From Pseudomonas sp. PDM18 (GTDB lineage: Bacteria; Pseudomonadota; Gammaproteobacteria; Pseudomonadales; Pseudomonadaceae): DNA of 64,000 nucleotides. The stretch spans positions 248,001 to 312,000 of the forward strand of contig NZ_JACVBX010000007.1 in NCBI RefSeq assembly GCF_014852585.1, written 5' to 3'. Below the pieces are notes generated by a model. The model was given only the letters and a program-made list of their open reading frames with translations, searched no databases and was not told the DNA's origin. The position numbers and the translations under genes are program-made. Of this stretch, positions 1-64,000 are shown piece after piece; position 1 is the stretch's first letter, and each line of letters starts with the position of its first letter.

Positions 1-37
1 AGCAGGCTGCCCAGCTGGATCAGGCCGCGCTACGCGA

Positions 38-481
38 TCAGGAGTGAGCGTCGCCCGTCTCGCCGTACAGGCCGAGTTCCGCAATGGCCAGCAGGGCGCA
101 GCGCTCGTCGTTGTCCGAGGTATCGCCGCTGACGCCGATGGCGCCCAGCAGCCGGCCTTCGTCATCGCGCAGGAGAATGCCGCCGGCCACCGGAATCACC
201 TCGCCACCAGTGAGGCTGTTGATCGCATCGAAGAACGCTGGCATGGCCTGGGCGCGGCGCGCCAGTTCGCGGCCGCCGAAGCCCATGCCCAGGCAGCCGC
301 GCGCCTTGCCGGTGGCGATCTGCGGGCGGAGGAAGCTGGCCTGCTCGTCACGCAGCACGGCCAGCGGGTGACCGGCCGCATCCAGCACGGCGGCGGCCAG
401 CGGACGCACGCCCTCGGCGCGGGCGTGACGCAGGGTGGCGGCAGCCAGGCGCGCGGCCAGTTCGAAGTCGAGATCGGTCAT
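38..481 (-). CDS. GlcG/HbpS-like (DUF336) protein
   Basis: A 147-residue protein of the GlcG/HbpS family, small proteins found beside many catabolic genes; some members bind haem or degradation products of it. The family look is in the Ala-rich helix at the N-terminus, a VLDAAGHPLAVLRDE strand pair, and the C-terminal Gly-rich EVIPVAGGILLRDDEGRLLGAIGVSG segment. I start at the ATG at 481 because GGAG lies 9 nt upstream; a longer start at 496 would overlap the amidohydrolase and has no ribosome site. It lies 2 nt after the amidohydrolase stop, so the two are probably co-transcribed. A second family member is at 52804. The true role is unknown. Confidence 0.85.
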   Translation of the reverse strand: MTDLDFELAARLAAATLRHARAEGVRPLAAAVLDAAGHPLAVLRDEQASFLRPQIATGKARGCLGMGFGGRELARRAQAMPAFFDAINSLTGGEVIPVAGGILLRDDEGRLLGAIGVSGDTSDNDERCALLAIAELGLYGETGDAHS

Positions 482-483
482 GT

Positions 484-1827
484 TCACTGGCTCCATTTAC
501 CCAGTTGGGCGACGCGGTCGCGGGTATAGAGGTCGGTCCATTTCAGCGAGTTGAAGTCAGATACCTGCTTGGGGTTATAGGCGGTGCGTTGCAGGCGTAC
601 CGGCTCGCCGGCCTTGTACACGGCCTGCAGGCGGTTACGGTCTTGAAGAATGCGGATGTCTTCCAGCGGCGAGCCGTCGAGGATCAGCAGGTCGGCCTGC
701 TTGCCCGTCTCCAGGGTGCCGAGGGTTTCGCCGCGGGGCATCAGGCGCGAGCCGACATTGGTGGCGGCATAGAGCGCTTCGGCGGGGGTGAAGTCCAGCC
801 GGCGCACCAGTAGTTCCAGCTCGCGGGCGTGCCATTCGCCGTAGGGTGTCACGGCGAAACCGCTGTCGCTCCCGCAGGCGAAGGGGACGCCGGCGGCCTT
901 GGCGCGCTTGAGTACCGGCGTGCCCAGTTCCAGGGTGCGCGCACAGTAGCCGGCGTAGCCGGTGGCGATGGCCGGGTCGTGGGGCTGGCAGAAGTCCACG
1001 GTGTTCTGTGGGAGGGTCATGGTCGGCGCGAGCACGCTGCCGGCTTCGAGCAGCGCCTCGATACAGGCGTCGTCCATGTAGAAGGCGTGGAAGACCAGGT
1101 CGACGCCGGCCTTGGCCGCGTACATGACTGCTTCACGGCCGTAGGCGTGGGTCGCCACGCGGCAGCCCAGGCGATGGGCTTCCTCGACCATCTCGCGGGT
1201 TTCGTCGGCGGTGAAGGCGGCGATGATCTCGCCATTGGGCCGGCGGTGCGTGCCGTCCATGGCGATCTTGATCAGGTCGACGCCGTCCTTGGCCTGCTTG
1301 CGGATTTGGGCGATGGCCTCGGTGCGGCTGGTGACCAGTGCGGCGGTGAAGTATTCCGGTGCGCCGACGCGGCTGGGGAACCAGTCGTTGAGGCTCTGCC
1401 GGTTGGTGATCACGCGGCTGCTGGCGGCGATGCGCGGGCCCTCGAAGAGCCCGGCGTTGACCGTGTTGCGCACGGCGATGCTGAGCTGGCCGCTGTCGCC
1501 GGGACAGACCATGGAGGTGACGCCGGCGGCGAGCACGTGCTGGGCGAAGAACAACCCGCGCAGGGCGCGGAATTCGTCGCTGGTCCAGATATCGATGTCT
1601 TCCTCGCTCTGGGCGTTACCGAAGGCCAGGTGGGTGTGCACGTCGACCAGCCCCGGCATGACGAAGTCGCCGTGGACTTCGCGGTCCCTCGCTGCCGGGC
1701 GCGGCGCCTCGGCCGTCGGCCCGACGTGGCGGATCACGCCGTTCTCGATGATCAGTGTCTGTTGCTGGCGCGTTTCCAGGCCGGTGCCATCGAACAGGGT
1801 GGAGCAGTGCAGGTGCAGGGCGCCCAT
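484..1827 (-). CDS. Amidohydrolase family protein (imidazolonepropionase/prolidase-like)
   Basis: A 447-residue metal-dependent hydrolase of the amidohydrolase superfamily, acting on a C-N or related bond of an unidentified substrate in the cytoplasm. The binuclear metal site is complete: H64-T-H66 after strand 1, K187 (the residue that is carboxylated in this family), H227, H247 and D321 in CGSDSG. A C-terminal small beta domain ends the chain. There is no signal peptide. The ribosome site GAGGAG lies 9 nt before the ATG, and an AACAACAA motif lies further upstream. It is followed at once by the GlcG-like gene and is transcribed away from the SnoaL-like gene. Placement at the edge of the catabolic island suggests it removes a side chain or opens a ring product; this is inference. 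Confidence 0.88.
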   Translation of the reverse strand: MGALHLHCSTLFDGTGLETRQQQTLIIENGVIRHVGPTAEAPRPAARDREVHGDFVMPGLVDVHTHLAFGNAQSEEDIDIWTSDEFRALRGLFFAQHVLAAGVTSMVCPGDSGQLSIAVRNTVNAGLFEGPRIAASSRVITNRQSLNDWFPSRVGAPEYFTAALVTSRTEAIAQIRKQAKDGVDLIKIAMDGTHRRPNGEIIAAFTADETREMVEEAHRLGCRVATHAYGREAVMYAAKAGVDLVFHAFYMDDACIEALLEAGSVLAPTMTLPQNTVDFCQPHDPAIATGYAGYCARTLELGTPVLKRAKAAGVPFACGSDSGFAVTPYGEWHARELELLVRRLDFTPAEALYAATNVGSRLMPRGETLGTLETGKQADLLILDGSPLEDIRILQDRNRLQAVYKAGEPVRLQRTAYNPKQVSDFNSLKWTDLYTRDRVAQLGKWSQ

Positions 1828-1845
1828 GGTCGGACTCTCCTCGTC

Positions 1846-1853
1846 TTGTTGTT
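1846..1853 (-). promoter_or_regulatory. Candidate Hfq/Crc target (AAnAAnAA)
   Basis: The minus strand reads AACAACAA just upstream of the GACGAGGAG ribosome site of the amidohydrolase. It is an exact AAnAAnAA match, the known Pseudomonas Hfq/Crc catabolite-repression motif. A short A-rich motif can occur by chance, but it recurs before several genes of this island. Confidence 0.45.
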
Positions 1854-1900
1854 TGCCGGCAGGCTAGGGCGGGCGTGCCGGCCGGCACCATCAGATATGG

Positions 1901-1918
1901 TCGATGGGCACCCATCGA
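1901..1918. promoter_or_regulatory. Palindrome in divergent promoter region
   Basis: Perfect inverted repeat TCGATGGG-CA-CCCATCGA with 8-bp arms, placed 74 bp upstream of the amidohydrolase start and 172 bp upstream of the SnoaL-like gene. A further TCGAT lies at about 1923. It looks like a dimer operator, but the regulator is not known. Confidence 0.45.
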
Positions 1919-1986
1919 TGCCGTCGATACCTGGCGCAGGCCACGTGTTTCCTGCGCTTCATAGGAGGATGCGATGCTGCAGGACG

Positions 1987-2032
1987 GGTATCGGGAGTGG
2001 CGATGCCTGGCATGGCGATCGGCGATTTTTCC
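1987..2032 (+). promoter_or_regulatory. Shared LysR-type operator, copy 4
   Basis: This 46-bp element aligns without gaps to the one at 5074-5119 (33 of 46 bases identical). It contains ATCG-N7-CGAT at 1990-2004, which is a symmetric T-N11-A LysR box. It ends 57 bp before the start of the SnoaL-like gene and faces it. Confidence 0.65.
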
Positions 2033-2089
2033 TGCGGCCGTGGCGAGGGCGAGGATGCGCCCGCCCATCAATCACCAAGGGAAAATCCC

Positions 2090-2470
2090 ATGAAGGCTAT
2101 TCGTGATCTGTTGCTGAACCTGGAAGCCGAACGCCAGCGCGCCCTGGTCGAGGAGGACCACACGCGGCTGGACGAACTGTTCGCCGATGAGTTGCTGTAT
2201 GTGCACACCACCGGGCTGGTGCAGGACAAGGCGCAGTACCTGGACTATGCCCGCCACGCCGTGCGCTACCTGGCGGTGGAGCGTGGCGAGCTGGCGGTTC
2301 GTCTGTTCGGCGATGGACTGGCGCTGATGAGCGGCCCGCAGTGCAACCTGCTGCAGAAGCGCGGCGGCGGCGAGCCGGTGCGTGCCGAGGGTTTTGCCAC
2401 GCAGCTCTGGGTGAAGAGCGAGGAGGGGTGGCGCATCGCGTCGTTCCATGGCACCCGCGCGCCGGCCTGA
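2090..2470 (+). CDS. SnoaL-like / NTF2 superfamily protein (DUF4440-like)
   Basis: A 126-residue protein with the cone-shaped NTF2-like fold used by small hydratases, isomerases and cyclases acting on hydrophobic substrates. The pattern is typical: N-terminal helix, DELFADELLYVHTTG where the pocket begins, then paired strands ending in LWVKSEEGWRIASFHGT. I use the ATG at 2090, which has AAGGGAA 7 nt upstream; earlier in-frame starts lack a ribosome site. It stands alone, with one of the four shared LysR operators just upstream, so it likely belongs to the same regulon as the hydrolase, VOC and hydroxylase genes. Whether it is an enzyme or a binding protein cannot be told. Confidence 0.75.
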   Translation: MKAIRDLLLNLEAERQRALVEEDHTRLDELFADELLYVHTTGLVQDKAQYLDYARHAVRYLAVERGELAVRLFGDGLALMSGPQCNLLQKRGGGEPVRAEGFATQLWVKSEEGWRIASFHGTRAPA

Positions 2471-2512
2471 CCTGAACCTACGAAGAACACCCGTCGCCGG
2501 CGTCGTAGCGAA

Positions 2513-2561
2513 CCTGCAGGAGCGGGCCATGCCCGCGATCGCGCCCTTGGGGCGCTCCTGC
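2513..2561. repeat. REP-like palindrome
   Basis: Nested inverted repeats: outer arms GCAGGAGCG (2516-2524) and CGCTCCTGC (2553-2561), inner GCGGGC-cat-GCCCGC. The GGAGCGGGC...GCCCGCGATCGC pattern is typical of Pseudomonas REP sequences. It sits between the convergent SnoaL-like and alpha/beta hydrolase genes. Confidence 0.6.
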
Positions 2562-2576
2562 CGGGGAGCGAGCAGC

Positions 2577-2602
2577 AAGAAAACGGCGCCAACGGGCGCC
2601 GT
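2577..2602 (-). terminator. Rho-independent terminator of the alpha/beta hydrolase
   Basis: Stem ACGGCGCC/GGCGCCGT (8 bp, 4-nt loop) at 2583-2602. On the minus strand it is followed by TTTTCTT, so it terminates transcription coming from the hydrolase at 2658. Confidence 0.7.
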
Positions 2603-2657
2603 GGAGGGCGGGGCGACGCCCCGCAGGAGCAGCGCCGGGTGACCGGCGCAAGGGATT

Positions 2658-3815
2658 TCAGGCAGTGCGGCCGCCGAGGGTTTCGGCGATCCAGTCGGCG
2701 ATGTAATGACCGGCGTTGATGCTGTTGTCGAAGCTCGAATGCTGCACGCCGCCTTCGCGCTCGGTGAAGATCTTCAGCTCGCGTTTCGGGCTGTTCACCA
2801 GCTGTTCGTAAGTGCGATGCGCCCATTTCAGCGGAATCTGCGAGTCCTTCTCGCCGTGGGTGACCAGGAAGGGCACGCGGATGCGGTCCAGCACGCCATC
2901 CAGGTGCACGTTCTCGGCGATGGCCATGAACTCGTCCATGTCCTTCGCGCCCCAGACCCACTGCACGTGCGCCCAATAGTGCGGCACCGGGAAGTTGCCT
3001 TCCTTCTCCAGGCGGCGCTTCTGCACGTCGCGCCAGTCGTGGTTGGCGCCCCACACCACACCGCAGGCGAAGCGCGGCTCGAAGGCCACTGCGCGCGGGC
3101 AGTAGTAGCCGCCCAGGGAGACGCCCTCCAGGCCGATGCGCTTGGGGTCGACTTCGGGGTGGGTTTCCAGCCAGTCCACCACGCGGCTCGCCCAGTGCTC
3201 GCTGTCGTAGCGCGCGGTCAGGCCGTGCAGGCGCAACGCCTCGCCGGTGCCGGGCTGGTCGATGATCAGCGAGGACACGCCGCGCCTGGCCAGCCAGGCC
3301 GGCAGGCCGACGCGGTATTTCATTTCCTTGGTCGAATCCAGGCCGTTGACTTGCACCAGCAGCGGCGCCGGGCCGTCGACGCCCTCAGCGCGCACCAGCA
3401 GGCCGGAGAGGTGCTTGCCCTCATAGGGGATTTCCACCCGCTCGCAGTTTTCCTTCGACAGGTCGATGCCGCGCGCGAAGGTTTCCAGGAAGCGCTGGTA
3501 CAACGCCGCGCGGCCGGGAGCGCCGTGGGCCTGCAGGCGTTCGCAGGTGAGGTAGTAGGTGGCGGCGCGGTTGTATTTCTCGCCGGCGGAGAGGCGGCGG
3601 CCGGCGGCTTCGTCTTCCTCGGCGAGGCCGCAGAGCTTGTCGGCCATCTTCGCCCAGGTTTCGCGGAAAGCCTGGGTGCCGGCGGCATCGGGCTGTTTGG
3701 CGGCCTCCTGCAGAGGGGCGCACATTTCCTCGATCTCGCCCAGACGGGCGCCCATCTCGATGGCCAGGTCCACCGAGAGATTCCAGACGTAATTGGTGGG
3801 GAAGTAACGGAACAT
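2658..3815 (-). CDS. Alpha/beta hydrolase (FrsA / 2,6-dihydroxypseudooxynicotine hydrolase-like)
   Basis: A 385-residue hydrolase with a helical N-terminal cap (about residues 1-130) and an alpha/beta core. The catalytic triad is visible: S233 in GVSLG, D324 in HGEKDSQIP and H359 in GGVQHSSFD. Size and layout resemble the DHPON hydrolase group, which cleaves C-C bonds of acylated aromatic rings; other relatives are esterases. There is no signal peptide. The ATG has AAGGA 8 nt upstream, and an AAGAAGAA motif overlaps the start. A shared LysR operator lies 100-145 bp upstream. Next to a ring-cleavage-type protein, a C-C hydrolase acting on a side chain or cleavage product is plausible but unproven. 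Confidence 0.82.
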   Translation of the reverse strand: MFRYFPTNYVWNLSVDLAIEMGARLGEIEEMCAPLQEAAKQPDAAGTQAFRETWAKMADKLCGLAEEDEAAGRRLSAGEKYNRAATYYLTCERLQAHGAPGRAALYQRFLETFARGIDLSKENCERVEIPYEGKHLSGLLVRAEGVDGPAPLLVQVNGLDSTKEMKYRVGLPAWLARRGVSSLIIDQPGTGEALRLHGLTARYDSEHWASRVVDWLETHPEVDPKRIGLEGVSLGGYYCPRAVAFEPRFACGVVWGANHDWRDVQKRRLEKEGNFPVPHYWAHVQWVWGAKDMDEFMAIAENVHLDGVLDRIRVPFLVTHGEKDSQIPLKWAHRTYEQLVNSPKRELKIFTEREGGVQHSSFDNSINAGHYIADWIAETLGGRTA

Positions 3816-3822
3816 TCTTCTT
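3815..3822 (-). promoter_or_regulatory. Candidate Hfq/Crc target at start codon
   Basis: Minus strand AAGAAGAA overlaps the A of the ATG of the alpha/beta hydrolase, directly after its AAGGA ribosome site. Exact AAnAAnAA match in the position where Hfq/Crc would block initiation. Confidence 0.45.
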
Positions 3823-3914
3823 GTCCTTCTGCGGTCGTTGAGTCCGGCGCCCGGAAACAGCGGCAGGCACGCAGGGCGCGGTTCGAAGGCAAGGTACGCA
3901 GGCGGGCAGGGGCG

Positions 3915-3960
3915 GGGCCAATCGCGAGTGGGGATGCGAGGTATCGTGAAACGCGATGCC
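3915..3960 (-). promoter_or_regulatory. Shared LysR-type operator, copy 1
   Basis: Read in the direction of the alpha/beta hydrolase, this element matches the one before the VOC gene at 39 of 46 positions, with 24 consecutive identical bases (3918-3941). It carries the T-N11-A dyad ATCG-N7-CGAT at 3943-3957. The interval 3816-4014 has no other gene. Confidence 0.75.
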
Positions 3961-4014
3961 CCGGCGCCGTTGCGGCGGCCGGGGCGATGGCGACTGCTCA
4001 GCGCGGTGAAGTGC

Positions 4015-4953
4015 TCAGGCGCTGGCGCGCAGGGCTTCCGGTTGCTGGTCGACGCTCTGGATGAAGGCGCGGATGCGCTCGCGCAACCAGCGGTGCATGG
4101 GGTCGCCCTCCATGCTGCGGTGCCAGAGCATGAATTCGCGCATCACCGGGATCTTCACCGGCGGCGGCAGGATGCGCAGCGGCAGGTAGCGCGCGTACAG
4201 CTCGGCCAGACGCCGATGCATGGTCGCCACGCGCTGGGTGCCGACCAGCAGTTGCGGCAGGGTGTTGAAGTCGTTGGTGATCACTTCCAGGCGACGGTTG
4301 AAGCCGTACTGGTTCATGAACCAGTCCTCGATGCTCAGGTGCCGGTTGCGCCCGAAGCCCACCGAGATGTGGCCCATCTGCATGTACTGCTCCAGGGTCA
4401 GGGAGTCGCCGACCGCGGGGTTGTCGCGCCAGACCACGCAGACGTGGTCCTCCTCGAACAGCAGCTGCGCCGGGTGGCCGTCGATGATGTAGCGCTCGGG
4501 CACGATCATCATGTCCACCTCGCCGCGCATCAGCAGCTCGGCGCTGTTGTCGCCGGGGCTGACCATCTCGAAGGTGATGTGCGGCGCCTCCTGGTGGATT
4601 TTCTGGATCACCTGGGCGAACAGCACGCTGATCAGGTAATCCGAGGTCACCAGGCGGAAGTGGCGCTTGCTGGTGGAGGGGTCGAACACCGGTTTGGCGG
4701 TGATCGAGGAACGGATGGTCAGCAGCACCTCGCGCACCGGGTTGGCCAGCTCCAGGGCGTAGGGCGTGGGCTGCATCTTGCGCCCGACCTGCACCAGCAG
4801 TTCGTCCTCGAAGAAGGTGCGCAGGCGCCCCAGTACGCCGCTGGTGGCCGACTGGGTCATGTGCAGGCGTTCGGCGGCGCGGGTGATGTTCTGCTCTTCG
4901 AGCAGTACATCCAGCGCCACCAGCAGATTCAGGTCCAGGTGGTGAAAACGCAT
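4015..4953 (-). CDS. LysR-type transcriptional regulator (NahR/NodD-like branch)
   Basis: A 312-residue LysR regulator. The N-terminal winged helix-turn-helix spans about residues 1-65 (HDLNLL-ALDVLLEEQNITRAAERLHMTQSATSG) and the rest is the periplasmic-binding-like effector domain. The helix-turn-helix wording is that of the NahR/LinR/NodD branch, whose members respond to aromatic or phenolic inducers. It lies between the alpha/beta hydrolase and the divergent VOC gene. The four dyad elements at 1987, 3915, 5074 and 6528 are the best candidates for its binding sites. A GGTATCGCGA half element at 4985-4994, about 30 bp before its own start, could serve autoregulation; that is weak. Confidence 0.92.
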   Translation of the reverse strand: MRFHHLDLNLLVALDVLLEEQNITRAAERLHMTQSATSGVLGRLRTFFEDELLVQVGRKMQPTPYALELANPVREVLLTIRSSITAKPVFDPSTSKRHFRLVTSDYLISVLFAQVIQKIHQEAPHITFEMVSPGDNSAELLMRGEVDMMIVPERYIIDGHPAQLLFEEDHVCVVWRDNPAVGDSLTLEQYMQMGHISVGFGRNRHLSIEDWFMNQYGFNRRLEVITNDFNTLPQLLVGTQRVATMHRRLAELYARYLPLRILPPPVKIPVMREFMLWHRSMEGDPMHRWLRERIRAFIQSVDQQPEALRASA

Positions 4954-5073
4954 GGCGATGGCTCACGGTTCTTGTAGTTATTTTCGCGATACCTTCCCGC
5001 TGCATTCCCGCTACGTCAATACCACTTCGCCATCGCTGTGCGGCTAACGCCCCGTGTCATGGGCTGCCGGGCA

Positions 5074-5119
5074 GGTATCGCGATTGCCGATGCCTCGCAT
5101 CCCCACTCGCGATTGGTCA
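5074..5119 (+). promoter_or_regulatory. Shared LysR-type operator, copy 2
   Basis: Reference copy of the 46-bp element. The T-N11-A dyad ATCG-N7-CGAT lies at 5077-5091, followed by TCGCAT and a second CGAT at 5110-5113. It lies between the divergent LysR and VOC genes, 116-161 bp before the VOC start. Confidence 0.75.
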
Positions 5120-5234
5120 GGGCGCCGGGCGAGCCATCAACCTGCGCTCCAGTCGAGCGGCCGACGAGCCGCGGCGACCCACCACCGGCGACCCGCTGCC
5201 CGGCGCCGAACATAATTTCAATGGAGTGGTAGCC

Positions 5235-6176
5235 ATGAACATTCTTGGACTCGACGCGCTGGTATTCGGCGTCGACGATATCCAGGCCTGTGCCGATTGC
5301 CTGCGTGACTACGGCCTCACGGCCGCCCAACTGGATGCCGACGGAGGCCGCTTCGAGGCGCTGGACGGCACCGCGATCATCATTCGCCGTGGCGATGATC
5401 CGAGCCTGCCGCCGGCGCTCGGGCCGACCCCGTCATTGCGCGAGACCGTCTACGGAGTGGCGTCCACCGCGGACCTGGAAGCCATCGCCGACGAGCTGGG
5501 ACGTGACCGCGAGGTGCGCCGCGACGAGAACGGCGCGCTGCACAGCGTCGACGACCTGGGCTTCGCCATTGCCTTCCAGGTGTCCTGGCGTCGCGTCTTC
5601 GAGGCGCCGGCCGACCTGACCAACGCCCCGGGCAGTGCGCCGCAGCGTCCGCTCAACCAGCTGGGCATCACCCCGGACATGCCAGCATTGCCGCGCTCGT
5701 TGTCCCATGTCGTTTACTTCGTGCCCGACGCGGTCAAGGGCGAAGCCTTCTACCGCGACCGCCTGGGCTTCGTCACCACCGACAGCTTCGTCGGCGTCGG
5801 CCCCTTCATGCGCAGCGCTGGCATGGACGACCACCATTGCCTGTTCATGATCCAGACCCCGCGTCACATGCAGGGCTGCGAACACTTCACCTTCCACATG
5901 GGCAGCGGCACCGAAGTGCTGCTGGCCGGCACGCGCTTCCAGCAGAAGGGCTGGACCAGCTTCTGGGGCCCCGGCCGCCACCTGCTGGGATCCAACTGGT
6001 TCTGGTACTTCAACAGCCCACTGGGCTGCCACATCGAGTACGACGCCGACATGGACAAGCACGACGACGCCTGGGCCGCACGCCAGGCGCCGATGTCGGC
6101 GGACAACTCGCAGCTGTTCCTCTTCACCTCGCGGGAGAAATGGGCGCCCAGCGGCCCGCCGCCCAAGCAGGGCTGA
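5235..6176 (+). CDS. Two-domain VOC / extradiol dioxygenase-like protein
   Basis: A 313-residue protein with two vicinal-oxygen-chelate modules (about 1-125 and 155-290), the layout of type I extradiol ring-cleavage dioxygenases. Candidate iron ligands in the second module are H158 (LSHVVYFV), H217 or H221 (CEHFTFHMG) and E268 (CHIEYD), with spacing close to the BphC family. Start ATG at 5235 has GGAG 8 nt upstream. A Rieske gene follows after 3 nt. A shared LysR operator lies upstream. Cleavage of a dihydroxylated ring is the natural reading, but VOC proteins also include isomerases and hydrolases. Confidence 0.83.
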   Translation: MNILGLDALVFGVDDIQACADCLRDYGLTAAQLDADGGRFEALDGTAIIIRRGDDPSLPPALGPTPSLRETVYGVASTADLEAIADELGRDREVRRDENGALHSVDDLGFAIAFQVSWRRVFEAPADLTNAPGSAPQRPLNQLGITPDMPALPRSLSHVVYFVPDAVKGEAFYRDRLGFVTTDSFVGVGPFMRSAGMDDHHCLFMIQTPRHMQGCEHFTFHMGSGTEVLLAGTRFQQKGWTSFWGPGRHLLGSNWFWYFNSPLGCHIEYDADMDKHDDAWAARQAPMSADNSQLFLFTSREKWAPSGPPPKQG

Positions 6177-6179
6177 GCC

Positions 6180-6527
6180 GTGGATTGCGTGGCGCTGTGC
6201 CGGCTCGATGAGCTGGGCGAGGGGCAGTCGCGCGGCTTCGACCCGCAGGGCAGGGGAGCGGACAGCCTGTTCGCTCTCCGTCACCAGGGTCAGGTGCGCG
6301 TGTACCGCAATCGCTGCCCGCATCTGTCGGTGCCTCTGGAGTACCGCAAGAACCGCTTCCTCAGCGCCGATGGCCAGTGGGTCATCTGCTACGCCCACGG
6401 CGCGCGCTTCCGCCCGGAGGACGGCACCTGCGTGCACGGCCCCTGTCGCGGGGAAGTTTTGCCGGCGCTGCAACACCGCGAGGCGGACGGTTGGCTGCTA
6501 TTGCCGCTGGCGCAACTGGACGCCTGA
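6180..6527 (+). CDS. Rieske [2Fe-2S] ferredoxin-like protein
   Basis: A 115-residue single-domain Rieske protein. The cluster ligands are C46-P-H48 and C70-Y-A-H73, with 21 residues between the boxes as in Rieske ferredoxins. The start is GTG, 3 nt after the VOC stop, so translation is probably coupled. No ring-hydroxylating oxygenase alpha subunit and no ferredoxin reductase is present in the window. It may therefore donate electrons to an unlinked oxygenase, or keep the iron of the neighbouring VOC dioxygenase reduced, as ferredoxins such as XylT do in other extradiol pathways. The second idea is inference. Confidence 0.85.
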   Translation: MDCVALCRLDELGEGQSRGFDPQGRGADSLFALRHQGQVRVYRNRCPHLSVPLEYRKNRFLSADGQWVICYAHGARFRPEDGTCVHGPCRGEVLPALQHREADGWLLLPLAQLDA

Positions 6528-6573
6528 GGTATCGCGCCGCGCGATAGGTCGCATCCGCGGACTCGATTAGTCA
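6528..6573 (+). promoter_or_regulatory. Shared LysR-type operator, copy 3
   Basis: Aligns without gaps to 5074-5119 at 32 of 46 positions and keeps the dyad ATCG-N7-CGAT (6531-6545), the TCGCAT block and the second CGAT. It begins directly after the Rieske stop codon and lies 95-140 bp before the FAD hydroxylase. Confidence 0.65.
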
Positions 6574-6641
6574 AAGCCCGGCCCCGCCGGGAAGCTGTGC
6601 CCCGGGCACGCAGAACGGCCGCCGCGCAGGACGTGGCGGAC

Positions 6642-6652
6642 AACAAGAACAA
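6642..6652 (+). promoter_or_regulatory. Candidate Hfq/Crc target (double)
   Basis: Overlapping AACAAGAA and AAGAACAA, both exact AAnAAnAA matches, 16-26 nt before the ATG of the FAD hydroxylase. Confidence 0.5.
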
Positions 6653-6667
6653 GACGTGAGAGATGCC

Positions 6668-7792
6668 ATGAATACTGTGAGCAACGTGCTGATCGTGGGT
6701 GGTGGGATTGGTGGGCTGTGCGCCGCCATCGCCCTGCGCCGCAAGGGAGTCGCGGTCGATCTGGTCGAGCTGAAGACCGAATGGACGGTCTACGGCGTCG
6801 GCATCATCCAGCAGAGCAACGTGGTGCGCGAGATGCACCGCCTCGGCCTGCTCGACGCCTACCTGGATGCGGCCTACGCCTTCGAGGACGTGGCCATCTA
6901 CACCACGCAGGGCGAGCAACTGGCGCGCATTCCCGGCCAGCGCCTGGCCGGCCCGCAGTACCCGGCCAACGTCGGCATCTCCCGTCGCGCCCTGCACAAG
7001 GTGCTGAGCGAGACCGCCATCGAGCTGGGCACCCAGGTGCGCCTGGGCACCTCGGTGGAAAGCCTCGAGCAGGACGCCAGCGGCGTCGACGTGCTGTTCA
7101 GCGATGGCAGCCAGGGGCGCTACGCGCTGGTGGTGGGTGCCGACGGCCTGTTCTCCAGGGTGCGCGGCCTGCTCTTTGGCGATAAGTACCAGCCGCACTT
7201 CACCGGCCAGTCGGTGTGGCGCCACAACTTCCCGCGCGCCGCTGGCATCGATCACCTGGCCAACTACCAGGGCCCGGCGGGCAACGCCGGCCTGGTGCCG
7301 CTGGCCGATGACCTGATGTACCTCTTCACCACCTCCCACGAACCGGGCAATCCGTGGATGGACCCAGCCAGCCTCGCCGAGGGCCTGCGCCAGCGCCTGG
7401 CCGGTTTCGGCGGGCTGATCGGCGAGCTGCGCGGGCAGATCGGCGACAGCGCCGAGGTCGTCTACAAGCCGCTGGAAGCGGTGTTCGTCGACGAACCCTG
7501 GTACCGCGGCCGCGTGTTGCTGATCGGCGACGCCGCCCACGCCACCACACCGCACCTGGGCCAGGGCGCCGGCATGGCCATCGAGGACGCCGTGGTGCTG
7601 GCAGAGGAACTCACCGCTGGCGGCGATCTGGAAGACCAGCTTCAGCGCTTCATGGGCCGCCGCTTCGAGCGCTGCAGGTTCATCAGCGAGATGTCCCTGC
7701 TGGCCGGCGAGAAGGAGATCCAGCGCGATCCGTCCTTCGACCGCATCGGCCTTGTCAAGCAGATGCTGGAGGTCACCGCGCGCCCCATCTGA
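6668..7792 (+). CDS. FAD-dependent aromatic hydroxylase-like monooxygenase
   Basis: A 374-residue group A flavoprotein monooxygenase (PHBH/salicylate hydroxylase superfamily), which uses NAD(P)H and O2 to hydroxylate phenolic rings. Visible marks are the FAD GGGIGG motif at residues 11-16, the GADG motif near residue 158 that contacts FAD and NAD(P)H, and GDAAHATTPHLGQGAG near residue 285. I use the ATG at 6668; a GTG at 6656 is in frame but has no better ribosome site. It stands behind its own copy of the shared LysR operator and heads the long transport and enzyme run. Together with the VOC protein it suggests hydroxylation followed by ring opening. Confidence 0.88.
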   Translation: MNTVSNVLIVGGGIGGLCAAIALRRKGVAVDLVELKTEWTVYGVGIIQQSNVVREMHRLGLLDAYLDAAYAFEDVAIYTTQGEQLARIPGQRLAGPQYPANVGISRRALHKVLSETAIELGTQVRLGTSVESLEQDASGVDVLFSDGSQGRYALVVGADGLFSRVRGLLFGDKYQPHFTGQSVWRHNFPRAAGIDHLANYQGPAGNAGLVPLADDLMYLFTTSHEPGNPWMDPASLAEGLRQRLAGFGGLIGELRGQIGDSAEVVYKPLEAVFVDEPWYRGRVLLIGDAAHATTPHLGQGAGMAIEDAVVLAEELTAGGDLEDQLQRFMGRRFERCRFISEMSLLAGEKEIQRDPSFDRIGLVKQMLEVTARPI

Positions 7793-7857
7793 TCCAGCGC
7801 CAGGCGCGCCCTGCCTTGATGGCGCGCCACGGCTCACCACCGCCAACACCGACGCAC

Positions 7858-7868
7858 AAGAACAAGAA
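7858..7868 (+). promoter_or_regulatory. Candidate Hfq/Crc target (double)
   Basis: AAGAACAA and AACAAGAA overlap just before the AGAGGAA ribosome site of the DUF1302 gene. Both match AAnAAnAA exactly. Confidence 0.5.
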
Positions 7869-7882
7869 AGAGGAAACCCCCG

Positions 7883-9553
7883 ATGTTGACTCGCACGCGT
7901 GCAACCGCGCGGCCGCTGCCGCCGCTCAAGCCCATTACCCTGGCTCTTCTCGCGCTGGCCGCCAGCCACGCCCAGGCCTTCGAATTCGACACCGGCAACC
8001 CCGACCTGCGGGCGCGCTGGGACAACACCCTGAAGTACAGCGCCGCCTGGCGCACACAGGACCCGAGCAGCAAGCTCACCGAAGGCCAGACCGCGCTGAA
8101 CCTCGACGACGGCGACCGCAACTTCGACAAGGGCCTGATCTCCAACCGCCTGGACCTGCTCTCCGAGCTGGACATCACCTACGGCAACGTCGGTGCGCGG
8201 GTCAGCGGCGCGGCCTGGTACGACGACGTCTACAACCGCGGCACCGATAACAACGCCCCCGGCCGCGCCAACAGCTACTCGGTGGACTACGACGAGTTCA
8301 CCGACGACACCCGCACTCTCCACGGGCGCAAGGGCGAGCTGCTGGATGCCTTCGTCTTCGGCAAGACCGAGATCGGCGAGATGCCGGTGTCCGGCCGCCT
8401 GGGCCGCTACGCCATGCAGTGGGGCGAGAGCCTGTTCTACGGCATGAACGGCATCGCCGGCGGCATGGCACCGGTCGACGTGGTCAAGGGCCTGTCGGTG
8501 CCCAACACCCAGTTCAAGGAACTGATCCGCCCAGTACAGCAGGTCTCCGGCCAGCTGCAGCTGACCCCGGACGTGTCCCTGGGCGCCTATTACCAGTTCG
8601 AGTGGGAAGCCAACCGCCTGCCCGCTGCCGGCAGTTACTTCTCCAATGACGACTTCTTCGGCGACGGCGGCGAGCGCATGTTCGTCGGCACACCGGTGAT
8701 GCCCGGCGGCCAGCCGCTGGCCTTCTACCGCGGCAACGACAAGGAGGCCAAGGATTCGGGGCAGGGCGGCGTGCAACTGCGCTGGCGCACCGAGACGGTG
8801 GACTGGGGCGTCTACGCCATCCGCTTCCACGACAAGAGCCCGCAGCTCAACGTGCGCCCGGACTTCGCCAACCTCAACCCGGTGACCGGCAAGGCCGGCG
8901 AGTACTACTGGGTCTATCCCGAAGGCATTGAGGCGCTGGGGGCGAGCTTCTCCACCACCCTGGGCAACTTCAACGTGGCGGGCGAGCTGTCCACCCGCTG
9001 GAACCAGCCGTTGGCCTCCACCAGCCAGCACGCCCTGGCGCCGGGCGAGGCAATCGACAACGACGACGACCCGGTCTATGCCACCGGCCGCACGCTGCAT
9101 GCCAACTTCTCCTGGCTGGCGAGCCTGGAGCCGAACTTCGTCGCCGCCGAGTCGAGCTTCCTCGGCGAGATCGCCTGGAACCGGGTGATGAGCGTGAGCC
9201 AGAACGCCGATGCGGTCGACCCCAACGCCGACCGCGACGCCACCAGCCTGCGCCTGGTGTTCGAGCCGATGTACCGGCAGATCTACCCCGGCTTAGACCT
9301 CTCGGTACCCATCGGCGCGAGCTACACCAACGGCGCCTCCGAGGCGCTGGGCACTGGCTTCGGCACCGACCACGGCGGCGACCTGAACATCGGCCTGAAG
9401 GGCAACTACCTCAACACCTGGAACCTGGGCCTGACCTACACGCACTACTACGGCCCGGAGAACACCTTCCTCGACGCCGACAATCACTACACCTACGAAC
9501 AGTCGCTGAAAGACCGCGACTTCATCGCCTTCACCGTCAGCCGCACCTTCTGA
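7883..9553 (+). CDS. DUF1302 outer-membrane protein
   Basis: A 556-residue DUF1302 family protein. An N-terminal signal peptide ends near ASHAQA (residue about 33). The mature part is rich in alternating strands and aromatic residues, ending in a C-terminal Phe (VSRTF), as outer-membrane barrels do. Members are usually paired with DUF1329 and sit in operons for hydrophobic substrates such as aromatics, terpenes or steroids. Here it is followed 14 nt later by DUF1329 and then by a YCF48 protein and an RND transporter. The likely job is passage of the substrate or product across the outer membrane; this is inferred from context. Confidence 0.88.
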   Translation: MLTRTRATARPLPPLKPITLALLALAASHAQAFEFDTGNPDLRARWDNTLKYSAAWRTQDPSSKLTEGQTALNLDDGDRNFDKGLISNRLDLLSELDITYGNVGARVSGAAWYDDVYNRGTDNNAPGRANSYSVDYDEFTDDTRTLHGRKGELLDAFVFGKTEIGEMPVSGRLGRYAMQWGESLFYGMNGIAGGMAPVDVVKGLSVPNTQFKELIRPVQQVSGQLQLTPDVSLGAYYQFEWEANRLPAAGSYFSNDDFFGDGGERMFVGTPVMPGGQPLAFYRGNDKEAKDSGQGGVQLRWRTETVDWGVYAIRFHDKSPQLNVRPDFANLNPVTGKAGEYYWVYPEGIEALGASFSTTLGNFNVAGELSTRWNQPLASTSQHALAPGEAIDNDDDPVYATGRTLHANFSWLASLEPNFVAAESSFLGEIAWNRVMSVSQNADAVDPNADRDATSLRLVFEPMYRQIYPGLDLSVPIGASYTNGASEALGTGFGTDHGGDLNIGLKGNYLNTWNLGLTYTHYYGPENTFLDADNHYTYEQSLKDRDFIAFTVSRTF

Positions 9554-9567
9554 CCGAGGACTGCCCG

Positions 9568-10935
9568 ATGAAACACAACAAGAAAGTCGTTTCCCTGCTC
9601 ACCGCCTTGAGTGCCTCCCTGCTGTTCGCCCATGGCGCCTCTGGCGCCGTCTCCGCCGAGGAGGCGGGCAAACTGAGAACCACCCTGACCCCGCTGGGCG
9701 GCGAGCGTGCCGGCAATGCCGACGGCAGCATCCCGGCCTGGACCGGTGGCTACACCCAGGTCGACCCGGCCTACAAGGACGGCGGCAAACGCGGCGATCC
9801 CTTCGCCAGCGAAAAGCCGCAGCTGACCATCACCGCGCAGAACATGGCGCAGTATGCCGACAAGCTGACCCCCGGCATCCAGGCGATGCTGAAGAAGTAC
9901 CCGGACAGCTACCGACTGGAGGTCTACCCGACCCACCGCAGCGCCGCCGCGCCGCAGTCGGTGTACGACGCCACCTTCGCCAACGCCACCAGTGGCAAGC
10001 TGGTGGACGGCCCCGGCGGGCCGATGCCCGAAGGCGCCGCCGGGGGCATTCCGTTCCCGATCCCGGCCAACGGCGTGGAAGCCATGTGGAACCACCTGCT
10101 GCGCTGGCGCGGCGCCTCCTGGCACGCGAGCTTCAACCAGTACCTGACCACCGCCGACGGCAAGCATGTGCTGACCAACGACTCCCGCGCCGACCTGCAG
10201 ATGCCCTGGTACCTGCCGGGCGGCAGCGGCGAGAAGGGCGTGTTCTGGTCGATTCGCATGACCAACGACGGCCCGCCGCTGCGCGCCGGCGAAGCCATCA
10301 CCGGCCTGGAAAACCTCAACGCCGACAAGGCTGCGGTGTGGACCTACCTGCCCGGTCAGCGTCGCGTGCGTCGCCTGCCCAACGCCTGCTGCGACACCCC
10401 GACGCCGGCTACTGCCGGGGTCATGAGCTTCGACGAGCTGTACGTGTTCAACGGCCGCGTCGACCGCTTCGACTGGAAGCTGGTGGGCAAGAAGGAGATG
10501 TACATCCCCTACAACGTCAACAAGGTCTTCACCGCCGAAAACGGCGAGGCGCTGCTCGATGCGCACCACCTGAAGTCCGACGCCATTCGCTGGGAGCTGC
10601 ACCGCGTCTGGGTGGTGGAAGCGAGCCTGAAGAGCGGCCAGCGCCACGTCATGCCCAAGAGCACCTACTACCTCGACGAAGACACCTGGGCCGCCGTGCT
10701 CGGCGAGCGCTACGACGCGCGCAACCAGCTGGCCAAGGTGGTCTGGACCTCGCCGGTGGTACTGCCCGACCTGCCCGGCGTGGTGACCCTCACCAACGGC
10801 TTCTACGACCTGCTCTCCGGGGCCTGGTTCGCCGGGGACCTGTTCGCCGGCAAGAGCGAGCAGTACCGCATCGTGCCGCCCTACAAGGACTCGGTGTTCA
10901 CCGCCGACGCCATGGCGGGTGAGGGCGTGCGCTGA
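9568..10935 (+). CDS. DUF1329 periplasmic protein
   Basis: A 455-residue DUF1329 family protein with a signal peptide (residues 1 to about 28, ending near GASGAVSAEEA). The family is predicted to have a lipoprotein-carrier-like beta fold and almost always accompanies a DUF1302 barrel. Codons 4-6 hold an AACAAGAA motif (9577-9584), so the catabolite-repression signal lies inside the start of the gene. It is the second gene of the envelope set. A periplasmic shuttle between the barrel and the RND pump is a reasonable guess with no direct proof. Confidence 0.87.
   Translation: MKHNKKVVSLLTALSASLLFAHGASGAVSAEEAGKLRTTLTPLGGERAGNADGSIPAWTGGYTQVDPAYKDGGKRGDPFASEKPQLTITAQNMAQYADKLTPGIQAMLKKYPDSYRLEVYPTHRSAAAPQSVYDATFANATSGKLVDGPGGPMPEGAAGGIPFPIPANGVEAMWNHLLRWRGASWHASFNQYLTTADGKHVLTNDSRADLQMPWYLPGGSGEKGVFWSIRMTNDGPPLRAGEAITGLENLNADKAAVWTYLPGQRRVRRLPNACCDTPTPATAGVMSFDELYVFNGRVDRFDWKLVGKKEMYIPYNVNKVFTAENGEALLDAHHLKSDAIRWELHRVWVVEASLKSGQRHVMPKSTYYLDEDTWAAVLGERYDARNQLAKVVWTSPVVLPDLPGVVTLTNGFYDLLSGAWFAGDLFAGKSEQYRIVPPYKDSVFTADAMAGEGVR
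9577..9584 (+). promoter_or_regulatory. Candidate Hfq/Crc target inside DUF1329 start
   Basis: AACAAGAA at codons 4-6 of DUF1329, exact AAnAAnAA match within the ribosome footprint. Confidence 0.4.
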
Positions 10936-10947
10936 TCGTCCGCGGGC

Positions 10948-10967
10948 AGGCCCGGCGTCTCGGGCCT
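10948..10967 (+). other. Intercistronic stem-loop
   Basis: AGGCCCG and CGGGCCT pair around a 6-nt loop, 12 nt after the DUF1329 stop. No T-run follows, so it may be an mRNA-stabilising or attenuating hairpin before the YCF48 gene. Confidence 0.4.
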
Positions 10968-11016
10968 CGCCCAGCTCCTGCAGCGAGCTGTGTAGCGAAA
11001 CCGTTGTAGCGATTAC

Positions 11017-11028
11017 AAGAAAAAAGAA
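11017..11028 (+). promoter_or_regulatory. Candidate Hfq/Crc target
   Basis: AAGAAAAA followed by AAAAAGAA, both AAnAAnAA matches, touching the AAAGG ribosome site of the YCF48 gene. Confidence 0.45.
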
Positions 11029-11040
11029 AGGTTGCGTGCG

Positions 11041-12102
11041 ATGAAGAAGAGTCTCTCCGCCTGGCTGCTGGCAGCCTGTTGCGCGGTGCCTGCGGCGTTC
11101 GCCGATGGCAGCGTGGATGTCCTGGCGCAGCCCGCCGTGCATGGCCCGCAGGCCCTGCGCGCGGTGCTGCAGGATGTGGCCCGCGCTGGCGAGCGTCTGG
11201 TGGCAGTGGGGGAGCGTGGCGTGGTGCTGCTCTCCGACGACAACGGCACTACCTGGCGCCAGGCCACGGCAGTGCCGGTGAGCGCCGGCCTGACTGCCGT
11301 ACAGTTCATCGATGCGCAGAGTGGCTGGGCCATCGGCCACGCCGGCGTGGTGCTGCACAGCGAGGACGGCGGCGAGCACTGGACCCTGCAACTCGATGGC
11401 AAGCGTGGCGCTGCCCTGGAGCAGCAGGCCGCCGAAGCTTCCGGTGACGCTGCGCGCGTCGCTGCCGCGCAAAGGTTGGTGGCCGACGGCGCCGACAAAC
11501 CGCTGCTGGCGCTGAGCTTCGCCGATACCCGCCACGGTCTGGTGGTCGGTGCTTACGGCGTGGCGCTGAGCACTGCCGATGGCGGTCGCAGCTGGCAGTC
11601 CGCGATGGGCCGGCTGCCGAACCAGCGTGGTCTTCACCTGTACGCCCTGGCCCGCGCCGGCAGTGACCTGTACGTCGCCGGTGAGCAAGGCCTGCTGCTG
11701 CGTTCCCGCGATGACGGCGCGCACTTCGACGCCCTGCAGAGCCCCTACGACGGCAGCTACTTCGCCGCCGCCGTGCTCCCCAGTGGGCGCCTGCTGATTG
11801 GTGGTCTGCGCGGCACCCTGTTCGCTTCCGACGATGCCGGCGAAAGCTTCCAGCCGCTGGCCAATCCGATCCCCGCATCGATCAACGGCATCCGCGTCGC
11901 CGGCGGCCAGCTGCTGCTCGCCAACCAGGCCGGGATGCTGCTGCGCGGCGGCCTGGACGCCTTCGCTGCGCAGCCGCTACCGGTCTCCGACGGCTTGCCG
12001 CTGGCCGCGGCGATCACAGCTGCCGACGGTGCCATCGTCTCCGTCGGCATGGCCGGTGCGCGCCGCCTGGCGCCTTCTTCCCAACCCCTTCGCGCGGACT
12101 GA
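11041..12102 (+). CDS. YCF48-like beta-propeller protein
   Basis: A 353-residue exported protein with a signal peptide (cleavage near AAFADG). It contains repeated YCF48/BNR-type blades, for example GVVLLSDDNGTTWRQA, GVVLHSEDGGEHWTLQ, GVALSTADGGRSWQSA and GLLLRSRDDGAHF. YCF48 proteins assist photosystem II assembly in plants; in proteobacteria they commonly lie right before an RND/MMPL transporter, as here (3 nt gap). The likely role is a periplasmic partner of that pump. ATG at 11041 is chosen over an upstream TTG because of the AAAGG site. Confidence 0.85.
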   Translation: MKKSLSAWLLAACCAVPAAFADGSVDVLAQPAVHGPQALRAVLQDVARAGERLVAVGERGVVLLSDDNGTTWRQATAVPVSAGLTAVQFIDAQSGWAIGHAGVVLHSEDGGEHWTLQLDGKRGAALEQQAAEASGDAARVAAAQRLVADGADKPLLALSFADTRHGLVVGAYGVALSTADGGRSWQSAMGRLPNQRGLHLYALARAGSDLYVAGEQGLLLRSRDDGAHFDALQSPYDGSYFAAAVLPSGRLLIGGLRGTLFASDDAGESFQPLANPIPASINGIRVAGGQLLLANQAGMLLRGGLDAFAAQPLPVSDGLPLAAAITAADGAIVSVGMAGARRLAPSSQPLRAD

Positions 12103-12105
12103 GCC

Positions 12106-14592
12106 ATGCACGCCACGACTTCCCCTGAGCCGTCCAGCGGCCGCCTCGACGACTTCGACAGTGCTTCCGGCTCGCTGCTGGAACGCGCGCTGTTCAACCA
12201 CCGCGCCCTGGTCCTACTGCTGTGCCTGGCGGCGACCCTGCTGCTGGGCTGGCAGGCCACCCGCCTGACGCTCAACGCCAGCTTCGAGAAGATGATCCCG
12301 CGCGAGCACCCCTTCATCCACAACTACCTGGAACACCGCCAGGAGCTGGCCGGGCTGGGCAACGCCGTGCGCATCGCCGTGGCCAACCCGCGCGGCAGCC
12401 TCTACGACAAGGACTACCTGCACAGCCTGCAGCAGCTCAACGATGCGGTGTATCTGCTCCCCGGCGTCGACCGTGCGGCGATGAAGTCGCTGTGGACGCC
12501 CTCGACCCGCTGGACCGGTGTGACCGAGGACGGCCTCGAAGGCGGCCCGGTGATTCCAGACGGCTACGATGGCAGCCTCGCGAAACTTGAAGAACTCAAG
12601 CGCAACGTCGAGCGCTCCAACGAGATCGGCCAGCTGGTGGCCTTCGACCAGCGCTCGAGCATCGTCTACGTGCCGCTGCTGGAGAAGACCCCGGACGGTC
12701 AGGCGCTGGACTACACGGCCTTCGCCCATGAGCTGGAAAGCCTGCGCGCGCGCTTCCAGGGGCAGGGCGTGGACATCCGCATCACCGGCTTCGCCAAGGT
12801 GGTGGGCGACCTGATCGACGGGCTGAAGCAGATCCTGCTGTTCTTCGCCGCCGCCATCGCTATCACCGCCGCGGTGCTCTACTGGTACACCCGCTGCGTG
12901 CGCAGCACCGCGCTGGTGGTGATCTGCTCGCTGGTGGCGGTGGTCTGGCAACTCGGCCTGCTGCCGCTGCTGGGTTACGAGCTGGACCCGTACTCGGTGC
13001 TGGTGCCGTTCCTGGTGTTCGCCATCGGCATGAGCCACGGCGCGCAGAAGATGAACGGCATCATGCAGGACATCGGCCGCGGCATGCATCGCCTGGTGGC
13101 GGCGCGCTTCACCTTCCGCCGGCTGTTCCTCGCCGGGCTCACCGCGCTGCTTTGTGACGCCGTGGGTTTCGCCGTGCTGATGATCATCCGTATCCAGGTG
13201 ATCCAGGACCTGGCGGTGATCGCCAGCCTGGGCGTGGCGGTGCTGATCTTCACCAACCTGATCCTGCTGCCGGTGCTGCTCTCCTACGTGGGCGTCAGTG
13301 CCCGCGCGGCGCGCCGCAGCCTGCGCGCCGAAGAGGCCGAGGCGAGCGGGGCGGACAAGCACGCCATGTGGCGCTTCCTCGACCTGTTCACCCGGCGCCG
13401 CTGGGCCGCCGCGTGCATCGCCGTGGCCGCGCTGATGGCCGCTGGCGGCTACGCGGTGAGCCTGCACCTGAAGGTCGGCGACCTCGATGCCGGCGCCCCC
13501 GAGCTGCGCCCGGACTCGCGCTACAACCGCGACAATGCCTTCGTCACTGCCCACTACGGCGCCAGCAGCGACGTCTTTGCTGTGATGGTGCAGACCCCGC
13601 CCGGCGCCTGCTCGGCCTACGACACCCTCAAGCGCGTGGATGACCTGGACTGGCAACTGCGTGGCCTGCTGGGAGTGGACTCGACCAACTCGCTGGCGCT
13701 GCTCAACCGCCGTGTTCTGGTGGGCCTCTCCGAAGGCAGCCCGAAGTGGTACGAGCTGGTGAACAACCAGGCGACCCTGAACATGGTCACCGCCAACGCG
13801 CCCCGTGGCCTGTACAACGACGATTGCAGCCTGCTGACGCTCTACGCCTACCTCACCGACCACAAGGCCGACACCCTCGCGCGCGTCGTGGACAGCGTGC
13901 AGGCCTTCGCCCACGACAACGACAGCGAGCAGGCGAAGTTCCTCCTCGCCGCCGGCAGCGCGGGTATCGAGGCGGCCACCAACCAGGTGGTGAAACAGGC
14001 CAATCGTGACATGCTCTGGTGGGTCTACGGCGCGGTCATCCTGCTCTGCCTGGTGACCTTCCGCTCTTGGCGTGCGGTGCTCTGCGCAGTGCTGCCGCTG
14101 GTGCTGACCTCGATCCTCTGCGAGGCGCTGATGGTGGCGCTGGGCATCGGCGTGAAGGTCGCGACCCTGCCGGTGATCGCTCTGGGCGTGGGCATCGGCG
14201 TGGACTACGCGCTCTACGTCATGAGCATCGTGCTGGCGCAGCTGCGCCAGGGCGCGAGTTTGTCCGAGGCGTATTACCGCGCGCTGCTGTTCACCGGCAA
14301 GGTGGTGATGCTCACCGGCGTGACCCTGGCCATCGGCGTCGGCACCTGGATCTTCTCGCCCATCAAGTTCCAGGCCGACATGGGCGTGCTGCTGGCCTTC
14401 ATGTTCGTCTGGAACATGGTCGGCGCGCTGATCCTGCTGCCGGCTCTGGCGTATTTCCTTTTGCCGCAGCGCCAGGCCCGCCTGGAGGCGCAACCGACTG
14501 TGGCGGCGCACCACCTGCAGGAAGTCCATCACGACCGCGACTGCTGCCAGCAGCACGCCGCCACGCCCCTGGCCTGCGGCCAGGCTCGCTGA
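12106..14592 (+). CDS. RND/MMPL family transporter
   Basis: An 828-residue inner-membrane transporter of the RND superfamily, MMPL type. It has the duplicated layout: one membrane helix near residue 35, a large periplasmic loop, a block of five helices (about residues 240-400), a second helix near 430, a second loop and a second block (about 640-805). The conserved sterol-sensing-like segments LGVGIGVDYALYVMSI and FAIGMSHGAQKMNGI are present. The C-terminal tail is cytoplasmic and His/Cys-rich. It follows the YCF48 gene by 3 nt. MMPL pumps move lipids or hydrophobic small molecules; the substrate here is unknown. Confidence 0.88.
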   Translation: MHATTSPEPSSGRLDDFDSASGSLLERALFNHRALVLLLCLAATLLLGWQATRLTLNASFEKMIPREHPFIHNYLEHRQELAGLGNAVRIAVANPRGSLYDKDYLHSLQQLNDAVYLLPGVDRAAMKSLWTPSTRWTGVTEDGLEGGPVIPDGYDGSLAKLEELKRNVERSNEIGQLVAFDQRSSIVYVPLLEKTPDGQALDYTAFAHELESLRARFQGQGVDIRITGFAKVVGDLIDGLKQILLFFAAAIAITAAVLYWYTRCVRSTALVVICSLVAVVWQLGLLPLLGYELDPYSVLVPFLVFAIGMSHGAQKMNGIMQDIGRGMHRLVAARFTFRRLFLAGLTALLCDAVGFAVLMIIRIQVIQDLAVIASLGVAVLIFTNLILLPVLLSYVGVSARAARRSLRAEEAEASGADKHAMWRFLDLFTRRRWAAACIAVAALMAAGGYAVSLHLKVGDLDAGAPELRPDSRYNRDNAFVTAHYGASSDVFAVMVQTPPGACSAYDTLKRVDDLDWQLRGLLGVDSTNSLALLNRRVLVGLSEGSPKWYELVNNQATLNMVTANAPRGLYNDDCSLLTLYAYLTDHKADTLARVVDSVQAFAHDNDSEQAKFLLAAGSAGIEAATNQVVKQANRDMLWWVYGAVILLCLVTFRSWRAVLCAVLPLVLTSILCEALMVALGIGVKVATLPVIALGVGIGVDYALYVMSIVLAQLRQGASLSEAYYRALLFTGKVVMLTGVTLAIGVGTWIFSPIKFQADMGVLLAFMFVWNMVGALILLPALAYFLLPQRQARLEAQPTVAAHHLQEVHHDRDCCQQHAATPLACGQAR

Positions 14593-14623
14593 GTCCGCAC
14601 AACGACAACAAGAGGACGACTCC

Positions 14624-14722
14624 ATGCCCTGCTTGAAGACCCTGTGGCGCGAACTGCGCGCCGGCCTGATCCAGTACGGCGCCACCCATTGCCTGCTGGT
14701 GGAGGTGCGCGATGAGCGCTGA
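14624..14722 (+). CDS. Small 32-codon ORF overlapping the MFS start
   Basis: An ATG with AGAGGA 8 nt upstream opens a 32-residue reading frame (MPCLKTLWRELRAGLIQY...) that ends 11 nt inside the MFS transporter gene. The MFS ATG itself has GGAGGTG upstream, which lies within this small frame. It could be a small amphipathic or membrane-associated protein or a coupling leader. No known family was recognised. The ribosome site and the overlap support translation; nothing else does. Confidence 0.5.
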   Translation: MPCLKTLWRELRAGLIQYGATHCLLVEVRDER

Positions 14723-15902
14723 ACGCACCGCCGGTAGTGCGCAAGCCCTGTTGTTGTTGTTCGGCAGCTGCCTGCCGGTGCTTGGCGCGGTGCTCATCGC
14801 GCCGGTACTGCCGCGCATGCAGGCGCACTTCGCCGAGACTCCAGGCGCCGCTGTGCTGGTGCCGGTGGCATTGACCCTGCCGGCGCTGGTGATCGCCTTC
14901 CTCGCGCCGCTGGCCGGGGTATTGGCCGACCGCGTGGGCCGGCGCTCCCTGCTGCTCGCCAGCATGCTGCTCTACAGCCTCTGCGGCTTGCTGCCATTGT
15001 GGCTGGATTCGCTCGGCCTGATCGTCGCCAGCCGTGCCGGCATCGGCCTGGCGGAAGCCGGGATCATGACCTGCTGCACCACGCTGATGGGCGACTACTT
15101 CGACGGCCAGCGCCGCGAGCGCCTGTTCGCCCTGCAGATGGTCGCCACCTCGCTCTCCGCCGCGCTGTTCATGGGGCTGGGCGGCGCGCTGGGAGAGAAC
15201 AGCTGGCGCACCCCGTTCGCGCTCTATGCCGTGGGCGTGCTCTGTCTGCCGCTGATGGCCGCTTTGCTCTGGGAGCCGCAGGCACGCCGCGTCGAGCATG
15301 AGCCGGCCAGTTCCTCGCGCTTCCCCTGGGCCGCCCTGGCGCCGCTGTACCTGCTCACGGGGCTGGCCGGCGTCAGCCTGTTCATCGTGCCGGTGCAGGC
15401 GGGCTACCTGCTGCAACTGCTGCACGTCGACGGCCCGCAGCAGATCGGCCTGACCATGGGCGCCAACCAGCTCGGCGTGCTGGCCGGCGCGCTGACCTTC
15501 CGCCTGCTTGCCGGGTTGCCGGCGCGCCGCCTGCTGGCGCTGGGCTTCGCCACGGCGGGCCTGGGTGGCGGGCTGATGGCGCTGTCGTCCAGCCATGCGC
15601 TCGTGGTCCTCGCCGTGCTGTTGAACGGGCTGGGCGTGGGACTGCTGCTGCCGACGCTGATCACCCAGGTGATGCAGCAGGTCGGCTTCGACCAGCGCGG
15701 CCGCGCCACCGGTGGCTTCACCGCATCGATCTTCGCCGGCGAATTCGTCAGCCCGCTGCTGGTGCTGGCGCTCACCGGCGGCGTCGCCAGTCAGCTGCCG
15801 AATGCCCTGCTGCTGGTGGCGCTGGCCCAGCTCGCACTGGCGCCGCTGTGCTTGGTGCTGCTGCGCGGTCGCCGCGTGGCATCGGTGGCGGGGGCGTTAT
15901 GA
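14712..15902 (+). CDS. MFS transporter
   Basis: A 396-residue major facilitator with about 12 hydrophobic helices. The MFS signature between helices 2 and 3 reads GVLADRVGRRSLLL. The set of short loops and small size fit the drug/sugar or aromatic-acid exporters and importers. It overlaps the small ORF upstream by 11 nt and the following SDR by 4 nt (ATGA), so it is in the operon. Transport of the pathway substrate or of an intermediate is inferred from position. Confidence 0.87.
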   Translation: MSAERTAGSAQALLLLFGSCLPVLGAVLIAPVLPRMQAHFAETPGAAVLVPVALTLPALVIAFLAPLAGVLADRVGRRSLLLASMLLYSLCGLLPLWLDSLGLIVASRAGIGLAEAGIMTCCTTLMGDYFDGQRRERLFALQMVATSLSAALFMGLGGALGENSWRTPFALYAVGVLCLPLMAALLWEPQARRVEHEPASSSRFPWAALAPLYLLTGLAGVSLFIVPVQAGYLLQLLHVDGPQQIGLTMGANQLGVLAGALTFRLLAGLPARRLLALGFATAGLGGGLMALSSSHALVVLAVLLNGLGVGLLLPTLITQVMQQVGFDQRGRATGGFTASIFAGEFVSPLLVLALTGGVASQLPNALLLVALAQLALAPLCLVLLRGRRVASVAGAL

Positions 15903-16672
15903 GCGCGCTGTTTACCCTGGCCGGCAAGGCTGCACTGATCACCGGCGCCACCCGCGGCATCGGCCTGGCCATCGCCCGCGAGTACGGTCTTGCTGGCGCG
16001 CGTCTGGTGATCAGCAGCGAAAGTGCCGATGACTGTGCACGAGCGGTGAAGTTGCTGGCGGACGAGGGCATCGATGTGATCGCCGTGGCCGCCGACCTAC
16101 GTGACGCGAACGCCGTGCAGGCACTGGCGCAGCGGGCTCTGGAGCATCTCGGCCGGCTCGATGCACTGGTCTGCAATGCCGGAGTCGCGCCACACATGGG
16201 GCCGCTCGGCACGGCCAGCGACGCCGACTGGGAGCTGACCTTCACCGTCAACTTGCGCAGCGCGCTGTGGCTGACAAGCGCCTTGCTCCCGGCCATGGCC
16301 GAAGGTGGCGGCGGCAGCGTAGTGCTGATGGCGAGCATCGCCGGCGTGCGCGGCAACAAGGGCCTGGGCCTGTACGGGCTGTCCAAGGCCGGACTGGCGC
16401 AGCTGGCGCGCAACCTGGCGGTGGAGTGGGGCCCGGCGAACATCCGCGTCAACGCCATCAGCCCCGGCGTGATCCACACCGAATTCGCCCGCCCGCTCAC
16501 CGACAACCCGGAGGTACTGCAGCGCCGCCTGGCGCTCACTCCGTTACGCCGGGTCGGCCGGCCCGAAGAAGTCGCGGCCCTGGCATTGCTGCTGGCGGCT
16601 CCCGGTGGCGCCTTCATCAGCGGACAGAACCTTATCGTCGACGGTGGCACGACCATCGGCGACGGCAATTGA
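15899..16672 (+). CDS. SDR family oxidoreductase
   Basis: A 257-residue classical short-chain dehydrogenase. The cofactor motif TGATRGIG is at residues 15-22, NAG follows, and the catalytic residues are S146, Y159 and K163 (YGLSK). The C-terminal SGQNLIVDGGTT is typical. Start overlaps the MFS stop by 4 nt. An NAD(P)-dependent alcohol or ketone oxidoreduction step in the pathway is likely. Confidence 0.9.
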   Translation: MSALFTLAGKAALITGATRGIGLAIAREYGLAGARLVISSESADDCARAVKLLADEGIDVIAVAADLRDANAVQALAQRALEHLGRLDALVCNAGVAPHMGPLGTASDADWELTFTVNLRSALWLTSALLPAMAEGGGGSVVLMASIAGVRGNKGLGLYGLSKAGLAQLARNLAVEWGPANIRVNAISPGVIHTEFARPLTDNPEVLQRRLALTPLRRVGRPEEVAALALLLAAPGGAFISGQNLIVDGGTTIGDGN

Positions 16673-16683
16673 AAGGAGACACC

Positions 16684-17256
16684 ATGCAACAGCTTCCCAC
16701 CTTCAAACGCGTAGTCACCGGCCACGACGCTCAGGGTCAGGCGGTGGTCGCCAGTTGCGGCCCGACGCCGAACAACTTCCCGCTCAAGGCGGTGCCCGGC
16801 ACCCTGTTCTACGAGGTGTGGAACAGCCTCGGCAGCCCCGCGCCGCTGGACAACGGCGACGACCCCACCGCCCAGCCGCTTCAGCTCAGCCCCGGACTAC
16901 AGGGCAGCGTCATCCGTGTGGTGGATATCCCGCCGGACAGCGTGCAGAACCAGGTCAGCGACGAAGACGCCGCAGCAGTCTTCGCCGAAATCGGTGAATC
17001 CCACGCCGGCACCGGCAAGGCCGACTCGAAGCACAAGCTGATGCACCGTACCCAGACCCTGGACTACGGCATCGTTACCGAGGGCGAGGTCTGGCTGGTG
17101 CTGGACGACGGCGAAGTGCACCTCAAGCGCGGCGACATCGTGGTGCAGCGTGGTACCAACCACGCGTGGAGCAACCGCACCGAAGCGATGGCGCGGATGG
17201 TCTTCATTCTTCTCGATGGCCGTTACGCGGCAGAGCTGAAGGAACTGCTGCCATGA
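16684..17256 (+). CDS. Cupin domain protein
   Basis: A 190-residue protein whose C-terminal half is a cupin barrel: YGIVTEGEVWLVLDDGEVHLKRGDIVVQRGTNHAWSN carries the Glu and final His of the metal site, while the usual first His-x-His pair is replaced around HRTQTLDYG, so metal binding may be weak or altered. AAGGAG lies 6 nt before the ATG. It overlaps the next gene by 4 nt. Such cupins often lie next to fumarylacetoacetate-hydrolase genes in aromatic clusters; the reaction is unknown. Confidence 0.82.
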   Translation: MQQLPTFKRVVTGHDAQGQAVVASCGPTPNNFPLKAVPGTLFYEVWNSLGSPAPLDNGDDPTAQPLQLSPGLQGSVIRVVDIPPDSVQNQVSDEDAAAVFAEIGESHAGTGKADSKHKLMHRTQTLDYGIVTEGEVWLVLDDGEVHLKRGDIVVQRGTNHAWSNRTEAMARMVFILLDGRYAAELKELLP

Positions 17257-18245
17257 AGCTCGCCACCCTCGATGACGGCAGCCGCGATGGCCGGTTGCTG
17301 GTGGTTTCCCGTGACCTGACGCGGGCGGTGGACGCCAGCGGTATCGCCGCCACTCTGCAGGCTGCACTGGACAACTGGGCGCTGCTGGAAGCTGACCTGC
17401 AGCGCCTGTACCAGCGGCTCAACGCCAATGCCGTCGCCGGCGCCTTCGACCTCGATCCGGCGCAACTCGCCGCGCCGTTGCCACGCGCCTGGCAATGGCT
17501 GGACGGCTCCTGCTTCCTCAGCCACGGCGAGCTGATGCAGAAGGCCTTCAACTTGGAGCCCATCGAAGGCGTCGAGCGCATTCCGTTGATCTACCAGGGC
17601 GCTGGCGATGACTTCCTCGGCCCGCGCGCGGATATCCCGCTGCCCAGTGAAGCCCACGGTATCGACTTCGAAGGCGAGTTCGCCGTGCTGCTCGACGCGG
17701 TGCCCATGGGCTGCCCGGCGGAGCAGGCGCTCAAACATGTGCGCCTGGTGCTGCAGCTCAACGACGTCAGCCTGCGAGCACTGGCGCCACGGGAGATGAA
17801 GACCGGCTTCGGCTTCCTCCAGGCCAAGCCGGCGTCCAGCTTCGCCCCGGTGGCGGTGACCCCGGACGAGTTGGGCGGCGCCTGGCGCGATGGCCGCGTG
17901 CACCTGCCGCTGACGGTGGAGTGGAACGGCGAATGGTTCGGCCATCCCCACGGCGGCGCCATGCACTTCGGCTTCCATGACCTGATCGCCCATGCCGCCC
18001 TGACCCGGCGCCTGAGCGCCGGCACGCTGATCGGTTCGGGCACCGTGTCCAACGCCGACCGCTCCGTCGGCTCGGCCTGCATTGCCGAGCGCCGTGCCAT
18101 CGAGACCATCGCCCACGGCGCGCCACGCACTGCTTTCATGCACTTCGGCGACCGCGTGCGTATGGAGGCTCGCGGCAGCGACGGCGAGGTGCTCTTCGGC
18201 GCCATCGACCAGTGCGTGGTTCAAGGGGGCTGGCCATGCGCGTGA
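17253..18245 (+). CDS. Fumarylacetoacetate hydrolase family protein
   Basis: A 330-residue FAH-fold enzyme. The metal site pattern is present: FEGEFAVLLD (E-x-E) and LNDVSLR (Asp), with GSGTVSN near the C-terminus as in this fold. The N-terminal ~80 residues form the small domain of the long FAH subfamily. Family members hydrolyse C-C bonds of 1,3-dioxo products of ring cleavage or hydrate/decarboxylate meta-pathway dienoates. In this operon a late step after ring opening is the natural role. It overlaps the cupin by 4 nt and the epimerase by 10 nt. Confidence 0.88.
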   Translation: MKLATLDDGSRDGRLLVVSRDLTRAVDASGIAATLQAALDNWALLEADLQRLYQRLNANAVAGAFDLDPAQLAAPLPRAWQWLDGSCFLSHGELMQKAFNLEPIEGVERIPLIYQGAGDDFLGPRADIPLPSEAHGIDFEGEFAVLLDAVPMGCPAEQALKHVRLVLQLNDVSLRALAPREMKTGFGFLQAKPASSFAPVAVTPDELGGAWRDGRVHLPLTVEWNGEWFGHPHGGAMHFGFHDLIAHAALTRRLSAGTLIGSGTVSNADRSVGSACIAERRAIETIAHGAPRTAFMHFGDRVRMEARGSDGEVLFGAIDQCVVQGGWPCA

Positions 18246-19219
18246 TGGTCAGCGGGGCCAATGGATTTGTCGGCCGCCTGCTGGTGCGGCGCCTGTTGGA
18301 AGCCGGCGTGCTGCGCGGCAAGCGGATCGGAGCCTTGCTATTGCTGGACCAGAAACTCGAAGGCCTGCCCGACGATTCTCGCCTGCGCCGACATTACGGC
18401 AGCGTCACCGATCCGGCCCTGCTGCGCCGCGTGCTGGCCGATGGCGTCGACGTAGTGTTCCATCTGGTGAGCGTGCCCGGCGGTGCCGCCGAAGCGCAGT
18501 ACGAATTGGGTTACCAGGTCAACCTGCAGGCCAGCCTGGAGCTGCTGCACCAGCTGCGCAATCCCGCGCGGCCGCCTGTGCTGGTTTATGCCAGTAGCGT
18601 GGCGGTCTATGGCGGCGAATTGCCCGCGCGGATGGACGAGGAACAACCGGCGGCGCCGCAACTGTCCTACGCGGCGCACAAGCGCATGGTGGAGATCGCC
18701 CTGCAAGACCTGTCCCGGCGCGGCGAAGTGGATGGCCGCGCACTGCGCCTGCCGGGCATAGTCGCCCGGCCGCGCGAACCCAACGGCTTGCGCTCGGCCT
18801 TCATGAGCGACCTGCTGCACGCCTGTGCAGCGGGGGACAGCTACACCTGCCCAGTGTCGCCGCAGGCCAGCGCCTGGTGGATGTCGGCGCGCTGCTGCGT
18901 GGACAACCTGCTGCACGCCGCCGAACTCAGGGAGCCCGGTAGTCAACGGGTGTGGCAATTGCCGGTGCTGCAGCTGTCGATTGCCCAGGTGCTCGCCGGG
19001 CTCGCCGCCTTTTTCGGCGAAGCCAACTGCGAGCGCATCGCCTTCGATCCCGATCCGCAACTGGAGGCGCTGTTCGGCGCCTATCCGCCACTGCGCACGC
19101 CGCAGGCCCGCGAGCTGGGCTTCTGCCACGACGGCACGGTGGCCGGGCTGCTGCGCAACGCCCTCGATCTTCCGCCGCGCCGCAGCCGCGCCGCCGCCCG
19201 CAAAGGAATCTCCGCATGA
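18236..19219 (+). CDS. NAD-dependent epimerase/dehydratase family protein (DenD-like)
   Basis: A 327-residue extended SDR. The NAD motif is GANGFVG (residues 7-13). The catalytic set is S-S in YASSVAVYG and a Y-x3-K at SYAAHK. Overall it resembles D-erythronate dehydrogenase DenD and related NAD-dependent epimerases. It overlaps the upstream FAH gene by 10 nt and the downstream cyclase by 4 nt. A sugar substrate is not obvious in this setting, so it may oxidise or reduce a hydroxy-acid fragment released from the ring; that is inference. Confidence 0.84.
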   Translation: MRVMVSGANGFVGRLLVRRLLEAGVLRGKRIGALLLLDQKLEGLPDDSRLRRHYGSVTDPALLRRVLADGVDVVFHLVSVPGGAAEAQYELGYQVNLQASLELLHQLRNPARPPVLVYASSVAVYGGELPARMDEEQPAAPQLSYAAHKRMVEIALQDLSRRGEVDGRALRLPGIVARPREPNGLRSAFMSDLLHACAAGDSYTCPVSPQASAWWMSARCCVDNLLHAAELREPGSQRVWQLPVLQLSIAQVLAGLAAFFGEANCERIAFDPDPQLEALFGAYPPLRTPQARELGFCHDGTVAGLLRNALDLPPRRSRAAARKGISA

Positions 19220-19998
19220 GCCTGAACCAACGCCGCTTGCTGGACCTGTCCGTGACCCTGGACAACAACCCCTACACCGACCCGCCGCCGCTGCTGCCGA
19301 AGATCGACTACATGGACCACCAGCAGGGCTGGCCGGAAATGGCCGCGATGTTCCCCGGCCTGCGCAAGGAGGACCTGCCTGGCGACGAGTCCTGGGCGGC
19401 GGAGCGCCTGCAGATCACCACCCACAGCGGCACGCATATGGATGCACCGTGGCACTACGCGTCCACCACCGACGGTGGCAAGCCGGCCTTCGGCATCGAC
19501 GAACTGCCGCTGGACTGGTGCCTGCAACCGGGGGTGAAGCTGGACTTTCGTCACCTCCCGGACGGCCATGTGGTGACTGCCGCCGAGGTCGAGGCCGAAC
19601 TGGCGCGCATCGGCCATGCGCTGCAGCCGCTGGACATCGTGCTGGTTAATACCCGCGCCGGCAGCCTGTTCGGCCAGCCGGGCTACCTCGAAGCCGGCGT
19701 CGGCATGGGTCGCGAGGCGACGCTTTACCTGCTGGAGCGCGGCGTGCGGGTGGTGGGCACCGATGCCTGGAGCTGGGACGCACCTTTCAAGTACACCCGC
19801 GAGCGCTTCGCCGCCTCGGGCGATGCGTCGATCATCTGGGAAGGCCACAAGGCCGGGCGCGACATCGGCTACGGGCAGATGGAGAAGCTCGCCAACCTCG
19901 AGCAATTGCCTGATCACGGCTTCCTGGTCAGCTGCTTCCCCTACAAGATTCGCCACGCCTCCGCGGGTTTCGTGCGCGCCGTGGCGATCCTCGAGTGA
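19216..19998 (+). CDS. Cyclase family protein (kynurenine formamidase / isatin hydrolase-like)
   Basis: A 260-residue metal-dependent hydrolase of the cyclase family. The hallmark metal motif THSGTHMDAPWH is at about residues 74-85, and a histidine-rich C-terminal segment (WEGHKAG) follows. Relatives hydrolyse amide or lactam bonds (formylkynurenine, isatin) or act on ring-opened acids. ATG overlaps the previous stop (ATGA). It is the last gene of the tightly packed run that starts with the FAD hydroxylase. Confidence 0.87.
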   Translation: MSLNQRRLLDLSVTLDNNPYTDPPPLLPKIDYMDHQQGWPEMAAMFPGLRKEDLPGDESWAAERLQITTHSGTHMDAPWHYASTTDGGKPAFGIDELPLDWCLQPGVKLDFRHLPDGHVVTAAEVEAELARIGHALQPLDIVLVNTRAGSLFGQPGYLEAGVGMGREATLYLLERGVRVVGTDAWSWDAPFKYTRERFAASGDASIIWEGHKAGRDIGYGQMEKLANLEQLPDHGFLVSCFPYKIRHASAGFVRAVAILE

Positions 19999-20008
19999 CT
20001 GCCTGGCG

Positions 20009-20039
20009 TTGACTCTCCCCCCAGGGGGAGGCTTTAGGC
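20009..20039 (+). promoter_or_regulatory. MerR-type promoter with long spacer
   Basis: -35 TTGACT (20009-20014) and -10-like TTAGGC (20034-20039) are separated by 19 bp. The spacer holds a near-central dyad CTCCCCC-CA-GGGGGAG (20015-20030). Long spacers with a dyad are the mark of MerR-activated promoters, and a merR gene lies two genes downstream. Confidence 0.75.
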
Positions 20040-20069
20040 TCGACTCGCTTACACAAGGAGTCGAGCACC

Positions 20070-20648
20070 ATGCAACAGAAACGGATCCTCCTGATCCTCG
20101 GGCACCCCAGCGACGACAGCTTCTGCGGCGCGATCGCCGAGCGCTACCGGGAAGCCGCCAGCGGCGCCGGCCATGAAGTCAGGCTGCTGCGCCTGGGCGA
20201 GCTGGACTTCGACCCGGTGTTGCGCAGCGGCTACAACCGCGAGCAGCCGCTGGAACCGGCCCTGCTGCAGGCGCAGCAGGCGATTGCCTGGGCCGATCAC
20301 CTGGCGCTGGTGTTTCCGGTCTGGTGGGGGGGGGTGCCCGCGTTGCTCAAGGGCTTTCTCGACCGGGCGTTGCTGCCCGGTTTCGCCTTCCGTTATCGAA
20401 AGGGCTCGGCCTTTCCGGAAAAACTGCTCAAGGGGCGCACCGCGCATCTGCTGGCGACCCTGGACACGCCGCCCTGGTACTTCCGCTGGTTCCAGCGCAT
20501 GCCCGCGCTGCAGCAGATGCGCAGGACCACCCTGGAATTCTGTGGCATCCGGCCGACCGGCACGCTCCTGCTCGGGCCGATCCTCCACTCGGCGCCGCAG
20601 CGCCGCGAGGGCTGGCTGCGGCAGGTGCAGTCGCTGGCTGGCGGATGA
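20070..20648 (+). CDS. NAD(P)H:quinone oxidoreductase-like flavoprotein
   Basis: A 192-residue flavodoxin-fold NAD(P)H dehydrogenase (quinone) family protein. The FMN/FAD region ILLILGHPSDDSFC at the N-terminus and FPVWWGGVPALLKGFLDR near residues 82-99 are typical. Enzymes of this family reduce quinones or electrophiles by two electrons. ATG has AAGGAG 9 nt upstream. The codons for the conserved WWGGV stretch form a run of nine G (20326-20334), unusual because Gly is normally GGC here. It is the first gene behind the MerR promoter. Confidence 0.87.
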   Translation: MQQKRILLILGHPSDDSFCGAIAERYREAASGAGHEVRLLRLGELDFDPVLRSGYNREQPLEPALLQAQQAIAWADHLALVFPVWWGGVPALLKGFLDRALLPGFAFRYRKGSAFPEKLLKGRTAHLLATLDTPPWYFRWFQRMPALQQMRRTTLEFCGIRPTGTLLLGPILHSAPQRREGWLRQVQSLAGG

Positions 20649-20714
20649 TCCGCAGGCTGGGATTTTCGCCGCGCCTGCCGCATGCTGGCCGCCGCCTGTG
20701 CAGGAGTGGTTCAC

Positions 20715-21095
20715 ATGTATATCGGGAAGGTCGCCGAACTGTCCGGCACCACAGTCAAGTGCATTCGTCACTATGAGGAAATCGGCTTGCTGCCCACGCC
20801 GCGTCGCGAGGGCAAGTACCGCGTCTACACGCCGGAGACGGTCGAGTTGCTGGTGTTCATCAAGTGCGCCCAGCAGCTGGGCTTTCGCCTCAAGGAGATG
20901 CAGGAGATCTTCCAGCGCGGCGATGAGCTGTCGCGCTGGGACCTCGTGCGCGAAGCGATTGCGGCGAAGAAGCAGGAACTGAGCCGGCGTATCGCGGAGC
21001 TGCAGAGCCACTACGAGGGCCTGGAGGATTTCGAGAAAGGCCTGCTCGACGCCACCGCGCTCTGCGACCTGGAGCGCCTGCCAGCCGTGGGCTGA
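20715..21095 (+). CDS. MerR family transcriptional regulator
   Basis: A 126-residue MerR regulator: helix-turn-helix YIGKVAELSGTTVKCIRHYEEIGLL, wing YRVYTPETVELLVFIKCAQQLGF, and a long dimerisation helix to about residue 105. Cys residues at 16, in FIKCAQ and near the C-terminus are present but do not form a known metal-binding set. GGAG lies 8 nt before the ATG. It follows the flavoprotein in the same direction, so the promoter at 20009 probably makes an autoregulated two-gene operon. A redox or electrophile signal is a guess from the target. Confidence 0.9.
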   Translation: MYIGKVAELSGTTVKCIRHYEEIGLLPTPRREGKYRVYTPETVELLVFIKCAQQLGFRLKEMQEIFQRGDELSRWDLVREAIAAKKQELSRRIAELQSHYEGLEDFEKGLLDATALCDLERLPAVG

Positions 21096-21180
21096 ACGAC
21101 CCTTTGTCGCCTCGCTTCGAGCCGCGCCATGCAGCGTCTTTACTGGCACAGAGAACCTGTCGCTCAGCGAGGCCAGCGTG

Positions 21181-21525
21181 ATGATCAGCCAGGAGGTGGC
21201 ACCCGAGACCCGGGGTGTGACGGTGGAGCTGTTGTCCTCGGTCGACCTCGGCCCCGAGATCGACGGCATGGCGGGCCGGCAGTTGCGCATGCGCCGGGTG
21301 ACCATCGCGCCCGGCGGCGTGTTCGGGCCGGTGCATGACCACGTGGACCGCCCCGGCACGGTGTTCATCCTGCAGGGCACCATCACCGACCATCGCAATG
21401 GCATCGCCACCGACTACGGGCCGGGAGTCGGCTGGCCCGAGGACCACGACACCACGCATTGGCTGGAGAACCGCGGCAGCGTCACCGCGGTGGAAATCTC
21501 GGTCGATATCGTCCGGCTGGGCTAG
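21181..21525 (+). CDS. Cupin domain protein
   Basis: A 114-residue single cupin. The barrel motif is GPVHDHVDRPGTVFILQGTITDHRNG with two His of the metal site, and a late His in HDTTHWLENRG. GCGAGG lies about 10 nt before the ATG. Small cupins of this type include isomerases and ligand-binding proteins; no function can be assigned. It follows merR by 85 bp and may be co-transcribed. Confidence 0.75.
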   Translation: MISQEVAPETRGVTVELLSSVDLGPEIDGMAGRQLRMRRVTIAPGGVFGPVHDHVDRPGTVFILQGTITDHRNGIATDYGPGVGWPEDHDTTHWLENRGSVTAVEISVDIVRLG

Positions 21526-21624
21526 CCCCTGCCGGGCGCGTTGCTTCGATCACCAACTGCAAGCACTCACTCAATGGCATGAACGAGGGACGACGAGCCG
21601 TGCTCGCCGATCAGGAGGGTTGCG

Positions 21625-22287
21625 ATGGACAAAGCCGAGAAGGGCACCTGGCAGCGGGTGCTGGAACCGATCGACCGCATCACCGAAGTGATTTTCGGCC
21701 TGCTGATGGCCATGACCTTCATCGGCTCGCTGAGCGTGGCGACCTCGGGGCGCGAGGAGGTGCGCACCATGCTGATCGCCGCGCTGGGCTGCAACCTCGC
21801 CTGGGGCCTGGCCGACGCCGTGATCTTCCTGATGCGCACCTGGACCGAGCGCACCCGCAGCCGAACCTTGCTGGCGAGCCTGCAGCGCAGCGAGCCGGGC
21901 CACGGGCAGGGCCTGATCGCCGCCGAGCTGCCGCCGCGCCTCTCCACTGCGGTGGGGCCGGACGGGCTGGAAATGCTGCGCCAGCACTTGCTGCGGGAAG
22001 CCGCTGGAACTTCGGGGCCGGCGCGGATCGGCTGGGAGGACGTCAAGGGCGCGCTGGCCACCTTCCTGCTGGTGGTGCTGGCGACCTTCCCGCTGGTCAT
22101 TCCCTTCCTGCTGATCGACCAGACCGGCCCGGCCATCCGCGCCTCCAATGCGGTGGCGCTGGCGATGCTGTTCATTTCCGGCTGGATGCTCGCCCGCTAC
22201 TCCGGCGGTTCGCCCTGGGCGGCGGGGATTGCATTGGCGGTGGTGGGCACGGCGCTGCTGTTCGCCATCATCGCGCTGGGCGGCTGA
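21625..22287 (+). CDS. VIT1/CCC1-like integral membrane protein
   Basis: A 220-residue membrane protein with two N-terminal helices (about residues 22-72), a soluble linker (80-135) and three C-terminal helices (140-218). The arrangement and the ITEVIFGLLMAMTFIGSLSVAT segment resemble the VIT/CCC1 iron and manganese transporter family, but the usual metal-binding Glu-rich insert is not evident in the linker. AGGAGG lies 8 nt before the ATG. Transport activity is uncertain. Confidence 0.68.
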   Translation: MDKAEKGTWQRVLEPIDRITEVIFGLLMAMTFIGSLSVATSGREEVRTMLIAALGCNLAWGLADAVIFLMRTWTERTRSRTLLASLQRSEPGHGQGLIAAELPPRLSTAVGPDGLEMLRQHLLREAAGTSGPARIGWEDVKGALATFLLVVLATFPLVIPFLLIDQTGPAIRASNAVALAMLFISGWMLARYSGGSPWAAGIALAVVGTALLFAIIALGG

Positions 22288-22306
22288 GGCCCGGTCGGCT
22301 GTTCGT

Positions 22307-23206
22307 TCAGGCCGGCCCGGCCCCCAGTTCGGCGACCACCTGATCGACGAAACGGCGCAGCTTCGGCGGCATGCGGCGGTCGCTGGCGTAGAGCAGATGA
22401 ACCTGCCGCGCCGGCGCCTGGAGGTCGGCAAACAACTGCACCAGGCGGCCCTGGCGAAGGTCTTCGGCGAGCATCATCTCGGCGCCCAGGATGATGCCCA
22501 GGCCGTCGCACGCGGCGGCGCGCTGGGCACGGGCGTCGTTGATCTGGAGGCGGCTGTTCTGGGCCAGCAGCTGCAGGCTCTCGCCTCCCAGCATGTGCCA
22601 CCCTCCGGAGACTGACGCCGGCCAGGCGGTAAGGCCCAGGCAGTGGTGCCCCTGCAGGTCGTCGGGCGTCTGCGGCGTGCCGTGCTCGGCCAGGTAGGCG
22701 GGCGCTGCGCAGGCGATCAGCCGATAGGCCGCCAAGGGGCGGGCGACCAGGCTGGAGTCGTCCAGCGGGCCGATGCGGATCACCGCTTCGAAGTTCTCGT
22801 CGATCAGGTCCACCAGACGATCATTGAGCGACAGCTCGATCTTCACGTCCGGGTGCTGGCGCAGGTAGCGGCCCAGCAGCGGCATCAGGCAGTAGGTGCC
22901 GTAGGTGACCGGGGCGCTGATCCGCAGGCGTCCGCGGGGGACTGCGAGATGGTCCAGGGCCAGCGCATCCGCCGCTTCGGCTTCGGCCAGCACGCGCTTG
23001 CAGCTTTCGTAGTAGTGCTGGCCGATCTCGGTCAGGCTCTGTCGGCGGGTGGTGCGGTTGAGCAGCTTGACGCCCAGACGCTCCTCCAGCGCGCTGACAT
23101 GCTTGCCGGCCATCTGCGAGGACATGCCCAGCGCCGCCCCGGCGGCGGAGAAGGAGCCGCTGTCGGCCGCCCTGACGAACACTGCCATGCTCTGCAATCG
23201 ATCCAT
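22307..23206 (-). CDS. LysR-type transcriptional regulator (CrgA/DmlR-like)
   Basis: A 299-residue LysR regulator with the MDRLQSMAVFVRAADSGSFSAAGAALGMSSQMAGKHV helix-turn-helix of the CrgA/DmlR/AaeR branch. It is divergent from the NADP-reductase-like gene at 23346. The 139-bp interval contains AT-rich half dyads (for example CTTGCAAAT and ATTTAAG around 23233-23256) where it could bind. It likely controls that gene and itself. Confidence 0.9.
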   Translation of the reverse strand: MDRLQSMAVFVRAADSGSFSAAGAALGMSSQMAGKHVSALEERLGVKLLNRTTRRQSLTEIGQHYYESCKRVLAEAEAADALALDHLAVPRGRLRISAPVTYGTYCLMPLLGRYLRQHPDVKIELSLNDRLVDLIDENFEAVIRIGPLDDSSLVARPLAAYRLIACAAPAYLAEHGTPQTPDDLQGHHCLGLTAWPASVSGGWHMLGGESLQLLAQNSRLQINDARAQRAAACDGLGIILGAEMMLAEDLRQGRLVQLFADLQAPARQVHLLYASDRRMPPKLRRFVDQVVAELGAGPA

Positions 23207-23345
23207 GATTCGCTACCTGTGGTTTCGACACTTGCAAATGAAGGTCGATATTTAAGCTGCCTGATTTCAAATAGCATCCTGGCTTCCGGTCTGGCTGGCA
23301 AGCGCGGGCCGGTTCCCACTGCACTGCAAGCGAAGGAGTCAGGCG

Positions 23346-23999
23346 ATGCGTATCGGAATCATCGGGGCGGGGTTCATTGGCCGCGCCATGGCGGCACTTG
23401 CCGTGAGGAACGGTTGCGAGGTCATGCTCAGCAATTCCCGCGGGCCGCACACGCTGGCCAGCAGCGCCGCTTCCCTGGGCTGCGAGGTTGGCACCGTGAA
23501 GCAGGCGGCAAGCTTCGGCGAGCTGGTGCTGCTGGCCATTCCCTTCGGCCGTTACCCGCAATTGCCGGTGGAAGCCTTCGCCGGCAAGGTCGTGTTGGAT
23601 GCCGGCAATTACTACCCGCAGCGCGACGGCCAGCTTGCCGCGCTGGACAGCCGGCAAACCACCACCAGCGAAATGCTCGCGCAGCATCTGGTCGGCGCCA
23701 GGGTGGTCAAGGCGTTCAACGCCATTCTCGAGCGTGATCTGCTTCGCGATGCCCGCCCGGCGGGCGCCGCGGACCGTCGGGCGTTGCCCATCGCTGGCGA
23801 CGACCTGCCGGCCAAGCAGGCGGTCAGCGATCTGCACGAGCGCCTGGGTTACGACGTGGTCGATGCCGGCGCGCTGGCCGAAGGGCGGCGTTTCGAGCGC
23901 GCGCGCCCGGCTTATTGCCGGCGGCTGGACAGCGTCGGCCTGCGCGCCGCACTGGCCGATGACGGTCCCGATCAGGTGGAGGGCAGCTGGCGTGAATGA
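23346..23999 (+). CDS. NADPH-dependent F420 reductase-like (Rossmann) protein
   Basis: A 217-residue Rossmann protein of the NADP oxidoreductase/coenzyme F420-dependent family. GIIGAGFIGRAM (residues 4-15) binds the dinucleotide and NSRGP (30-34) fits NADP phosphate recognition. VVKAFNAI near residue 120 is typical of the family. In pseudomonads, which lack F420, such proteins have other, unknown substrates. AAGGAG lies 9 nt before the ATG. It overlaps the DUF998 gene by 8 nt and is divergent from a LysR gene. Confidence 0.85.
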   Translation: MRIGIIGAGFIGRAMAALAVRNGCEVMLSNSRGPHTLASSAASLGCEVGTVKQAASFGELVLLAIPFGRYPQLPVEAFAGKVVLDAGNYYPQRDGQLAALDSRQTTTSEMLAQHLVGARVVKAFNAILERDLLRDARPAGAADRRALPIAGDDLPAKQAVSDLHERLGYDVVDAGALAEGRRFERARPAYCRRLDSVGLRAALADDGPDQVEGSWRE

Positions 24000-24663
24000 C
24001 CAAGGCATGCGCCACCGCGTGACCAACATCGACCGGACTCTTCTGCGCCTGGGGCTGTTGATTCCACTCTGGCTTTTCGCAGGGGTGGCGCTGACCGCGC
24101 TGGGCTACCCCGGCTACAGCCACCTCGATCAGGCCATGAGTCAGCTGGGCGCGGCGGGTGCGCCCACGCAAGGCTACTCCGCGTGGGTGAACAACTTCCC
24201 GCTGGGGGTGCTGTTCGTGCTGTTCGCCCTGGGTGTCGGACGACGCTTCGGCGGTTCGCGCCTGGCATTGTTCAGTGCCGCGTTGATAGCGCTGCACGGC
24301 CTGGCCAGTGTCGCCACCGGCTACTTCTCCTGCGACCAGGGATGTGTGCCGGCGCAGCCTTCGACGTCCCAGCAGCTCCACAACCTCGCGGGCCTGGTGA
24401 TGTTCCTGTCGCTGACGCTGGCCAGCGCGATGTGGGCGTTCCTGGGCAGGCGACTGCTGTCTTCGCCGGGGTTCGGCCGGTTCTCGGGGCTCTGCGTGAT
24501 ACTGGCGGTCGTGACGCTGGCGATGATGGCGAGAGCCTTCGCCGAGGGGCACGGGTTCGGGCTGTATCAGCGGCTCAATTACGCCGTCTCCGTGATCTGG
24601 GTTGCGGGCCTGGCGTGGGTTGCGCTTCGCGCCGAATCACGAAGTCTGATGGGCGAGGTTTGA
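23992..24663 (+). CDS. DUF998 membrane protein
   Basis: A 223-residue DUF998 family protein with about six membrane helices; the conserved YPGYSHLDQAMSQLGAAGAPT between helices 1 and 2 and YFSCDQGC are visible. The start is GTG at 23992 with GGAGG 9 nt upstream; an ATG at 24007 is an alternative. It overlaps the upstream gene and is convergent with the TonB receptor. Function unknown. Confidence 0.8.
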   Translation: MNDQGMRHRVTNIDRTLLRLGLLIPLWLFAGVALTALGYPGYSHLDQAMSQLGAAGAPTQGYSAWVNNFPLGVLFVLFALGVGRRFGGSRLALFSAALIALHGLASVATGYFSCDQGCVPAQPSTSQQLHNLAGLVMFLSLTLASAMWAFLGRRLLSSPGFGRFSGLCVILAVVTLAMMARAFAEGHGFGLYQRLNYAVSVIWVAGLAWVALRAESRSLMGEV

Positions 24664-24668
24664 GGGTA

Positions 24669-24705
24669 GGCAATGCCCCTTGCGAGCCTCGCCAGGGGAA
24701 TTGCC
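24669..24705. terminator. Bidirectional hairpin between convergent genes
   Basis: GGCAAT-g-CCCCT pairs with AGGGG-a-ATTGCC, and an inner GCGAG-c-CTCGC adds a second stem. It lies between the DUF998 stop and the receptor stop. No T-run is present. Confidence 0.55.
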
Positions 24706-24719
24706 GCTGCGACCTCACC

Positions 24720-27191
24720 TCAGAAGTCGGCCTTCAAGGTGACGGTGTAGTTGCGCGGGTCTCCGTACTGGTTGCTCGCGTTCAGCCAGCCGATGGAGGA
24801 GTAGTACTTCTTGTCGAACAGGTTGTTGCCGTTCAGGGCGACGCTGAGGTTCTTGTTGATCTGGTAGCCCAGGCGGGCGTTCCAGATGGCGTAGCCGGAT
24901 TGCTTGATATCGCCGACGCCGCCGGTGCCGCCGAAGTTGGTGTTGTAGTTCTCGCTCTGGATGTTGGCGCCGGCCCCGGCGCTCCACTGGCTCAGCTCGC
25001 CCGGCAGCTTGTAGTCGGCCCAGAAGCGCAGCAGGTGGCGCGGCGTGTAGCTGTTGAAGGTGGAGCCGGAGGACGAGGTGCCGTCGCCCGGATCGTTGAG
25101 GAACTTGGTCGAGGTGTAGGTGTAGCCGGCGAACAGCTGCAGGTCGCGCAGCACTTCGCCGCTGATCTCCGCGTCGAAGCCCTCGGCGCGAACCTTGCCG
25201 CCGGCCACGTAGCAGTTGTCTTCGCCGTTCTGCCCGCACGCCGAGGCGTAGTCGTACTGCGCACGGTTCTCCTGGTCCACGCGGAAGATCGCGAAGCTGG
25301 TGTTCACCCGCCCATCCATCAGCTCGCCTTTCAGGCCCAGCTCGTAGTTGGAGCCTTCGATGGGCTTGAGCGGAGCGCTGTCCTGGGTCAGCTCGGTCTG
25401 CGGCTTGAAGATGTCGGTGTAGCTGGCGTAGACCGACCACTGGCTGTTCAGCTCGTAGATCAGGCCGCCGTAGGGAGTGAACTCGCCGGTTTCCTTCGAA
25501 TGCGCCGGGGCGGGGGAGGAGGTGGTGAAACGGGTGAGTTCGTAGTCGTACTGGTAGTTGCTGGTACGCCCGCCCAGGACCAGGGTCAGCGGCTCGGCCA
25601 GCTTGTAGCGCACCACGCCGTAGAGGCCGTTCTGGCGAATATGGCCCTTGGAGGTGCCGGCGTAGGTGGTGCTGAGCATCTCCTCCGTGGTTGGCTCGCG
25701 CGGGGAGACCGGGTCATAGATGTTGATCGGCCCGAGGTTGAGCAAACCGCCCTGCAGGTCGTCGGTCTTCAGGTCGCTGGCGTTGGCGCCGACCACCACT
25801 TGGTGCTCCAGGTCGAAGGCACGCCACTTGCCGGCGAGGTTGATGTCGGCGCCTTTGTTGATGTTCTCGAAGTCGTAGAGGTAGGCGCGCGACTGCATGC
25901 CGTCGCCGGTGGCCGGGTCGACCGCGCCACGGCCGAAACTGTAGAGGATGTCGTTGGTTTCGCGGATGTAGCTGCCCGATGCATTCAGGCGCCAGTCATC
26001 GTTGAAGTCATGGGTGATGTCGGCGAAGTAGGTGGTCTGCTTGTTGTTCCACTTGTTCCAGTCCGCGCCGGTGAAGGTGGAGCGCCCCGCATGCACTGCG
26101 CTGCCATCCTTGTTGCGTGGTAGACCGCCGAAGGACGGTGTCGAGTGCAGGTCCTCCACGCTGGCGCCGGCGGCCACTCGGGTGGCGTCGGTGAGGTCGT
26201 ATTCCAGGATGCCGTAGAGCACGTTCTTGCGGCTGTCCGCGGTGTCGTAGAAGTAGTTGCGATCCTCGTGGGCGGCCACTACGCGGCCGCGCAGCCGGCC
26301 GTCGGCGGTGAGCGGAGTGCTGCCATCGATCGTCTGCCGGTAGGTGTCCCAGGAGCCGGCGCTGGCGGTCAGCGAAAGCGATGGTTCGGCCTTCGGGCGC
26401 TTGCGCACGAGGTTGATGGCGGCGCCGGGATTGCCGCTGCCCTGCAGCAGGCCGTTGGCGCCGCGCAGCACTTCGACGCGGTCGTAGAGCAGCGTGTCGG
26501 AGGTGAAGCTGCTGCCGATGGCGTAGTAGCGTCGGTCGAGGGGAACGCCGTCGTACTGGATGGTCTCCACCTCGAAGCCGCGCGAGTAGATGTACTTGCC
26601 GCCGGACGGGCTCTGGTAGGTGGTGATGCCGGTGGTTTTCTCCAGCACCTGGTCGAGGGTGTCGAGACGTTGGTCGTCCATCGCCTTGCGGGTGATGACG
26701 GTGACCGACTGCGGGATGTCCTTCAGGCGCTGGGTCGATTTGCCGATGGTGGCTTCGTTGGAGGTGTAGGAGCCGGAGTCTTCCGTTGTCGGCCCCAGGC
26801 CCTGGCCGGTAATGATCGTGTCGCTCATCGCCAGCGCCGCCGGAACCTCCTCCAGCACATAGCTGCCGCCCTGGTCCACCGCTCGCAGGCCGGTGCCGGA
26901 GAGGAGGGCAGCGAACCCGGCCTCCCGCGAATAGCTGCCGTGCAGGCCGGCCGACTGCAGGTGCGCGGTCTTGCTGGCATCGAACGAGAGCGCGACCCCG
27001 GCTTCGCTGGCGAAGCGGCTCAGCACCTCGGTCAGCGAACCGGCGGCGATGTCGTACTGGCGGATGCTCTGCACGGAGCCGGAGCTTGCCGGCTCTGCGG
27101 CCTGGGCGACGGGCACGGTGACGACGGCGACACTGAAGAGGGCGGCCTGCACGTGCATGGCGAGCCGATGGCGAACGAACGGATACAGCAT
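24720..27191 (-). CDS. TonB-dependent siderophore receptor with STN signalling domain
   Basis: An 823-residue outer-membrane receptor. A signal peptide ends near VAQAAEP (residue about 33). Then come the STN domain (about 45-130, YDIAAGSLTEVLSRFASEAG...), the plug (about 165-280, LKDIPQSVTVITRKAMDDQ) and a 22-strand barrel ending in Phe (VTLKADF). The STN domain is the part that signals to FecR-type proteins. GGGGAG lies 6 nt before the ATG at 27191. It follows its fecR and fecI genes, forming a cell-surface signalling uptake system for a ferric siderophore of unknown identity; FoxA/FiuA-type receptors are the likely relatives. Confidence 0.92.
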   Translation of the reverse strand: MLYPFVRHRLAMHVQAALFSVAVVTVPVAQAAEPASSGSVQSIRQYDIAAGSLTEVLSRFASEAGVALSFDASKTAHLQSAGLHGSYSREAGFAALLSGTGLRAVDQGGSYVLEEVPAALAMSDTIITGQGLGPTTEDSGSYTSNEATIGKSTQRLKDIPQSVTVITRKAMDDQRLDTLDQVLEKTTGITTYQSPSGGKYIYSRGFEVETIQYDGVPLDRRYYAIGSSFTSDTLLYDRVEVLRGANGLLQGSGNPGAAINLVRKRPKAEPSLSLTASAGSWDTYRQTIDGSTPLTADGRLRGRVVAAHEDRNYFYDTADSRKNVLYGILEYDLTDATRVAAGASVEDLHSTPSFGGLPRNKDGSAVHAGRSTFTGADWNKWNNKQTTYFADITHDFNDDWRLNASGSYIRETNDILYSFGRGAVDPATGDGMQSRAYLYDFENINKGADINLAGKWRAFDLEHQVVVGANASDLKTDDLQGGLLNLGPINIYDPVSPREPTTEEMLSTTYAGTSKGHIRQNGLYGVVRYKLAEPLTLVLGGRTSNYQYDYELTRFTTSSPAPAHSKETGEFTPYGGLIYELNSQWSVYASYTDIFKPQTELTQDSAPLKPIEGSNYELGLKGELMDGRVNTSFAIFRVDQENRAQYDYASACGQNGEDNCYVAGGKVRAEGFDAEISGEVLRDLQLFAGYTYTSTKFLNDPGDGTSSSGSTFNSYTPRHLLRFWADYKLPGELSQWSAGAGANIQSENYNTNFGGTGGVGDIKQSGYAIWNARLGYQINKNLSVALNGNNLFDKKYYSSIGWLNASNQYGDPRNYTVTLKADF

Positions 27192-27273
27192 GGTCTCTCC
27201 CCGGTGGTGGTGACCAAGTGGGTCACTGATGCCGGAGTAGCCGAACCAGGGACAAAGAAAGTGCACGGTGTCT

Positions 27274-27288
27274 GGAAAAATCTTTTCC
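27274..27288. promoter_or_regulatory. Inverted repeat before receptor gene
   Basis: GGAAAA-ATC-TTTTCC lies between fecR and the receptor. On the minus strand GGAAAA followed about 15 nt later by CGT fits the loose pattern of FecI/PvdS-type promoters; it could equally be a hairpin after fecR. Confidence 0.35.
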
Positions 27289-27303
27289 GGCATTCATGCA
27301 GGC

Positions 27304-28260
27304 TCAGCCGCGCGGAACCACGGTTACCCAATACCCCGTGCGATACACCGCCGTAACAGGGAAGCTGCGCTCCAGGGCCCTGAGCGCGAGGTCGGTGTCA
27401 TCCACCGGGAAGGCGCCGGAAATGCGCAGGCCGCTGATGCGCGGGTCGCATCTCAGCCAGCCGTGGCGGTAGCGCCCCAGCTCTTCCAGCAGTTCGCCCA
27501 GGGGGCGGTCGATGGCGATCAGGCTGCCTTGCCCCCAGGCGCCCACCGAGGCGTCGTTGGCCTGCACTGGCTGGATGACGCCGGAGACGATCCGCGTGTG
27601 CTGGCCGGCCTCCAGGCGTAACGGGTTGCCCTGGCCGGGCACCGAGACTTCGACGGCCTTTTCCAGCACCGCCACCTCGGTTCCATTGCCCCGGATACCC
27701 ACGCTGAAACGCGTGCCCAGCGCGCGCACGGTGGCGTCGGTGCTGCGTACGCGGAAGGGTCTGTCGAGTGCATCGGTTGCGGTGCTGATCAGCACCTCGC
27801 CGGCGCGCAGGACGATCAGGCGCTGGTTCGCATCGAACAACACATCCACAGCGCTGTCCGTGCCCAGTTGCATCCGGCTGCCGTCCGCCAGGGTGAAGTG
27901 GCGACGTTCGCCGACCGCAGTCCTGTAGCCGGCTGTGTAGCGCTGGCGTGCGTCGCTGCGCCAACCCAGGGTCGCCAGTCCGCCAATGGAAGCGAGCAGT
28001 ACGATGCTGCGCACCACCTGGCGCCGCGATTGGCCAGCCGAGGTCAGAGTGGCAGCGGCCAGGCGACCCGGCACGCGCGCCATCTGCAGGTTCACCGATT
28101 CGATGCGTTGCCAGGCGCGCTGGTTGATCGGGTCGGCCGCCAGCCAGCGTTGCCAGGCCTGCTGGTCGCCGTCTTCCGGCGCCGCGCTGGCCAGGCGTGC
28201 GTACCAGCGGGCCGCTTCGCCGATGGCTTGCCGTTCATTTTGTGGCAGGGCGTCGTTCAC
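27304..28260 (-). CDS. FecR family anti-sigma/sigma regulator
   Basis: A 318-residue FecR-type protein. The cytoplasmic anti-sigma part (about 1-80) carries the DUF4880 motif (ARWYARLAS...QQAWQRWLAADPINQRAWQRIE). One membrane helix follows (about 85-103, RSIVLLASIGGLATLGW). The periplasmic part has the FecR domain (YRTAVGERRHFTLADGSRMQLGTDS) and the C-terminal STN-interacting region. It passes the receptor signal to the sigma factor. Start is GTG overlapping the sigma stop by 3 nt. Confidence 0.9.
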   Translation of the reverse strand: MNDALPQNERQAIGEAARWYARLASAAPEDGDQQAWQRWLAADPINQRAWQRIESVNLQMARVPGRLAAATLTSAGQSRRQVVRSIVLLASIGGLATLGWRSDARQRYTAGYRTAVGERRHFTLADGSRMQLGTDSAVDVLFDANQRLIVLRAGEVLISTATDALDRPFRVRSTDATVRALGTRFSVGIRGNGTEVAVLEKAVEVSVPGQGNPLRLEAGQHTRIVSGVIQPVQANDASVGAWGQGSLIAIDRPLGELLEELGRYRHGWLRCDPRISGLRISGAFPVDDTDLALRALERSFPVTAVYRTGYWVTVVPRG

Positions 28261-28766
28261 AGGACGCCCGCCATGGCCAGGCAGCAGTGCTCCATGGCCT
28301 TGGCCATGTACTTGTTCACCGTGCGCAGCGAGATACCCAGTCGCTCAGCGATCTGGTTGTAGGTCAGCCCTTCGAGCTGGGACAGGATGAAGGCCTGCCG
28401 GACTTTCGGCCCCAGGCCATCGAGCATTCGGTCGATTTCCAGCAGCGCTTCGAGCAGCAGCGCCTGTTCCTCAAGGGACGGTTGAACCGCCTGGGGAAGC
28501 AGCGCCAGCGCTTCCAGGTAGGCGCGCTCCAGCGAACGGCGGCGGTACAGGTCGATGACCAGGCCGCGGGCGATGGTCTGCAGATAGTGGCGGGGCTCTC
28601 GAATCGCCTCGGCGCTCCGGGCCATCAGCACGCGGACGAAGGTGTCCTGCGCCAGGTCGGCGGCATCGGCGGAGTCATTGAGACGCTTGCGCAACCAGCC
28701 GCGCAGCCAGCCATTATGGTCGCGATAAAGCATCCCTACCGCCTGCAGCGACGAATCTCCCTGCAT
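28257..28766 (-). CDS. FecI-type ECF sigma factor
   Basis: A 169-residue iron-starvation ECF sigma. Region 2 holds DAADLAQDTFVRVL and region 4 holds LSQLEGLTYNQIAERLGISLRTVNKYMAKAM. It should direct transcription of the receptor gene when FecR transmits the siderophore signal. A Fur box lies 23 bp upstream. It is clearly paralogous to the sigma at 31126 (for example ERAYLEALA and LAQDTFVRV are shared). Confidence 0.93.
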   Translation of the reverse strand: MQGDSSLQAVGMLYRDHNGWLRGWLRKRLNDSADAADLAQDTFVRVLMARSAEAIREPRHYLQTIARGLVIDLYRRRSLERAYLEALALLPQAVQPSLEEQALLLEALLEIDRMLDGLGPKVRQAFILSQLEGLTYNQIAERLGISLRTVNKYMAKAMEHCCLAMAGVL

Positions 28767-28788
28767 TGCAATCCCCTAAGAACAGTTT

Positions 28789-28807
28789 GCAAACGACAAT
28801 CGTTATC
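28789..28807. promoter_or_regulatory. Fur box before first ECF sigma gene
   Basis: GCAAACGACAATCGTTATC matches the 19-bp Fur consensus at 14 positions, with 13 of the last 16. Placed 23-41 bp upstream of the sigma start, where Fur-Fe would block RNA polymerase. Confidence 0.7.
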
Positions 28808-28890
28808 AACTATACGGGATGTGGGGTTGCTTGGAAACTGCGCTGTGGTGGGCGTCTGATCAGCGCCGATAGCTGCCGTCAGAGTGATCT

Positions 28891-29580
28891 TCAGTGGAGA
28901 GTGGGCAAGTGCTCCTTCACCAACTCCTGCGCCTGCCAGGTCATCTGGTCGAGCAGGCGGTCGCGTTTCTTTTCTGCCTCGCGCATGGCCTTGCTGCCGT
29001 TCTGTTTCACCAGGTAGGTGTGGATCTGCCGCACTTCCTTGGACTGGTAGATCGGCGCCAGGTCCTGCACGGCGACCATGCCATCGGAGCGGTGGTCGCG
29101 GGTGTTCATCAGGACGTGTGGCCCCTGAGCGGCCAGTACCTGGAAGCCCAGCGTCTCGAAGACCGGCACCTTGCCCGCCGCACAGGCCAGTTCGGCGTGG
29201 GGGCGATGCTCGGTCATCTTCTGTAGCAGGGCGCGGGCGATGCCGTGGCGGCGGTGGCTGGTCTGGACGGCAATGTAGGCGAGGGTGCAGGCCTCGGCGT
29301 CGTCCTGGCTCGGCAGGTAGAGGGCGAAGCCGAGCACCTGCGACGGGTCTTCGTCGTCCAGGGCGAGGATCAGGCGCGCGGGACTGGCCGGTGAACCGTC
29401 CATGGCCTGCAGGTACAGGTGCACCTCGAAGCCGATCACGTACTGGTACAGCTGGAATAGCGGGTTGCTTGGCGTGAGCGGCACCGGGCTGATGTCGCTG
29501 AAGTAGTCCACCACCATCTGCAGCACCTGGCTTTTCAGGGATTCGGGAGGCGAGGTGTCGAGGGATACGAGGGTGAACAT
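28891..29580 (-). CDS. GNAT family N-acetyltransferase
   Basis: A 229-residue GNAT protein. The acetyl-CoA motif A is AYIAVQTSHRRHGIARALLQKM at about residues 104-125. The C-terminal ~60 residues are charged and helical (QNGSKAMREAEKKRDRLLDQMTWQAQEL), an extension beyond the core fold. It stands alone between the two iron systems. Substrate unknown. Confidence 0.85.
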   Translation of the reverse strand: MFTLVSLDTSPPESLKSQVLQMVVDYFSDISPVPLTPSNPLFQLYQYVIGFEVHLYLQAMDGSPASPARLILALDDEDPSQVLGFALYLPSQDDAEACTLAYIAVQTSHRRHGIARALLQKMTEHRPHAELACAAGKVPVFETLGFQVLAAQGPHVLMNTRDHRSDGMVAVQDLAPIYQSKEVRQIHTYLVKQNGSKAMREAEKKRDRLLDQMTWQAQELVKEHLPTLH

Positions 29581-29762
29581 CTGAAGCTGGCTCCGGGCTT
29601 GGCCGATGCGGGGGAATTGGTCTGGGCACCATTGTAACCTCCGTCTGCGGCGAACGTCGCAAGCTCGCCGCCATCACCCGGTCGTCGACAGGATCAGCTC
29701 GGTGGACGGGGTGGGCTACAGTCTGGAGCGCGAGTAGCGCGATAGCCGAGCCTTCCCCGACG

Positions 29763-29776
29763 TTGATATGCATCAA
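29763..29776. promoter_or_regulatory. Anr/Dnr (Fnr-type) box
   Basis: TTGAT-ATGC-ATCAA is a perfect match to the Fnr/Anr consensus TTGAT-N4-ATCAA, within the larger palindrome CGTTGAT-ATGC-ATCAACG (29761-29778). It lies in the 321-bp gap between the GNAT gene and the alcohol dehydrogenase, 126 bp before the latter. Activation from -41.5 would place the start near 29811, but no good -10 is visible there. Nothing else was found in this gap. Confidence 0.7.
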
Positions 29777-29901
29777 CGGGATTTCGCCGAGGCCCAGCAC
29801 ACTGGTTCGAATCGGACGAGGGTGGCAGGTCGCGATGAATATTCGACCTTCGCCCCCGGCCATCTGTACCGATGGTGCATTTCAAGCGAGGAGAGAGAAC
29901 G

Positions 29902-30996
29902 ATGGCAATGATGAAGGCAGCGATTTTCGTGGAGCCGGGCCGCATCGAACTAGCGGACAAGCCCATCCCGGAGATCGGCCCCAACGATGCGCTGATCCGT
30001 ATCACCACGACCACCATCTGCGGCACCGACGTGCACATCCTCAAGGGTGAATACCCGGTGGCCAAAGGGCTGACCGTCGGCCACGAGCCGGTGGGGATCA
30101 TCGAGAAGCTCGGCAGTGCGGTAAAAGGCTACCGCGAAGGCCAGCGGGTCATCGCCGGCGCGATCTGCCCCAACTTCAATTCCTATGCCGCGCAGGACGG
30201 CGTGCCCTCGCAGGACGGCAGCTACCTGATCGAGAGCGGCCGTTGCGCCTGCCATGGCTACAAGGCCACCGCTGGCTGGCGCTTTGGTAATCTGATCGAT
30301 GGCACCCAGGCCGAATACGTCCTCGTGCCGGACGCCGAAGGCAACCTCGCGCCGATCCCCGACAGCCTCACCGACGAGCAGGTATTAATGTGCCCGGACA
30401 TCATGTCCACCGGCTTCAAGGGCGCCGAGAACGCCAACATCCGCATTGGTGACACCGTGGTCATCTTCGCCCAGGGGCCGATTGGCCTGTGCGCGACGGC
30501 CGGCGCACGCCTGCTGGGCGCCTCGACCATCATCGCGGTGGATGGCAACGCGCACCGGCTGGATATCTCCCGCAACATGGGCGCCGACGTCACCCTGGAC
30601 TTCACGCAGTGCGACGTGGTGGAGGAGGTGATGAAGCTCACCGGCGGGCGCGGCGCCGATTCGTCCATCGAATGCCTGGGGTTGCCGAGCACCTTCGAGC
30701 AGGCGATGAAAGTGCTCAAGCCGGGTGGGACCCTCTCCAGCCTGGGCGTGTACTCCAAGGACGTGCAGATACCGCTCTCCGCCTTCGCCGCCGGCCTGGG
30801 CGACCACCGCATCAACACTGCGCTGTGCCCCGGCGGCAAGGAGCGCATGCGCCGGCTGATGAGCATCATCGAGTCGAACCGCGCCGACTTCGGCTCACTG
30901 GTCACGCACCACTACGCCCTGGACAACATCGTCGAGGCCTACGACCTGTTCGCTCACCAGCGCGACGGCGTGCTGAAGATCGCCATCAAGCCCTGA
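29902..30996 (+). CDS. Zinc-dependent NAD(P) alcohol dehydrogenase
   Basis: A 364-residue medium-chain dehydrogenase. The catalytic zinc ligands fit CGTDVH and GHEPVG; the usual four-Cys structural zinc loop is replaced by a longer segment with scattered Cys (AICPNFNSY...SGRCACHGY), as in the secondary-alcohol dehydrogenase branch. The dinucleotide motif is AQGPIGLCATAGARLLGA. GAGGAGAG lies 7 nt before the ATG at 29902. An Anr box upstream suggests induction at low oxygen, where reduction of a ketone or aldehyde would recycle NAD(P)H. A strong hairpin follows the gene. Confidence 0.9.
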   Translation: MAMMKAAIFVEPGRIELADKPIPEIGPNDALIRITTTTICGTDVHILKGEYPVAKGLTVGHEPVGIIEKLGSAVKGYREGQRVIAGAICPNFNSYAAQDGVPSQDGSYLIESGRCACHGYKATAGWRFGNLIDGTQAEYVLVPDAEGNLAPIPDSLTDEQVLMCPDIMSTGFKGAENANIRIGDTVVIFAQGPIGLCATAGARLLGASTIIAVDGNAHRLDISRNMGADVTLDFTQCDVVEEVMKLTGGRGADSSIECLGLPSTFEQAMKVLKPGGTLSSLGVYSKDVQIPLSAFAAGLGDHRINTALCPGGKERMRRLMSIIESNRADFGSLVTHHYALDNIVEAYDLFAHQRDGVLKIAIKP

Positions 30997-31002
30997 GGTG
31001 GG

Positions 31003-31044
31003 GCAGGGAATGATCTTTCGCCTGCGGCCGCGGTCATTCCCTGC
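31003..31044 (+). terminator. Hairpin after alcohol dehydrogenase
   Basis: GCAGGGAATGA (31003-31013) pairs perfectly with TCATTCCCTGC (31034-31044) around a GC-rich loop. Starts 7 nt after the stop codon. No T-run. Confidence 0.6.
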
Positions 31045-31089
31045 AGCGTTCAGCCCAATTGCGCAGGACAGGGCAAATCCAGTATTGTT

Positions 31090-31108
31090 GAGAACGATTA
31101 TCATGTTT
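31090..31108. promoter_or_regulatory. Fur box before second ECF sigma gene
   Basis: GAGAACGATTATCATGTTT matches the Fur consensus at 13 of 19 positions, including the central GAT.ATCAT. It lies 18 bp before the sigma start. Confidence 0.65.
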
Positions 31109-31125
31109 AACAAAACTGGACGTTC

Positions 31126-31635
31126 ATGGATAGCGAGCGGGCATTCGAAAGGGATGTTGAGCGGCTTTACATTGCCCACCACGGCTGGCTGAAGGGTTGG
31201 CTGCGCCGCCGCCTGGGCGAGCACACCGATGCCGAGGACCTGGCGCAGGACACCTTCGTGCGCGTGATGCGCTCGCGCAGCGCCATCGCCGATCTGCGCC
31301 AGCCGCTGGCTTATCTCGCCACCATTGCCAACAGCCTGCTGATCAACCGCTGGCGCCGCCAGGCGGTCGAGCGGGCCTATCTGGAAGCGCTGGCCGCACG
31401 GCCTGAGGCAGTGGCGCCTTCGGAGGAAGAGCGCCTGCTGCTGATCGAAGCGCTGGTGGAAATCGACGAACTCCTGCATGGCCTCACGCCGCAAGTGCGG
31501 GAAATCTTCCTGATGTCGCAGCTAGACGGCCTGACCTACCCGCAGATCGCGCTGCGCCTGGAACTGAGCGTCAACCAGGTGCAGAAGGCCATGAGCAAGG
31601 CGTTCACCGCCTGCTACGCGTGCCGGTTCGAGTGA
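31126..31635 (+). CDS. FecI-type ECF sigma factor
   Basis: A 169-residue ECF sigma of the iron-starvation group. Region 2 is DAEDLAQDTFVRVMRSRS; region 4 is MSQLDGLTYPQIALRLELSVNQVQKAMSKAF. It has the same length as the sigma at 28257 and is closely related to it. It is followed at once by its fecR gene and a TonB receptor. A Fur box covers the promoter region. Confidence 0.93.
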   Translation: MDSERAFERDVERLYIAHHGWLKGWLRRRLGEHTDAEDLAQDTFVRVMRSRSAIADLRQPLAYLATIANSLLINRWRRQAVERAYLEALAARPEAVAPSEEERLLLIEALVEIDELLHGLTPQVREIFLMSQLDGLTYPQIALRLELSVNQVQKAMSKAFTACYACRFE

Positions 31636-31640
31636 GCGCC

Positions 31641-32627
31641 ATGTCCCGCGATAGCGATTCCCGGCCGATTTCCGCCGTCATCCGCGACCAGGCGATTGCC
31701 TGGTTCACCCTGGCCCAGTCAGGCTGCATGAGCGAGGCCGAGCAGCGCCAGTTGCTGGTCTGGCGTGAGGCCAGCAGCGAGCACGAGCGCGCCTGGCAGC
31801 GCCTGAGTAGCATCCCGCTCGGCCTGCAGCGCCACGCCGGCCAGTTGGCCGACCCGCTGGTTCGGCAACTGGCCGGGCGCCGGCACTACAACGAAATGGA
31901 CCGGCGCAAGGCGCTCAAGGTGCTGGCTGGCTTCGGCCTGCTCGGTGGCCTGGCCTGGCAGGGCCGCGATGTCTCGTGGGTGGAGGGCGCCCTGGCCGAC
32001 TACCGAACCGGCACCGGCGAGCGCACGCAGCGCACGCTGCCAGATGGCACACGCCTGTGGCTGAACACGGCCACGGCGGTCGACCTGCACTACACCGACA
32101 GCGTTCGCGAACTGCGCCTGCGTTACGGCGAGATGGAGATTCTCACCGCCCTCGACGGGGCAGGGCGGCCACTTCGGGTTGTCAGCGGCGACGCCGTGCT
32201 GCAACCGCTGGGCACGCGCTTCCGTGTCCGCCGCGAGCACGACGGGCGCGGGACCTTGCTGGCGGTGACCCAGGGCCGCGTCGCCGCCAGTTCGCTGGCT
32301 GGCGGCGAGGCGAGGATGATCGAAGCCGGCTCGCAGGCCCGCATCGGCTCGGCCGGCGTCAGCGCTCCGCAGGCGCTGAACGTGAACGACGGCGCCTGGG
32401 TCGATGGCTATCTGGTGGCCGAGCGCATGCGGCTGGCGGACTTCCTCACCGAATTGGATCGCTACCGCCCCGGCCTGCTGCGCTGCGACCCCGCTGTTGC
32501 AAGTCTTCGCCTCAGCGGTTCCTACCCGCTGGGCGACACCGACCAGGTGTTGGCCCTGCTGCAGGACAGCCTGCCGGTGACCATCCAGCGACGCACCCGC
32601 TACTGGGTCACGGTGGGCCCGCGCTGA
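31641..32627 (+). CDS. FecR family anti-sigma/sigma regulator
   Basis: A 328-residue FecR-type protein: DUF4880 anti-sigma part (about 1-75, QAIAWFTLAQSG...HERAWQRL), a short hydrophobic stretch (about 92-108, ALKVLAGFGLLGGLAW), then the FecR domain (YRTGTGERTQRTLPDGTRLWLNTATAV) and the STN-binding C-terminus. ATG at 31641 follows the sigma stop by 5 nt. It links the receptor at 32762 to the sigma at 31126. Confidence 0.9.
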   Translation: MSRDSDSRPISAVIRDQAIAWFTLAQSGCMSEAEQRQLLVWREASSEHERAWQRLSSIPLGLQRHAGQLADPLVRQLAGRRHYNEMDRRKALKVLAGFGLLGGLAWQGRDVSWVEGALADYRTGTGERTQRTLPDGTRLWLNTATAVDLHYTDSVRELRLRYGEMEILTALDGAGRPLRVVSGDAVLQPLGTRFRVRREHDGRGTLLAVTQGRVAASSLAGGEARMIEAGSQARIGSAGVSAPQALNVNDGAWVDGYLVAERMRLADFLTELDRYRPGLLRCDPAVASLRLSGSYPLGDTDQVLALLQDSLPVTIQRRTRYWVTVGPR

Positions 32628-32650
32628 GGTGTGTAAGGCCGCCAGATCGC

Positions 32651-32669
32651 GCTAATGAAAATAATTCTC
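32651..32669. promoter_or_regulatory. Fur box before second receptor gene
   Basis: GCTAATGAAAATAATTCTC matches the Fur consensus at 15 of 19 positions. It lies 92 bp before the receptor start. The first receptor has no comparable box, so the two systems differ here. Confidence 0.7.
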
Positions 32670-32761
32670 GAAAAGTCGGCAGGTTTTCGTTTCTCGCTTG
32701 GCCTAGGGAGAAATCCCTGCTCGCACCCGCGGGCCAACAACGAGAAACGGACCCTCTGCCC

Positions 32762-35245
32762 ATGACGCTTCACCCCATCACCCGCGCCCTGCGCCAGTCG
32801 CTTGGACTCGCCCTGCTGTCCTGCTCCATGCTCACCCTGCTGCCGGCCATGCCGGTGCAGGCTGAATTCACCGCCACCCGAACCCTGCAGTACGCCATCC
32901 CCGCCGGCCCGCTGGACCAGGTGCTCGGCGAGTTCGGCCGCCGCGCCGGCATCCCGATCTCGGTGAATGCGGGCCTGACCGAAGGCAAGCACAGCGATGG
33001 CCTGAGCGGTGAATACGGTATTGACGACGGCTTCGCCCGCATCCTGTCCGGGACGCAACTGACGGTGCGGCGCCTGGACAACGGCGGCTACGGCTTGGTG
33101 CCCACGCCGTCGGAGGCGGTGCTGGAGATGGACGCCACTACCGTCTCCAGCCAGCTGCTGGACCCGACTACCGAGGGCACCAACTCCTATACCGCCCGCG
33201 CGGTGACCATCGGCAAGGGCGTGCACACTCTGCGCGAAACGCCGCAGTCGGTGACCGTCATTACCCGCAAGCTGATGGACGACCAGAATCTCAATACCCT
33301 CGAACAGGTGCTGGACAAAACGCCGGGGATCACCGTTTACGACTCGCCCATGGGCGGCAAGTACTTCTATTCGCGCGGCTTCAACCTGGACGGCCAGTAC
33401 CAGTACGACGGTGTCCCGCTGGACGTAGGCGGCAACTACGTACAGGCCAACAGCTTCTCCAGCGACATGGCCTTCTACGACCGCGTCGAGGTGCTCAAGG
33501 GCGCGGCGGGTATGCTCAAGGGCTCCGGCAGTTCCGCTGGCGGCGTCAACTTCGTGCGCAAGCGCGGCCAGGACAAGCCCAGCACCCAGCTGACGCTCTC
33601 CGCCGGCAGATGGGACAACTACCGTGGCCAGGTCGATGTCGGCGGGCCGCTGAATGACTCCGGCACGCTGCGCGGCCGCGCCGTGGCCACTCTGCAGGAC
33701 CGCCAGTACTTCTACGACAACGCCGACCGCCAGGACCAGGTCGTCTACGGCGCGCTGGACTGGGACGTCACCCCCGACACCACGCTGGGCTTCGGCCTGG
33801 CCTACGAGGATGTCGATGCCTCGCCCTGTTACCACGGCCTGCCGCGCTACGCCGATGGCAGCGACCTCAAGCTGTCACGCTCCACCTGCCTGGGCGCGAG
33901 CTGGAACGACCTGCAGAGCCAGCGCATCACCGGCTTCGCCGACCTAAAGCACCGCTTCAACGAGGACTGGTCGCTGAACTTCGCCTCGATCTACACCCAC
34001 AACAACCAGAACATCGAGTACGGCTATTCCGAGGGTTCCGTGCCGGTCGGGGCGAGCAGTGGCAGCATGCGCCGCTATGCCGGGCGCTTCGACTACGACC
34101 AGGACGACTATGGCTTCGACAGCTACGTCGACGGCCATTTCGAAGCCTTCGGCCTGGAGCACGAGATCATCGTCGGCGCCAACGCCAGTCGGCAGAAGAC
34201 CCATGACTACTTCGCGCTGATGTCACTCTCCGGCACCCAGGACCCCTTCGATCCTTCCTCGAACTTCCCGCATCCCTCCAAGGCCGATTACCTGGCTAAC
34301 CCAATCCGCGGCGGCGGCGAACCGACGGACTCCAAGACCACCCAGTACGGCACCTACGCCAACCTGCGCCTGAAGCTGGCCGAGCCCCTGACCCTGGTGC
34401 TGGGCACCCGCGTGAGCTGGTATCGCAACAGCAGCGACTCCTACACCCAGGCCTACGACTATTGGGTGCACAACCGCAGCCAGGAAAACGGCCAGGTTAC
34501 CCCGTTCGCCGCCGTGCTCTACGACTTGAACGACCAGTGGACCGCCTACGCCAGCTACGCCGATATCTTCCAGCCGCAAAGCAACCTGGTGGACTCCCAG
34601 GGCAAGGCGCTGCAGCCCAAGACCGGCACCAGCTACGAACTCGGCATCAAGGGTGAATTGTTCGAGGGAGCACTGAACACCTCGTTCAACCTGTTCCGCA
34701 CCACCGAGGAGCACCGCGCGGAAACCGACTACGCCGATACCTGCCTGGGTTCGGGGGACGGCTACTGCTACACCGATACCGGCAAGGTCCGTGCCCAGGG
34801 CTTCGAGGCCGAGGTCAGCGGCTCGCCCATCGAGCGCCTGCAACTGCTGGCGGGCTACACCTACACCCAGACCAAGTACCTGGAAACCATCAACGAGACC
34901 GACCCGACCGATCTGACCTTCACCTCCAGCTTCATCCCCCGGCACATGCTCAAGGTCTGGGGCGACTACCAGCTGGCTGGCGAGCTGGAGCGCTGGACGG
35001 TGGGCGCCGGCGTGAACAGCCAGAGCGAGAACTACCGCAACACCGGGAGCGTCCGCGTCGAGCAGCGCGGCTACACCCTGTGGAGCGGACGCGTGCAGTA
35101 CCAGATCGATCCGCACTGGAGCGTCGCGCTCAACGGCAACAACCTGTTCGACAAGAAGTACTACTCGACCATCGGGGCACCCGGCTGGGGCAACTTCTAC
35201 GGCGACCCGCGCAACTTCATGGTCACCCTGCAGGGCTCCTTCTGA
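32762..35245 (+). CDS. TonB-dependent siderophore receptor with STN signalling domain
   Basis: An 827-residue outer-membrane receptor. Signal peptide (cleavage near MPVQAEF, residue about 35), STN domain (about 40-115, LQYAIPAGPLDQVLGEFGRRAGIPISV), plug (about 155-275, LRETPQSVTVITRKLMDDQ) and a barrel ending in Phe (VTLQGSF). It is a paralogue of the receptor at 24720 and shares barrel phrases such as ALNGNNLFDKKYYS near the C-terminus. It imports a ferric siderophore and signals through the adjacent FecR. Confidence 0.92.
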   Translation: MTLHPITRALRQSLGLALLSCSMLTLLPAMPVQAEFTATRTLQYAIPAGPLDQVLGEFGRRAGIPISVNAGLTEGKHSDGLSGEYGIDDGFARILSGTQLTVRRLDNGGYGLVPTPSEAVLEMDATTVSSQLLDPTTEGTNSYTARAVTIGKGVHTLRETPQSVTVITRKLMDDQNLNTLEQVLDKTPGITVYDSPMGGKYFYSRGFNLDGQYQYDGVPLDVGGNYVQANSFSSDMAFYDRVEVLKGAAGMLKGSGSSAGGVNFVRKRGQDKPSTQLTLSAGRWDNYRGQVDVGGPLNDSGTLRGRAVATLQDRQYFYDNADRQDQVVYGALDWDVTPDTTLGFGLAYEDVDASPCYHGLPRYADGSDLKLSRSTCLGASWNDLQSQRITGFADLKHRFNEDWSLNFASIYTHNNQNIEYGYSEGSVPVGASSGSMRRYAGRFDYDQDDYGFDSYVDGHFEAFGLEHEIIVGANASRQKTHDYFALMSLSGTQDPFDPSSNFPHPSKADYLANPIRGGGEPTDSKTTQYGTYANLRLKLAEPLTLVLGTRVSWYRNSSDSYTQAYDYWVHNRSQENGQVTPFAAVLYDLNDQWTAYASYADIFQPQSNLVDSQGKALQPKTGTSYELGIKGELFEGALNTSFNLFRTTEEHRAETDYADTCLGSGDGYCYTDTGKVRAQGFEAEVSGSPIERLQLLAGYTYTQTKYLETINETDPTDLTFTSSFIPRHMLKVWGDYQLAGELERWTVGAGVNSQSENYRNTGSVRVEQRGYTLWSGRVQYQIDPHWSVALNGNNLFDKKYYSTIGAPGWGNFYGDPRNFMVTLQGSF

Positions 35246-35277
35246 CACCGGCTCGCTCCGAGTGCCGGCTCCGCGTG

Positions 35278-35308
35278 TTGACCTCAACCTAGGTTGAGGT
35301 CCTAGAGT
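35278..35308 (+). promoter_or_regulatory. SoxR-like MerR-family promoter
   Basis: -35 TTGACC (35278-35283) and -10 TAGAGT (35303-35308) are 19 bp apart. A perfect 20-bp palindrome, arms ACCTCAACCT/AGGTTGAGGT, fills 35281-35300. CCTCAA...TTGAGG is the SoxR-type half-site pair. It lies 78 bp before the DUF2165 gene. No merR/soxR gene is in reach, so the regulator acts from elsewhere. Confidence 0.8.
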
Positions 35309-35385
35309 CCGTCCGAGCCTGCCTGCCCCGTTGTTCTTGGGCGGCGGGCGGGCACTTTCGGAACATGACCGCACAAGGACCCGGT

Positions 35386-35871
35386 ATGGACACCCACACT
35401 TCACTGATGATTTTCCAGGCCACCTGTTTCCTGGGTTTCAGCCTCTGGCTGAGCATCGCGCTGATCAACAACCTGCACGCCTTTTCCAGCTCGGTCGCGG
35501 CGGTTGGCGCGACCATGGCGATGGCGCCGCTGCGCCAGCCGCCCGTCATCGACTTCCCCTTGCTCGGGCGCGCACGGTCCTCGCCGACCCTGCATCGTCT
35601 GGCACTGATCGTTGTCGTTCTGCTGCAGATTGTCGCGGTGCTGGCTGCCTGGACCGGCTGCTACGAGCTGTTGCTGGGCGACGGTCTCGACGCCGCTAGG
35701 CCCTGGTTGAACCTCGGCCTCAGCGCGGCACTGGCCTTCCTCTTCTCCATGCTGCTGGGCGGGCTCTGGTTCGGCTACTGGATCCGCCAGGAAGGGCTGC
35801 AGCTGACGCACCTGGTGCTGGTCGTCTGGGTGCTGCTGAACTTCCTCGTCCTCAACCTTCGCTGGAGTTGA
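35386..35871 (+). CDS. DUF2165 small membrane protein
   Basis: A 161-residue protein with about four membrane helices, matching the DUF2165 family (FQATCFLGFSLWLSIALINNLHAF and GGLWFGYWIRQEGLQ are typical). I choose ATG 35386 because AAGGAC lies 7 nt upstream; ATG 35365 is a poorer alternative. It is the first gene behind the SoxR-like promoter, so it may be part of a redox or electrophile response. Function unknown. Confidence 0.75.
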   Translation: MDTHTSLMIFQATCFLGFSLWLSIALINNLHAFSSSVAAVGATMAMAPLRQPPVIDFPLLGRARSSPTLHRLALIVVVLLQIVAVLAAWTGCYELLLGDGLDAARPWLNLGLSAALAFLFSMLLGGLWFGYWIRQEGLQLTHLVLVVWVLLNFLVLNLRWS

Positions 35872-35877
35872 CGCACC

Positions 35878-36615
35878 ATGCATGCAGGAAGAAAACCGGT
35901 GAAAATGCTGATCGTGGGTGCGGGCCGGGGCTTGGGGCGCGCCCTGCTCGAAGGGCTTGGCCAGCCGGGGGATTCGCTGATCGGCGTGTCGCGTCGGCGG
36001 CCGGATACCTTGGCGTTGGCGCCGGGCATCGATCTGCAGTGGATCGAAGCGGACCTCGCGCTGCCGGCGCAAGCGGTCGCGCAGATCGACGTGCAAACGC
36101 CGGCCGAACTCGATGTGCTGATCTGCAACGTCGGCATCTGGGAGGACTACGCCTTCAGCGATCAGTACTCGTTCCTCGGCGACAGCGACGAATCCATCGG
36201 CACGCTGGTCGACGTCAACATCACCGCCACCCTGCTGCTGCTCAAGCGCCTGGTGCCGCGGCTGCTCGGCTCCGCGCGGCCACAGCTGATCCTCACCGGC
36301 TCGACCTCCGCGCTGCGTCAGAGTGGCCGCCCTGAGGTGGCCTTCGGCGCCTCCAAGTTCGCCCTCAACGGCATGGCCGATGCGCTGCGCGAAAGCTTCC
36401 GTGAGCAGCGCCTGGCGGTGACCGTGCTGCAACTGGGCAACCTCAACACCGACGATCCGCTCGCCATGTCGCTGGCCGAGGCCGCCAGCCGTGGGGAGGG
36501 GCAACTGATTCCGGTGCACGACGTGGTCACGCTGGTCGACGCGCTGTTGCGCCTGTCCGCTTCCTCGTTCGTGCGCGAGCTGAGCTTGCCCGCGATCCGC
36601 GACGAGCGGTTCTGA
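35878..36615 (+). CDS. SDR-family protein with Tyr-to-Phe substitution
   Basis: A 245-residue Rossmann protein of the SDR family. GAGRGLG binds the cofactor, CNVGIW and TGSTSA are in place, and K160 is conserved. The catalytic Tyr four residues before the Lys is Phe (F156, AFGASK), confirmed by the codon TTC. It may therefore be a non-catalytic or redox-sensing SDR, or use another residue. It follows the DUF2165 gene by 6 nt and shares its SoxR-like promoter. Confidence 0.82.
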   Translation: MHAGRKPVKMLIVGAGRGLGRALLEGLGQPGDSLIGVSRRRPDTLALAPGIDLQWIEADLALPAQAVAQIDVQTPAELDVLICNVGIWEDYAFSDQYSFLGDSDESIGTLVDVNITATLLLLKRLVPRLLGSARPQLILTGSTSALRQSGRPEVAFGASKFALNGMADALRESFREQRLAVTVLQLGNLNTDDPLAMSLAEAASRGEGQLIPVHDVVTLVDALLRLSASSFVRELSLPAIRDERF

Positions 36616-36693
36616 CCGTCAGCATGGAGTCCGGGCGCAAGCGGCGGCACCCCGGTTGGCCAAGCCTGCGTGCTGCCGGCTGGCGGATCGCCG

Positions 36694-37224
36694 CTAAGCG
36701 AAAGCACCCTCGACGCGATTGCGCCCGGACGTCTTGCCACGGTAGAGCGCGCCATCGGCCTGCTGCATATAGGCGTCGAGCGCCTGCGTGCTGGTGAAGG
36801 CTTCCGAGACGCCGATGGTGGCGATGCAGCGGATCGGCTGGTCCGGCGTCGCGCCCGGTACTTCGCTCTGTTCGGTCGCCGCGCGGGCGCGTTCGGCCAG
36901 TTGCAGGACCGCCGTGTAGAGCACCGCCAGCGTGAGCAATGGCCGCCACACGGCGGTCGGTCGATCGAAGAAGCGCAGCGCGCCAAGGACGTAGGCGATG
37001 GGGGCGCAGAGGGTCATGGTGTGGTTGACGACGCTCATCGCCTTCCAGTGCGCCGGGCCGCCGAGCAGCTGCAGGATGTAGGCGAGCCCCAGCAGGAAAT
37101 TGCCCAGGGCGAAGACTTCCATGCCCATTTTCTTGCCGTTCAGCCGGGTGCTGATCAGCAGGAACATGACGCTGAAGCAACGCAGGTGCACGCAGAGCAT
37201 GCTGAGGATGACAGTGGTGACCAT
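36694..37224 (-). pseudogene. Diguanylate cyclase remnant with GGDEF core deleted
   Basis: A 176-residue reading frame. Residues 1 to about 107 are an N-terminal membrane sensor with several helices, as found in membrane diguanylate cyclases. From about LAERARAAT it jumps to the last part of a GGDEF domain: RCIATIGVSEAF, then MQQADGALYRGKTSGRNRV. The GGDEF signature and the GTP-binding half are missing, so an in-frame deletion has removed the middle. It cannot make c-di-GMP. Whether it is still expressed is unknown. Confidence 0.78.
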
Positions 37225-37417
37225 GGGGTCGCGTCAGTGACGGCGTGGCAAGGGGCCGGACCTCTGGTGTGCCCGACGTATCCGGTGGAGTGCTGCGGGC
37301 GCCCAGAGGGGCCTGTCATGCCCGGCTGCCAGGTTTCGTCCCCCAGTATTGGTTGGAATCTTCCGGCCCGTCTATAAGTTGGAATCCGCTTGCGGGTTTG
37401 GCCAGGAAGGAGGGCGC

Positions 37418-37846
37418 ATGAAGTTCGTCGGCTTGTCGGCTCTGTTGAGCGTTTCGCTGGGTGTTCAGGCGGGCTATTTCAGTGATGACGGCGGGATCAA
37501 GCACGCGGCCGACCACGTCGATGACTGCTTCAACCTGAATGACAACGGGGAAGTGGCCCGCTGCGTGGACTACTTCCGGCAACAGGCAGGCAGCGCGCTC
37601 GAGTCAGAGGTAAAACGGGTCCGCGACAAGTTGAAGAAAGACACTGAGCAGTTCGACGACGCCCAGCAGAAATGGCTGGCGTTCAAGGACAGCGAATGTG
37701 CCCTCCGGGCCTTGAGATCCCGAGCCTTTGCCGACCCTTCCACCGCGAGGGAGCTGTTTACGTGGGCCTGCTCCGCGAGACTGGACGAGCAGCGGGTCGA
37801 TGAGCTCAGGAGTCTTCCGCTGCTGTGCGACGCGTGTCTGCACTAG
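37418..37846 (+). CDS. LprI-like (DUF1311) secreted protein
   Basis: A 142-residue protein with a signal peptide (cleavage near GVQAGYF) and a Cys-rich helical body containing QQKWLAFKDSECALRA, the core of the LprI/DUF1311 family, whose founding member inhibits lysozyme. AAGGAGG lies 5 nt before the ATG at 37418. It is isolated between the cyclase remnant and a convergent reductase gene. A role in envelope defence is only suggested by the family. Confidence 0.8.
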   Translation: MKFVGLSALLSVSLGVQAGYFSDDGGIKHAADHVDDCFNLNDNGEVARCVDYFRQQAGSALESEVKRVRDKLKKDTEQFDDAQQKWLAFKDSECALRALRSRAFADPSTARELFTWACSARLDEQRVDELRSLPLLCDACLH

Positions 37847-37918
37847 TGATGTGCAGCTGGATATGCATCCGGGCCGTTGCAGCCAGTCGCTTGCCAGGGC
37901 TGTCCGGCGTTCCGCGCA

Positions 37919-38587
37919 CTAGTCTTCCCCCAGCCTGACGAGCACATTGGACGCCAGCACGACCACGCCTTCAGCCTGCGGTAGCGTCCTGACCAGTGAC
38001 TGCGCGACGGCCCGAGCATGCACCGGTCGATAGACGCCGGGCATCAGTGGCGCCAGCAGTTTCGCAATCGGGATCGCCAGCTTCTCTCCCAGGCGAGGAG
38101 GCTGTTGCAGCCCGTCCCTGTGGTCCAGCAACAGCGAGGGTTGCGCGATTACCAGCGCCTTCAGCTCCATGGCCTTGAGGGCGTCTTCCAGTTCTCCCTT
38201 GACCCGGTTGTAGAACACGGAGGATTCAGCCTTGGCTCCCACAGCGCTGACCAGTCCCACCCGCCGGGCTCCTGCGGCAAAAGCGGCCCCGGCCACGGCG
38301 AGATTGGCGTCCAGGTCGACTGCACGGAAGGCTGCCTGGCTCCCGGCGACCTTGATCGTGGTGCCGAGCGCCAGATAGACCTCGTCGACCTGTGGCAGCT
38401 CGGGCAGGTGGGTGAAGTCGACGATGTGAACCTGCAGCTTGGGGTGGCTGATACCCAACGGCCTGCGAGTCAGGGCATGCACCTGGGAGACGGTCGTGTC
38501 CGCCAGCAGCATCTGGAGCATCTGGCCCCCCACCAGTCCCGTTGCGCCGGCCAGCAGCGCTTTGCGTTGAACCTCAGGTGTGGGCAT
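37919..38587 (-). CDS. NAD(P)H-binding oxidoreductase (HTATIP2/NmrA-like)
   Basis: A 222-residue atypical SDR. AGATGLVGGQML (residues 13-24) binds NAD(P). The later VSAVGA and YNRVKGELE fit the HTATIP2/TIP30-like group, with Y-x3-K at YNRVK. It is transcribed in the same direction as, and 12 nt after, the AraC-type gene at 38600, so the pair may be an operon. Substrate unknown. Confidence 0.83.
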   Translation of the reverse strand: MPTPEVQRKALLAGATGLVGGQMLQMLLADTTVSQVHALTRRPLGISHPKLQVHIVDFTHLPELPQVDEVYLALGTTIKVAGSQAAFRAVDLDANLAVAGAAFAAGARRVGLVSAVGAKAESSVFYNRVKGELEDALKAMELKALVIAQPSLLLDHRDGLQQPPRLGEKLAIPIAKLLAPLMPGVYRPVHARAVAQSLVRTLPQAEGVVVLASNVLVRLGED

Positions 38588-38599
38588 GTTCGTGGTTCC

Positions 38600-38962
38600 T
38601 CAACGGGTGTGCATGGCATGTCGGGCGCTGTCGGGAGTCTGCCCAGTCCAGTCCTGGAATGCGCGGTAGAAGGAATTGGGATCTTCGAAGCCGAGCAGGA
38701 AGGCGATCTCCCCACCCGACATGCCGGTTTTCCCCGGATAGTGGCGCGCCAGGCTTTCGCGGGTGGTATTGACCAGAGCGCGAAAGCTTTCCCCTTCGTC
38801 CTTGAGGCGGCGCTGCAGCGTACGCTTGCTCATGCCCAGGCGCACGGCGGCCTTTTCGATGGTCGTTCCTGCTACACACACCGGACATTTGACTTTTGTT
38901 TTTGAGTCGCCCGCCAGAGTTATTCCTGCCTCAACCCAGCGTTTGGATGTCTGTTCACTCAT
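38600..38962 (-). pseudogene. AraC-type C-terminal domain fused to a foreign N-terminus
   Basis: A 120-residue frame. Residues from about 31 are an AraC/XylS DNA-binding domain: TTIEKAAVRLGMSKRTLQRRL and GGEIAFLLGFEDPNSFYRAFQDWTG. The ~200-residue N-terminal sensing domain is absent. The first ~29 residues (MSEQTSKRWVEAG..., ending KVKCPVC) look instead like the start of a small zinc-ribbon protein, cut after its first Cys pair. The join is in frame. It looks like a deletion scar; the product could still bind DNA. Confidence 0.65.
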
Positions 38963-39114
38963 TTGGAAATCCGATAACGAGCAGTGGAGCGATTCAAAAC
39001 AATTGATCGCGAGGTGCCGTGCACCAATAACGGTTAGTGCCTAGTGCTGCCCTGCATTCAGGATGGCATGAGTCAACGCGGCATCTTCTAGTAGCCTGGC
39101 AGCAGACGCGTGAG

Positions 39115-39313
39115 CTATGCCAGCGAGAGAAGCACGTCCATGAACATCGGGCCCGACAGATCATGGACCTGCCCATCATCAGCGACCAGGCAACCTGCAG
39201 CGCCGGCAAACAACTCCTGCTCATGTGCAGGGATGTCCAAGCTACAAACGATCCGGTAGCGGAACAGCCAGCCATTGGGGAGGCGGCCGCAAAACTCCAC
39301 AGTCTGCTGATAG
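39115..39313 (-). pseudogene. C-terminal fragment of an unknown gene cut by the IS
   Basis: About 66 codons (GYQQTVEFCGRLPNGWLFRYRIV...) stay open up to the left end of the IS and end at a stop at 39115. The 5' part is missing: the right flank of the IS does not continue the frame in an obvious way. No family recognised. The rest of the interval 38963-39485 outside the IS shows no gene. Confidence 0.4.
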
Positions 39314-40986
39314 CCCAGGCTGTGTAAAAACACAGCGAGCGCTGGGTAGCCGGATATGGATTGGTTTTAACGATATCCAGCGGCCTCCTGGACGCGTGGT
39401 GTGTCCATCCTGGGCATTCAGTTGATTCGGCAAGTGCTGCTTCCACGATTCTGTGCGACGCGTTCGGAGGGCTGCCAATGGGGTTTCAGGCCTTCATTGC
39501 CGCTATCAGCGCACTATTGCCCAGCAGGTTCAGCACCCGTTTGAAGTTGTAGGCGAGCACATGCAGGCTCATTTCCGTGCTCACGCGGTTGAGCGTCTTG
39601 GTGAGGAAATGGGTGGCGCCCATCCAGGCTTTCAATGTGCCGAAAGGATGCTCCACTGTCTGGCGGCGGATGCGCATCATCTCCGGTGTCTGATCCAGGC
39701 GGGACTGCATCGCGTCGAGCACCGACTCGTGTTCCCAGCGACTCACTCGCCGCTGCGCGCTCGGTGTGCACTGATCTTTCAACGCACAGCCCTGGCAATT
39801 CGAACTCCAGTAACGATGCAGCTTCAGGCCTTTCTCAACTGTCGCAAAACGCCAGATCAGGCGCTCTCCGGCTGGGCAGCGGTACTCGTTCTGGGCTGCG
39901 TCGTAAATGAAATCATCACGATCAAAGCGACCCGCTGCGGCAGCGCCTGAGGTCTTGGCCTTGGGGACGAAGGTGGTGATGCCAGCCTCATGGCAGGCGA
40001 GGATTTCCTCGCTCTTGAAGTAGCCACGATCGGCAACCACCGACAGCGATTGCGCTCCCATTGCCACCCGCGCTTGCTTGGCCATCGCACTCAGTTGATC
40101 GCGGTCGATGCCATTGTTGGTGACCTCGTGCGTCACGATCAGGTGATGCTTCGCCTCAACCGCAGCCTGGACGTTGTAACCGACCATGCCTGTGCCGCGC
40201 GTCATCATCGAGCGAGCGTCGGGGTCAGTAAGAGAAATCTGTTTGTCCGGGGTGGCCTCCAGCTGAGCTTCGATATCCCTGAGTTCCTGCATCTTGGTTT
40301 TCAGCGCGGCAATCTTGCTGTGCAAACGCTCGGATTTGGCCCGTGCCACAGCAGGCTCTTGCCGGTCGGCGGTGTCCAGCGCAGTGAGGTAGCGGCTAAT
40401 GCTGGATTCGATCTCCTCCATTCGCCGTTGCAGCTTGGCACTGGTGAAGTTGCGGTCGCGATTGTTGACCGCCTTGAACTTGCTGCCGTCGATAGCCACC
40501 AGCGCTTCGGAGAACAAACCGAGCTGCTGGCACAGCACCACGAACTGCCGGCAGACACCACGAATGGCTTTGCCGTTGTCCTTGCGGAAGTTGGCGATGG
40601 TCTTGAAGTCCGGCATCAGGCGTCCGGTCAGCCACATCAACTCGACGTTGCGTTGTGCTTCACGTTCGAGGCGGCGACTCGACTGGATGCGGTTGAGGTA
40701 ACCGTAGATATAGATCTTCAGCAGGACGGCCGGGTGATACGCAGGGCGGCCAGTTTCGGCGGGAACCACGCCGCCGAAGCCCAACCGCCCGAGATCGAGT
40801 TCATCGACGAACACATCGACTACTCGCACCGGATTGGTGTCCGCGACGTAATCATCCAGGCTCTCGGGCAGCAGTGTGCATTGACCTCGATGCTCGCCTT
40901 GGATGAAACGTTTCATGGACTGCCCCCGCTATGACTGCCGACGGCAGGATAGCAAGAGCACTAGCCACGTTTTTACACAGCCTGGG
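39314..40986. mobile_element. IS1182-family insertion sequence
   Basis: About 1.67 kb bounded by perfect 18-bp inverted repeats CCCAGGCTGTGTAAAAAC (39314-39331) and its complement (40969-40986); one more base (G) also matches outside. It holds one transposase gene on the minus strand. No clear target duplication is seen at the flanks (atag on the left, ccgg on the right), so the exact ends may be a few bases off or a deletion followed insertion. Confidence 0.88.
39486..40916 (-). CDS. IS1182-family transposase
   Basis: A 476-residue DDE transposase that appears intact. The N-terminal domain has the IS1182 text (HPAVLLKIYIYGYLNRIQSSRRLEREA). The catalytic residues fit D in VAIDGSKF, D in VVADRGYF and E in VEHPFGTLK. 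A coiled-coil stretch (about 180-235) and a Cys-rich zinc-like segment (NCQGCALKDQC) are present. Codon use is slightly less GC-rich than the neighbours, consistent with a mobile gene. It lies within perfect terminal repeats. Confidence 0.95.
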   Translation of the reverse strand: MKRFIQGEHRGQCTLLPESLDDYVADTNPVRVVDVFVDELDLGRLGFGGVVPAETGRPAYHPAVLLKIYIYGYLNRIQSSRRLEREAQRNVELMWLTGRLMPDFKTIANFRKDNGKAIRGVCRQFVVLCQQLGLFSEALVAIDGSKFKAVNNRDRNFTSAKLQRRMEEIESSISRYLTALDTADRQEPAVARAKSERLHSKIAALKTKMQELRDIEAQLEATPDKQISLTDPDARSMMTRGTGMVGYNVQAAVEAKHHLIVTHEVTNNGIDRDQLSAMAKQARVAMGAQSLSVVADRGYFKSEEILACHEAGITTFVPKAKTSGAAAAGRFDRDDFIYDAAQNEYRCPAGERLIWRFATVEKGLKLHRYWSSNCQGCALKDQCTPSAQRRVSRWEHESVLDAMQSRLDQTPEMMRIRRQTVEHPFGTLKAWMGATHFLTKTLNRVSTEMSLHVLAYNFKRVLNLLGNSALIAAMKA

Positions 40987-41253
40987 CCGGTAACGGACAT
41001 TCTCCGATGGCCGGGCTACAGGTCTTCCCGACTTTCCGCCGCGATGCACGCCTGCACAAGGGCAACTAGAGTTGCCTGGGCAGGGCGATACCGGCGATGG
41101 GCATCCGGGCCTTTGTTCAGAATGAATCTCTCTGGCTGTGCATTCTTGCGAAAGCCCCTCCACTCGTGATTCCGGTCTCGATCCTCGCCTGCGCAAGCAG
41201 GGACGGAACGGGAGTTTTCGAGTAGTCAGAACCACTGACCCTGGAGAAAGGGC

Positions 41254-42306
41254 ATGCCCAAGAAAATCATCATTTCCTTTGACGGGACCTGGAATACGCC
41301 GGACGCGAAGTCCGAGGTCAAGGGTAGTAAAAGCACCAATGTCTGGAAGCTGCATGCTTCCATCCTTCCCTCGGACAACAACGGCACCCAGCAGGCCAAG
41401 TGGTACGATAAGGGCGTCGGCACCGCGTGGTACGACCGCCTGGCCGGCGGGGCATTCGGCGTGGGGCTTTCTGAGAATATCCTCGACGGCTACCGGCAAC
41501 TGGTCAGTACTTACGAGGCGGGCGATCAGGTCTACGTGTTCGGCTTCAGCCGGGGCGCCTACACGGCCCGCAGCCTGGTGGGGCTGATCCGCAATGCCGG
41601 GCTGCTCAAGCCTGAGCACATCGACCTGACGAACGAGGCCTACGGCCTCTACCGCACTCGCGACGAGGGCGCCGACTCCGAACGCGCCAAGCTGTTCCGG
41701 GGGAGCTTCTCGCGGGAGATCACCATCCACATGCTCGGTATCTGGGACACCGTGGGTGCGCTGGGCGTGCCGCTGGAGTCGTTCGACTGGTTCAACAAGG
41801 CCTATTACGAATTCCACGACACCGAACTCAGCTCGATCGTGCACAACGCCTTCCATGCACTGGCCATCGACGAGTGGCGCAAGAATTACCAGTGCACGCT
41901 CTGGGACCCGAAGAGCAAGCCCAACCAGCGGGTCGAGCAGGTGTGGTTCTCCGGCGCGCACGCCAATGTCGGCGGCGGCTACGCGGACAACAGCCTGTCG
42001 GATATCGCGCTGGTGTGGATGATCAACAAGGCCATCGAGTGCGGGCTGGCGGTGGACACCCGCAAGACCCCGAGCCTCCCTACCACGACCCTTCCCATCA
42101 CCAACTCCTACAAGGAGTTCCTCGGCGGCGCCTACAGCCAGTTCACCCAGCCGCATTACCGGGATATCGGCAACACCTCGTTCGGCCAGGAGGCGATCGA
42201 TCCGAGCGTGGAGGAGCGCCTCAAGCACGACGCCCAGTACAAGCCGAAGAACACCGTGGGTGGGCATCTCACCGGCAATTTCACGCCGGTGGGCAAGATT
42301 CGCTGA
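41254..42306 (+). CDS. DUF2235 hydrolase (Tle1-like phospholipase fold)
   Basis: A 350-residue DUF2235 alpha/beta hydrolase. The nucleophile motif is GFSRGAYTAR with S99; the start KKIIISFDGTWN is the family signature. The domain is shared with type VI secretion phospholipase effectors Tle1, but this copy is minimal and has no VgrG, adaptor or immunity gene beside it. GGAGAAAGG precedes the ATG. It could be a stand-alone lipase or esterase or a stray effector. Confidence 0.85.
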   Translation: MPKKIIISFDGTWNTPDAKSEVKGSKSTNVWKLHASILPSDNNGTQQAKWYDKGVGTAWYDRLAGGAFGVGLSENILDGYRQLVSTYEAGDQVYVFGFSRGAYTARSLVGLIRNAGLLKPEHIDLTNEAYGLYRTRDEGADSERAKLFRGSFSREITIHMLGIWDTVGALGVPLESFDWFNKAYYEFHDTELSSIVHNAFHALAIDEWRKNYQCTLWDPKSKPNQRVEQVWFSGAHANVGGGYADNSLSDIALVWMINKAIECGLAVDTRKTPSLPTTTLPITNSYKEFLGGAYSQFTQPHYRDIGNTSFGQEAIDPSVEERLKHDAQYKPKNTVGGHLTGNFTPVGKIR

Positions 42307-42336
42307 GGGGAAGGGCGGCGCAGCAGGGCGGGCGCT

Positions 42337-43080
42337 TCAGCGCTTCACGCAGATGAACAATGCGTTGCCCGAGGTTCCTGCCCAGGGGGTGATTCGCTCG
42401 TAGTCGTGCTCAAAGACCTGCACCTCGAAGAGCGGCTCCAGCAGGCGCTGCAGCTCGGCGAAGGTCAGCGCGACCATGGCGTGCTCGTCCTGCCAGGCCT
42501 GGGTCTCGCCGGCGCTGGTCTTCTCGATGCTCAGGCGCAGCGCCTGGCGCTCGCCCGCGCCGCCGTAATACCAGCCCGAGCCGAAGGTGAACTGGCTACC
42601 CTCGTGTTCGACCGAGTGGCGCACGAAGGAGCTGTTGTCGATCAGCGCCTTGTCCACGCTGTTGAAGCAGAACACGCCGCCGTCCGCCAGTGCCTGGTGC
42701 ACGCTCGCCAGGCACGCCTGAAGCTCTGCCACGCCGGGGTTGTAGTGGATCGAGTAGAGGAAGCAGGTGATCAGATCCAGCGGCTCGTCAACGCAGAAGC
42801 TTGCCATGTCCTGCCGGCTGAAATGCGCCTCGCGGCAGCGTTGCTGGGCGATGTCCAGCATCGGCTGGTTGATGTCCAGGCCGGCGCTCGCGTAGCCGAA
42901 GTCGAGGAAGTGGCGCACGTGGGGACCGGTCCCGCAGGCGAGGTCCAGGTGCCGGCGCCCCTGGTTGCCGAACAACTGGTGCAGGCGGCGCACGCAGTGG
43001 CTCTGCGCCTGATAGTCGATGTCGGCGCACATCAGGTCGTAGTAGGAGGACAGGTCGGTGTACAGCGCGTTGGAGGACAT
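42337..43080 (-). CDS. Class I SAM-dependent methyltransferase
   Basis: A 247-residue methyltransferase. SAM motif I is LDLACGTGPHVRHF (about residues 45-58), the acidic strand-2 end is AGLDIN, and motif IV is around DLITCFLYSIHYN. No signal peptide. It is convergent with DUF2235 and divergent from the APC permease. Substrate unknown. Confidence 0.87.
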   Translation of the reverse strand: MSSNALYTDLSSYYDLMCADIDYQAQSHCVRRLHQLFGNQGRRHLDLACGTGPHVRHFLDFGYASAGLDINQPMLDIAQQRCREAHFSRQDMASFCVDEPLDLITCFLYSIHYNPGVAELQACLASVHQALADGGVFCFNSVDKALIDNSSFVRHSVEHEGSQFTFGSGWYYGGAGERQALRLSIEKTSAGETQAWQDEHAMVALTFAELQRLLEPLFEVQVFEHDYERITPWAGTSGNALFICVKR

Positions 43081-43396
43081 AGGCAGCCAGACAGGAGGTT
43101 CGCCGGAGGTTTCGGCGCGGCATGGTACATCAGCCGGGGGCGTTCTCCGCTGGAATCGGACTGGCGCAGCGTCTGCCTGTCGTCAGCCAAAGAGGGCGCC
43201 GCCGGAGTGCGGCTCAGTCTTCGACGGCCATTTTTTTTCTTGGCCGCGAAGATATTTTTACTAATTTTCCTCGGCGGCGAGCTGAAGCACCATGCGGCCC
43301 GATTCGACCAACAACGTCCTTCGAGGCGGCCCGTGGGAGTGCTTCACGTCGTTCCAGTCCATGGGGCGCCCGCCGCCTGCCGTCCTAGAGTCCGCC
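43081..43396. other. Divergent intergenic region
   Basis: 316 bp between the methyltransferase and the APC permease. It has an AT-rich patch with eight consecutive T (about 43231-43238) and GATATTTTTACTAATTTT (about 43247-43264), which probably holds promoter elements. No dyad operator or hidden gene was recognised. Confidence 0.4.
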
Positions 43397-44776
43397 ATGA
43401 AAAAAACAACAAACGTCTCTGATACCTCCTTGCCTGCCCATCAACCTCACGAGTCGTCCACGCGGTCCTTCCGCAAATCGCTGGGCATTCCGGCGCTGGT
43501 GCTGTTCGGCCTGGCCTACATGGTGCCGCTGGCGGTGTTCACCACCTATGGCCTGGTCACCCGCATGAGCCAGGGCCACCTGCCGACGGCCTATCTCTTC
43601 ACGCTCGCCGCGATGCTGCTGACCGCCTACAGCTACGGGCGGATGGTGCAGGCGCATCCGTATTCGGGCTCGGTGTACAGCTATACGCGCAAGACGTTCG
43701 GCGCGGCATTCGGCTTCCTGGCGGGCTGGACGCTGCTGCTGGATTACATTTTCCTGCCGCTCTTGAGTTACCTGCTGATCGGCATCTACATGACCGACTA
43801 TTTCCCCTCGGTGCCGCTGTCGGTATGGATCCTCGGCTCCATCGTGCTGGTGACCCTGCTCAATCTCGTTGGCATCGAGTCCATCACCCGCGTCAACTGG
43901 GTGCTGATCGTCGCGCAGATGGTCTTCGTGGTGGTATTCATCGCGCTGTCGCTGAGCCACCTGGGTGCTCAGGCTGAACCCGTGTCCCTGGTCCAGCCCT
44001 TCTATGACGAGCACTTCAGCCTGCCGTTGGTGATGTCCGGCGCAGCGGTGCTGTGCCTGTCGTTCCTAGGCTTCGATGCCGTCTCGACCATGGCCGAGGA
44101 GACCCCCGAACCGCGCCGGCAGATTCCGGCGGCGATCATGCTGGTGACCCTGATCGGCGGCGTGCTGTTCATCGTCATGGCCTACTTGGGCCAGTTGGTA
44201 TTCCCCGAGTGGCAGGCGCTCACCGATGCCGACTCGGCGTCGCTGGACGTGCTGCGCCGCATTGGTGGCGAGTGGTTGGTGACCTTCTTCACTGCCACCT
44301 ACGTGGCCGGTTGCTTCGCCTCGGCGATGGTGTCCCAGGCCAGCGTTTCCCGCGTGCTGTTCGCCATGGGCCGAGACGGCGCACTGCCCCGCGTATTCGG
44401 CAAGCTGGTGACGAAGAAGCGCGTGCCGGCCACCGCGATCATGCTCATCAGCCTGCTGTCGTTGATCGCGCTGTTCGTCTCCCTGGACACCGTCGCCAAC
44501 ATGATCAGCTTCGGCGCGCTGTTCGCCTTCTCCGCGGTGAACCTGGCGGTGATCAAGCACTACCTGGTCGACCAGCGCCTCACCGGCAAGGGCAACTACC
44601 TGCGCTACGGCGCACTGCCGGCAGTGGGCTTCCTCAGCACCATCTGGCTCTGGTCGAGCCTGTCGGGGATGTCCTTCATGATCGGATTCGCCTGGATGTG
44701 CCTGGGCCTGGTTTGTCTGGCCAGCGCCACGCGGATGTTCCAGCAGCCGCTGCCGGACCTGAACATGGCGGAGTGA
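43397..44776 (+). CDS. APC family amino acid/amine permease (PuuP-like)
   Basis: A 459-residue permease with about 12 membrane helices. The first helix GIPALVLFGLAYMVPLAVFTTYGLVT and the SYGRMVQAHPYSGSVYSYTRK segment fit the APC superfamily, close to putrescine importers of the PuuP type. Codons 3-5 hold an AACAACAA motif. Divergent from the methyltransferase. A strong terminator follows. Polyamine or amine uptake would fit the oxidases further downstream, but the substrate is not shown. Confidence 0.85.
   Translation: MKKTTNVSDTSLPAHQPHESSTRSFRKSLGIPALVLFGLAYMVPLAVFTTYGLVTRMSQGHLPTAYLFTLAAMLLTAYSYGRMVQAHPYSGSVYSYTRKTFGAAFGFLAGWTLLLDYIFLPLLSYLLIGIYMTDYFPSVPLSVWILGSIVLVTLLNLVGIESITRVNWVLIVAQMVFVVVFIALSLSHLGAQAEPVSLVQPFYDEHFSLPLVMSGAAVLCLSFLGFDAVSTMAEETPEPRRQIPAAIMLVTLIGGVLFIVMAYLGQLVFPEWQALTDADSASLDVLRRIGGEWLVTFFTATYVAGCFASAMVSQASVSRVLFAMGRDGALPRVFGKLVTKKRVPATAIMLISLLSLIALFVSLDTVANMISFGALFAFSAVNLAVIKHYLVDQRLTGKGNYLRYGALPAVGFLSTIWLWSSLSGMSFMIGFAWMCLGLVCLASATRMFQQPLPDLNMAE
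43405..43412 (+). promoter_or_regulatory. Candidate Hfq/Crc target inside permease start
   Basis: AACAACAA at codons 3-6 of the permease, exact AAnAAnAA match. Confidence 0.4.
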
Positions 44777-44792
44777 TCATCAGCCTTCGCGG

Positions 44793-44817
44793 AGCCGGGC
44801 ATCGCCCGGCTTCTTTC
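44793..44817 (+). terminator. Rho-independent terminator of the APC permease
   Basis: Stem AGCCGGGC/GCCCGGCT with a 3-nt loop followed by TCTTTC, 17 nt after the stop codon. Confidence 0.8.
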
Positions 44818-44875
44818 ATGCGGGCCCGATACTGGTTAAGGTGGCGCGACTTCGAGGAACCGGTCGGATCTCGCC

Positions 44876-45769
44876 ATGAAACTGCATCAATTGCGCGCCC
44901 TGCGTACCATCGCCGAGAGCGGCAGTATCCAGGAAGCCTCGCGGCTGCTCGATGTCACCCAGCCATCGCTGTCCAAGGCGGTGAAGGAGTTGGAGGGCGA
45001 GTTGGGCGTGCCGCTGCTGGTGCGCTCCAATCGTGGGGTGACGGTCACCGCCTATGGCGAACGGCTGGTCAGCATGGCCCGCCTGGTCACCGAGGAAGTG
45101 CGCCGCGCGCGCGACGAGATCGACACTCTCAAGGGTGAGATGGCCGGCCGCGTGGCCATCGGCGTGTCGCCGGTGACGCCCAATCGAGCCTTCGCCAACT
45201 GCTTCAGGCGCTACCGCGAGCTGTACCCCAACGTGCAGCTGCAGATATTCGAGCTGCGTTCGGTGCAGCTGTTCGAAGGGTTGAAGGAGGGCCGGCTGGA
45301 CCTGGTGCTGACCACCCAGCCCGAGGCGGATGCGGGCGATGGGCAGGTCTGGTGCGAGCTGGCGCCGCAACCCTCGGCGCTGGCCGTGCGCAAGGGCCAT
45401 CCCCTCGCAGGCGCGCAATCGCTGCATGAGCTGCTGGGCCTCGAATGGCTGCTCTCCGACCCGCTGGAAGTGGCGCTGGCCGGGCAGTTCTTCCGCGAAC
45501 GTGGGGTTGCGCCACCGAAGCGCATCACCGAATGCTCCTCGTCGCTGCTCTACCTGGAGCTGGCGGCCAACACCGATGCAGTGAGCTTCTGGTCGCAGCG
45601 CATGCTCGGCCTGCCGATGGTGGCCCATGTACTGGAGCCTTTGCAGATCGCCGAGGCCACGCCGGTGGCGAGCATCTCGCTGGTCACCCGGCCGCGGGAG
45701 CTGATGACCCGCGAAGCTCTGTTGTTGGCCGAGGAAATGGTCGCCGCTTTCCGTGCCGAGCAGGCATAA
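44876..45769 (+). CDS. LysR-type transcriptional regulator
   Basis: A 297-residue LysR regulator; helix-turn-helix MKLHQLRALRTIAESGSIQEASRLLDVTQPSLSKAV, then the effector domain. It is transcribed in the same direction as the DUF2817 gene 98 bp downstream, rather than divergently. It belongs to the CysB/CbbR-like part of the family with the TLKGEMAGRVAIGVSP linker. Target and effector unknown. Confidence 0.9.
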   Translation: MKLHQLRALRTIAESGSIQEASRLLDVTQPSLSKAVKELEGELGVPLLVRSNRGVTVTAYGERLVSMARLVTEEVRRARDEIDTLKGEMAGRVAIGVSPVTPNRAFANCFRRYRELYPNVQLQIFELRSVQLFEGLKEGRLDLVLTTQPEADAGDGQVWCELAPQPSALAVRKGHPLAGAQSLHELLGLEWLLSDPLEVALAGQFFRERGVAPPKRITECSSSLLYLELAANTDAVSFWSQRMLGLPMVAHVLEPLQIAEATPVASISLVTRPRELMTREALLLAEEMVAAFRAEQA

Positions 45770-45867
45770 CCAGCCTTAATACTCATGTGTAGAGATCATT
45801 ACTCCGTGCTTTCGCCCTGATGCATCCTGCCGGCCGCCATCTGCCCCAGAAAACGGCCGGAGTCCCC

Positions 45868-46968
45868 ATGAATGCATCGTCGTATTTCTCCCAGAGCTAC
45901 GCCCAGGCGCGCAGCAAGTTCCTCGACGCCTGTGCGGCCGCCGGTCTGCTGGTGGAGTCCCACATCCACCCGCTCACCGGCCGTGATGGCGAGACATTGG
46001 CGGTGGACGTCGCCCGTGAAGGACCGCTGGAGGCGAAGCGCCTGCTGATCATCAGCAGCGGTTGCCACGGCGTCGAAGGCTTCTGCGGCTCCGGCGTGCA
46101 GAGTGCGCTGCTAGCGGACACGGCCTGGCGCGAGCACGCGCGCCGCAACGACTGCGCGGTGCTCTACCTGCATGCCGCCAACCCCTACGGATTTTCCTGG
46201 TGGCGCCGCTGGACCCAGGAGAACGTTGACCTCAACCGCAACTTCCGTGACTTCACCCAGGCAGCGCCGCAGAACCCAGGCTACGCGCAGCTCGACCCGG
46301 TGCTCGCACCCCGTCGCTGGCCCAGCCCACTGGGGCGCCTGCGGCTGCTCGGCTATGCGTTGCGGCACGGCCGATGGGAGCTGCAGAAGGCTATCTCGTC
46401 AGGCCAGGCCAGCCATCCCGATGGGTTGTTCTTCTGCGGCACGCAGCCGACCTGGAGCAACCGCACCGTGCGCGAAATGTTGCGCCAGCATGGCCGGCAG
46501 TGCCGTGAAATGGCCTGGATCGATGTGCACACCGGCCTCGGCCCGAAGGGCTATGGCGAGTACATCTACTCGGGCGACCCGCGCCCCGAAGCGCTGGTCC
46601 GCGCCCGCGCCTGGTGGGGCGAAGACGTGCGCTCGACGGAGGAAGGCAACAGCGTCTCGGTGAAGCTCAGCGGCAAGCTGGTCCACGCGGCGTTCGATGA
46701 ATGCCCGCAGGCGCTGCTGGTCTCCATGAGCCTGGAGTTCGGTACTGTGCCCGGCCCGCAGGTACTCGAAGCACTGCGCGCGGACCAGTGGCTGCACCGC
46801 ACGCCCGATGCGCCGGCGACCAAGGTGCGGCGGATCAAGCAGCAGCTGCGCGATGCCTTCTACATCGACACGGACGAATGGAAGAACGCGGTACTGACTC
46901 GTGCGCGGGACGCGGCCTGGCACGCGGTAGAGGGGTTGTGCAGCGAGATTCCGGCGCCGCTGCGCTGA
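45868..46968 (+). CDS. DUF2817 (M14-like) metallopeptidase-like protein
   Basis: A 366-residue protein of the DUF2817 family, related to M14 carboxypeptidases and aspartoacylases. Candidate zinc ligands are H and E in SGCHGVEGF and a later H in DVHTGLG; NRNF supplies the Arg/Asn substrate pair. No signal peptide, so it acts in the cytoplasm. It may hydrolyse an amide of an acylated amino acid or amine. Convergent with the LysR at 46974. Confidence 0.83.
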   Translation: MNASSYFSQSYAQARSKFLDACAAAGLLVESHIHPLTGRDGETLAVDVAREGPLEAKRLLIISSGCHGVEGFCGSGVQSALLADTAWREHARRNDCAVLYLHAANPYGFSWWRRWTQENVDLNRNFRDFTQAAPQNPGYAQLDPVLAPRRWPSPLGRLRLLGYALRHGRWELQKAISSGQASHPDGLFFCGTQPTWSNRTVREMLRQHGRQCREMAWIDVHTGLGPKGYGEYIYSGDPRPEALVRARAWWGEDVRSTEEGNSVSVKLSGKLVHAAFDECPQALLVSMSLEFGTVPGPQVLEALRADQWLHRTPDAPATKVRRIKQQLRDAFYIDTDEWKNAVLTRARDAAWHAVEGLCSEIPAPLR

Positions 46969-46973
46969 CGGAG

Positions 46974-47882
46974 TCAGCCTTCCAGCTGATTGCGCTGCTC
47001 CTCGAACCAGTCGAGTACTGGCTGACAGGCCGGGTGGGCGGCGCCGCTGTCGCGCAGCCAGAGGGCGTAGCGGCCCCCGGTTTTCAGCGCCTCGCCAAAG
47101 GGCACGATGAGGTCGCCGCGCAGCAGGGCGTCGTGGGCCAGCAGGCGGTCGGTCATGGCCACTCCCAGGCCACGGGCAGCGGCGTCCAGCGCCAGGTCGT
47201 CGAGGTTGAACAGCATGTGCTTGAACGGCGCGGGTGGCGGGGCGGCTTGGGAACGCAGCCACTGCGGCCATTCCAGGCCGCCGCTGGAGGCGTGGATCAG
47301 CGGGTGGCGCGCCAGCTCTTCCAGCGAGCGCGGAGGCGCCTGGCCGTCATCCAGGCGCGGGGCGCACACCGGGATCAGGTATTCGTCGTACAGCGGCATC
47401 AGCGTGCGGCCCTGCGGATCGCTGCCGCTGGGCAGGTAGAGCACGTAGGCGTCGCAGTCGCCGCCGTCGTCCACCACTTCGCCGCCAACCGTCTCGATGG
47501 ACAGGCAAAGCTCCGGATGCCGCGAGTAGAAGGAGCTCAGGCGCGGCAGCAGCCAACGCACCGCCAGCGAAACGAAGATGCGGATGCGGAAGGGCCGTTC
47601 TGCCGAGGGCGGCGCGAGGCGTTCCTCCAGGCGCAGCAGTTGCTGGAGCATGCCCTCGGCCACCGCGTGCACTTCGCGGCCGGCGTCGGTCAGCGCCACC
47701 TTGCGACTGGTGCGGTCGAACAGCGGCACGCGGTAATACTCCTCCAGCTGTTGCACCTGCCGGCTGATGGCGCTCTGGGTCAGGTGCAGCTGTTTCGCGG
47801 CGGCCGTAAAGCTACCGGAGTCGGCGACCTGTACCAGGGCCTGCAGGGCCTGCAGGGAGGGAACGCGAAGCAGTTTGTTCAT
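46974..47882 (-). CDS. LysR-type transcriptional regulator (GcvA-like)
   Basis: A 302-residue LysR regulator of the GcvA/AmpR-like branch (PSLQALQALVQVADSGSFTAAAKQLHLTQSAISRQVQQLE). It is divergent from the flavoenzyme at 48041, with 158 bp between them, so it probably controls the amine module. Inverted half-sites such as GCGC-tca-GCGC (about 47943-47953) lie in the gap. Confidence 0.9.
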   Translation of the reverse strand: MNKLLRVPSLQALQALVQVADSGSFTAAAKQLHLTQSAISRQVQQLEEYYRVPLFDRTSRKVALTDAGREVHAVAEGMLQQLLRLEERLAPPSAERPFRIRIFVSLAVRWLLPRLSSFYSRHPELCLSIETVGGEVVDDGGDCDAYVLYLPSGSDPQGRTLMPLYDEYLIPVCAPRLDDGQAPPRSLEELARHPLIHASSGGLEWPQWLRSQAAPPPAPFKHMLFNLDDLALDAAARGLGVAMTDRLLAHDALLRGDLIVPFGEALKTGGRYALWLRDSGAAHPACQPVLDWFEEQRNQLEG

Positions 47883-48040
47883 GACCCTTCCGTGCGCAAT
47901 CTATGCGAGATGGGAATACCAGAATGAAAAATGAGCGTTGGTGCGCTCAGCGCAACTGCCCGTAGATTCTGGACATGACGCGCCATCGGGGAAATCGCTT
48001 GGATACGCCCGGCGCATGGATTGTGAAGGAGTGCCGGGCA

Positions 48041-49339
48041 ATGAACAATCACTGTGGCTGGATCGCCCTGGCGGGCGAGCTGCCCGCGCGGCCGACGTTG
48101 AGCGGTACCCAGCGGGCGGACTGGCTGATCATCGGTGGCGGCATCACCGGGCTCTCCGCTGCCCATGCGCTGGCGGCGCGTTTCCCGCAGCAACGCGTGG
48201 TGGTGCTGGAACGCCAGCGCATCGCCCAGGGAGCCTCGGCGCGCAATTCCGGGTTTGTCGTCGCCCATGAACTGCCTGCCGCCAGCGAACGCCTCGGGCA
48301 ACCCGGTCACCCCGCGTACCAGATCGCCTCGCGCATTGGCATAGCGGCGGCGCAGGAAGTCCGCCAGCGCATCGCCGGGCTGAGCATCGACTGCGAGCTT
48401 TTCGAAGACGGCTATCACTTCGCTGCACACCGGCCCGAGCATCTGGGTGATGTCGACGGCATCCTCGCCACGCTGGCCTCGGTCGGCGCCAACGCACGCT
48501 ACTACGAAGGCGCAGCGCTGGAGCAGCGGCTCGGCAGTGCCTTCTACGCGCGGGCCATTCATTGCTCCGGTGGTAACGCGCTGCTGCAACCCGGGCGCTA
48601 TGTGAAGGGCCTGGCGGAGAACCTGCCGGCGTCGGTGGAGGTTTTCGAGCAGAGCGGCGTGACCGACCTGCGCCGTAGCGGCCAGGGCTGGGTGGCGCGT
48701 ACCGAGCAGGGCGAAGTCCATGCACCGCAGGTGCTGGTCTGCCTTGGCGCCTTCATTGCCCGCGCCGGTCTGCACGACAGCGGCGCCTTCCCGCTGGAAC
48801 TGAGCGCCAGCATTACCCGCCCGCTGGACGAGCCGCGCTGGCAGTCGCTGTTCGGCGAGCGCCAGTGGGGCGTGCTCGCGCCGTTGCCGGGCGGTGGCAC
48901 CGTGCGTTTGCTACCGGGGCGCCGGCTGCTGATCCGCAACACCGTCGAATACCGTCATCGCGACCTCGACAACAATGCGCTGGCCGAGCGCCGCCGCCGT
49001 CATCTGGCCGGTTTGCAGAAGCGCTTCCCCGGCATCGTCGAAACCGATATCGCCTACACCTGGACCGGCCACCTGAGCGGCACCCGCTCCGGCGAGCCGT
49101 ACTTCGCCCGCGTCGACCAGCGCCTGCACGCCGTGGCCGGCTGCAACGGCTCGGGCGTGGCGCGCGGCACTCTATGGGGGCGCCTGCTGGTGGAGATGGC
49201 CGCGGGCGACAGTTCGCCGGTGCTGGCCGACGTGCTGGCGCAGGCCAGCCCCGGCTACCTGCCGCCCAGCCCATTCTTCGATATCGGCGCCTCTTTGCGC
49301 ATGGCCTGGGAAGTGCGCCGCGCGCGCGCCGAGGCCTGA
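48041..49339 (+). CDS. DAO-type FAD-dependent oxidoreductase
   Basis: A 432-residue flavoenzyme of the D-amino-acid-oxidase fold. The FAD motif is IIGGGITGLSAAHAL (about 30-44), followed by ARNSGFV; the C-terminal YTWTGHLSGTRSGEPYF is typical of gamma-glutamylputrescine oxidase-like enzymes. ATG at 48041 has AAGGAG about 10 nt upstream. It oxidises an amine or N-substituted amino acid. Next in line is a polyamine-type binding protein. Confidence 0.87.
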   Translation: MNNHCGWIALAGELPARPTLSGTQRADWLIIGGGITGLSAAHALAARFPQQRVVVLERQRIAQGASARNSGFVVAHELPAASERLGQPGHPAYQIASRIGIAAAQEVRQRIAGLSIDCELFEDGYHFAAHRPEHLGDVDGILATLASVGANARYYEGAALEQRLGSAFYARAIHCSGGNALLQPGRYVKGLAENLPASVEVFEQSGVTDLRRSGQGWVARTEQGEVHAPQVLVCLGAFIARAGLHDSGAFPLELSASITRPLDEPRWQSLFGERQWGVLAPLPGGGTVRLLPGRRLLIRNTVEYRHRDLDNNALAERRRRHLAGLQKRFPGIVETDIAYTWTGHLSGTRSGEPYFARVDQRLHAVAGCNGSGVARGTLWGRLLVEMAAGDSSPVLADVLAQASPGYLPPSPFFDIGASLRMAWEVRRARAEA

Positions 49340-49407
49340 TTAACGGTTTACCCACGCAAACGATCCATCACGGCGATCCATCAAGACCATCCGCCAACAC
49401 CATCCTC

Positions 49408-49418
49408 AAGAACAAAAA
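49408..49418 (+). promoter_or_regulatory. Candidate Hfq/Crc target (double)
   Basis: AAGAACAA and AACAAAAA overlap 14-24 nt before the ATG of the binding-protein gene. Both match AAnAAnAA. Confidence 0.45.
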
Positions 49419-49431
49419 ATCCGAGGGCAGC

Positions 49432-50538
49432 ATGATCAATCGTTCCAAGACTCTGGCCGGCTCCACCCTGGCGGGCCTCGCACTTGCGGCAATCGCTGGT
49501 ACCGCCCAGGCGGCACAGACCGTCACCATCGCCAACTGGAGCGGCTACATCGCCGAAGACACCCTGGCGAACTTCACCAAACAGACCGGCATCCAGACCA
49601 CCTACGACCTCGTCGACAGCAACGAGACCACCGAAGCCAAGCTGATGACCGGCGCCAGCGGCTACGACCTGGCCAGCCCGTCCAACCACTTCCTGCCGCG
49701 CCTGATCAAGGCCGGTGCCATCCAGGAACTGGACAAGAGCAAGTTGCTCAACTGGAAGAACCTTGACCCCAAGCTGATGAAGATCCTCGAGGCCAACGAT
49801 CCGGGTAACCGCTACGCCATTCCCTACCTCTGGGTGACCGTCGGTATCGGCTACAACGAGGACAAGATCAAGGCGATCTTCGGCAACACCGACGTCACCC
49901 ACAGCTGGCAGCTGCTGTTCGATCCGAAGAACGCGGAGAAGCTCGCCCAGTGCGGCATCGCGGTGATCGACAACGCCACCCAGATGGTGCCCATCACCCT
50001 CAAGGTGCTCGGCCGCGACCCGGCGAGCCAGAACCCGGACGACTTCAAGGCCGCGGAGGCTGTGCTGCAGGCGGTGCGTCCGTCGATCCGCTACTTCCAC
50101 CAATCCAAGTACGTCAGCGACCTGGCCAACGGCAACATCTGCGTCGCCATCGGCTTCAGCGGCGATGTGCTGCAGGCCATGACCACCGCCAAGCAGGCCG
50201 GCAACAACGTGAAGATCGGCTACAGCCTGCCGCGCGAAGGCAGCACCATCGCCGTGGACACCGTGACCATTCCCAAGGGCGCGCCACACCTGGACAACGC
50301 CTACGCCTACATGAACTACCTGCTGCAGCCGGAAGTGATCGCCAACATCAGTAATGCCGTGCAGTACCCCAACGGCAACGCCGCCGCGACCCAGTACGTC
50401 GACGCGGAGCTGCGCAACAACCCGGCCGTCTACCCGCCGCAGGAGGTGCTCGACACCCTGTTCCCGATCAAGACCCTGTCGCCGTCCGGGATGCGCATGA
50501 GCACCCGCCTGTGGACCCGCGTGATGAGCGGCAAATGA
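49432..50538 (+). CDS. Polyamine-type ABC transporter substrate-binding protein
   Basis: A 368-residue periplasmic binding protein of the PotF/SpuD group. Signal peptide ends near AGTAQAAQ (residue about 28). NWSGYIAEDTLANFTKQTGI and YDLASPSNHFLPRLI are family landmarks; the latter corresponds to the ligand loop. No ATPase or permease genes are nearby, so it must use another transporter or act as a sensor. It overlaps the next flavoenzyme by 4 nt. Confidence 0.9.
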   Translation: MINRSKTLAGSTLAGLALAAIAGTAQAAQTVTIANWSGYIAEDTLANFTKQTGIQTTYDLVDSNETTEAKLMTGASGYDLASPSNHFLPRLIKAGAIQELDKSKLLNWKNLDPKLMKILEANDPGNRYAIPYLWVTVGIGYNEDKIKAIFGNTDVTHSWQLLFDPKNAEKLAQCGIAVIDNATQMVPITLKVLGRDPASQNPDDFKAAEAVLQAVRPSIRYFHQSKYVSDLANGNICVAIGFSGDVLQAMTTAKQAGNNVKIGYSLPREGSTIAVDTVTIPKGAPHLDNAYAYMNYLLQPEVIANISNAVQYPNGNAAATQYVDAELRNNPAVYPPQEVLDTLFPIKTLSPSGMRMSTRLWTRVMSGK

Positions 50539-51803
50539 CCCAGCCCAACGACCTGCGCCGCCACGCCCTGGTGGTCGGCGCCGGCGTGGTCGGCCTGGCC
50601 ACCGCGCTGCAACTGCAACGCCGCGATATGCGCGTGACCCTGCTTGACCGCAATCCGCCAGGGCTGGCCACCTCGTTCGGCAATGCCTGCACCTTCGCCA
50701 CTTACTCGGTGGAGCCGGTAGCCACGCCCGGCATCTGGCGCAAGGCGCCGGGCATGCTGCTGCGCCCGGACAGCCCGCTGGCGATCCGCCCGGCCTACCT
50801 GCCGCGCATCGTGCCTTGGCTGCTGCAGTTACTGGCGGCCTCGCGGCGTGATCGGGTGGAAGCCATCGGTCACGACCTCAACACCCTGCTGCGCCCCTGC
50901 ATGGGGGCGTGGCAGGGGCTGTTCGACGAGGCCGGCGCCAATGAACTGATCCGCCACGACGGCTCGTTGTACATCTTCGAAGCCCACGAGCGCAGCGATG
51001 CGCAGGCCATGGTGGATTACCACCGGCGCTTCGAGGTGCCGATCCGATTCGTCGAGGGCTCCGAACTGCGCGAGCTGGAACCGGCGCTCAACGCCCGTGC
51101 AAGTTGCGCGGTTGAGCTGCCCGGCGTGAGCCGCACGCTCGATCCCTATGCGCTGAGCCTGCGTCTGTTCGAGCGCTTCCTTGCCATGGGCGGCGAGTTC
51201 CGCCGTGGCGAGCTGCTGGGCCTGGAACCGGCCGGGCAGGGCAGGGACGCGGTGCAGGCGCAACTGACGAGCGGCGAGCGGCTGGTGGCCGACCGCGTGG
51301 CGCTCTGCACCGGCGCCTGGTCGCGGACTTTGGTGGACCAGTTGGGCGACAGCGTGCCGCAGGACACCGAGCGCGGTTACCACGTGCTCTTCGGTCACGC
51401 CGGGCAGGTGCTCAACCGCCCGGTGTGCTGGGGTGCCGGCGGCTTCTACATGACGCCCATGGCGCAGGGCCTGCGCGTGGCCGGTACGGTGGAATTCGCC
51501 GGGCTGGAAGCGTTGCCGAGCCCGGCGCGCTACCGCTACCTGACCCGTGGCGCGCGGCGCTTCCTGCGCCTGCAGCACGAGCCGGTGTCGCAGTGGATGG
51601 GCTTCCGTTCCTCGGTGCCGGACAGCATGCCGGTACTCGGCCCGTCCCGGCGCCTGCCGCAGGTCTTCTACAACTTCGGGCACGGCCACATCGGCCTGAC
51701 CCTCGGCGCTATCACCGGCCAGTTGCTCGCCGAGCAGGCCAGTGACGTCGTCACCAGCGTACCGGTGACGCCCTTCCTCGCCAGCCGCTTCGGCTCTCGC
51801 TGA
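50535..51803 (+). CDS. DadA-like D-amino acid dehydrogenase/oxidase
   Basis: A 422-residue FAD-dependent enzyme of the DAO fold, DadA-like. VVGAGVVGLATALQL (about 13-27) binds FAD; SFGNACTFATYSVEP and the C-terminal GFRSSVPDSMPVLGPSRR and NFGHGHIGLTLG are typical of D-amino acid dehydrogenases. ATGA overlap with the binding-protein gene suggests direct coupling of uptake and oxidation. Substrate unknown; a D-amino acid or N-alkyl amino acid is likely. Confidence 0.88.
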   Translation: MTQPNDLRRHALVVGAGVVGLATALQLQRRDMRVTLLDRNPPGLATSFGNACTFATYSVEPVATPGIWRKAPGMLLRPDSPLAIRPAYLPRIVPWLLQLLAASRRDRVEAIGHDLNTLLRPCMGAWQGLFDEAGANELIRHDGSLYIFEAHERSDAQAMVDYHRRFEVPIRFVEGSELRELEPALNARASCAVELPGVSRTLDPYALSLRLFERFLAMGGEFRRGELLGLEPAGQGRDAVQAQLTSGERLVADRVALCTGAWSRTLVDQLGDSVPQDTERGYHVLFGHAGQVLNRPVCWGAGGFYMTPMAQGLRVAGTVEFAGLEALPSPARYRYLTRGARRFLRLQHEPVSQWMGFRSSVPDSMPVLGPSRRLPQVFYNFGHGHIGLTLGAITGQLLAEQASDVVTSVPVTPFLASRFGSR

Positions 51804-51853
51804 AGCACTGGCATTCACTCCGGCTTTCACGCCGAACAACAGGAGATCACGAC

Positions 51854-51910
51854 ATGCCCCAGCTGACCCTCGTCGCCCCCGCAGCCATGCCATGCGCAGC
51901 GTGGGCCTGA
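51854..51910 (+). other. 18-codon leader frame overlapping the EamA start
   Basis: An ATG with a strong AGGAG site 8 nt upstream opens an 18-codon frame (MPQLTLVAPAAM...) that ends 16 nt inside the EamA gene. The EamA start at 51892 has no ribosome site of its own. Either translation is coupled, or a one- or two-base indel has split off the natural N-terminus. Confidence 0.45.
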
Positions 51911-52752
51911 TGCTGTTGTCGATGTTCTGTTTCGCGGTGGTGGACGCGCTGGCCAAGGTGGTGGCGCTGAAGTACCCGGCCAACGAGGTGACCTTCTTCC
52001 GCATGGCCTTCGGCGTGCTGCCGGCGTTTCTCCTCTGCCTGCGCGGCCGGCCGCTGGCGGAGCGCTGGCGGCAACTGGATGTGCGCGGGCAGAGTATTCG
52101 TGCGCTGACGCTGCTGGGCTCTTCGGCGCTGTTCTTCGCCGGGCTGCCCTACGTGCCGCTGAGCGAGGCCATTTCCATCGCCTATTCCGAAGCGTTGCTG
52201 GTGATCGTGCTGGCACCGCTGCTGCTGGGCGAACGCCTGCTGCCGCGCAACGCGCTGGCGGCGGTGCTGGGCTTCATCGGCGTGCTGATGGTGGTCAAGC
52301 CGGATAACGCCGAGGCCAGCCTGGTCGGGCCGGGCCTGCTGGTGGCCAGCGCCTTCTTCGGCGCGCTGTCGATGATCCAGATCCGCCGCATCCGCGAGAC
52401 CGACGATTCCACCACCACGGTGCTGTATTTCACCGTGGTCGGCACCCTGGTCACTGGCGCCACGCTGCCGTTTTCCTGGAGCACGCCGAGCCTGCCGGAC
52501 CTCGGCTTCATGCTCGCCCTCGGCCTGCTCGCGACCCTCGGCCAGCTGCTGTTCACCATCGCCGTGCGCCGCGCCCATGCCGCCACGCTGGCGCCGTACA
52601 CCTACACCAGCATCATCTGGGCGAGCCTGTTCGGCTACGTGATCTGGGGCGAGGTGCTCAGCCTGCTGTCGCTGGCCGGTATCGTGCTGATCGTCGGCAG
52701 CGCCGTGGTCGTGGCGGTGCTGGAGCAGCCGCCGGAGGGCTCGGTGGTCTGA
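51892..52752 (+). CDS. EamA/DMT family transporter
   Basis: A 286-residue protein with about ten helices in two EamA repeats (about 1-140 and 150-280); ISIAYSEALLVIVLAPLLLGERL is the usual end of repeat one. DMT transporters export amino acids or metabolites. The start is uncertain (see the leader frame at 51854). It follows the DadA-like gene and ends before a HbpS-like gene. Confidence 0.85.
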   Translation: MRSVGLMLLSMFCFAVVDALAKVVALKYPANEVTFFRMAFGVLPAFLLCLRGRPLAERWRQLDVRGQSIRALTLLGSSALFFAGLPYVPLSEAISIAYSEALLVIVLAPLLLGERLLPRNALAAVLGFIGVLMVVKPDNAEASLVGPGLLVASAFFGALSMIQIRRIRETDDSTTTVLYFTVVGTLVTGATLPFSWSTPSLPDLGFMLALGLLATLGQLLFTIAVRRAHAATLAPYTYTSIIWASLFGYVIWGEVLSLLSLAGIVLIVGSAVVVAVLEQPPEGSVV

Positions 52753-52770
52753 TTTTCCCTGCTTCCCACC

Positions 52771-52790
52771 CGGCGCGATGCGCCGTTTCA
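52771..52790 (+). terminator. Weak hairpin after EamA
   Basis: CGGCGC-GAT-GCGCCG followed by TTTCA, 18 nt after the EamA stop. The stem is short; possible terminator or attenuator before the HbpS-like gene. Confidence 0.4.
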
Positions 52791-52803
52791 CGAGAGAGAT
52801 TGC

Positions 52804-53202
52804 ATGCAACACAAAGCTGTACTCGACCAGACCGACGTCGCCCGCATTGTCGCCTCCGCCACCGACGAGGCCCGGCGCCAAGGGTGGGCGGTGTGCATCG
52901 CCGTGGCCGACGACGGCGGCCACCCGCTGGCGCTGGTGCGCCTGGACGGCTGCGCCCAGGCCAGCGCCTACATCGCCACCGAGAAGGCGCACAGCGCAGC
53001 GATCGGCCGGCGCGAAACTCGCGAGTACGAGAACATGGTCAATGGCGGCCGCACGGCCTTCCTCAGCGCGCCGCTGCTGACCTCTCTCGAAGGTGGCGTG
53101 CCGATCTTGGTGGGCGGGCAGGTGGTGGGCGCGGTCGGCGTTTCCGGCGTCCGCGCGGAACAGGACGCACAGGTCGCCAAGGCGGGGATCGCCGGGCTCT
53201 GA
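52804..53202 (+). CDS. GlcG/HbpS-like (DUF336) protein
   Basis: A 132-residue member of the same family as the gene at 38-481: VCIAVADDGGHPLALVRLDG and GGVPILVGGQVVGAVGVSG are the hallmark segments. GAGAGA lies 6 nt before the ATG. It ends the amine module. Role unknown; members often sit with catabolic flavoenzymes. Confidence 0.87.
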   Translation: MQHKAVLDQTDVARIVASATDEARRQGWAVCIAVADDGGHPLALVRLDGCAQASAYIATEKAHSAAIGRRETREYENMVNGGRTAFLSAPLLTSLEGGVPILVGGQVVGAVGVSGVRAEQDAQVAKAGIAGL

Positions 53203-53427
53203 GGGAGTGCAGGGGAGCGCCTCGACTACCGGTCAGAATCCGGCCTGCCAGTCTGGTACCATGCCGCGCCGGTATGCCAGCTGGCGCGTGATGCCCCCGC
53301 GTCTGGCGATGCCCGCTTCCTTTCGTTCCCACTCTGCTGCAAACAGGCCGCATCGATCGGAAAGCTCCCCTGCACGGCAGGAGCGAAGCGCTTTCCACCG
53401 GGTCGATGGGGACCTTCTGGAATCCCG

Positions 53428-55320
53428 ATGCACGATCCGATCAAACTCAAGGACCACCAGCAGGAGGCGACGCTGGTCAACCGCCGCCTGATAGCCTGCG
53501 GCGCGCTCGTGGCCCTGATGAGCGTGACCCTGGTGGCAAGGATGTACTTCCTCCAGATCACCGACTATGCGACCAACGCCACCGTCTCCGAGAACAACCG
53601 CATCCACGTCCTGCCGATCCCCCCGGAACGCGGACTGATCTTCGACCGCAACGGCAAGGTACTCGCCGAGAACCTGCCCAGCTTCAACCTCACCCTGACC
53701 CGCGAGCGCGCCGGCAATTCACAGGCGGTGCTGGACCAGGTGACCGATATCCTCCACCTGAGCCCCGAGCAGCGCCTGCAGTGCGACAAGGCGCTGAAGA
53801 AGAGCCGCCATCCCTTCGAGCCGGTCGCCATCCTGCATGACCTGAGCGAGGAGCAGATCGCCCTCATCGAGGTCAACCGCTACAAGCTGCCGGGCATCGA
53901 CGTGGATGCCGAGTTCGTCCGCCACTATCCCTACGGCGAACACTTCGCCCACTCTGTCGGCTTCGTCGGGCGCATCAACGAGCGTGAGGCGGCGCGACTG
54001 GACAGCACCGAGTACCGGGGCACCGAGTACGTCGGCAAGACCGGTATCGAGCACTTCTACGAGCCGCAGCTGCATGGCCACGTCGGCTACGAAGAAGTCG
54101 AAACCAACGCCCAGGGCCGCGTCATGCGCGTGCTGAAGAAGGTGCCGCCGGTAGCCGGCGAGAACATCGTGCTGGGCCTGGACGTGGACCTGCAGGTCGC
54201 CGCCGAGAAGGCCCTGGGTGACCGCCGTGGCTCGGTGGTGGCGCTGGACCCGAACACCGGTCAGGTGCTGGCGATGGTCAGCAACCCGAGCTTCGACCCG
54301 AACCTGTTCGTCAACGGCATCAGCTCGGCGCAGTACGCAGAACTGCGCGACTCCATCGACCGGCCGCTGTTCAACCGGGCGCTGCGCGGGCTGTATTCAC
54401 CGGGGTCGACCATCAAGCCGGTGGTGGCCATTGCCGGGCTGGATACCGGCACCATCACACCGGCCACGCGGGTGTTCGATCCCGGCTACTTCCAGCTGCC
54501 CAACTACGACCACAAGTACCGCAACTGGAACCACAGTGGCGACGGCTGGGTGGACCTGAGCGCGGCGATCAAGCGTTCCAACGACACCTACTTCTATGAT
54601 GTCGCGCACAAGCTCGGCATCGACCGCATGCACGACTACCTGACCCGCTTCGGGCTGGGCAGCAAGGTGTCCATCGACATGGCCGAGGAGTCCCCCGGAC
54701 TGATGCCGTCCCGCGAATGGAAGCGCGCCACCCGGCGCCAGGCCTGGTTCCCCGGCGAGACGGTAATCCTTGGTATCGGCCAGGGCTACATGCAGGTGAC
54801 GCCGCTGCAGCTCGCCGAAGCGACCTCGCTGATTGCCAGCAAGGGTGCCTGGCACCGACCGCGACTGGCCGAGTCGGTGGGCGGCGAAGACGTCGTCGAT
54901 GCCAACCCCATGCCCGACATCCACCTGAGCAATCCCCGTGACTGGGATGCGGTGAACTATGGCATGCAGCTGGTGATGCACGATCCGGGTGGCGGCGCGC
55001 GGGCCGCGGGGCAGGGCGCCCAGTACCGCATCGCCGGCAAGAGCGGCACCGCGCAGATCGTCGCGATCCGCCAGGGCGAGCGCTACAACCGCCTGAAGAC
55101 CAAGGAGCGCCACCGCGACAACGCGCTGTTCGTCGGCTTCGCCCCGGCGGCCGAGCCTTCCATCGTGGTCTCGGTGACCATCGAGAACGGCGAGGCCGGC
55201 GGCCGCGTGGCCGGGCCGGTGGTGCGCGAGATCATGGATGCCTGGCTGCTCGATGCCGACGGCAAGCTCAAGCCTCAGTACGCGGTGCCGGCCGATACCA
55301 CGTCGGGCAAGCACGCCTGA
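53428..55320 (+). CDS. mrdA: Penicillin-binding protein 2 (class B transpeptidase)
   Basis: A 630-residue class B PBP2. One N-terminal membrane helix (about 22-42), the dimerisation domain starting PPERGLIFDRNG, and a transpeptidase domain with SxxK at S327-T-I-K330 (SPGSTIKP), SxD at S384-N-D386 and KSGT at 538-541. The enzyme cross-links peptidoglycan for cell elongation with RodA. In Pseudomonas the housekeeping copy lies beside rodA, mltB and rlmH; none is here, so this is probably a second PBP2. A long hairpin follows. Confidence 0.92.
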   Translation: MHDPIKLKDHQQEATLVNRRLIACGALVALMSVTLVARMYFLQITDYATNATVSENNRIHVLPIPPERGLIFDRNGKVLAENLPSFNLTLTRERAGNSQAVLDQVTDILHLSPEQRLQCDKALKKSRHPFEPVAILHDLSEEQIALIEVNRYKLPGIDVDAEFVRHYPYGEHFAHSVGFVGRINEREAARLDSTEYRGTEYVGKTGIEHFYEPQLHGHVGYEEVETNAQGRVMRVLKKVPPVAGENIVLGLDVDLQVAAEKALGDRRGSVVALDPNTGQVLAMVSNPSFDPNLFVNGISSAQYAELRDSIDRPLFNRALRGLYSPGSTIKPVVAIAGLDTGTITPATRVFDPGYFQLPNYDHKYRNWNHSGDGWVDLSAAIKRSNDTYFYDVAHKLGIDRMHDYLTRFGLGSKVSIDMAEESPGLMPSREWKRATRRQAWFPGETVILGIGQGYMQVTPLQLAEATSLIASKGAWHRPRLAESVGGEDVVDANPMPDIHLSNPRDWDAVNYGMQLVMHDPGGGARAAGQGAQYRIAGKSGTAQIVAIRQGERYNRLKTKERHRDNALFVGFAPAAEPSIVVSVTIENGEAGGRVAGPVVREIMDAWLLDADGKLKPQYAVPADTTSGKHA

Positions 55321-55326
55321 GGCCTG

Positions 55327-55359
55327 CCGCACCCAGCCCGGAGCACGGGCTGGGTGCGG
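55327..55359. terminator. Bidirectional hairpin between mrdA and fdsD
   Basis: A perfect 14-bp stem, CCGCACCCAGCCCG paired with its complement around GAGCA. It lies 7 nt after the PBP2 stop and 10 nt past the fdsD stop. No T-run. Confidence 0.6.
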
Positions 55360-55368
55360 TGTGGTCGG

Positions 55369-55587
55369 TCAGGTCCGCACCGTTTCCGTCAGCGCCGCCT
55401 GCACCAGGGCATGCAGCTCGGTGCCCGGATGATCGGCATGCCAGGCCTTCAGCTCGCGGCGCATGGCCGGCGTCCAGAAGTTCTGCAGGTGCTGCTGCAC
55501 GCCGTGGACCGCCAGCGCATGGTCCGATTCGGTGGAGAAGTACTGGCCGATCTGGTTGGCCATCTTGATCAGGTTCTCGACGCTCAT
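55369..55587 (-). CDS. fdsD: Formate dehydrogenase delta subunit
   Basis: A 72-residue FdsD family protein (LIKMANQIGQYFSTES...HLQNFWTPAMRREL), a small subunit of the soluble NAD-dependent formate dehydrogenase thought to help cofactor insertion or stability. Overlaps the alpha-subunit stop by 4 nt (ATGA). Confidence 0.92.
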   Translation of the reverse strand: MSVENLIKMANQIGQYFSTESDHALAVHGVQQHLQNFWTPAMRRELKAWHADHPGTELHALVQAALTETVRT

Positions 55588-58484
55588 CGACGGACCTCGG
55601 CTTTCTCGCCTTGGGCGTGGCGGCGCTCCTTGAGCAGGCGCCGCTGTTCGTCACTGAACGCCTGGTAGCGTTTCTGCCATTCCGAAGGCTGGAACACGCG
55701 CACCACTTCCACCGCCGTGACCTTGTATTCCGGGCAGTTGGTGGCCCAGTCGGAGTTGTCGGTGGTAATCACGTTGGCGCCCGATTCGGGGAAGTGGAAG
55801 GTCGTGTAGACCACCCCCGGCGCCACCCGCTCGCTGACCTTGGCACGCAGCACCGTCTGCCCGGCGCGGCTGCCCACGCCGACCCAGTCTCCATCGCTGA
55901 TGCCACGGCTTTCGGCGTCGCTGGCGTGGATTTCCAGGCGGTCTTCCTCGTGCCAGGCGACGTTGTCGGTGCGCCGGGTCTGCGCGCCGACGTTGTACTG
56001 GCTGAGGATGCGTCCGGTGGTGAGCAGCAGCGGATAGCGGGCGTTGACCTTCTCCTCGGTGGGCACGTAACCGGTGAGCATGAAGCGCCCCTTGCCGCGC
56101 ACGAACTGCTCGATGTGCATGGTCGGGGTACCGTCCGGGGCGGCGTCGTTGCAGGGCCACTGCAGGCTGCCGTGGCGGTCCAGTTCGGCGTAGCTGACGC
56201 GGGTGAAGGTCGGCGTCAGGCGGGCGATCTCGTCCATGATCTGCGCCGGGTGCTGGTAGTCCATCGGGTAGCCCAGGGCGGTGGCCAGGGCCACGGTGGC
56301 TTCCCAGTCGGCCTTGCCGCCCAGCGGCTCCATCACCTTGCGCACCCGCGAGATGCGCCGTTCGGCGTTGGTGAAGGTACCGTCCTTCTCGAGGAAGGAG
56401 CTGCCCGGCAGGAACACGTGGGCGAACTTGGCGGTTTCGTTGAGGAAGATGTCCTGCACCACCACGCATTCCATGGCGGAGAGGGCGGCGGTGACGTGCT
56501 GGGTGTTGGGGTCGCTCTGGGCGATGTCCTCGCCCTGGCAGTAGAGCGCCTTGAAGGTGCCGCCCAGCGCCGCTTCGAACATGTTGGGGATGCGCAGGCC
56601 GGGATCGGGCTGCAGGGTCACGCCCCAGGCTTGTTCGAACTGGCCGCGCACCGTTTCGTTGGAGATGTGCCGGTAGCCGGGCAGCTCATGGGGGAAGGAA
56701 CCCATGTCGCACGAGCCCTGCACGTTGTTCTGGCCGCGCAGCGGGTTCACCCCGACGCCCTCGCGGCCGACGTTGCCGGTGGCCATGGCGAGGTTGGCGA
56801 TGCCCATCACAGCGGTACTGCCCTGGCTGTGCTCAGTGACGCCCAGGCCGTAGTAGATCGCCGCATTGCCGCCGGTGGCGTAGAGGCGGGCGGCGGCGCG
56901 GATCTCTTCGGCGGGCACGCCGCACACCGGGCCGAGCACTTCCGGGGAGTTCTCCGGCAGGCTGACGAAATCGCGCCAGCGGATGAAGTCACTGGTTTCG
57001 CAGCGTGCGTCGACGAAGTCCTGCTTGACCAGGCCCTCGGTAACGATGACGTGGGCCAGCGCGTTGAGCATCGCGACGTTGGTGCCGGGGCGAAGTTGCA
57101 GGTGCAGCTCGGCGCGGGCGTGGGGCGAGTCGACCAGGTCGATGCGCCGCGGGTCGATGACGATCAGCTGCGCGCCCTGGCGCAGGCGGCGCTTGAGCTG
57201 CGAGCCGAACACCGGGTGGGCGTCGGTGGGGTTGGCACCCATCACCAGCACCACGTCGGACTGCATAACCGAGTCGAAGCTCTGGGTGCCGGCGGATTCG
57301 CCCAGGGTCTGCTTGAGGCCGTAGCCGGTGGGCGAGTGGCAGACCCGCGCACAAGTATCGACGTTGTTGTTGCCGAATGCCGCGCGCACCAGCTTCTGCA
57401 CCAGGTAGGTTTCTTCGTTGGTGCAGCGGCTGGAAGTGATGCCGCCGATGGAGTCGCGCCCGTATTTCGTCTGGATGCGCCGGAACTCGCTGGCGGCGTA
57501 GGTGACTGCCTCGTCCCAGCTGACTTCCTGCCACGGGTCGCCGATGTGCTTGCGGATCATCGGCTTGGTGATGCGGTCCGGGTGCGTGGCGTAGCCCCAG
57601 GCAAAGCGGCCCTTGACGCAGGAGTGGCCGTGGTTGGCCTGGCCGTTCTTGTCCGGGACCATGCGCACCAGCTGGTTGCCCTTCATCTCCGCGCGGAAGG
57701 AACAGCCCACGCCGCAGTAGGCACAGGTGGTGATCACGGCGCGCTCGGGCTGGCCGATTTCGACGACGCTCTTTTCCATCAGCGTGGCGGTGGGGCAGGC
57801 CTGCACGCAGGCGCCGCAGGAGACGCATTCGGAGTCGAGGAAGTTCTCGCCGCCGGCCGCCGCCACGCGGGACTCGAAGCCGCGCCCCTCGATGGTCAGG
57901 GCGAAGGTGCCCTGGGTTTCCTCGCAGGCGCGCACGCAGCGGTTGCAGACGATGCACTTGCTTGGGTCATAGTCGAAGTAGGGGTTGGAGACGTCTTTCT
58001 GGTCCTTCAGGTGGTTGGCGCCGTCGTAGCCGTAGCGCACCTCGCGCAGTCTGACCTGGCCGGCCACCGTCTGCAGCTCGCAGTTGCCGTTGGCCGAGCA
58101 GGTCAGGCAGTCCAGCGGGTGGTCGGAGATATACAGCTCCATCACATTGCGCCGCAGGTCCGCCAGTTTCGACGTCTGCGTGCGCACCACCATGCCTTCG
58201 CTTACCGGCGTGGTGCAGGAGGCCGGGTAGCCGCGCATGCCGTCGATTTCCACCAGGCACATGCGGCATGAGCCGAAGGCCTCCAGGCTGTCGGTGGCGC
58301 AGAGTTTCGGGATGGTGGTGCCCAGAAGAGCGGCGGCGCGCATCACCGAGGTACCGGCGGGAACGCTGATCGCGCGGCCGTCGATGCTCAGGCTGACCTG
58401 CACCTCGCTATGGCGGGCGGGTGTGCCGAAGTCGATGTCGCTGGCACTGCCAGCCGACGAGGAGGGATCGAAGTAGTTGATCAC
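55584..58484 (-). CDS. fdsA: NAD-dependent formate dehydrogenase alpha subunit (molybdenum)
   Basis: A 966-residue catalytic subunit that oxidises formate to CO2 at a bis-MGD molybdenum centre. In order: an N-terminal [2Fe-2S] domain (CATDSLEAFGSCRMC), a His-Cys cluster (HPLDCLTCSANGNC), two [4Fe-4S] ferredoxin motifs (CIVCNRCVRAC, CVSCGACVQAC), the proximal cluster (CAYCGVGC) and the catalytic domain with Mo ligand C382 (ARVCHSPT). There is no Tat signal, so it is cytosolic. The start is GTG at 58484 with GGAGG 8 nt upstream, overlapping the fdsB stop by 3 nt. Confidence 0.94.
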   Translation of the reverse strand: MINYFDPSSSAGSASDIDFGTPARHSEVQVSLSIDGRAISVPAGTSVMRAAALLGTTIPKLCATDSLEAFGSCRMCLVEIDGMRGYPASCTTPVSEGMVVRTQTSKLADLRRNVMELYISDHPLDCLTCSANGNCELQTVAGQVRLREVRYGYDGANHLKDQKDVSNPYFDYDPSKCIVCNRCVRACEETQGTFALTIEGRGFESRVAAAGGENFLDSECVSCGACVQACPTATLMEKSVVEIGQPERAVITTCAYCGVGCSFRAEMKGNQLVRMVPDKNGQANHGHSCVKGRFAWGYATHPDRITKPMIRKHIGDPWQEVSWDEAVTYAASEFRRIQTKYGRDSIGGITSSRCTNEETYLVQKLVRAAFGNNNVDTCARVCHSPTGYGLKQTLGESAGTQSFDSVMQSDVVLVMGANPTDAHPVFGSQLKRRLRQGAQLIVIDPRRIDLVDSPHARAELHLQLRPGTNVAMLNALAHVIVTEGLVKQDFVDARCETSDFIRWRDFVSLPENSPEVLGPVCGVPAEEIRAAARLYATGGNAAIYYGLGVTEHSQGSTAVMGIANLAMATGNVGREGVGVNPLRGQNNVQGSCDMGSFPHELPGYRHISNETVRGQFEQAWGVTLQPDPGLRIPNMFEAALGGTFKALYCQGEDIAQSDPNTQHVTAALSAMECVVVQDIFLNETAKFAHVFLPGSSFLEKDGTFTNAERRISRVRKVMEPLGGKADWEATVALATALGYPMDYQHPAQIMDEIARLTPTFTRVSYAELDRHGSLQWPCNDAAPDGTPTMHIEQFVRGKGRFMLTGYVPTEEKVNARYPLLLTTGRILSQYNVGAQTRRTDNVAWHEEDRLEIHASDAESRGISDGDWVGVGSRAGQTVLRAKVSERVAPGVVYTTFHFPESGANVITTDNSDWATNCPEYKVTAVEVVRVFQPSEWQKRYQAFSDEQRRLLKERRHAQGEKAEVRR

Positions 58485-60040
58485 TGGTCGGCCTCCGAAG
58501 TCGCCAGACCGAAGTCGGCGGGGAAGTGCTTGAGGGCGCTGGCCACGGGGAAGGCGGTCATCCCGCCGAGGGCGCAGAGCGAGCCGTATTGCAGGGTGTC
58601 GCAAAGGTCGGTGAGCAGCTGTGCCTGTTCTTCCCGGACGCTGATGTCGGTGGCGGCGATCAGCCGGTCCACCACCTCCACGCCACGGGTCGAGCCGATG
58701 CGGCAGGGCGTGCACTTGCCGCAGGACTCCTCGGCGCAGAACTGCAGGGCGAAGCGAGCCATGTGCGCCATGTCCAGGCTGTCGTCGGCGACCACCACGC
58801 CACCGTGGCCGAGCATGGCGCCGACGGCGGCGAAGGCCTCGTAATCCAGCGGGGTGTCGAACTGCGTCGGCGGCACCCAGGCGCCGAGCGGGCCGCCGAC
58901 CTGCGCGGCCTTAAGCGGGCGGCCGCTGGCGGTGCCGCCGCCGTAGCCTTCCACCAGCTCGCGCAGGGTCAGGCCGAAGGCGCGTTCCACCAGCCCGCCG
59001 TGGCGGACATTGCCGGCGAGCTGGAAGGGCATGGTGCCCAGTGAGCGGCCCATGCCGAAGTCGCGGAAGAACTGCGCGCCCCTGGCCAGGATGATCGGCA
59101 CCGAGGCCAGGGTGAGCACGTTATGCACCAAGGTCGGCAGTCCGAACAGGCCCTGCAGGGCGGGCAGCGGTGGCTTGGCGCGGACCACGCCGCGCTTGCC
59201 TTCCAGCGAGTCCAGCAGGGCGGTTTCCTCGCCGCAGATATAGGCGCCGGCACCGACCCGCACTTCCAGCTCAAAGGCGCGGCCGCTGCCGCAGACGTCT
59301 TCACCGAGGTAGCCGGCGTCGCGGGCGAGCTTCAGCGCCTGGTTCAGGGTGGCGATGGAGTCCGGGTACTCCGAGCGCACGTAGAGGTAGCCCATGCTCG
59401 CGCCGACGGCGAGCCCGGCGATGGCCATGCCCTCGATCAACAGGAAGGGGTCGCCCTCCATCAGCATGCGGTCGGCGAAGGTGCCGGAGTCGCCTTCGTC
59501 GGCGTTGCACACCACGTACTTCTGGCTGCCGGCCGCGTCGCGCACGGTGCGCCACTTGATGCCGGCGGGGAAGGCCGCGCCTCCGCGACCGCGCAGGCCA
59601 GAGTCGAGCACCGCGGCGACGACGTCGGCGCCGTCCATGCCAATGGCGCGGGTGAGGCCCTCGAAGCCGCCGTGGGCGCGGTAGTCGTCCAGCGACAGCG
59701 GCCGGGTGATGCCGGCGCGGGCGAAAAGCAGGCGCTGCTGGCTCTTCAGGTAGGGCAGTTCTTCCACGTGCCCGAGGGCCAGCGGATGGCTGGCCGGGTC
59801 GCCGGAAAGCGCATCGAGCAGGGTTGGTACGTCGTCGGCCGTGAGTGGGCCGAAGCCCAGCCGGCCGGTGGGGCTGTCCAGCTCCAGCAGCGGCTCCAGC
59901 CAGTAGAGGCCACGCGAGCTGGTGCGTTGGATGTCCAGCGGCAGTTGGCGGCGCTCGGCCTCGGCGACCAGGGCGTCGGTCACCTCGTCGGCGCCCACTG
60001 CGCGGGCTACCGAATCGCAGGAAACGAACAGCTTCAGCAT
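58481..60040 (-). CDS. fdsB: Formate dehydrogenase beta subunit (NADH/FMN)
   Basis: A 519-residue NuoF-like subunit. GLRGRGGAAFPAGIKW binds NAD(H), NADEGDSGTFADR binds FMN, and CGKCTPCRIGSTRG with a later Cys holds a [4Fe-4S] cluster. The first ~120 residues are the NuoE-like C-terminal extension seen in FdsB. It hands electrons from formate to NAD+. ATG at 60040 overlaps the fdsG stop by 7 nt. Confidence 0.94.
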   Translation of the reverse strand: MLKLFVSCDSVARAVGADEVTDALVAEAERRQLPLDIQRTSSRGLYWLEPLLELDSPTGRLGFGPLTADDVPTLLDALSGDPASHPLALGHVEELPYLKSQQRLLFARAGITRPLSLDDYRAHGGFEGLTRAIGMDGADVVAAVLDSGLRGRGGAAFPAGIKWRTVRDAAGSQKYVVCNADEGDSGTFADRMLMEGDPFLLIEGMAIAGLAVGASMGYLYVRSEYPDSIATLNQALKLARDAGYLGEDVCGSGRAFELEVRVGAGAYICGEETALLDSLEGKRGVVRAKPPLPALQGLFGLPTLVHNVLTLASVPIILARGAQFFRDFGMGRSLGTMPFQLAGNVRHGGLVERAFGLTLRELVEGYGGGTASGRPLKAAQVGGPLGAWVPPTQFDTPLDYEAFAAVGAMLGHGGVVVADDSLDMAHMARFALQFCAEESCGKCTPCRIGSTRGVEVVDRLIAATDISVREEQAQLLTDLCDTLQYGSLCALGGMTAFPVASALKHFPADFGLATSEADQ

Positions 60041-60516
60041 GTGGCGTCCTCCCGGCAACCGTTCACCAGCTCGCGCAGGCGTTCGGGAGTGAGGCGGGCG
60101 TGTACCCGGCCGTCCAGCTCCAGCGCCGGCGAGCAGGCGCAGGCACCCAGGCAGTAGACCGGGCGCAAAGCGATGCGGCCGTCGGCGCTGGTGCCATGGT
60201 CGTCCAGTTCTAGCTGCTCGCGCAGCTGCGCGGCCAGGGCTTCCGCGCCGCGGCTCTGGCACGACTCGGCCCGGCACAGGCGCAGCGTATGGCGGGCCGG
60301 CGGCGTGGTGCGGAAGTCGTGGTAGAAGCTGATCACCCCGCGCACCTCGGCGATGCTGAGGTTCAGGGCATGGGCGATTTCCGGGAGGGCGTCGTCGGGG
60401 ATGTAACCGACGCAGTCCTGGATGGCGTGCAGCACCGGCAGCAGGGCGCCGGGCGTAGCCTTGAGACGTTCCAGCACATCGTGGATCAGGGGCAGGTGAA
60501 GCGAAGCATCAGGCAT
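60034..60516 (-). CDS. fdsG: Formate dehydrogenase gamma subunit ([2Fe-2S])
   Basis: A 160-residue NuoE-like subunit. The [2Fe-2S] ligands fit CRAESC and CLGACAC. GAGG lies 9 nt before the ATG at 60516; earlier in-frame starts have no ribosome site. First gene of the fds operon, in the order G-B-A-D. Confidence 0.93.
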   Translation of the reverse strand: MPDASLHLPLIHDVLERLKATPGALLPVLHAIQDCVGYIPDDALPEIAHALNLSIAEVRGVISFYHDFRTTPPARHTLRLCRAESCQSRGAEALAAQLREQLELDDHGTSADGRIALRPVYCLGACACSPALELDGRVHARLTPERLRELVNGCREDATC

Positions 60517-60695
60517 ACAGCGCACCTCGACATCGCGGGCGCCTGCCATGGGCGGCGGCCCGGAATCCTTCGGCGGCGGCGTACCGGCCACATCACGGTC
60601 TGCGTGGCTTAGCGGGGCGCCATCGTTCTTATGGGGTGTTGCGGTCCGGCCAGGCATCTGCGCGCGCCTGGTCCTCGACAGTAGGAAAGATTGCC

Positions 60696-60714
60696 ATCCC
60701 TCTGGATTAGGGAT
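60696..60714. promoter_or_regulatory. LysR-type dyad between fds operon and cytochrome gene
   Basis: ATCCCT-N7-AGGGAT, which contains T-N11-A, in the 385-bp divergent region 60517-60901. It lies 180 bp upstream of fdsG. LysR regulators (FdsR) control fds operons in other bacteria; none is encoded here. Apart from this and the A-rich motifs no other element was seen in the gap. Confidence 0.5.
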
Positions 60715-60852
60715 AGCACTCGAACGACCCTGCGTATCCTGAAACCGACAAGGGACCGAAACTGCCAACTTGTCCGCTCAGAGCCCCCTAATTGGCCGGT
60801 AAAGCCCTCAGGCCTGGCCGCTCCCCCACTTAACCTGCCAGTTACCCATGAC

Positions 60853-60891
60853 AACAAGAATCCGCGCCTTCGCCGCGCGCGGGAAGAAAAA
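60853..60891 (+). promoter_or_regulatory. Candidate Hfq/Crc targets before cytochrome c5
   Basis: AACAAGAA (60853-60860) and AAGAAAAA (60884-60891) both match AAnAAnAA; the second touches the AGGGGAG ribosome site of the cytochrome gene. Confidence 0.45.
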
Positions 60892-60901
60892 GGGGAGCAC
60901 C

Positions 60902-61270
60902 ATGCACACGCCCGCAACACCCTGGCTGCCGCTAGCCCTGCTGGCCCTGACCGGCCTGCTCGGCGGCTGTGGCGACGATGCCGCGCCGCCAGCGGCCCGC
61001 ACCGCTGCCGTCCTGTCACCCGCTGATCCCGCGCTGGCGAAGATCTATGACAGCAGCTGCAAGCTCTGCCACGCCAACCCGGCCTCCGGAGCGCCGCAGA
61101 CCGGTGACGCGAAGGCCTGGCAGCCGCGCGTCGCCCAGGGCGCCGACAGTCTGCTGGACCACAGCATCAACGGCTTCAAGGGCATGCCGCCGATGGGCAT
61201 GTGCATGCAGTGCTCGGAAGAGGAGTTCCTCGCGCTGATTTCCTTCATGTCCGGCCAGTCGGTCCAATAA
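60902..61270 (+). CDS. Lipoprotein cytochrome c5
   Basis: A 122-residue c-type cytochrome. A lipoprotein signal with lipobox LGGC (C23) anchors it to a membrane. The haem motif is C53-K-L-C56-H57. A second pair C101-x2-C104 after MPPMGM is the disulfide typical of cytochrome c5, with a Met ligand nearby. I use ATG 60902 because of the AGGGGAG site; ATG 60848 would spoil the signal peptide. It is followed by a flavoprotein oxidase, whose electrons it may accept. Confidence 0.88.
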   Translation: MHTPATPWLPLALLALTGLLGGCGDDAAPPAARTAAVLSPADPALAKIYDSSCKLCHANPASGAPQTGDAKAWQPRVAQGADSLLDHSINGFKGMPPMGMCMQCSEEEFLALISFMSGQSVQ

Positions 61271-61286
61271 GCGCGGGGTTCCTTCG

Positions 61287-62681
61287 ATGCCAATTCATCT
61301 CACCCGCCGTCAACTGCTGCAGAACGCGGGCATTGCCGGCGCATTCATGGCGCTGTCGAGCAACCCGCTGGCGGCCGAACTGGCCCGTGCTCCGCGACTG
61401 ATTCCCTGGCGTAACTGGTCCGGCGGGCAGAGCTGCCTGCCGGCGGCGCGCCTGGCGCCACAGAGCCTGGACGAACTGGTCCAGGTCATCCGCCAGGCCC
61501 AGGGCAAGGTGCGTCCGGTGGGCTCGGCGCATTCCTTCAGCGCCCTGGTGCCCACCGACGGCACGCTGGTCTCGCTGGCCTATTTCAATGGCCTGCTCGG
61601 CCACGACGCCGACACGTTGCAGGCGGAATTCGCCGCCGGCACGCCGATGTCGCTCATGGGGCCGGCGCTGAAGGAGATCGGCCAGGCGCTGCCGAACATG
61701 TCGGACATCGACTACCAGACCCTGGCCGGGGCGGTCTCCACCTCGACCCATGGCACCGGCGTTGGCTTCGGCTCCTATTCCTCCCACGTCACCGGCCTGC
61801 AACTGGTGACCGCCAGCGGCGAGGTGCTGGACTGCGACGCCCAGCGCCATCCCGAGGTGTTCAACGCCGCACGGGTGTCCCTCGGCGCCTTCGGCATCGC
61901 CACCCGCGTGCGTCTGCAGAATCGCGCGGCCTTCCGCCTGCACGAGCGGCAGTGGATCGCCCGTACCGAAGAGCTGCTGGAGGACGTGGAAAAGAACACC
62001 CGCGAGAACCAGCACTGGGAAATGCAGGTGCTGACCCATTCCGACTACGCGCTGTCCATCGCCCTCAACGAGACCACCGACCCGGCCACGCCGCCGCTGG
62101 ACCCGGCCAAGGAGGGCGGCAACGAGTACGTGAGCATCATCGAGGGCCTCGACAAGTACGGCAGTGATTTCCCTACCGCGCGGCGCTTCCTGCTCAACAG
62201 CCTGCGCCACGTCGCCAGCTTCGACGACCGCATCGGCGACTCCTACGACGTCTTTGCCAACGTGCGCAACGTGCGTTTCAACGAGATGGAGTATTCGGTC
62301 CCGGCCGAACACGGCCCGGCCTGCCTGCGCGAGATTCTCAAGCTGATCAACGACAAGGACCTGCGCACCTGGTTCCCCATCGAGTACCGCTACGTGAAGG
62401 CCGACGACATCCCGCTGAGCATGTTCGAGGGGCGCGACAGCTGCTCGATCTCCGTGCACCAGCACTACAGCATGGACCACCACAATTTCTTCGCCGCCGT
62501 CGAGCCGATCTTCTGGAAGTACGCCGGCCGGCCGCACTGGGGCAAGCTGCACACGCTGAATGCGCGCACGCTGCAACCGCTGTATCCGCGCTGGAAGGAA
62601 TTCACCGAGGTGCGCCGCGAGCTGGACCCGCAGGGCAAGTTCCTCAATGCCCACCTGTCATCGATCCTGGGCGTGGCCTGA
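61287..62681 (+). CDS. Tat-exported aldonolactone oxidase-like flavoprotein
   Basis: A 464-residue FAD enzyme of the D-arabinono-1,4-lactone oxidase/L-gulonolactone oxidase (VAO) family. A Tat-like signal TRRQLLQ with hydrophobic stretch occupies residues 6-30. The FAD-binding part includes VRPVGSAHSFSALV and AGAVSTSTHGTG; the ALO signature HWGK is at the C-terminal side. Oxidation of a sugar lactone or related polyol in the periplasm is likely. It follows the cytochrome gene by 16 nt, suggesting it works as a dehydrogenase feeding cytochrome c5. Confidence 0.87.
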   Translation: MPIHLTRRQLLQNAGIAGAFMALSSNPLAAELARAPRLIPWRNWSGGQSCLPAARLAPQSLDELVQVIRQAQGKVRPVGSAHSFSALVPTDGTLVSLAYFNGLLGHDADTLQAEFAAGTPMSLMGPALKEIGQALPNMSDIDYQTLAGAVSTSTHGTGVGFGSYSSHVTGLQLVTASGEVLDCDAQRHPEVFNAARVSLGAFGIATRVRLQNRAAFRLHERQWIARTEELLEDVEKNTRENQHWEMQVLTHSDYALSIALNETTDPATPPLDPAKEGGNEYVSIIEGLDKYGSDFPTARRFLLNSLRHVASFDDRIGDSYDVFANVRNVRFNEMEYSVPAEHGPACLREILKLINDKDLRTWFPIEYRYVKADDIPLSMFEGRDSCSISVHQHYSMDHHNFFAAVEPIFWKYAGRPHWGKLHTLNARTLQPLYPRWKEFTEVRRELDPQGKFLNAHLSSILGVA

Positions 62682-62696
62682 CAAGGAAGAATCACC

Positions 62697-63974
62697 ATGA
62701 AACGACGCAATTTCATCGTCGGCGCGGCGGGTGCAGGCGTCCTGCTCGCCGGTGCCGGCGCCTGGCTTCGCCCGACCGACCACGGCGCCCCGTACGACGA
62801 CTACTTTGCCCGGCTCAACCGCGAGCTGCGCGAGCACGGACCGATGCGCCCGGTGATGCTGATCGACCTCGACCGCCTGGATCACAACGTCGACGTGGTG
62901 ATGCAGTCGGTGGCCCGCACCGGCAAGCACCTGCGCGTGGTGGAAAAGTCCCTGCCGTCGCCGCAACTGCTCGACTACATCGCCACACGCGCCGGCACCC
63001 GGCGGATGATGTCGTTCCACCAGCCCTTCCTCAACCACGACGCCGAGCGTTTCCCCGATTCCGACCTGCTGCTGGGCAAGCCGCTGCCGGTAGGCTCGGC
63101 GCAGCAGTTCTACGAGAACCTGCGCGGCCCCTTCGACCCGGCCAAGCAGCTGCAATGGCTGCTCGACACACCCGAACGCCTGCAGCAGTACCTGGCGCTG
63201 GCGCAGGGGCGCAACACCCGGCTGCGGATCAACATCGAGCTGGATGTCGGCCTGCACCGGGGCGGCGTGGCCGATCACGAGACCCTGGGGCGGATGCTCA
63301 CGATCATCGGCGCCAACCCGCAGCACCTGGAATTCGCCGGCTTCATGGGCTACGACCCCTTCGTCGGCATGGGTGTCCCCGAGGTGCTCGGCTCTTCGGA
63401 AGAACTCTTCGCCAAGGTCATGACCCTCTATGACGGCTTCGTCGACTACGCGCGAACCCGGCATGCGACGCTGTGGAAGCCGGGCCTGACGCTCAATACT
63501 GCCGGCAGCCCCAGCTACAAGATGCACGAGAACGAGCGCACCAGTACTGAAGTATCGGTGGGCTCGGCACTGGTCAAGCCGACCCACTACGACCTGCCTT
63601 CGCTGGTGGAGCACCAGCCTGCCGCCTTCATCGCCACGCCGGTCATCAAGAGCACCGGTGCGGTGCGGATTCCGGCACTGGACGACAAGTCGAAAGTGTT
63701 CTCCTGGTGGGACCCGAACCTGCGCGAGACCTTCTTCGTCTACGGCGGCAACTGGATGGCCGAGCCCGAATCGCCCAGGGGCCTGCAGTTCAACGGCCTG
63801 TACGGGCGCAGCTCGAACCAGGAGATGGTCAACGGCTCCAGCGCCGTGGGCCTGAAGGTGGACGACCAGATGTTCCTTCGCCCGACCCAGTCCGAGTCAA
63901 TCCTCCTGCAGTTCGGTGACCTGCTGGCGGTGCGCGGGGGGCGAATCGTCGAGCAGTGGCCGGTGTACAACTGA
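62697..63974 (+). CDS. Tat-exported PLP enzyme (alanine racemase N / D-threonine aldolase-like)
   Basis: A 425-residue fold-type III PLP enzyme of the DSD1/D-threonine aldolase group. A Tat signal MKRRNFIVGAAGAG starts the chain. The PLP Lys fits VVEKS near residue 84, after LIDLDRLDHNV. The D-serine dehydratase-like C-terminal domain follows (about 320-425). AAGGA lies 9 nt before the ATG and the gene is 15 nt after the flavoprotein. An exported enzyme of this type is unusual; substrate unknown, a D-hydroxy-amino acid is plausible. Confidence 0.85.
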   Translation: MKRRNFIVGAAGAGVLLAGAGAWLRPTDHGAPYDDYFARLNRELREHGPMRPVMLIDLDRLDHNVDVVMQSVARTGKHLRVVEKSLPSPQLLDYIATRAGTRRMMSFHQPFLNHDAERFPDSDLLLGKPLPVGSAQQFYENLRGPFDPAKQLQWLLDTPERLQQYLALAQGRNTRLRINIELDVGLHRGGVADHETLGRMLTIIGANPQHLEFAGFMGYDPFVGMGVPEVLGSSEELFAKVMTLYDGFVDYARTRHATLWKPGLTLNTAGSPSYKMHENERTSTEVSVGSALVKPTHYDLPSLVEHQPAAFIATPVIKSTGAVRIPALDDKSKVFSWWDPNLRETFFVYGGNWMAEPESPRGLQFNGLYGRSSNQEMVNGSSAVGLKVDDQMFLRPTQSESILLQFGDLLAVRGGRIVEQWPVYN

Positions 63975-64000
63975 GCGGCGTCGCCTGACTGAAAACCCCA

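Follow-up and report, generated by a model that had tools for sequence, protein, structure and literature searches.

Nod-box-like dyad geometry and a NodD-related LysR regulator predicted at a Pseudomonas catabolic gene cluster

Genes and operator copies at the locus

The window, the whole 64,000-nucleotide stretch of Pseudomonas DNA analysed here, carries a catabolic gene cluster together with the gene for one NodD-like LysR protein, the 3' end of a second such gene and four copies of a 46-bp element (Table 1).

Table 1 Features of the cluster (window positions; scores are matches to the 28 specified positions of the two-dyad element)
Feature	Position	Strand	Basis or remark
Perfect palindrome GGTATCGCGCGATGCGATACC (GGTATCG-N7-CGATACC), upstream of LysR2	-971 to -951		
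LysR2 (second NodD-like LysR), 3' end	1..47	+	start at window position -897 (G000:C63:247103)
HbpS-like protein	38..496	-	
Amidohydrolase (AmiH)	484..1827	-	
Different-type dyad GGTATCG-N7-CGATGGG, upstream of amidohydrolase	1911..1931	-	sequence
Two-dyad operator, SnoaL/DUF4440 gene	1987..2032	+	23/28
SnoaL/DUF4440 protein	2090..2470	+	
Alpha/beta hydrolase (ABH) related to 2,6-dihydroxy-pseudo-oxynicotine hydrolase	2658..3815	-	2jbw
Two-dyad operator, ABH gene	3915..3960	-	25/28
LysR1, NodD-like LysR regulator	4015..4953	-	Pfam HTH_1 and LysR_substrate; 41-44% identity to NodD
Two-dyad operator, LysR1-VOC divergent region	5074..5119	+	28/28
VOC (extradiol-type) ring-cleavage dioxygenase	5235..6176	+	FdeC/IfcB-like by context
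Rieske protein	6180..6527	+	FdeD-like by context
Two-dyad operator, FAD hydroxylase operon	6528..6573	+	28/28
Putative -35, TTAGTC, in FAD operator tail	6567..6572	+	inferred from sequence and conserved operator tail
Putative weak -10, GAAGCT, operator positions 64-69	6591..6596	+	inferred; conserved hexamer, 2/6 match to TATAAT
FAD-dependent aromatic hydroxylase	6668..7792	+	FdeE/IfcA-like by context
DUF1302 protein	7883..9553	+	
DUF1329 protein	9568..10935	+	
YCF48/BNR protein	11032..12102	+	
MMPL/RND transporter	12106..14592	+	
MFS transporter	14712..15902	+	
SDR dehydrogenase	15899..16672	+	
Cupin protein	16684..17256	+	compare IfcD
Fumarylacetoacetate hydrolase (FAH) family protein	17253..18245	+	
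NAD-dependent epimerase/dehydratase	18236..19219	+	
Cyclase family protein	19216..19998	+	

Rechecking the four copies gave exactly the coordinates and strands of the original prediction, and the same ungapped identities to the copy at 5074 (33, 39 and 32 of 46). The copies have 22 of 46 columns in common; on both strands of the window only these four reach 32/46, and the next-best 46-mer stands at 29/46. Each lies upstream of the gene it had been assigned to, with 103 bp (SnoaL), 145 bp (hydrolase), 161 bp (VOC-Rieske) and 140 bp (FAD hydroxylase) between the outer edge of the operator and the assumed start codon. The predicted ATCG-N7-CGAT core is retained in all four copies, but is not diagnostic alone, occurring at seven exact places in the window. 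A second GCAT...CGAT block, also predicted, was found in every copy; in three of them it is ATC-N9-GAT again, 22 bp after the first dyad, and in the SnoaL copy it is ATG-N9-GAT (1 mismatch of 12), followed by a tail, CGATTTTT, that departs from the other copies. The architecture of the element is accordingly two ATC-N9-GAT dyads, 22 bp apart. Between LysR1 (4015-4953, minus strand) and VOC (5235, plus strand), a T-N11-A dyad lies upstream of the target and adjacent to the divergent regulator gene. In the VOC, FAD and ABH classes alike, the best conserved downstream hexamer has its first base at operator position 64; these putative -10 hexamers match TATAAT at just 2-3 of 6 positions.

Specificity and conservation of the element

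Hundreds of equal-scoring matches across the genome had been named beforehand as a ground for abandoning the prediction. Using a whole-element pattern derived from the four sites, with up to 3 mismatches allowed, we found four matches in the 6.4-Mb genome, all at this locus and identical with the four copies; the reversed control gave 0. The core dyad alone was rejected as a genome-wide signature: besides its seven exact places in the window, a one-dyad pattern with at most 1 mismatch yielded 154 forward and 151 reverse matches in the genome (control, 23 and 21). Core matches of 7/8 were likewise too loose as a measure of conservation, as coding sequence reaches 7, and were replaced by the 28-position score, whose template was fixed after relatives had been inspected.

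Conservation was assessed at the best 80 of 416 loci found with the VOC query, which are related, so that the counts are not independent events; promoters were counted at a score of at least 20 of 28. The element was present at the VOC promoters of the window and of all 73 Pseudomonas-set loci (74/74), or 74/81 overall, the seven misses being the non-Pseudomonas loci L076-L082, none of which holds a score of 20 (best 17-19). It was further found at 64/68 FAD, 68/77 ABH and 21/23 SnoaL promoters, and at 5/67 DUF1302 promoters, exactly those of the five loci without the FAD gene. In genome G123, the DUF1302-epimerase operon lies ~800 kb from LysR1 and has its own operator (28/28). The element follows the genes across this split and likewise at loci lacking the FAD gene, which supports the proposal that it ties separate transcription units together.

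Information content was 1.41-1.56 bits in operator columns and 0.40-0.58 bits in the flanks; the rows had been selected on their scores and aligned at the operator, a procedure biased in its favour. Scanning whole 420-bp upstream stretches for dyad pairs, allowing up to 1 mismatch in 12 positions, revealed the 22-bp spacing at 74/81 VOC, 64/68 FAD, 70/77 ABH and 20/23 SnoaL promoters; the next most frequent spacing was found at only 5, 11, 20 and 1, respectively. The plasmid cluster L142 reached a best score of 17, below the threshold of 20. Given a 21-of-28 match adjoining the LysR gene of the Burkholderia anthina plasmid cluster L141, and a score of 19 at L077, degenerate relatives of the element may exist beyond Pseudomonas.

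Proposed assignment of the operator to LysR1

Both LysR1 and LysR2 have an HTH_1 and a LysR substrate-binding domain. Among solved structures, 1uth and 2uyf, which we take to be entries of DntR, match LysR1 over its whole length and are among the best, with the ligand-domain matches 9x6w and 9iib ranking first. The likeness to NahR/DntR-type LysR activators that these matches indicate concerns the regulator proteins.

In a survey of 148 genomes of the window's family, 14 carried the operator, and precisely these had a LysR1 orthologue (E <= 1e-110); the control pattern was found in 0/148. LysR1 was also present in all nine genomes checked, among them those of L022 and L042, in which the ABH-VOC interval contains no LysR1. 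The four locus-only matches and the 14/14 co-occurrence support the original proposal of a single LysR-type operator at four promoters, forming one regulon. Similarity alone does not identify a binder, and, instead of LysR operators, the copies could be members of a dispersed repeat, or sites for some unrelated factor that fall in these promoters by chance. We find this hardly credible: the genome holds no further copy, all four copies face their gene at fixed spacing with an LTTR-type dyad, and the element co-occurs with LysR1 across the 148 genomes.

A more substantial question is which LysR protein goes with the element, since LysR2 could be the main binder, or both proteins could share all sites with LysR1 as an accessory. 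The HTH regions of the two proteins have the sequences QSATSGVLGRLR and QSATSAALGRLR, a perfect GGTATCG-N7-CGATACC palindrome lies upstream of LysR2, and the full element is found at 21/43 LysR2 promoters; LysR2 is, moreover, present at every SnoaL locus (23/23). Close LysR2 orthologues (E <= 1e-90) occur in 8 of the 14 operator genomes and are missing from the other 6, although one of the latter, G116, has a LysR2-like gene (47% identity) next to an AmiH-like gene. Genomes were tested for 20 of the 31 Pseudomonas-set loci without a LysR2 match: in 15/20, LysR2 matches did not exceed 41% identity, which is what LysR1 itself gives, and the VOC promoters of all 15 still scored 24-28 of 28. This co-occurrence led us to reject LysR2 as sole regulator of the VOC, ABH and FAD sites, and makes the broader reading, with LysR2 in the leading or an equal role, quite unlikely. 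All 23 SnoaL loci carry LysR1 as well, so that either protein may serve the SnoaL promoter; for the SnoaL, AmiH and LysR2 sites, LysR2 remains a candidate. The repeated element is therefore predicted, from sequence, to be bound by LysR1, encoded in its midst, as its operator.

Comparison with the nod box and NodD

The nod box is described in the passages of PMC5596368 as an element of about 47 bp with ATC-N9-GAT; the element here is 46 bp, with ATC-N9-GAT in all four copies. We compared six fetched rhizobial nod boxes, five of which had been picked up by similarity to the first, L143 and L139 not being included. In all six, a pair of ATC-N9-GAT dyads was present at a start-to-start distance of 22 bp, as in the Pseudomonas operator. 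The nod box of L148 had two qualifying places, both at 22 bp, and the one further from nodA was used for identities. Base identity between operators and nod boxes was only 20-27 of 49. Upstream of the nodA-like gene of S. americanum (L143), neither a nod box nor a dyad pair was found within 601 bp at up to 2 mismatches. Several units under one LysR protein are common to the nod box/NodD regulon and this system; the operator here, however, precedes catabolic genes, whereas the nod box precedes nodulation genes, and we therefore call the element nod-box-type rather than a nod box.

LysR1 showed 41-44% identity to two annotated NodD proteins and to the product of a LysR gene adjacent to nodB in C. 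taiwanensis. In the tree, the five NodD rows, two of them named by position beside nodB, formed their own clade (100/100); LysR1 adjoins this clade from outside, within the same larger group (96/96). The NodD-nod box and LysR1-operator pairs might both descend from one ancestral flavonoid-sensing pair with two dyads at 22 bp, serving catabolism first and nodulation later, a scenario that we put forward tentatively. If it holds, plant flavonoids would be the signal for LysR1, and each system might recognise the operators of the other.

Gene content and candidate substrate

An FAD hydroxylase, a Rieske protein, a VOC dioxygenase, a DHPON-hydrolase-like protein, a cupin and an FAH protein are found in one cluster, a gene set similar to that of the fde/ifc clusters for flavonoid A-ring cleavage, as characterised from literature passages and two plasmid clusters. 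In those passages, the fde cluster of Herbaspirillum seropedicae (naringenin degradation) includes the FAD monooxygenase FdeE, the Rieske protein FdeD and the dioxygenase FdeC, and the ifc cluster of Variovorax (isoflavone catabolism) the FAD monooxygenase gene ifcA, the glyoxalase gene ifcB (65.8% to FdeC) and the cupin genes ifcD1 and D2. The Variovorax hydrolase, compared by description only, resembles 2,6-dihydroxypseudooxynicotine hydrolase, like the ABH here; disruption of its gene is described as leaving daidzein degradation unaffected. IfcA homologues are also reported in Pseudomonas in the passages.

Identities to the Burkholderia anthina and Diaphorobacter plasmid clusters were 79-90% for ABH, 64-67% for VOC, 59-65% for FAH, 62-63% for the cyclase and 50-52% for the cupin. 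For the FAD hydroxylase, expected to determine the substrate, identity to the counterparts in five fde/ifc-like clusters is only 40-44%, and the AmiH and HbpS proteins have no match in the annotated plasmid clusters L141 and L142 (E <= 1e-8). Both observations would suit a reading in which the pairing of operator and LysR1 is right and the compound degraded and sensed is another bicyclic or polyketide-like aromatic, such as a chromone, a coumarin or a phloroglucinol derivative. We judge this rather unlikely, because VOC, hydrolase, FAH, cyclase, cupin and epimerase are common to L141/L142 at 46-90% identity, and the NodD-type regulator and nod-box geometry argue against a non-flavonoid substrate.

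FdeR, like LysR1, is a LysR regulator, and the title of a cited paper describes it as NodD-like. In the tree, the regulators of five fde/ifc-like clusters fell outside the LysR1-NodD-LysR2 group, and the flavonoid response of FdeR is thus not directly transferable to LysR1. The fdeR-fdeA intergenic region is described, in the passages seen, as having 14 potential T-N11-A boxes, nine of them clustered, and a 60-bp footprint. H. seropedicae, compared by description only, thus has a single intergenic region, whereas a clean two-dyad element stands at several separate promoters here. No operator is mentioned in the passages on Variovorax ifc. For the regulator PSPPH2193 of Pseudomonas syringae, the passages of PMC11957545 give a single ATC-N9-GAT motif by ChIP-seq, that is, by description, one 15-bp dyad against the two-dyad element here. 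Titles and abstract openings, with subscription papers mostly outside their coverage, yielded no account of this element in Pseudomonas.

Proposed mechanism

From sequence, genome specificity, conservation, operator-LysR1 co-occurrence, nod-box geometry and gene content, we consider it likely that a flavonoid-type compound is sensed by LysR1, which works via nod-box-type two-dyad operators to co-activate the catabolic units. With two helical turns (22 bp) between its dyad starts, the element has the build of a nod box; dyad 1, at about -65, would serve as the high-affinity site and dyad 2, at about -43, as the activation site. The tail of dyad 2 would provide the -35 (TTRGTC), a weak -10 would follow about 18 bp beyond it, and transcription is predicted to begin some 76 bp past the first base of the operator. 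A LysR1 tetramer is predicted to span both dyads and bend the DNA, and ligand-bound LysR1 would move on dyad 2, allowing RNA polymerase to initiate. LysR1 would switch on together the units for the alpha/beta hydrolase, for VOC-Rieske and for FAD-to-cyclase, with the SnoaL unit as a probable further member; the divergent LysR1-VOC site would allow autoregulation. The pathway would most likely hydroxylate the A-ring of a flavonoid-type plant polyphenol and open that ring by extradiol cleavage, with this compound itself or an early intermediate as the putative inducer.

What appears to be new here is the combination of nod-box-like dyad geometry and a NodD-related regulator at a Pseudomonas catabolic cluster. 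It would define a regulon in pseudomonads by a specific operator, and would connect flavonoid-type catabolism with the nod switch of rhizobia in regulator, in operator geometry and in gene content; the origin of NodD and the nod box becomes testable by ordinary reporter and binding assays. Natural, conserved one-operator promoters might also serve as a sensor part.

Other dyads

The dyad upstream of the amidohydrolase was considered as a fifth copy and rejected: only 1/45 AmiH promoters reach 20/28 of the two-dyad element, and the dyad has its own consensus. This differing dyad was unforeseen by the original prediction, as were LysR2, the nod-box geometry, the NodD-type regulator and the fde/ifc-type genes.

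Operator copies and their specificity

LysR regulons are a known kind of system, and this example takes a notable form. Over a flavonoid-type catabolic cluster in Pseudomonas it appears to combine a NodD-like regulator with a clean operator of the nod-box type; binding, ligand and substrate are putative. The four 46-bp copies of the original prediction were located where it had placed them (see table), with ungapped identities to the VOC (extradiol-type dioxygenase) copy of 33, 39 and 32 of 46, as claimed; the next best 46-mer in the 64-kb window reaches at most 29. The ATCG-N7-CGAT core that the prediction named proved common by itself, with seven exact sites in the window, and a one-dyad pattern (≤1 mismatch) matched the genome 154 times forward and 151 times reverse (control, 23 and 21); it is the whole two-dyad element that is unusual. 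A two-dyad pattern derived from the four sites themselves (≤3 mismatches) returned exactly those four sites in 6,425,165 bases, and its reversed control returned none in the same genome.

Coordinates of features in the window and in compared loci
Feature	Position (strand)	Context
Dyad	1911-1931 (-)	faces amidohydrolase (AmiH) gene
AmiH promoter element	1886-1931 (-)	
Operator	1987-2032 (+)	SnoaL-like
Operator	3915-3960 (-)	alpha/beta hydrolase (ABH)
Operator	5074-5119 (+)	VOC
Operator	6528-6573 (+)	FAD-dependent hydroxylase (FAD)
ABH gene	2658-3815	
LysR1 gene	4015-4953 (-)	NodD-like
GGTATCG half-site	4987-4993 (-)	upstream of LysR1
LysR2 gene	1-47	last codons only; left of window
LysR2 gene match; LysR2 gene with upstream palindrome	C63:247103-248044; L001:15029-16047	
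DUF1302, DUF1329, YCF48, MMPL, MFS, SDR, cupin, FAH, epimerase, cyclase	to 19998	same strand, after FAD
18-bp dyad pairs	L141:6722; L076:7571; L078:7152; L079:7179	non-Pseudomonas fde-like clusters
23-bp dyad pairs	L126:1364; L080:17609; L082:16752	Nitrospirillum
ABH gene	L142:10824-11978	Diaphorobacter
FAD hydroxylase gene	L127:2684-3760	Nitrospirillum

Conservation and architecture

The element comprises two ATC-N9-GAT dyads whose starts lie 22 bp apart, followed by a TTRGTC tail in the VOC and FAD classes. We scored promoters against a template with 28 specified positions (GGTATCG-N7-CGAT-N3-TCGCATCC-N7-CGATTNGTCA), taking a score of at least 20 within 420 bp upstream as conserved. Among the window and the best 80 of 416 loci from a VOC query, 74/81 VOC, 64/68 FAD, 68/77 ABH and 21/23 SnoaL promoters reached this score, as did 21/43 LysR2, 1/45 AmiH and 5/67 DUF1302 promoters; over all 3,273,722 positions (81 sequences, both strands), 269 reached 20. 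The seven VOC misses are the non-Pseudomonas loci L076-L082, the Pseudomonas set being 74 (72 titled Pseudomonas, one Pantoea and the window). A template-free scan of entire upstream stretches for dyad pairs (≤1 mismatch of 12, spacings 16-29) gave the 22-bp spacing in 74/81 VOC, 64/68 FAD, 70/77 ABH and 20/23 SnoaL promoters, with runner-up spacings of 29 (5), 17 (11), 24 (20) and single cases, respectively.

Gapless alignments of distinct promoters (72 VOC, 63 FAD, 66 ABH) held 1.56, 1.48 and 1.41 bits in operator columns versus 0.40, 0.58 and 0.40 in flanks, values biased toward the operator by alignment on it and by exclusion of rows scoring <20, a filter that removed no Pseudomonas row from the VOC alignment. 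Downstream of the operator, the hexamer that is conserved best begins at operator position 64 in each of the three classes (CAATCT, GAAGCT and TAACGT for VOC, FAD and ABH; 2 or 3 of 6 matches each to TATAAT). These tail and hexamer sequences are putative promoter elements: with the tail (positions 40-45) as -35, the spacer would be 18 bp, and the dyads would lie near -65 and -43, the layout that a recognition site and an activation site of a LysR protein should have.

Some loci are naturally rearranged. One genome, G123, carries its DUF1302-epimerase operon ~800 kb from LysR1 with its own 28-of-28 operator, and the units that stay next to LysR1, ABH-VOC and FAD, keep theirs (25 and 23 of 28). 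A second, G116, has the element (23 of 28) before a displaced Rieske gene, and the DUF1302 promoters that have the element are exactly those of five loci without the FAD gene (L028, L030, L037, L040, L052). The element travels with the transcription units, as needed for a trans-acting regulon.

Candidate regulators

We compared the two NodD-like genes, LysR1 and LysR2, as candidates. Among 148 genomes from the family of the window, assumed to be Pseudomonadaceae (three genus labels; related genomes, so counts are not independent events), the operator was present in 14 and a control pattern in none; LysR1 orthologues (E ≤ 1e-110) occurred in exactly those 14, and LysR2 orthologues (E ≤ 1e-90) in 8 of them. 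Of the 18 genomes that share the window's genus, 7 carry operator and LysR1 together and 11 carry neither. Thirty-one Pseudomonas-set loci had no LysR2 match; of 20 whose genomes were checked, five have LysR2 (at least 60%) elsewhere, and 15 have nothing above 41% identity, with VOC promoters scoring 24-28 of 28. LysR1 was detected in all nine genomes tested, including two without it at the usual place. The VOC, ABH and FAD sites therefore follow LysR1.

A perfect 21-bp palindrome lies upstream of LysR2, and in G116, an operator genome without close LysR2, a 47%-identical LysR2-like gene adjoins an AmiH-like gene. At the amidohydrolase promoter a distinct element is conserved (TATCGAcGccATCaATAC...CCATCGA...ATCTG), which lacks the second dyad and differs from the two-dyad operator. 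Upstream of LysR1, 34-40 bp from its start codon, a single GGTATCG half-site is possibly autoregulatory.

Comparison with nod boxes and NodD

PMC5596368 describes nod boxes as elements of 47 bp that contain ATC-N9-GAT. We took one between nodB and a LysR gene in Cupriavidus taiwanensis and five BLAST matches to it (Sinorhizobium fredii, S. meliloti, from a stretch without gene annotation, Rhizobium lentis, Paraburkholderia phymatum and S. terangae), so five of the six were picked by similarity to the first. All six share the Pseudomonas operator geometry of two dyads at 22 bp, mismatch-free in five (spacings 16-29 scanned). Only 20-27 of 49 bases agree between these boxes and the Pseudomonas operators. 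No dyad pair (≤2 mismatches) was found within 601 bp upstream of the nodA-like gene of S. americanum L143.

LysR1 is 41.4% identical to R. lentis NodD1, 43.9% to R. jaguaris NodD2 and 43.8% to the C. taiwanensis protein. In a 30-protein tree, whose root is unsure given long outgroup branches, separate clades hold LysR1, NodD and LysR2, and these three join, with some other proteins, at 96/96 support; six regulators of non-Pseudomonas fde-like clusters fall outside. Since the tree places LysR1 and NodD in separate clades of one group, LysR1 is NodD-like rather than NodD itself.

ATC-N9-GAT pairs with 18-bp spacing (1 mismatch of 12) sit just upstream of the LysR gene in four non-Pseudomonas fde-like clusters. 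In L141 (Burkholderia anthina) and L076, almost the same position can also be read as a pair at 22 bp that has 2 mismatches; there L141 matches the element at 21 of 28 positions. Three Nitrospirillum pairs at 23 bp (1 mismatch) precede a LysR1-like or hydrolase gene.

Relation to flavonoid catabolic clusters

The window has enzyme kinds in common with the Herbaspirillum fde and Variovorax ifc clusters. The respective papers report naringenin C8 hydroxylation by FdeE with FdeD (PMC8552027); fde activation by FdeR, NodD-like per a cited title (PMC10799723); and, in Variovorax, an FAD monooxygenase (ifcA, with homologues recorded in Pseudomonas), a glyoxalase (ifcB, 65.8% identity to FdeC), cupins and a hydrolase similar to 2,6-dihydroxypseudooxynicotine hydrolase; disrupting this Variovorax hydrolase left daidzein degradation unaffected (PMC11069340). 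The structure entry of 2,6-dihydroxypseudooxynicotine hydrolase, 2jbw, is also the best structure match of the window hydrolase. For genes from the hydrolase to the cyclase, the matches present in two annotated plasmid clusters show 39-90% identity, except SDR in L141 (28%). Few of the genes are less conserved than the FAD hydroxylase (40-44% relative to fde/ifc-like clusters); therefore the exact flavonoid, even the substrate class, is uncertain.

Against the Diaphorobacter plasmid cluster, ABH is 90% identical and the FAD hydroxylase 41%, a contrast that may reflect gene transfer or unusually strong constraint. A Nitrospirillum FAD hydroxylase adjoining a LysR1-like gene is 67% identical to the window's.
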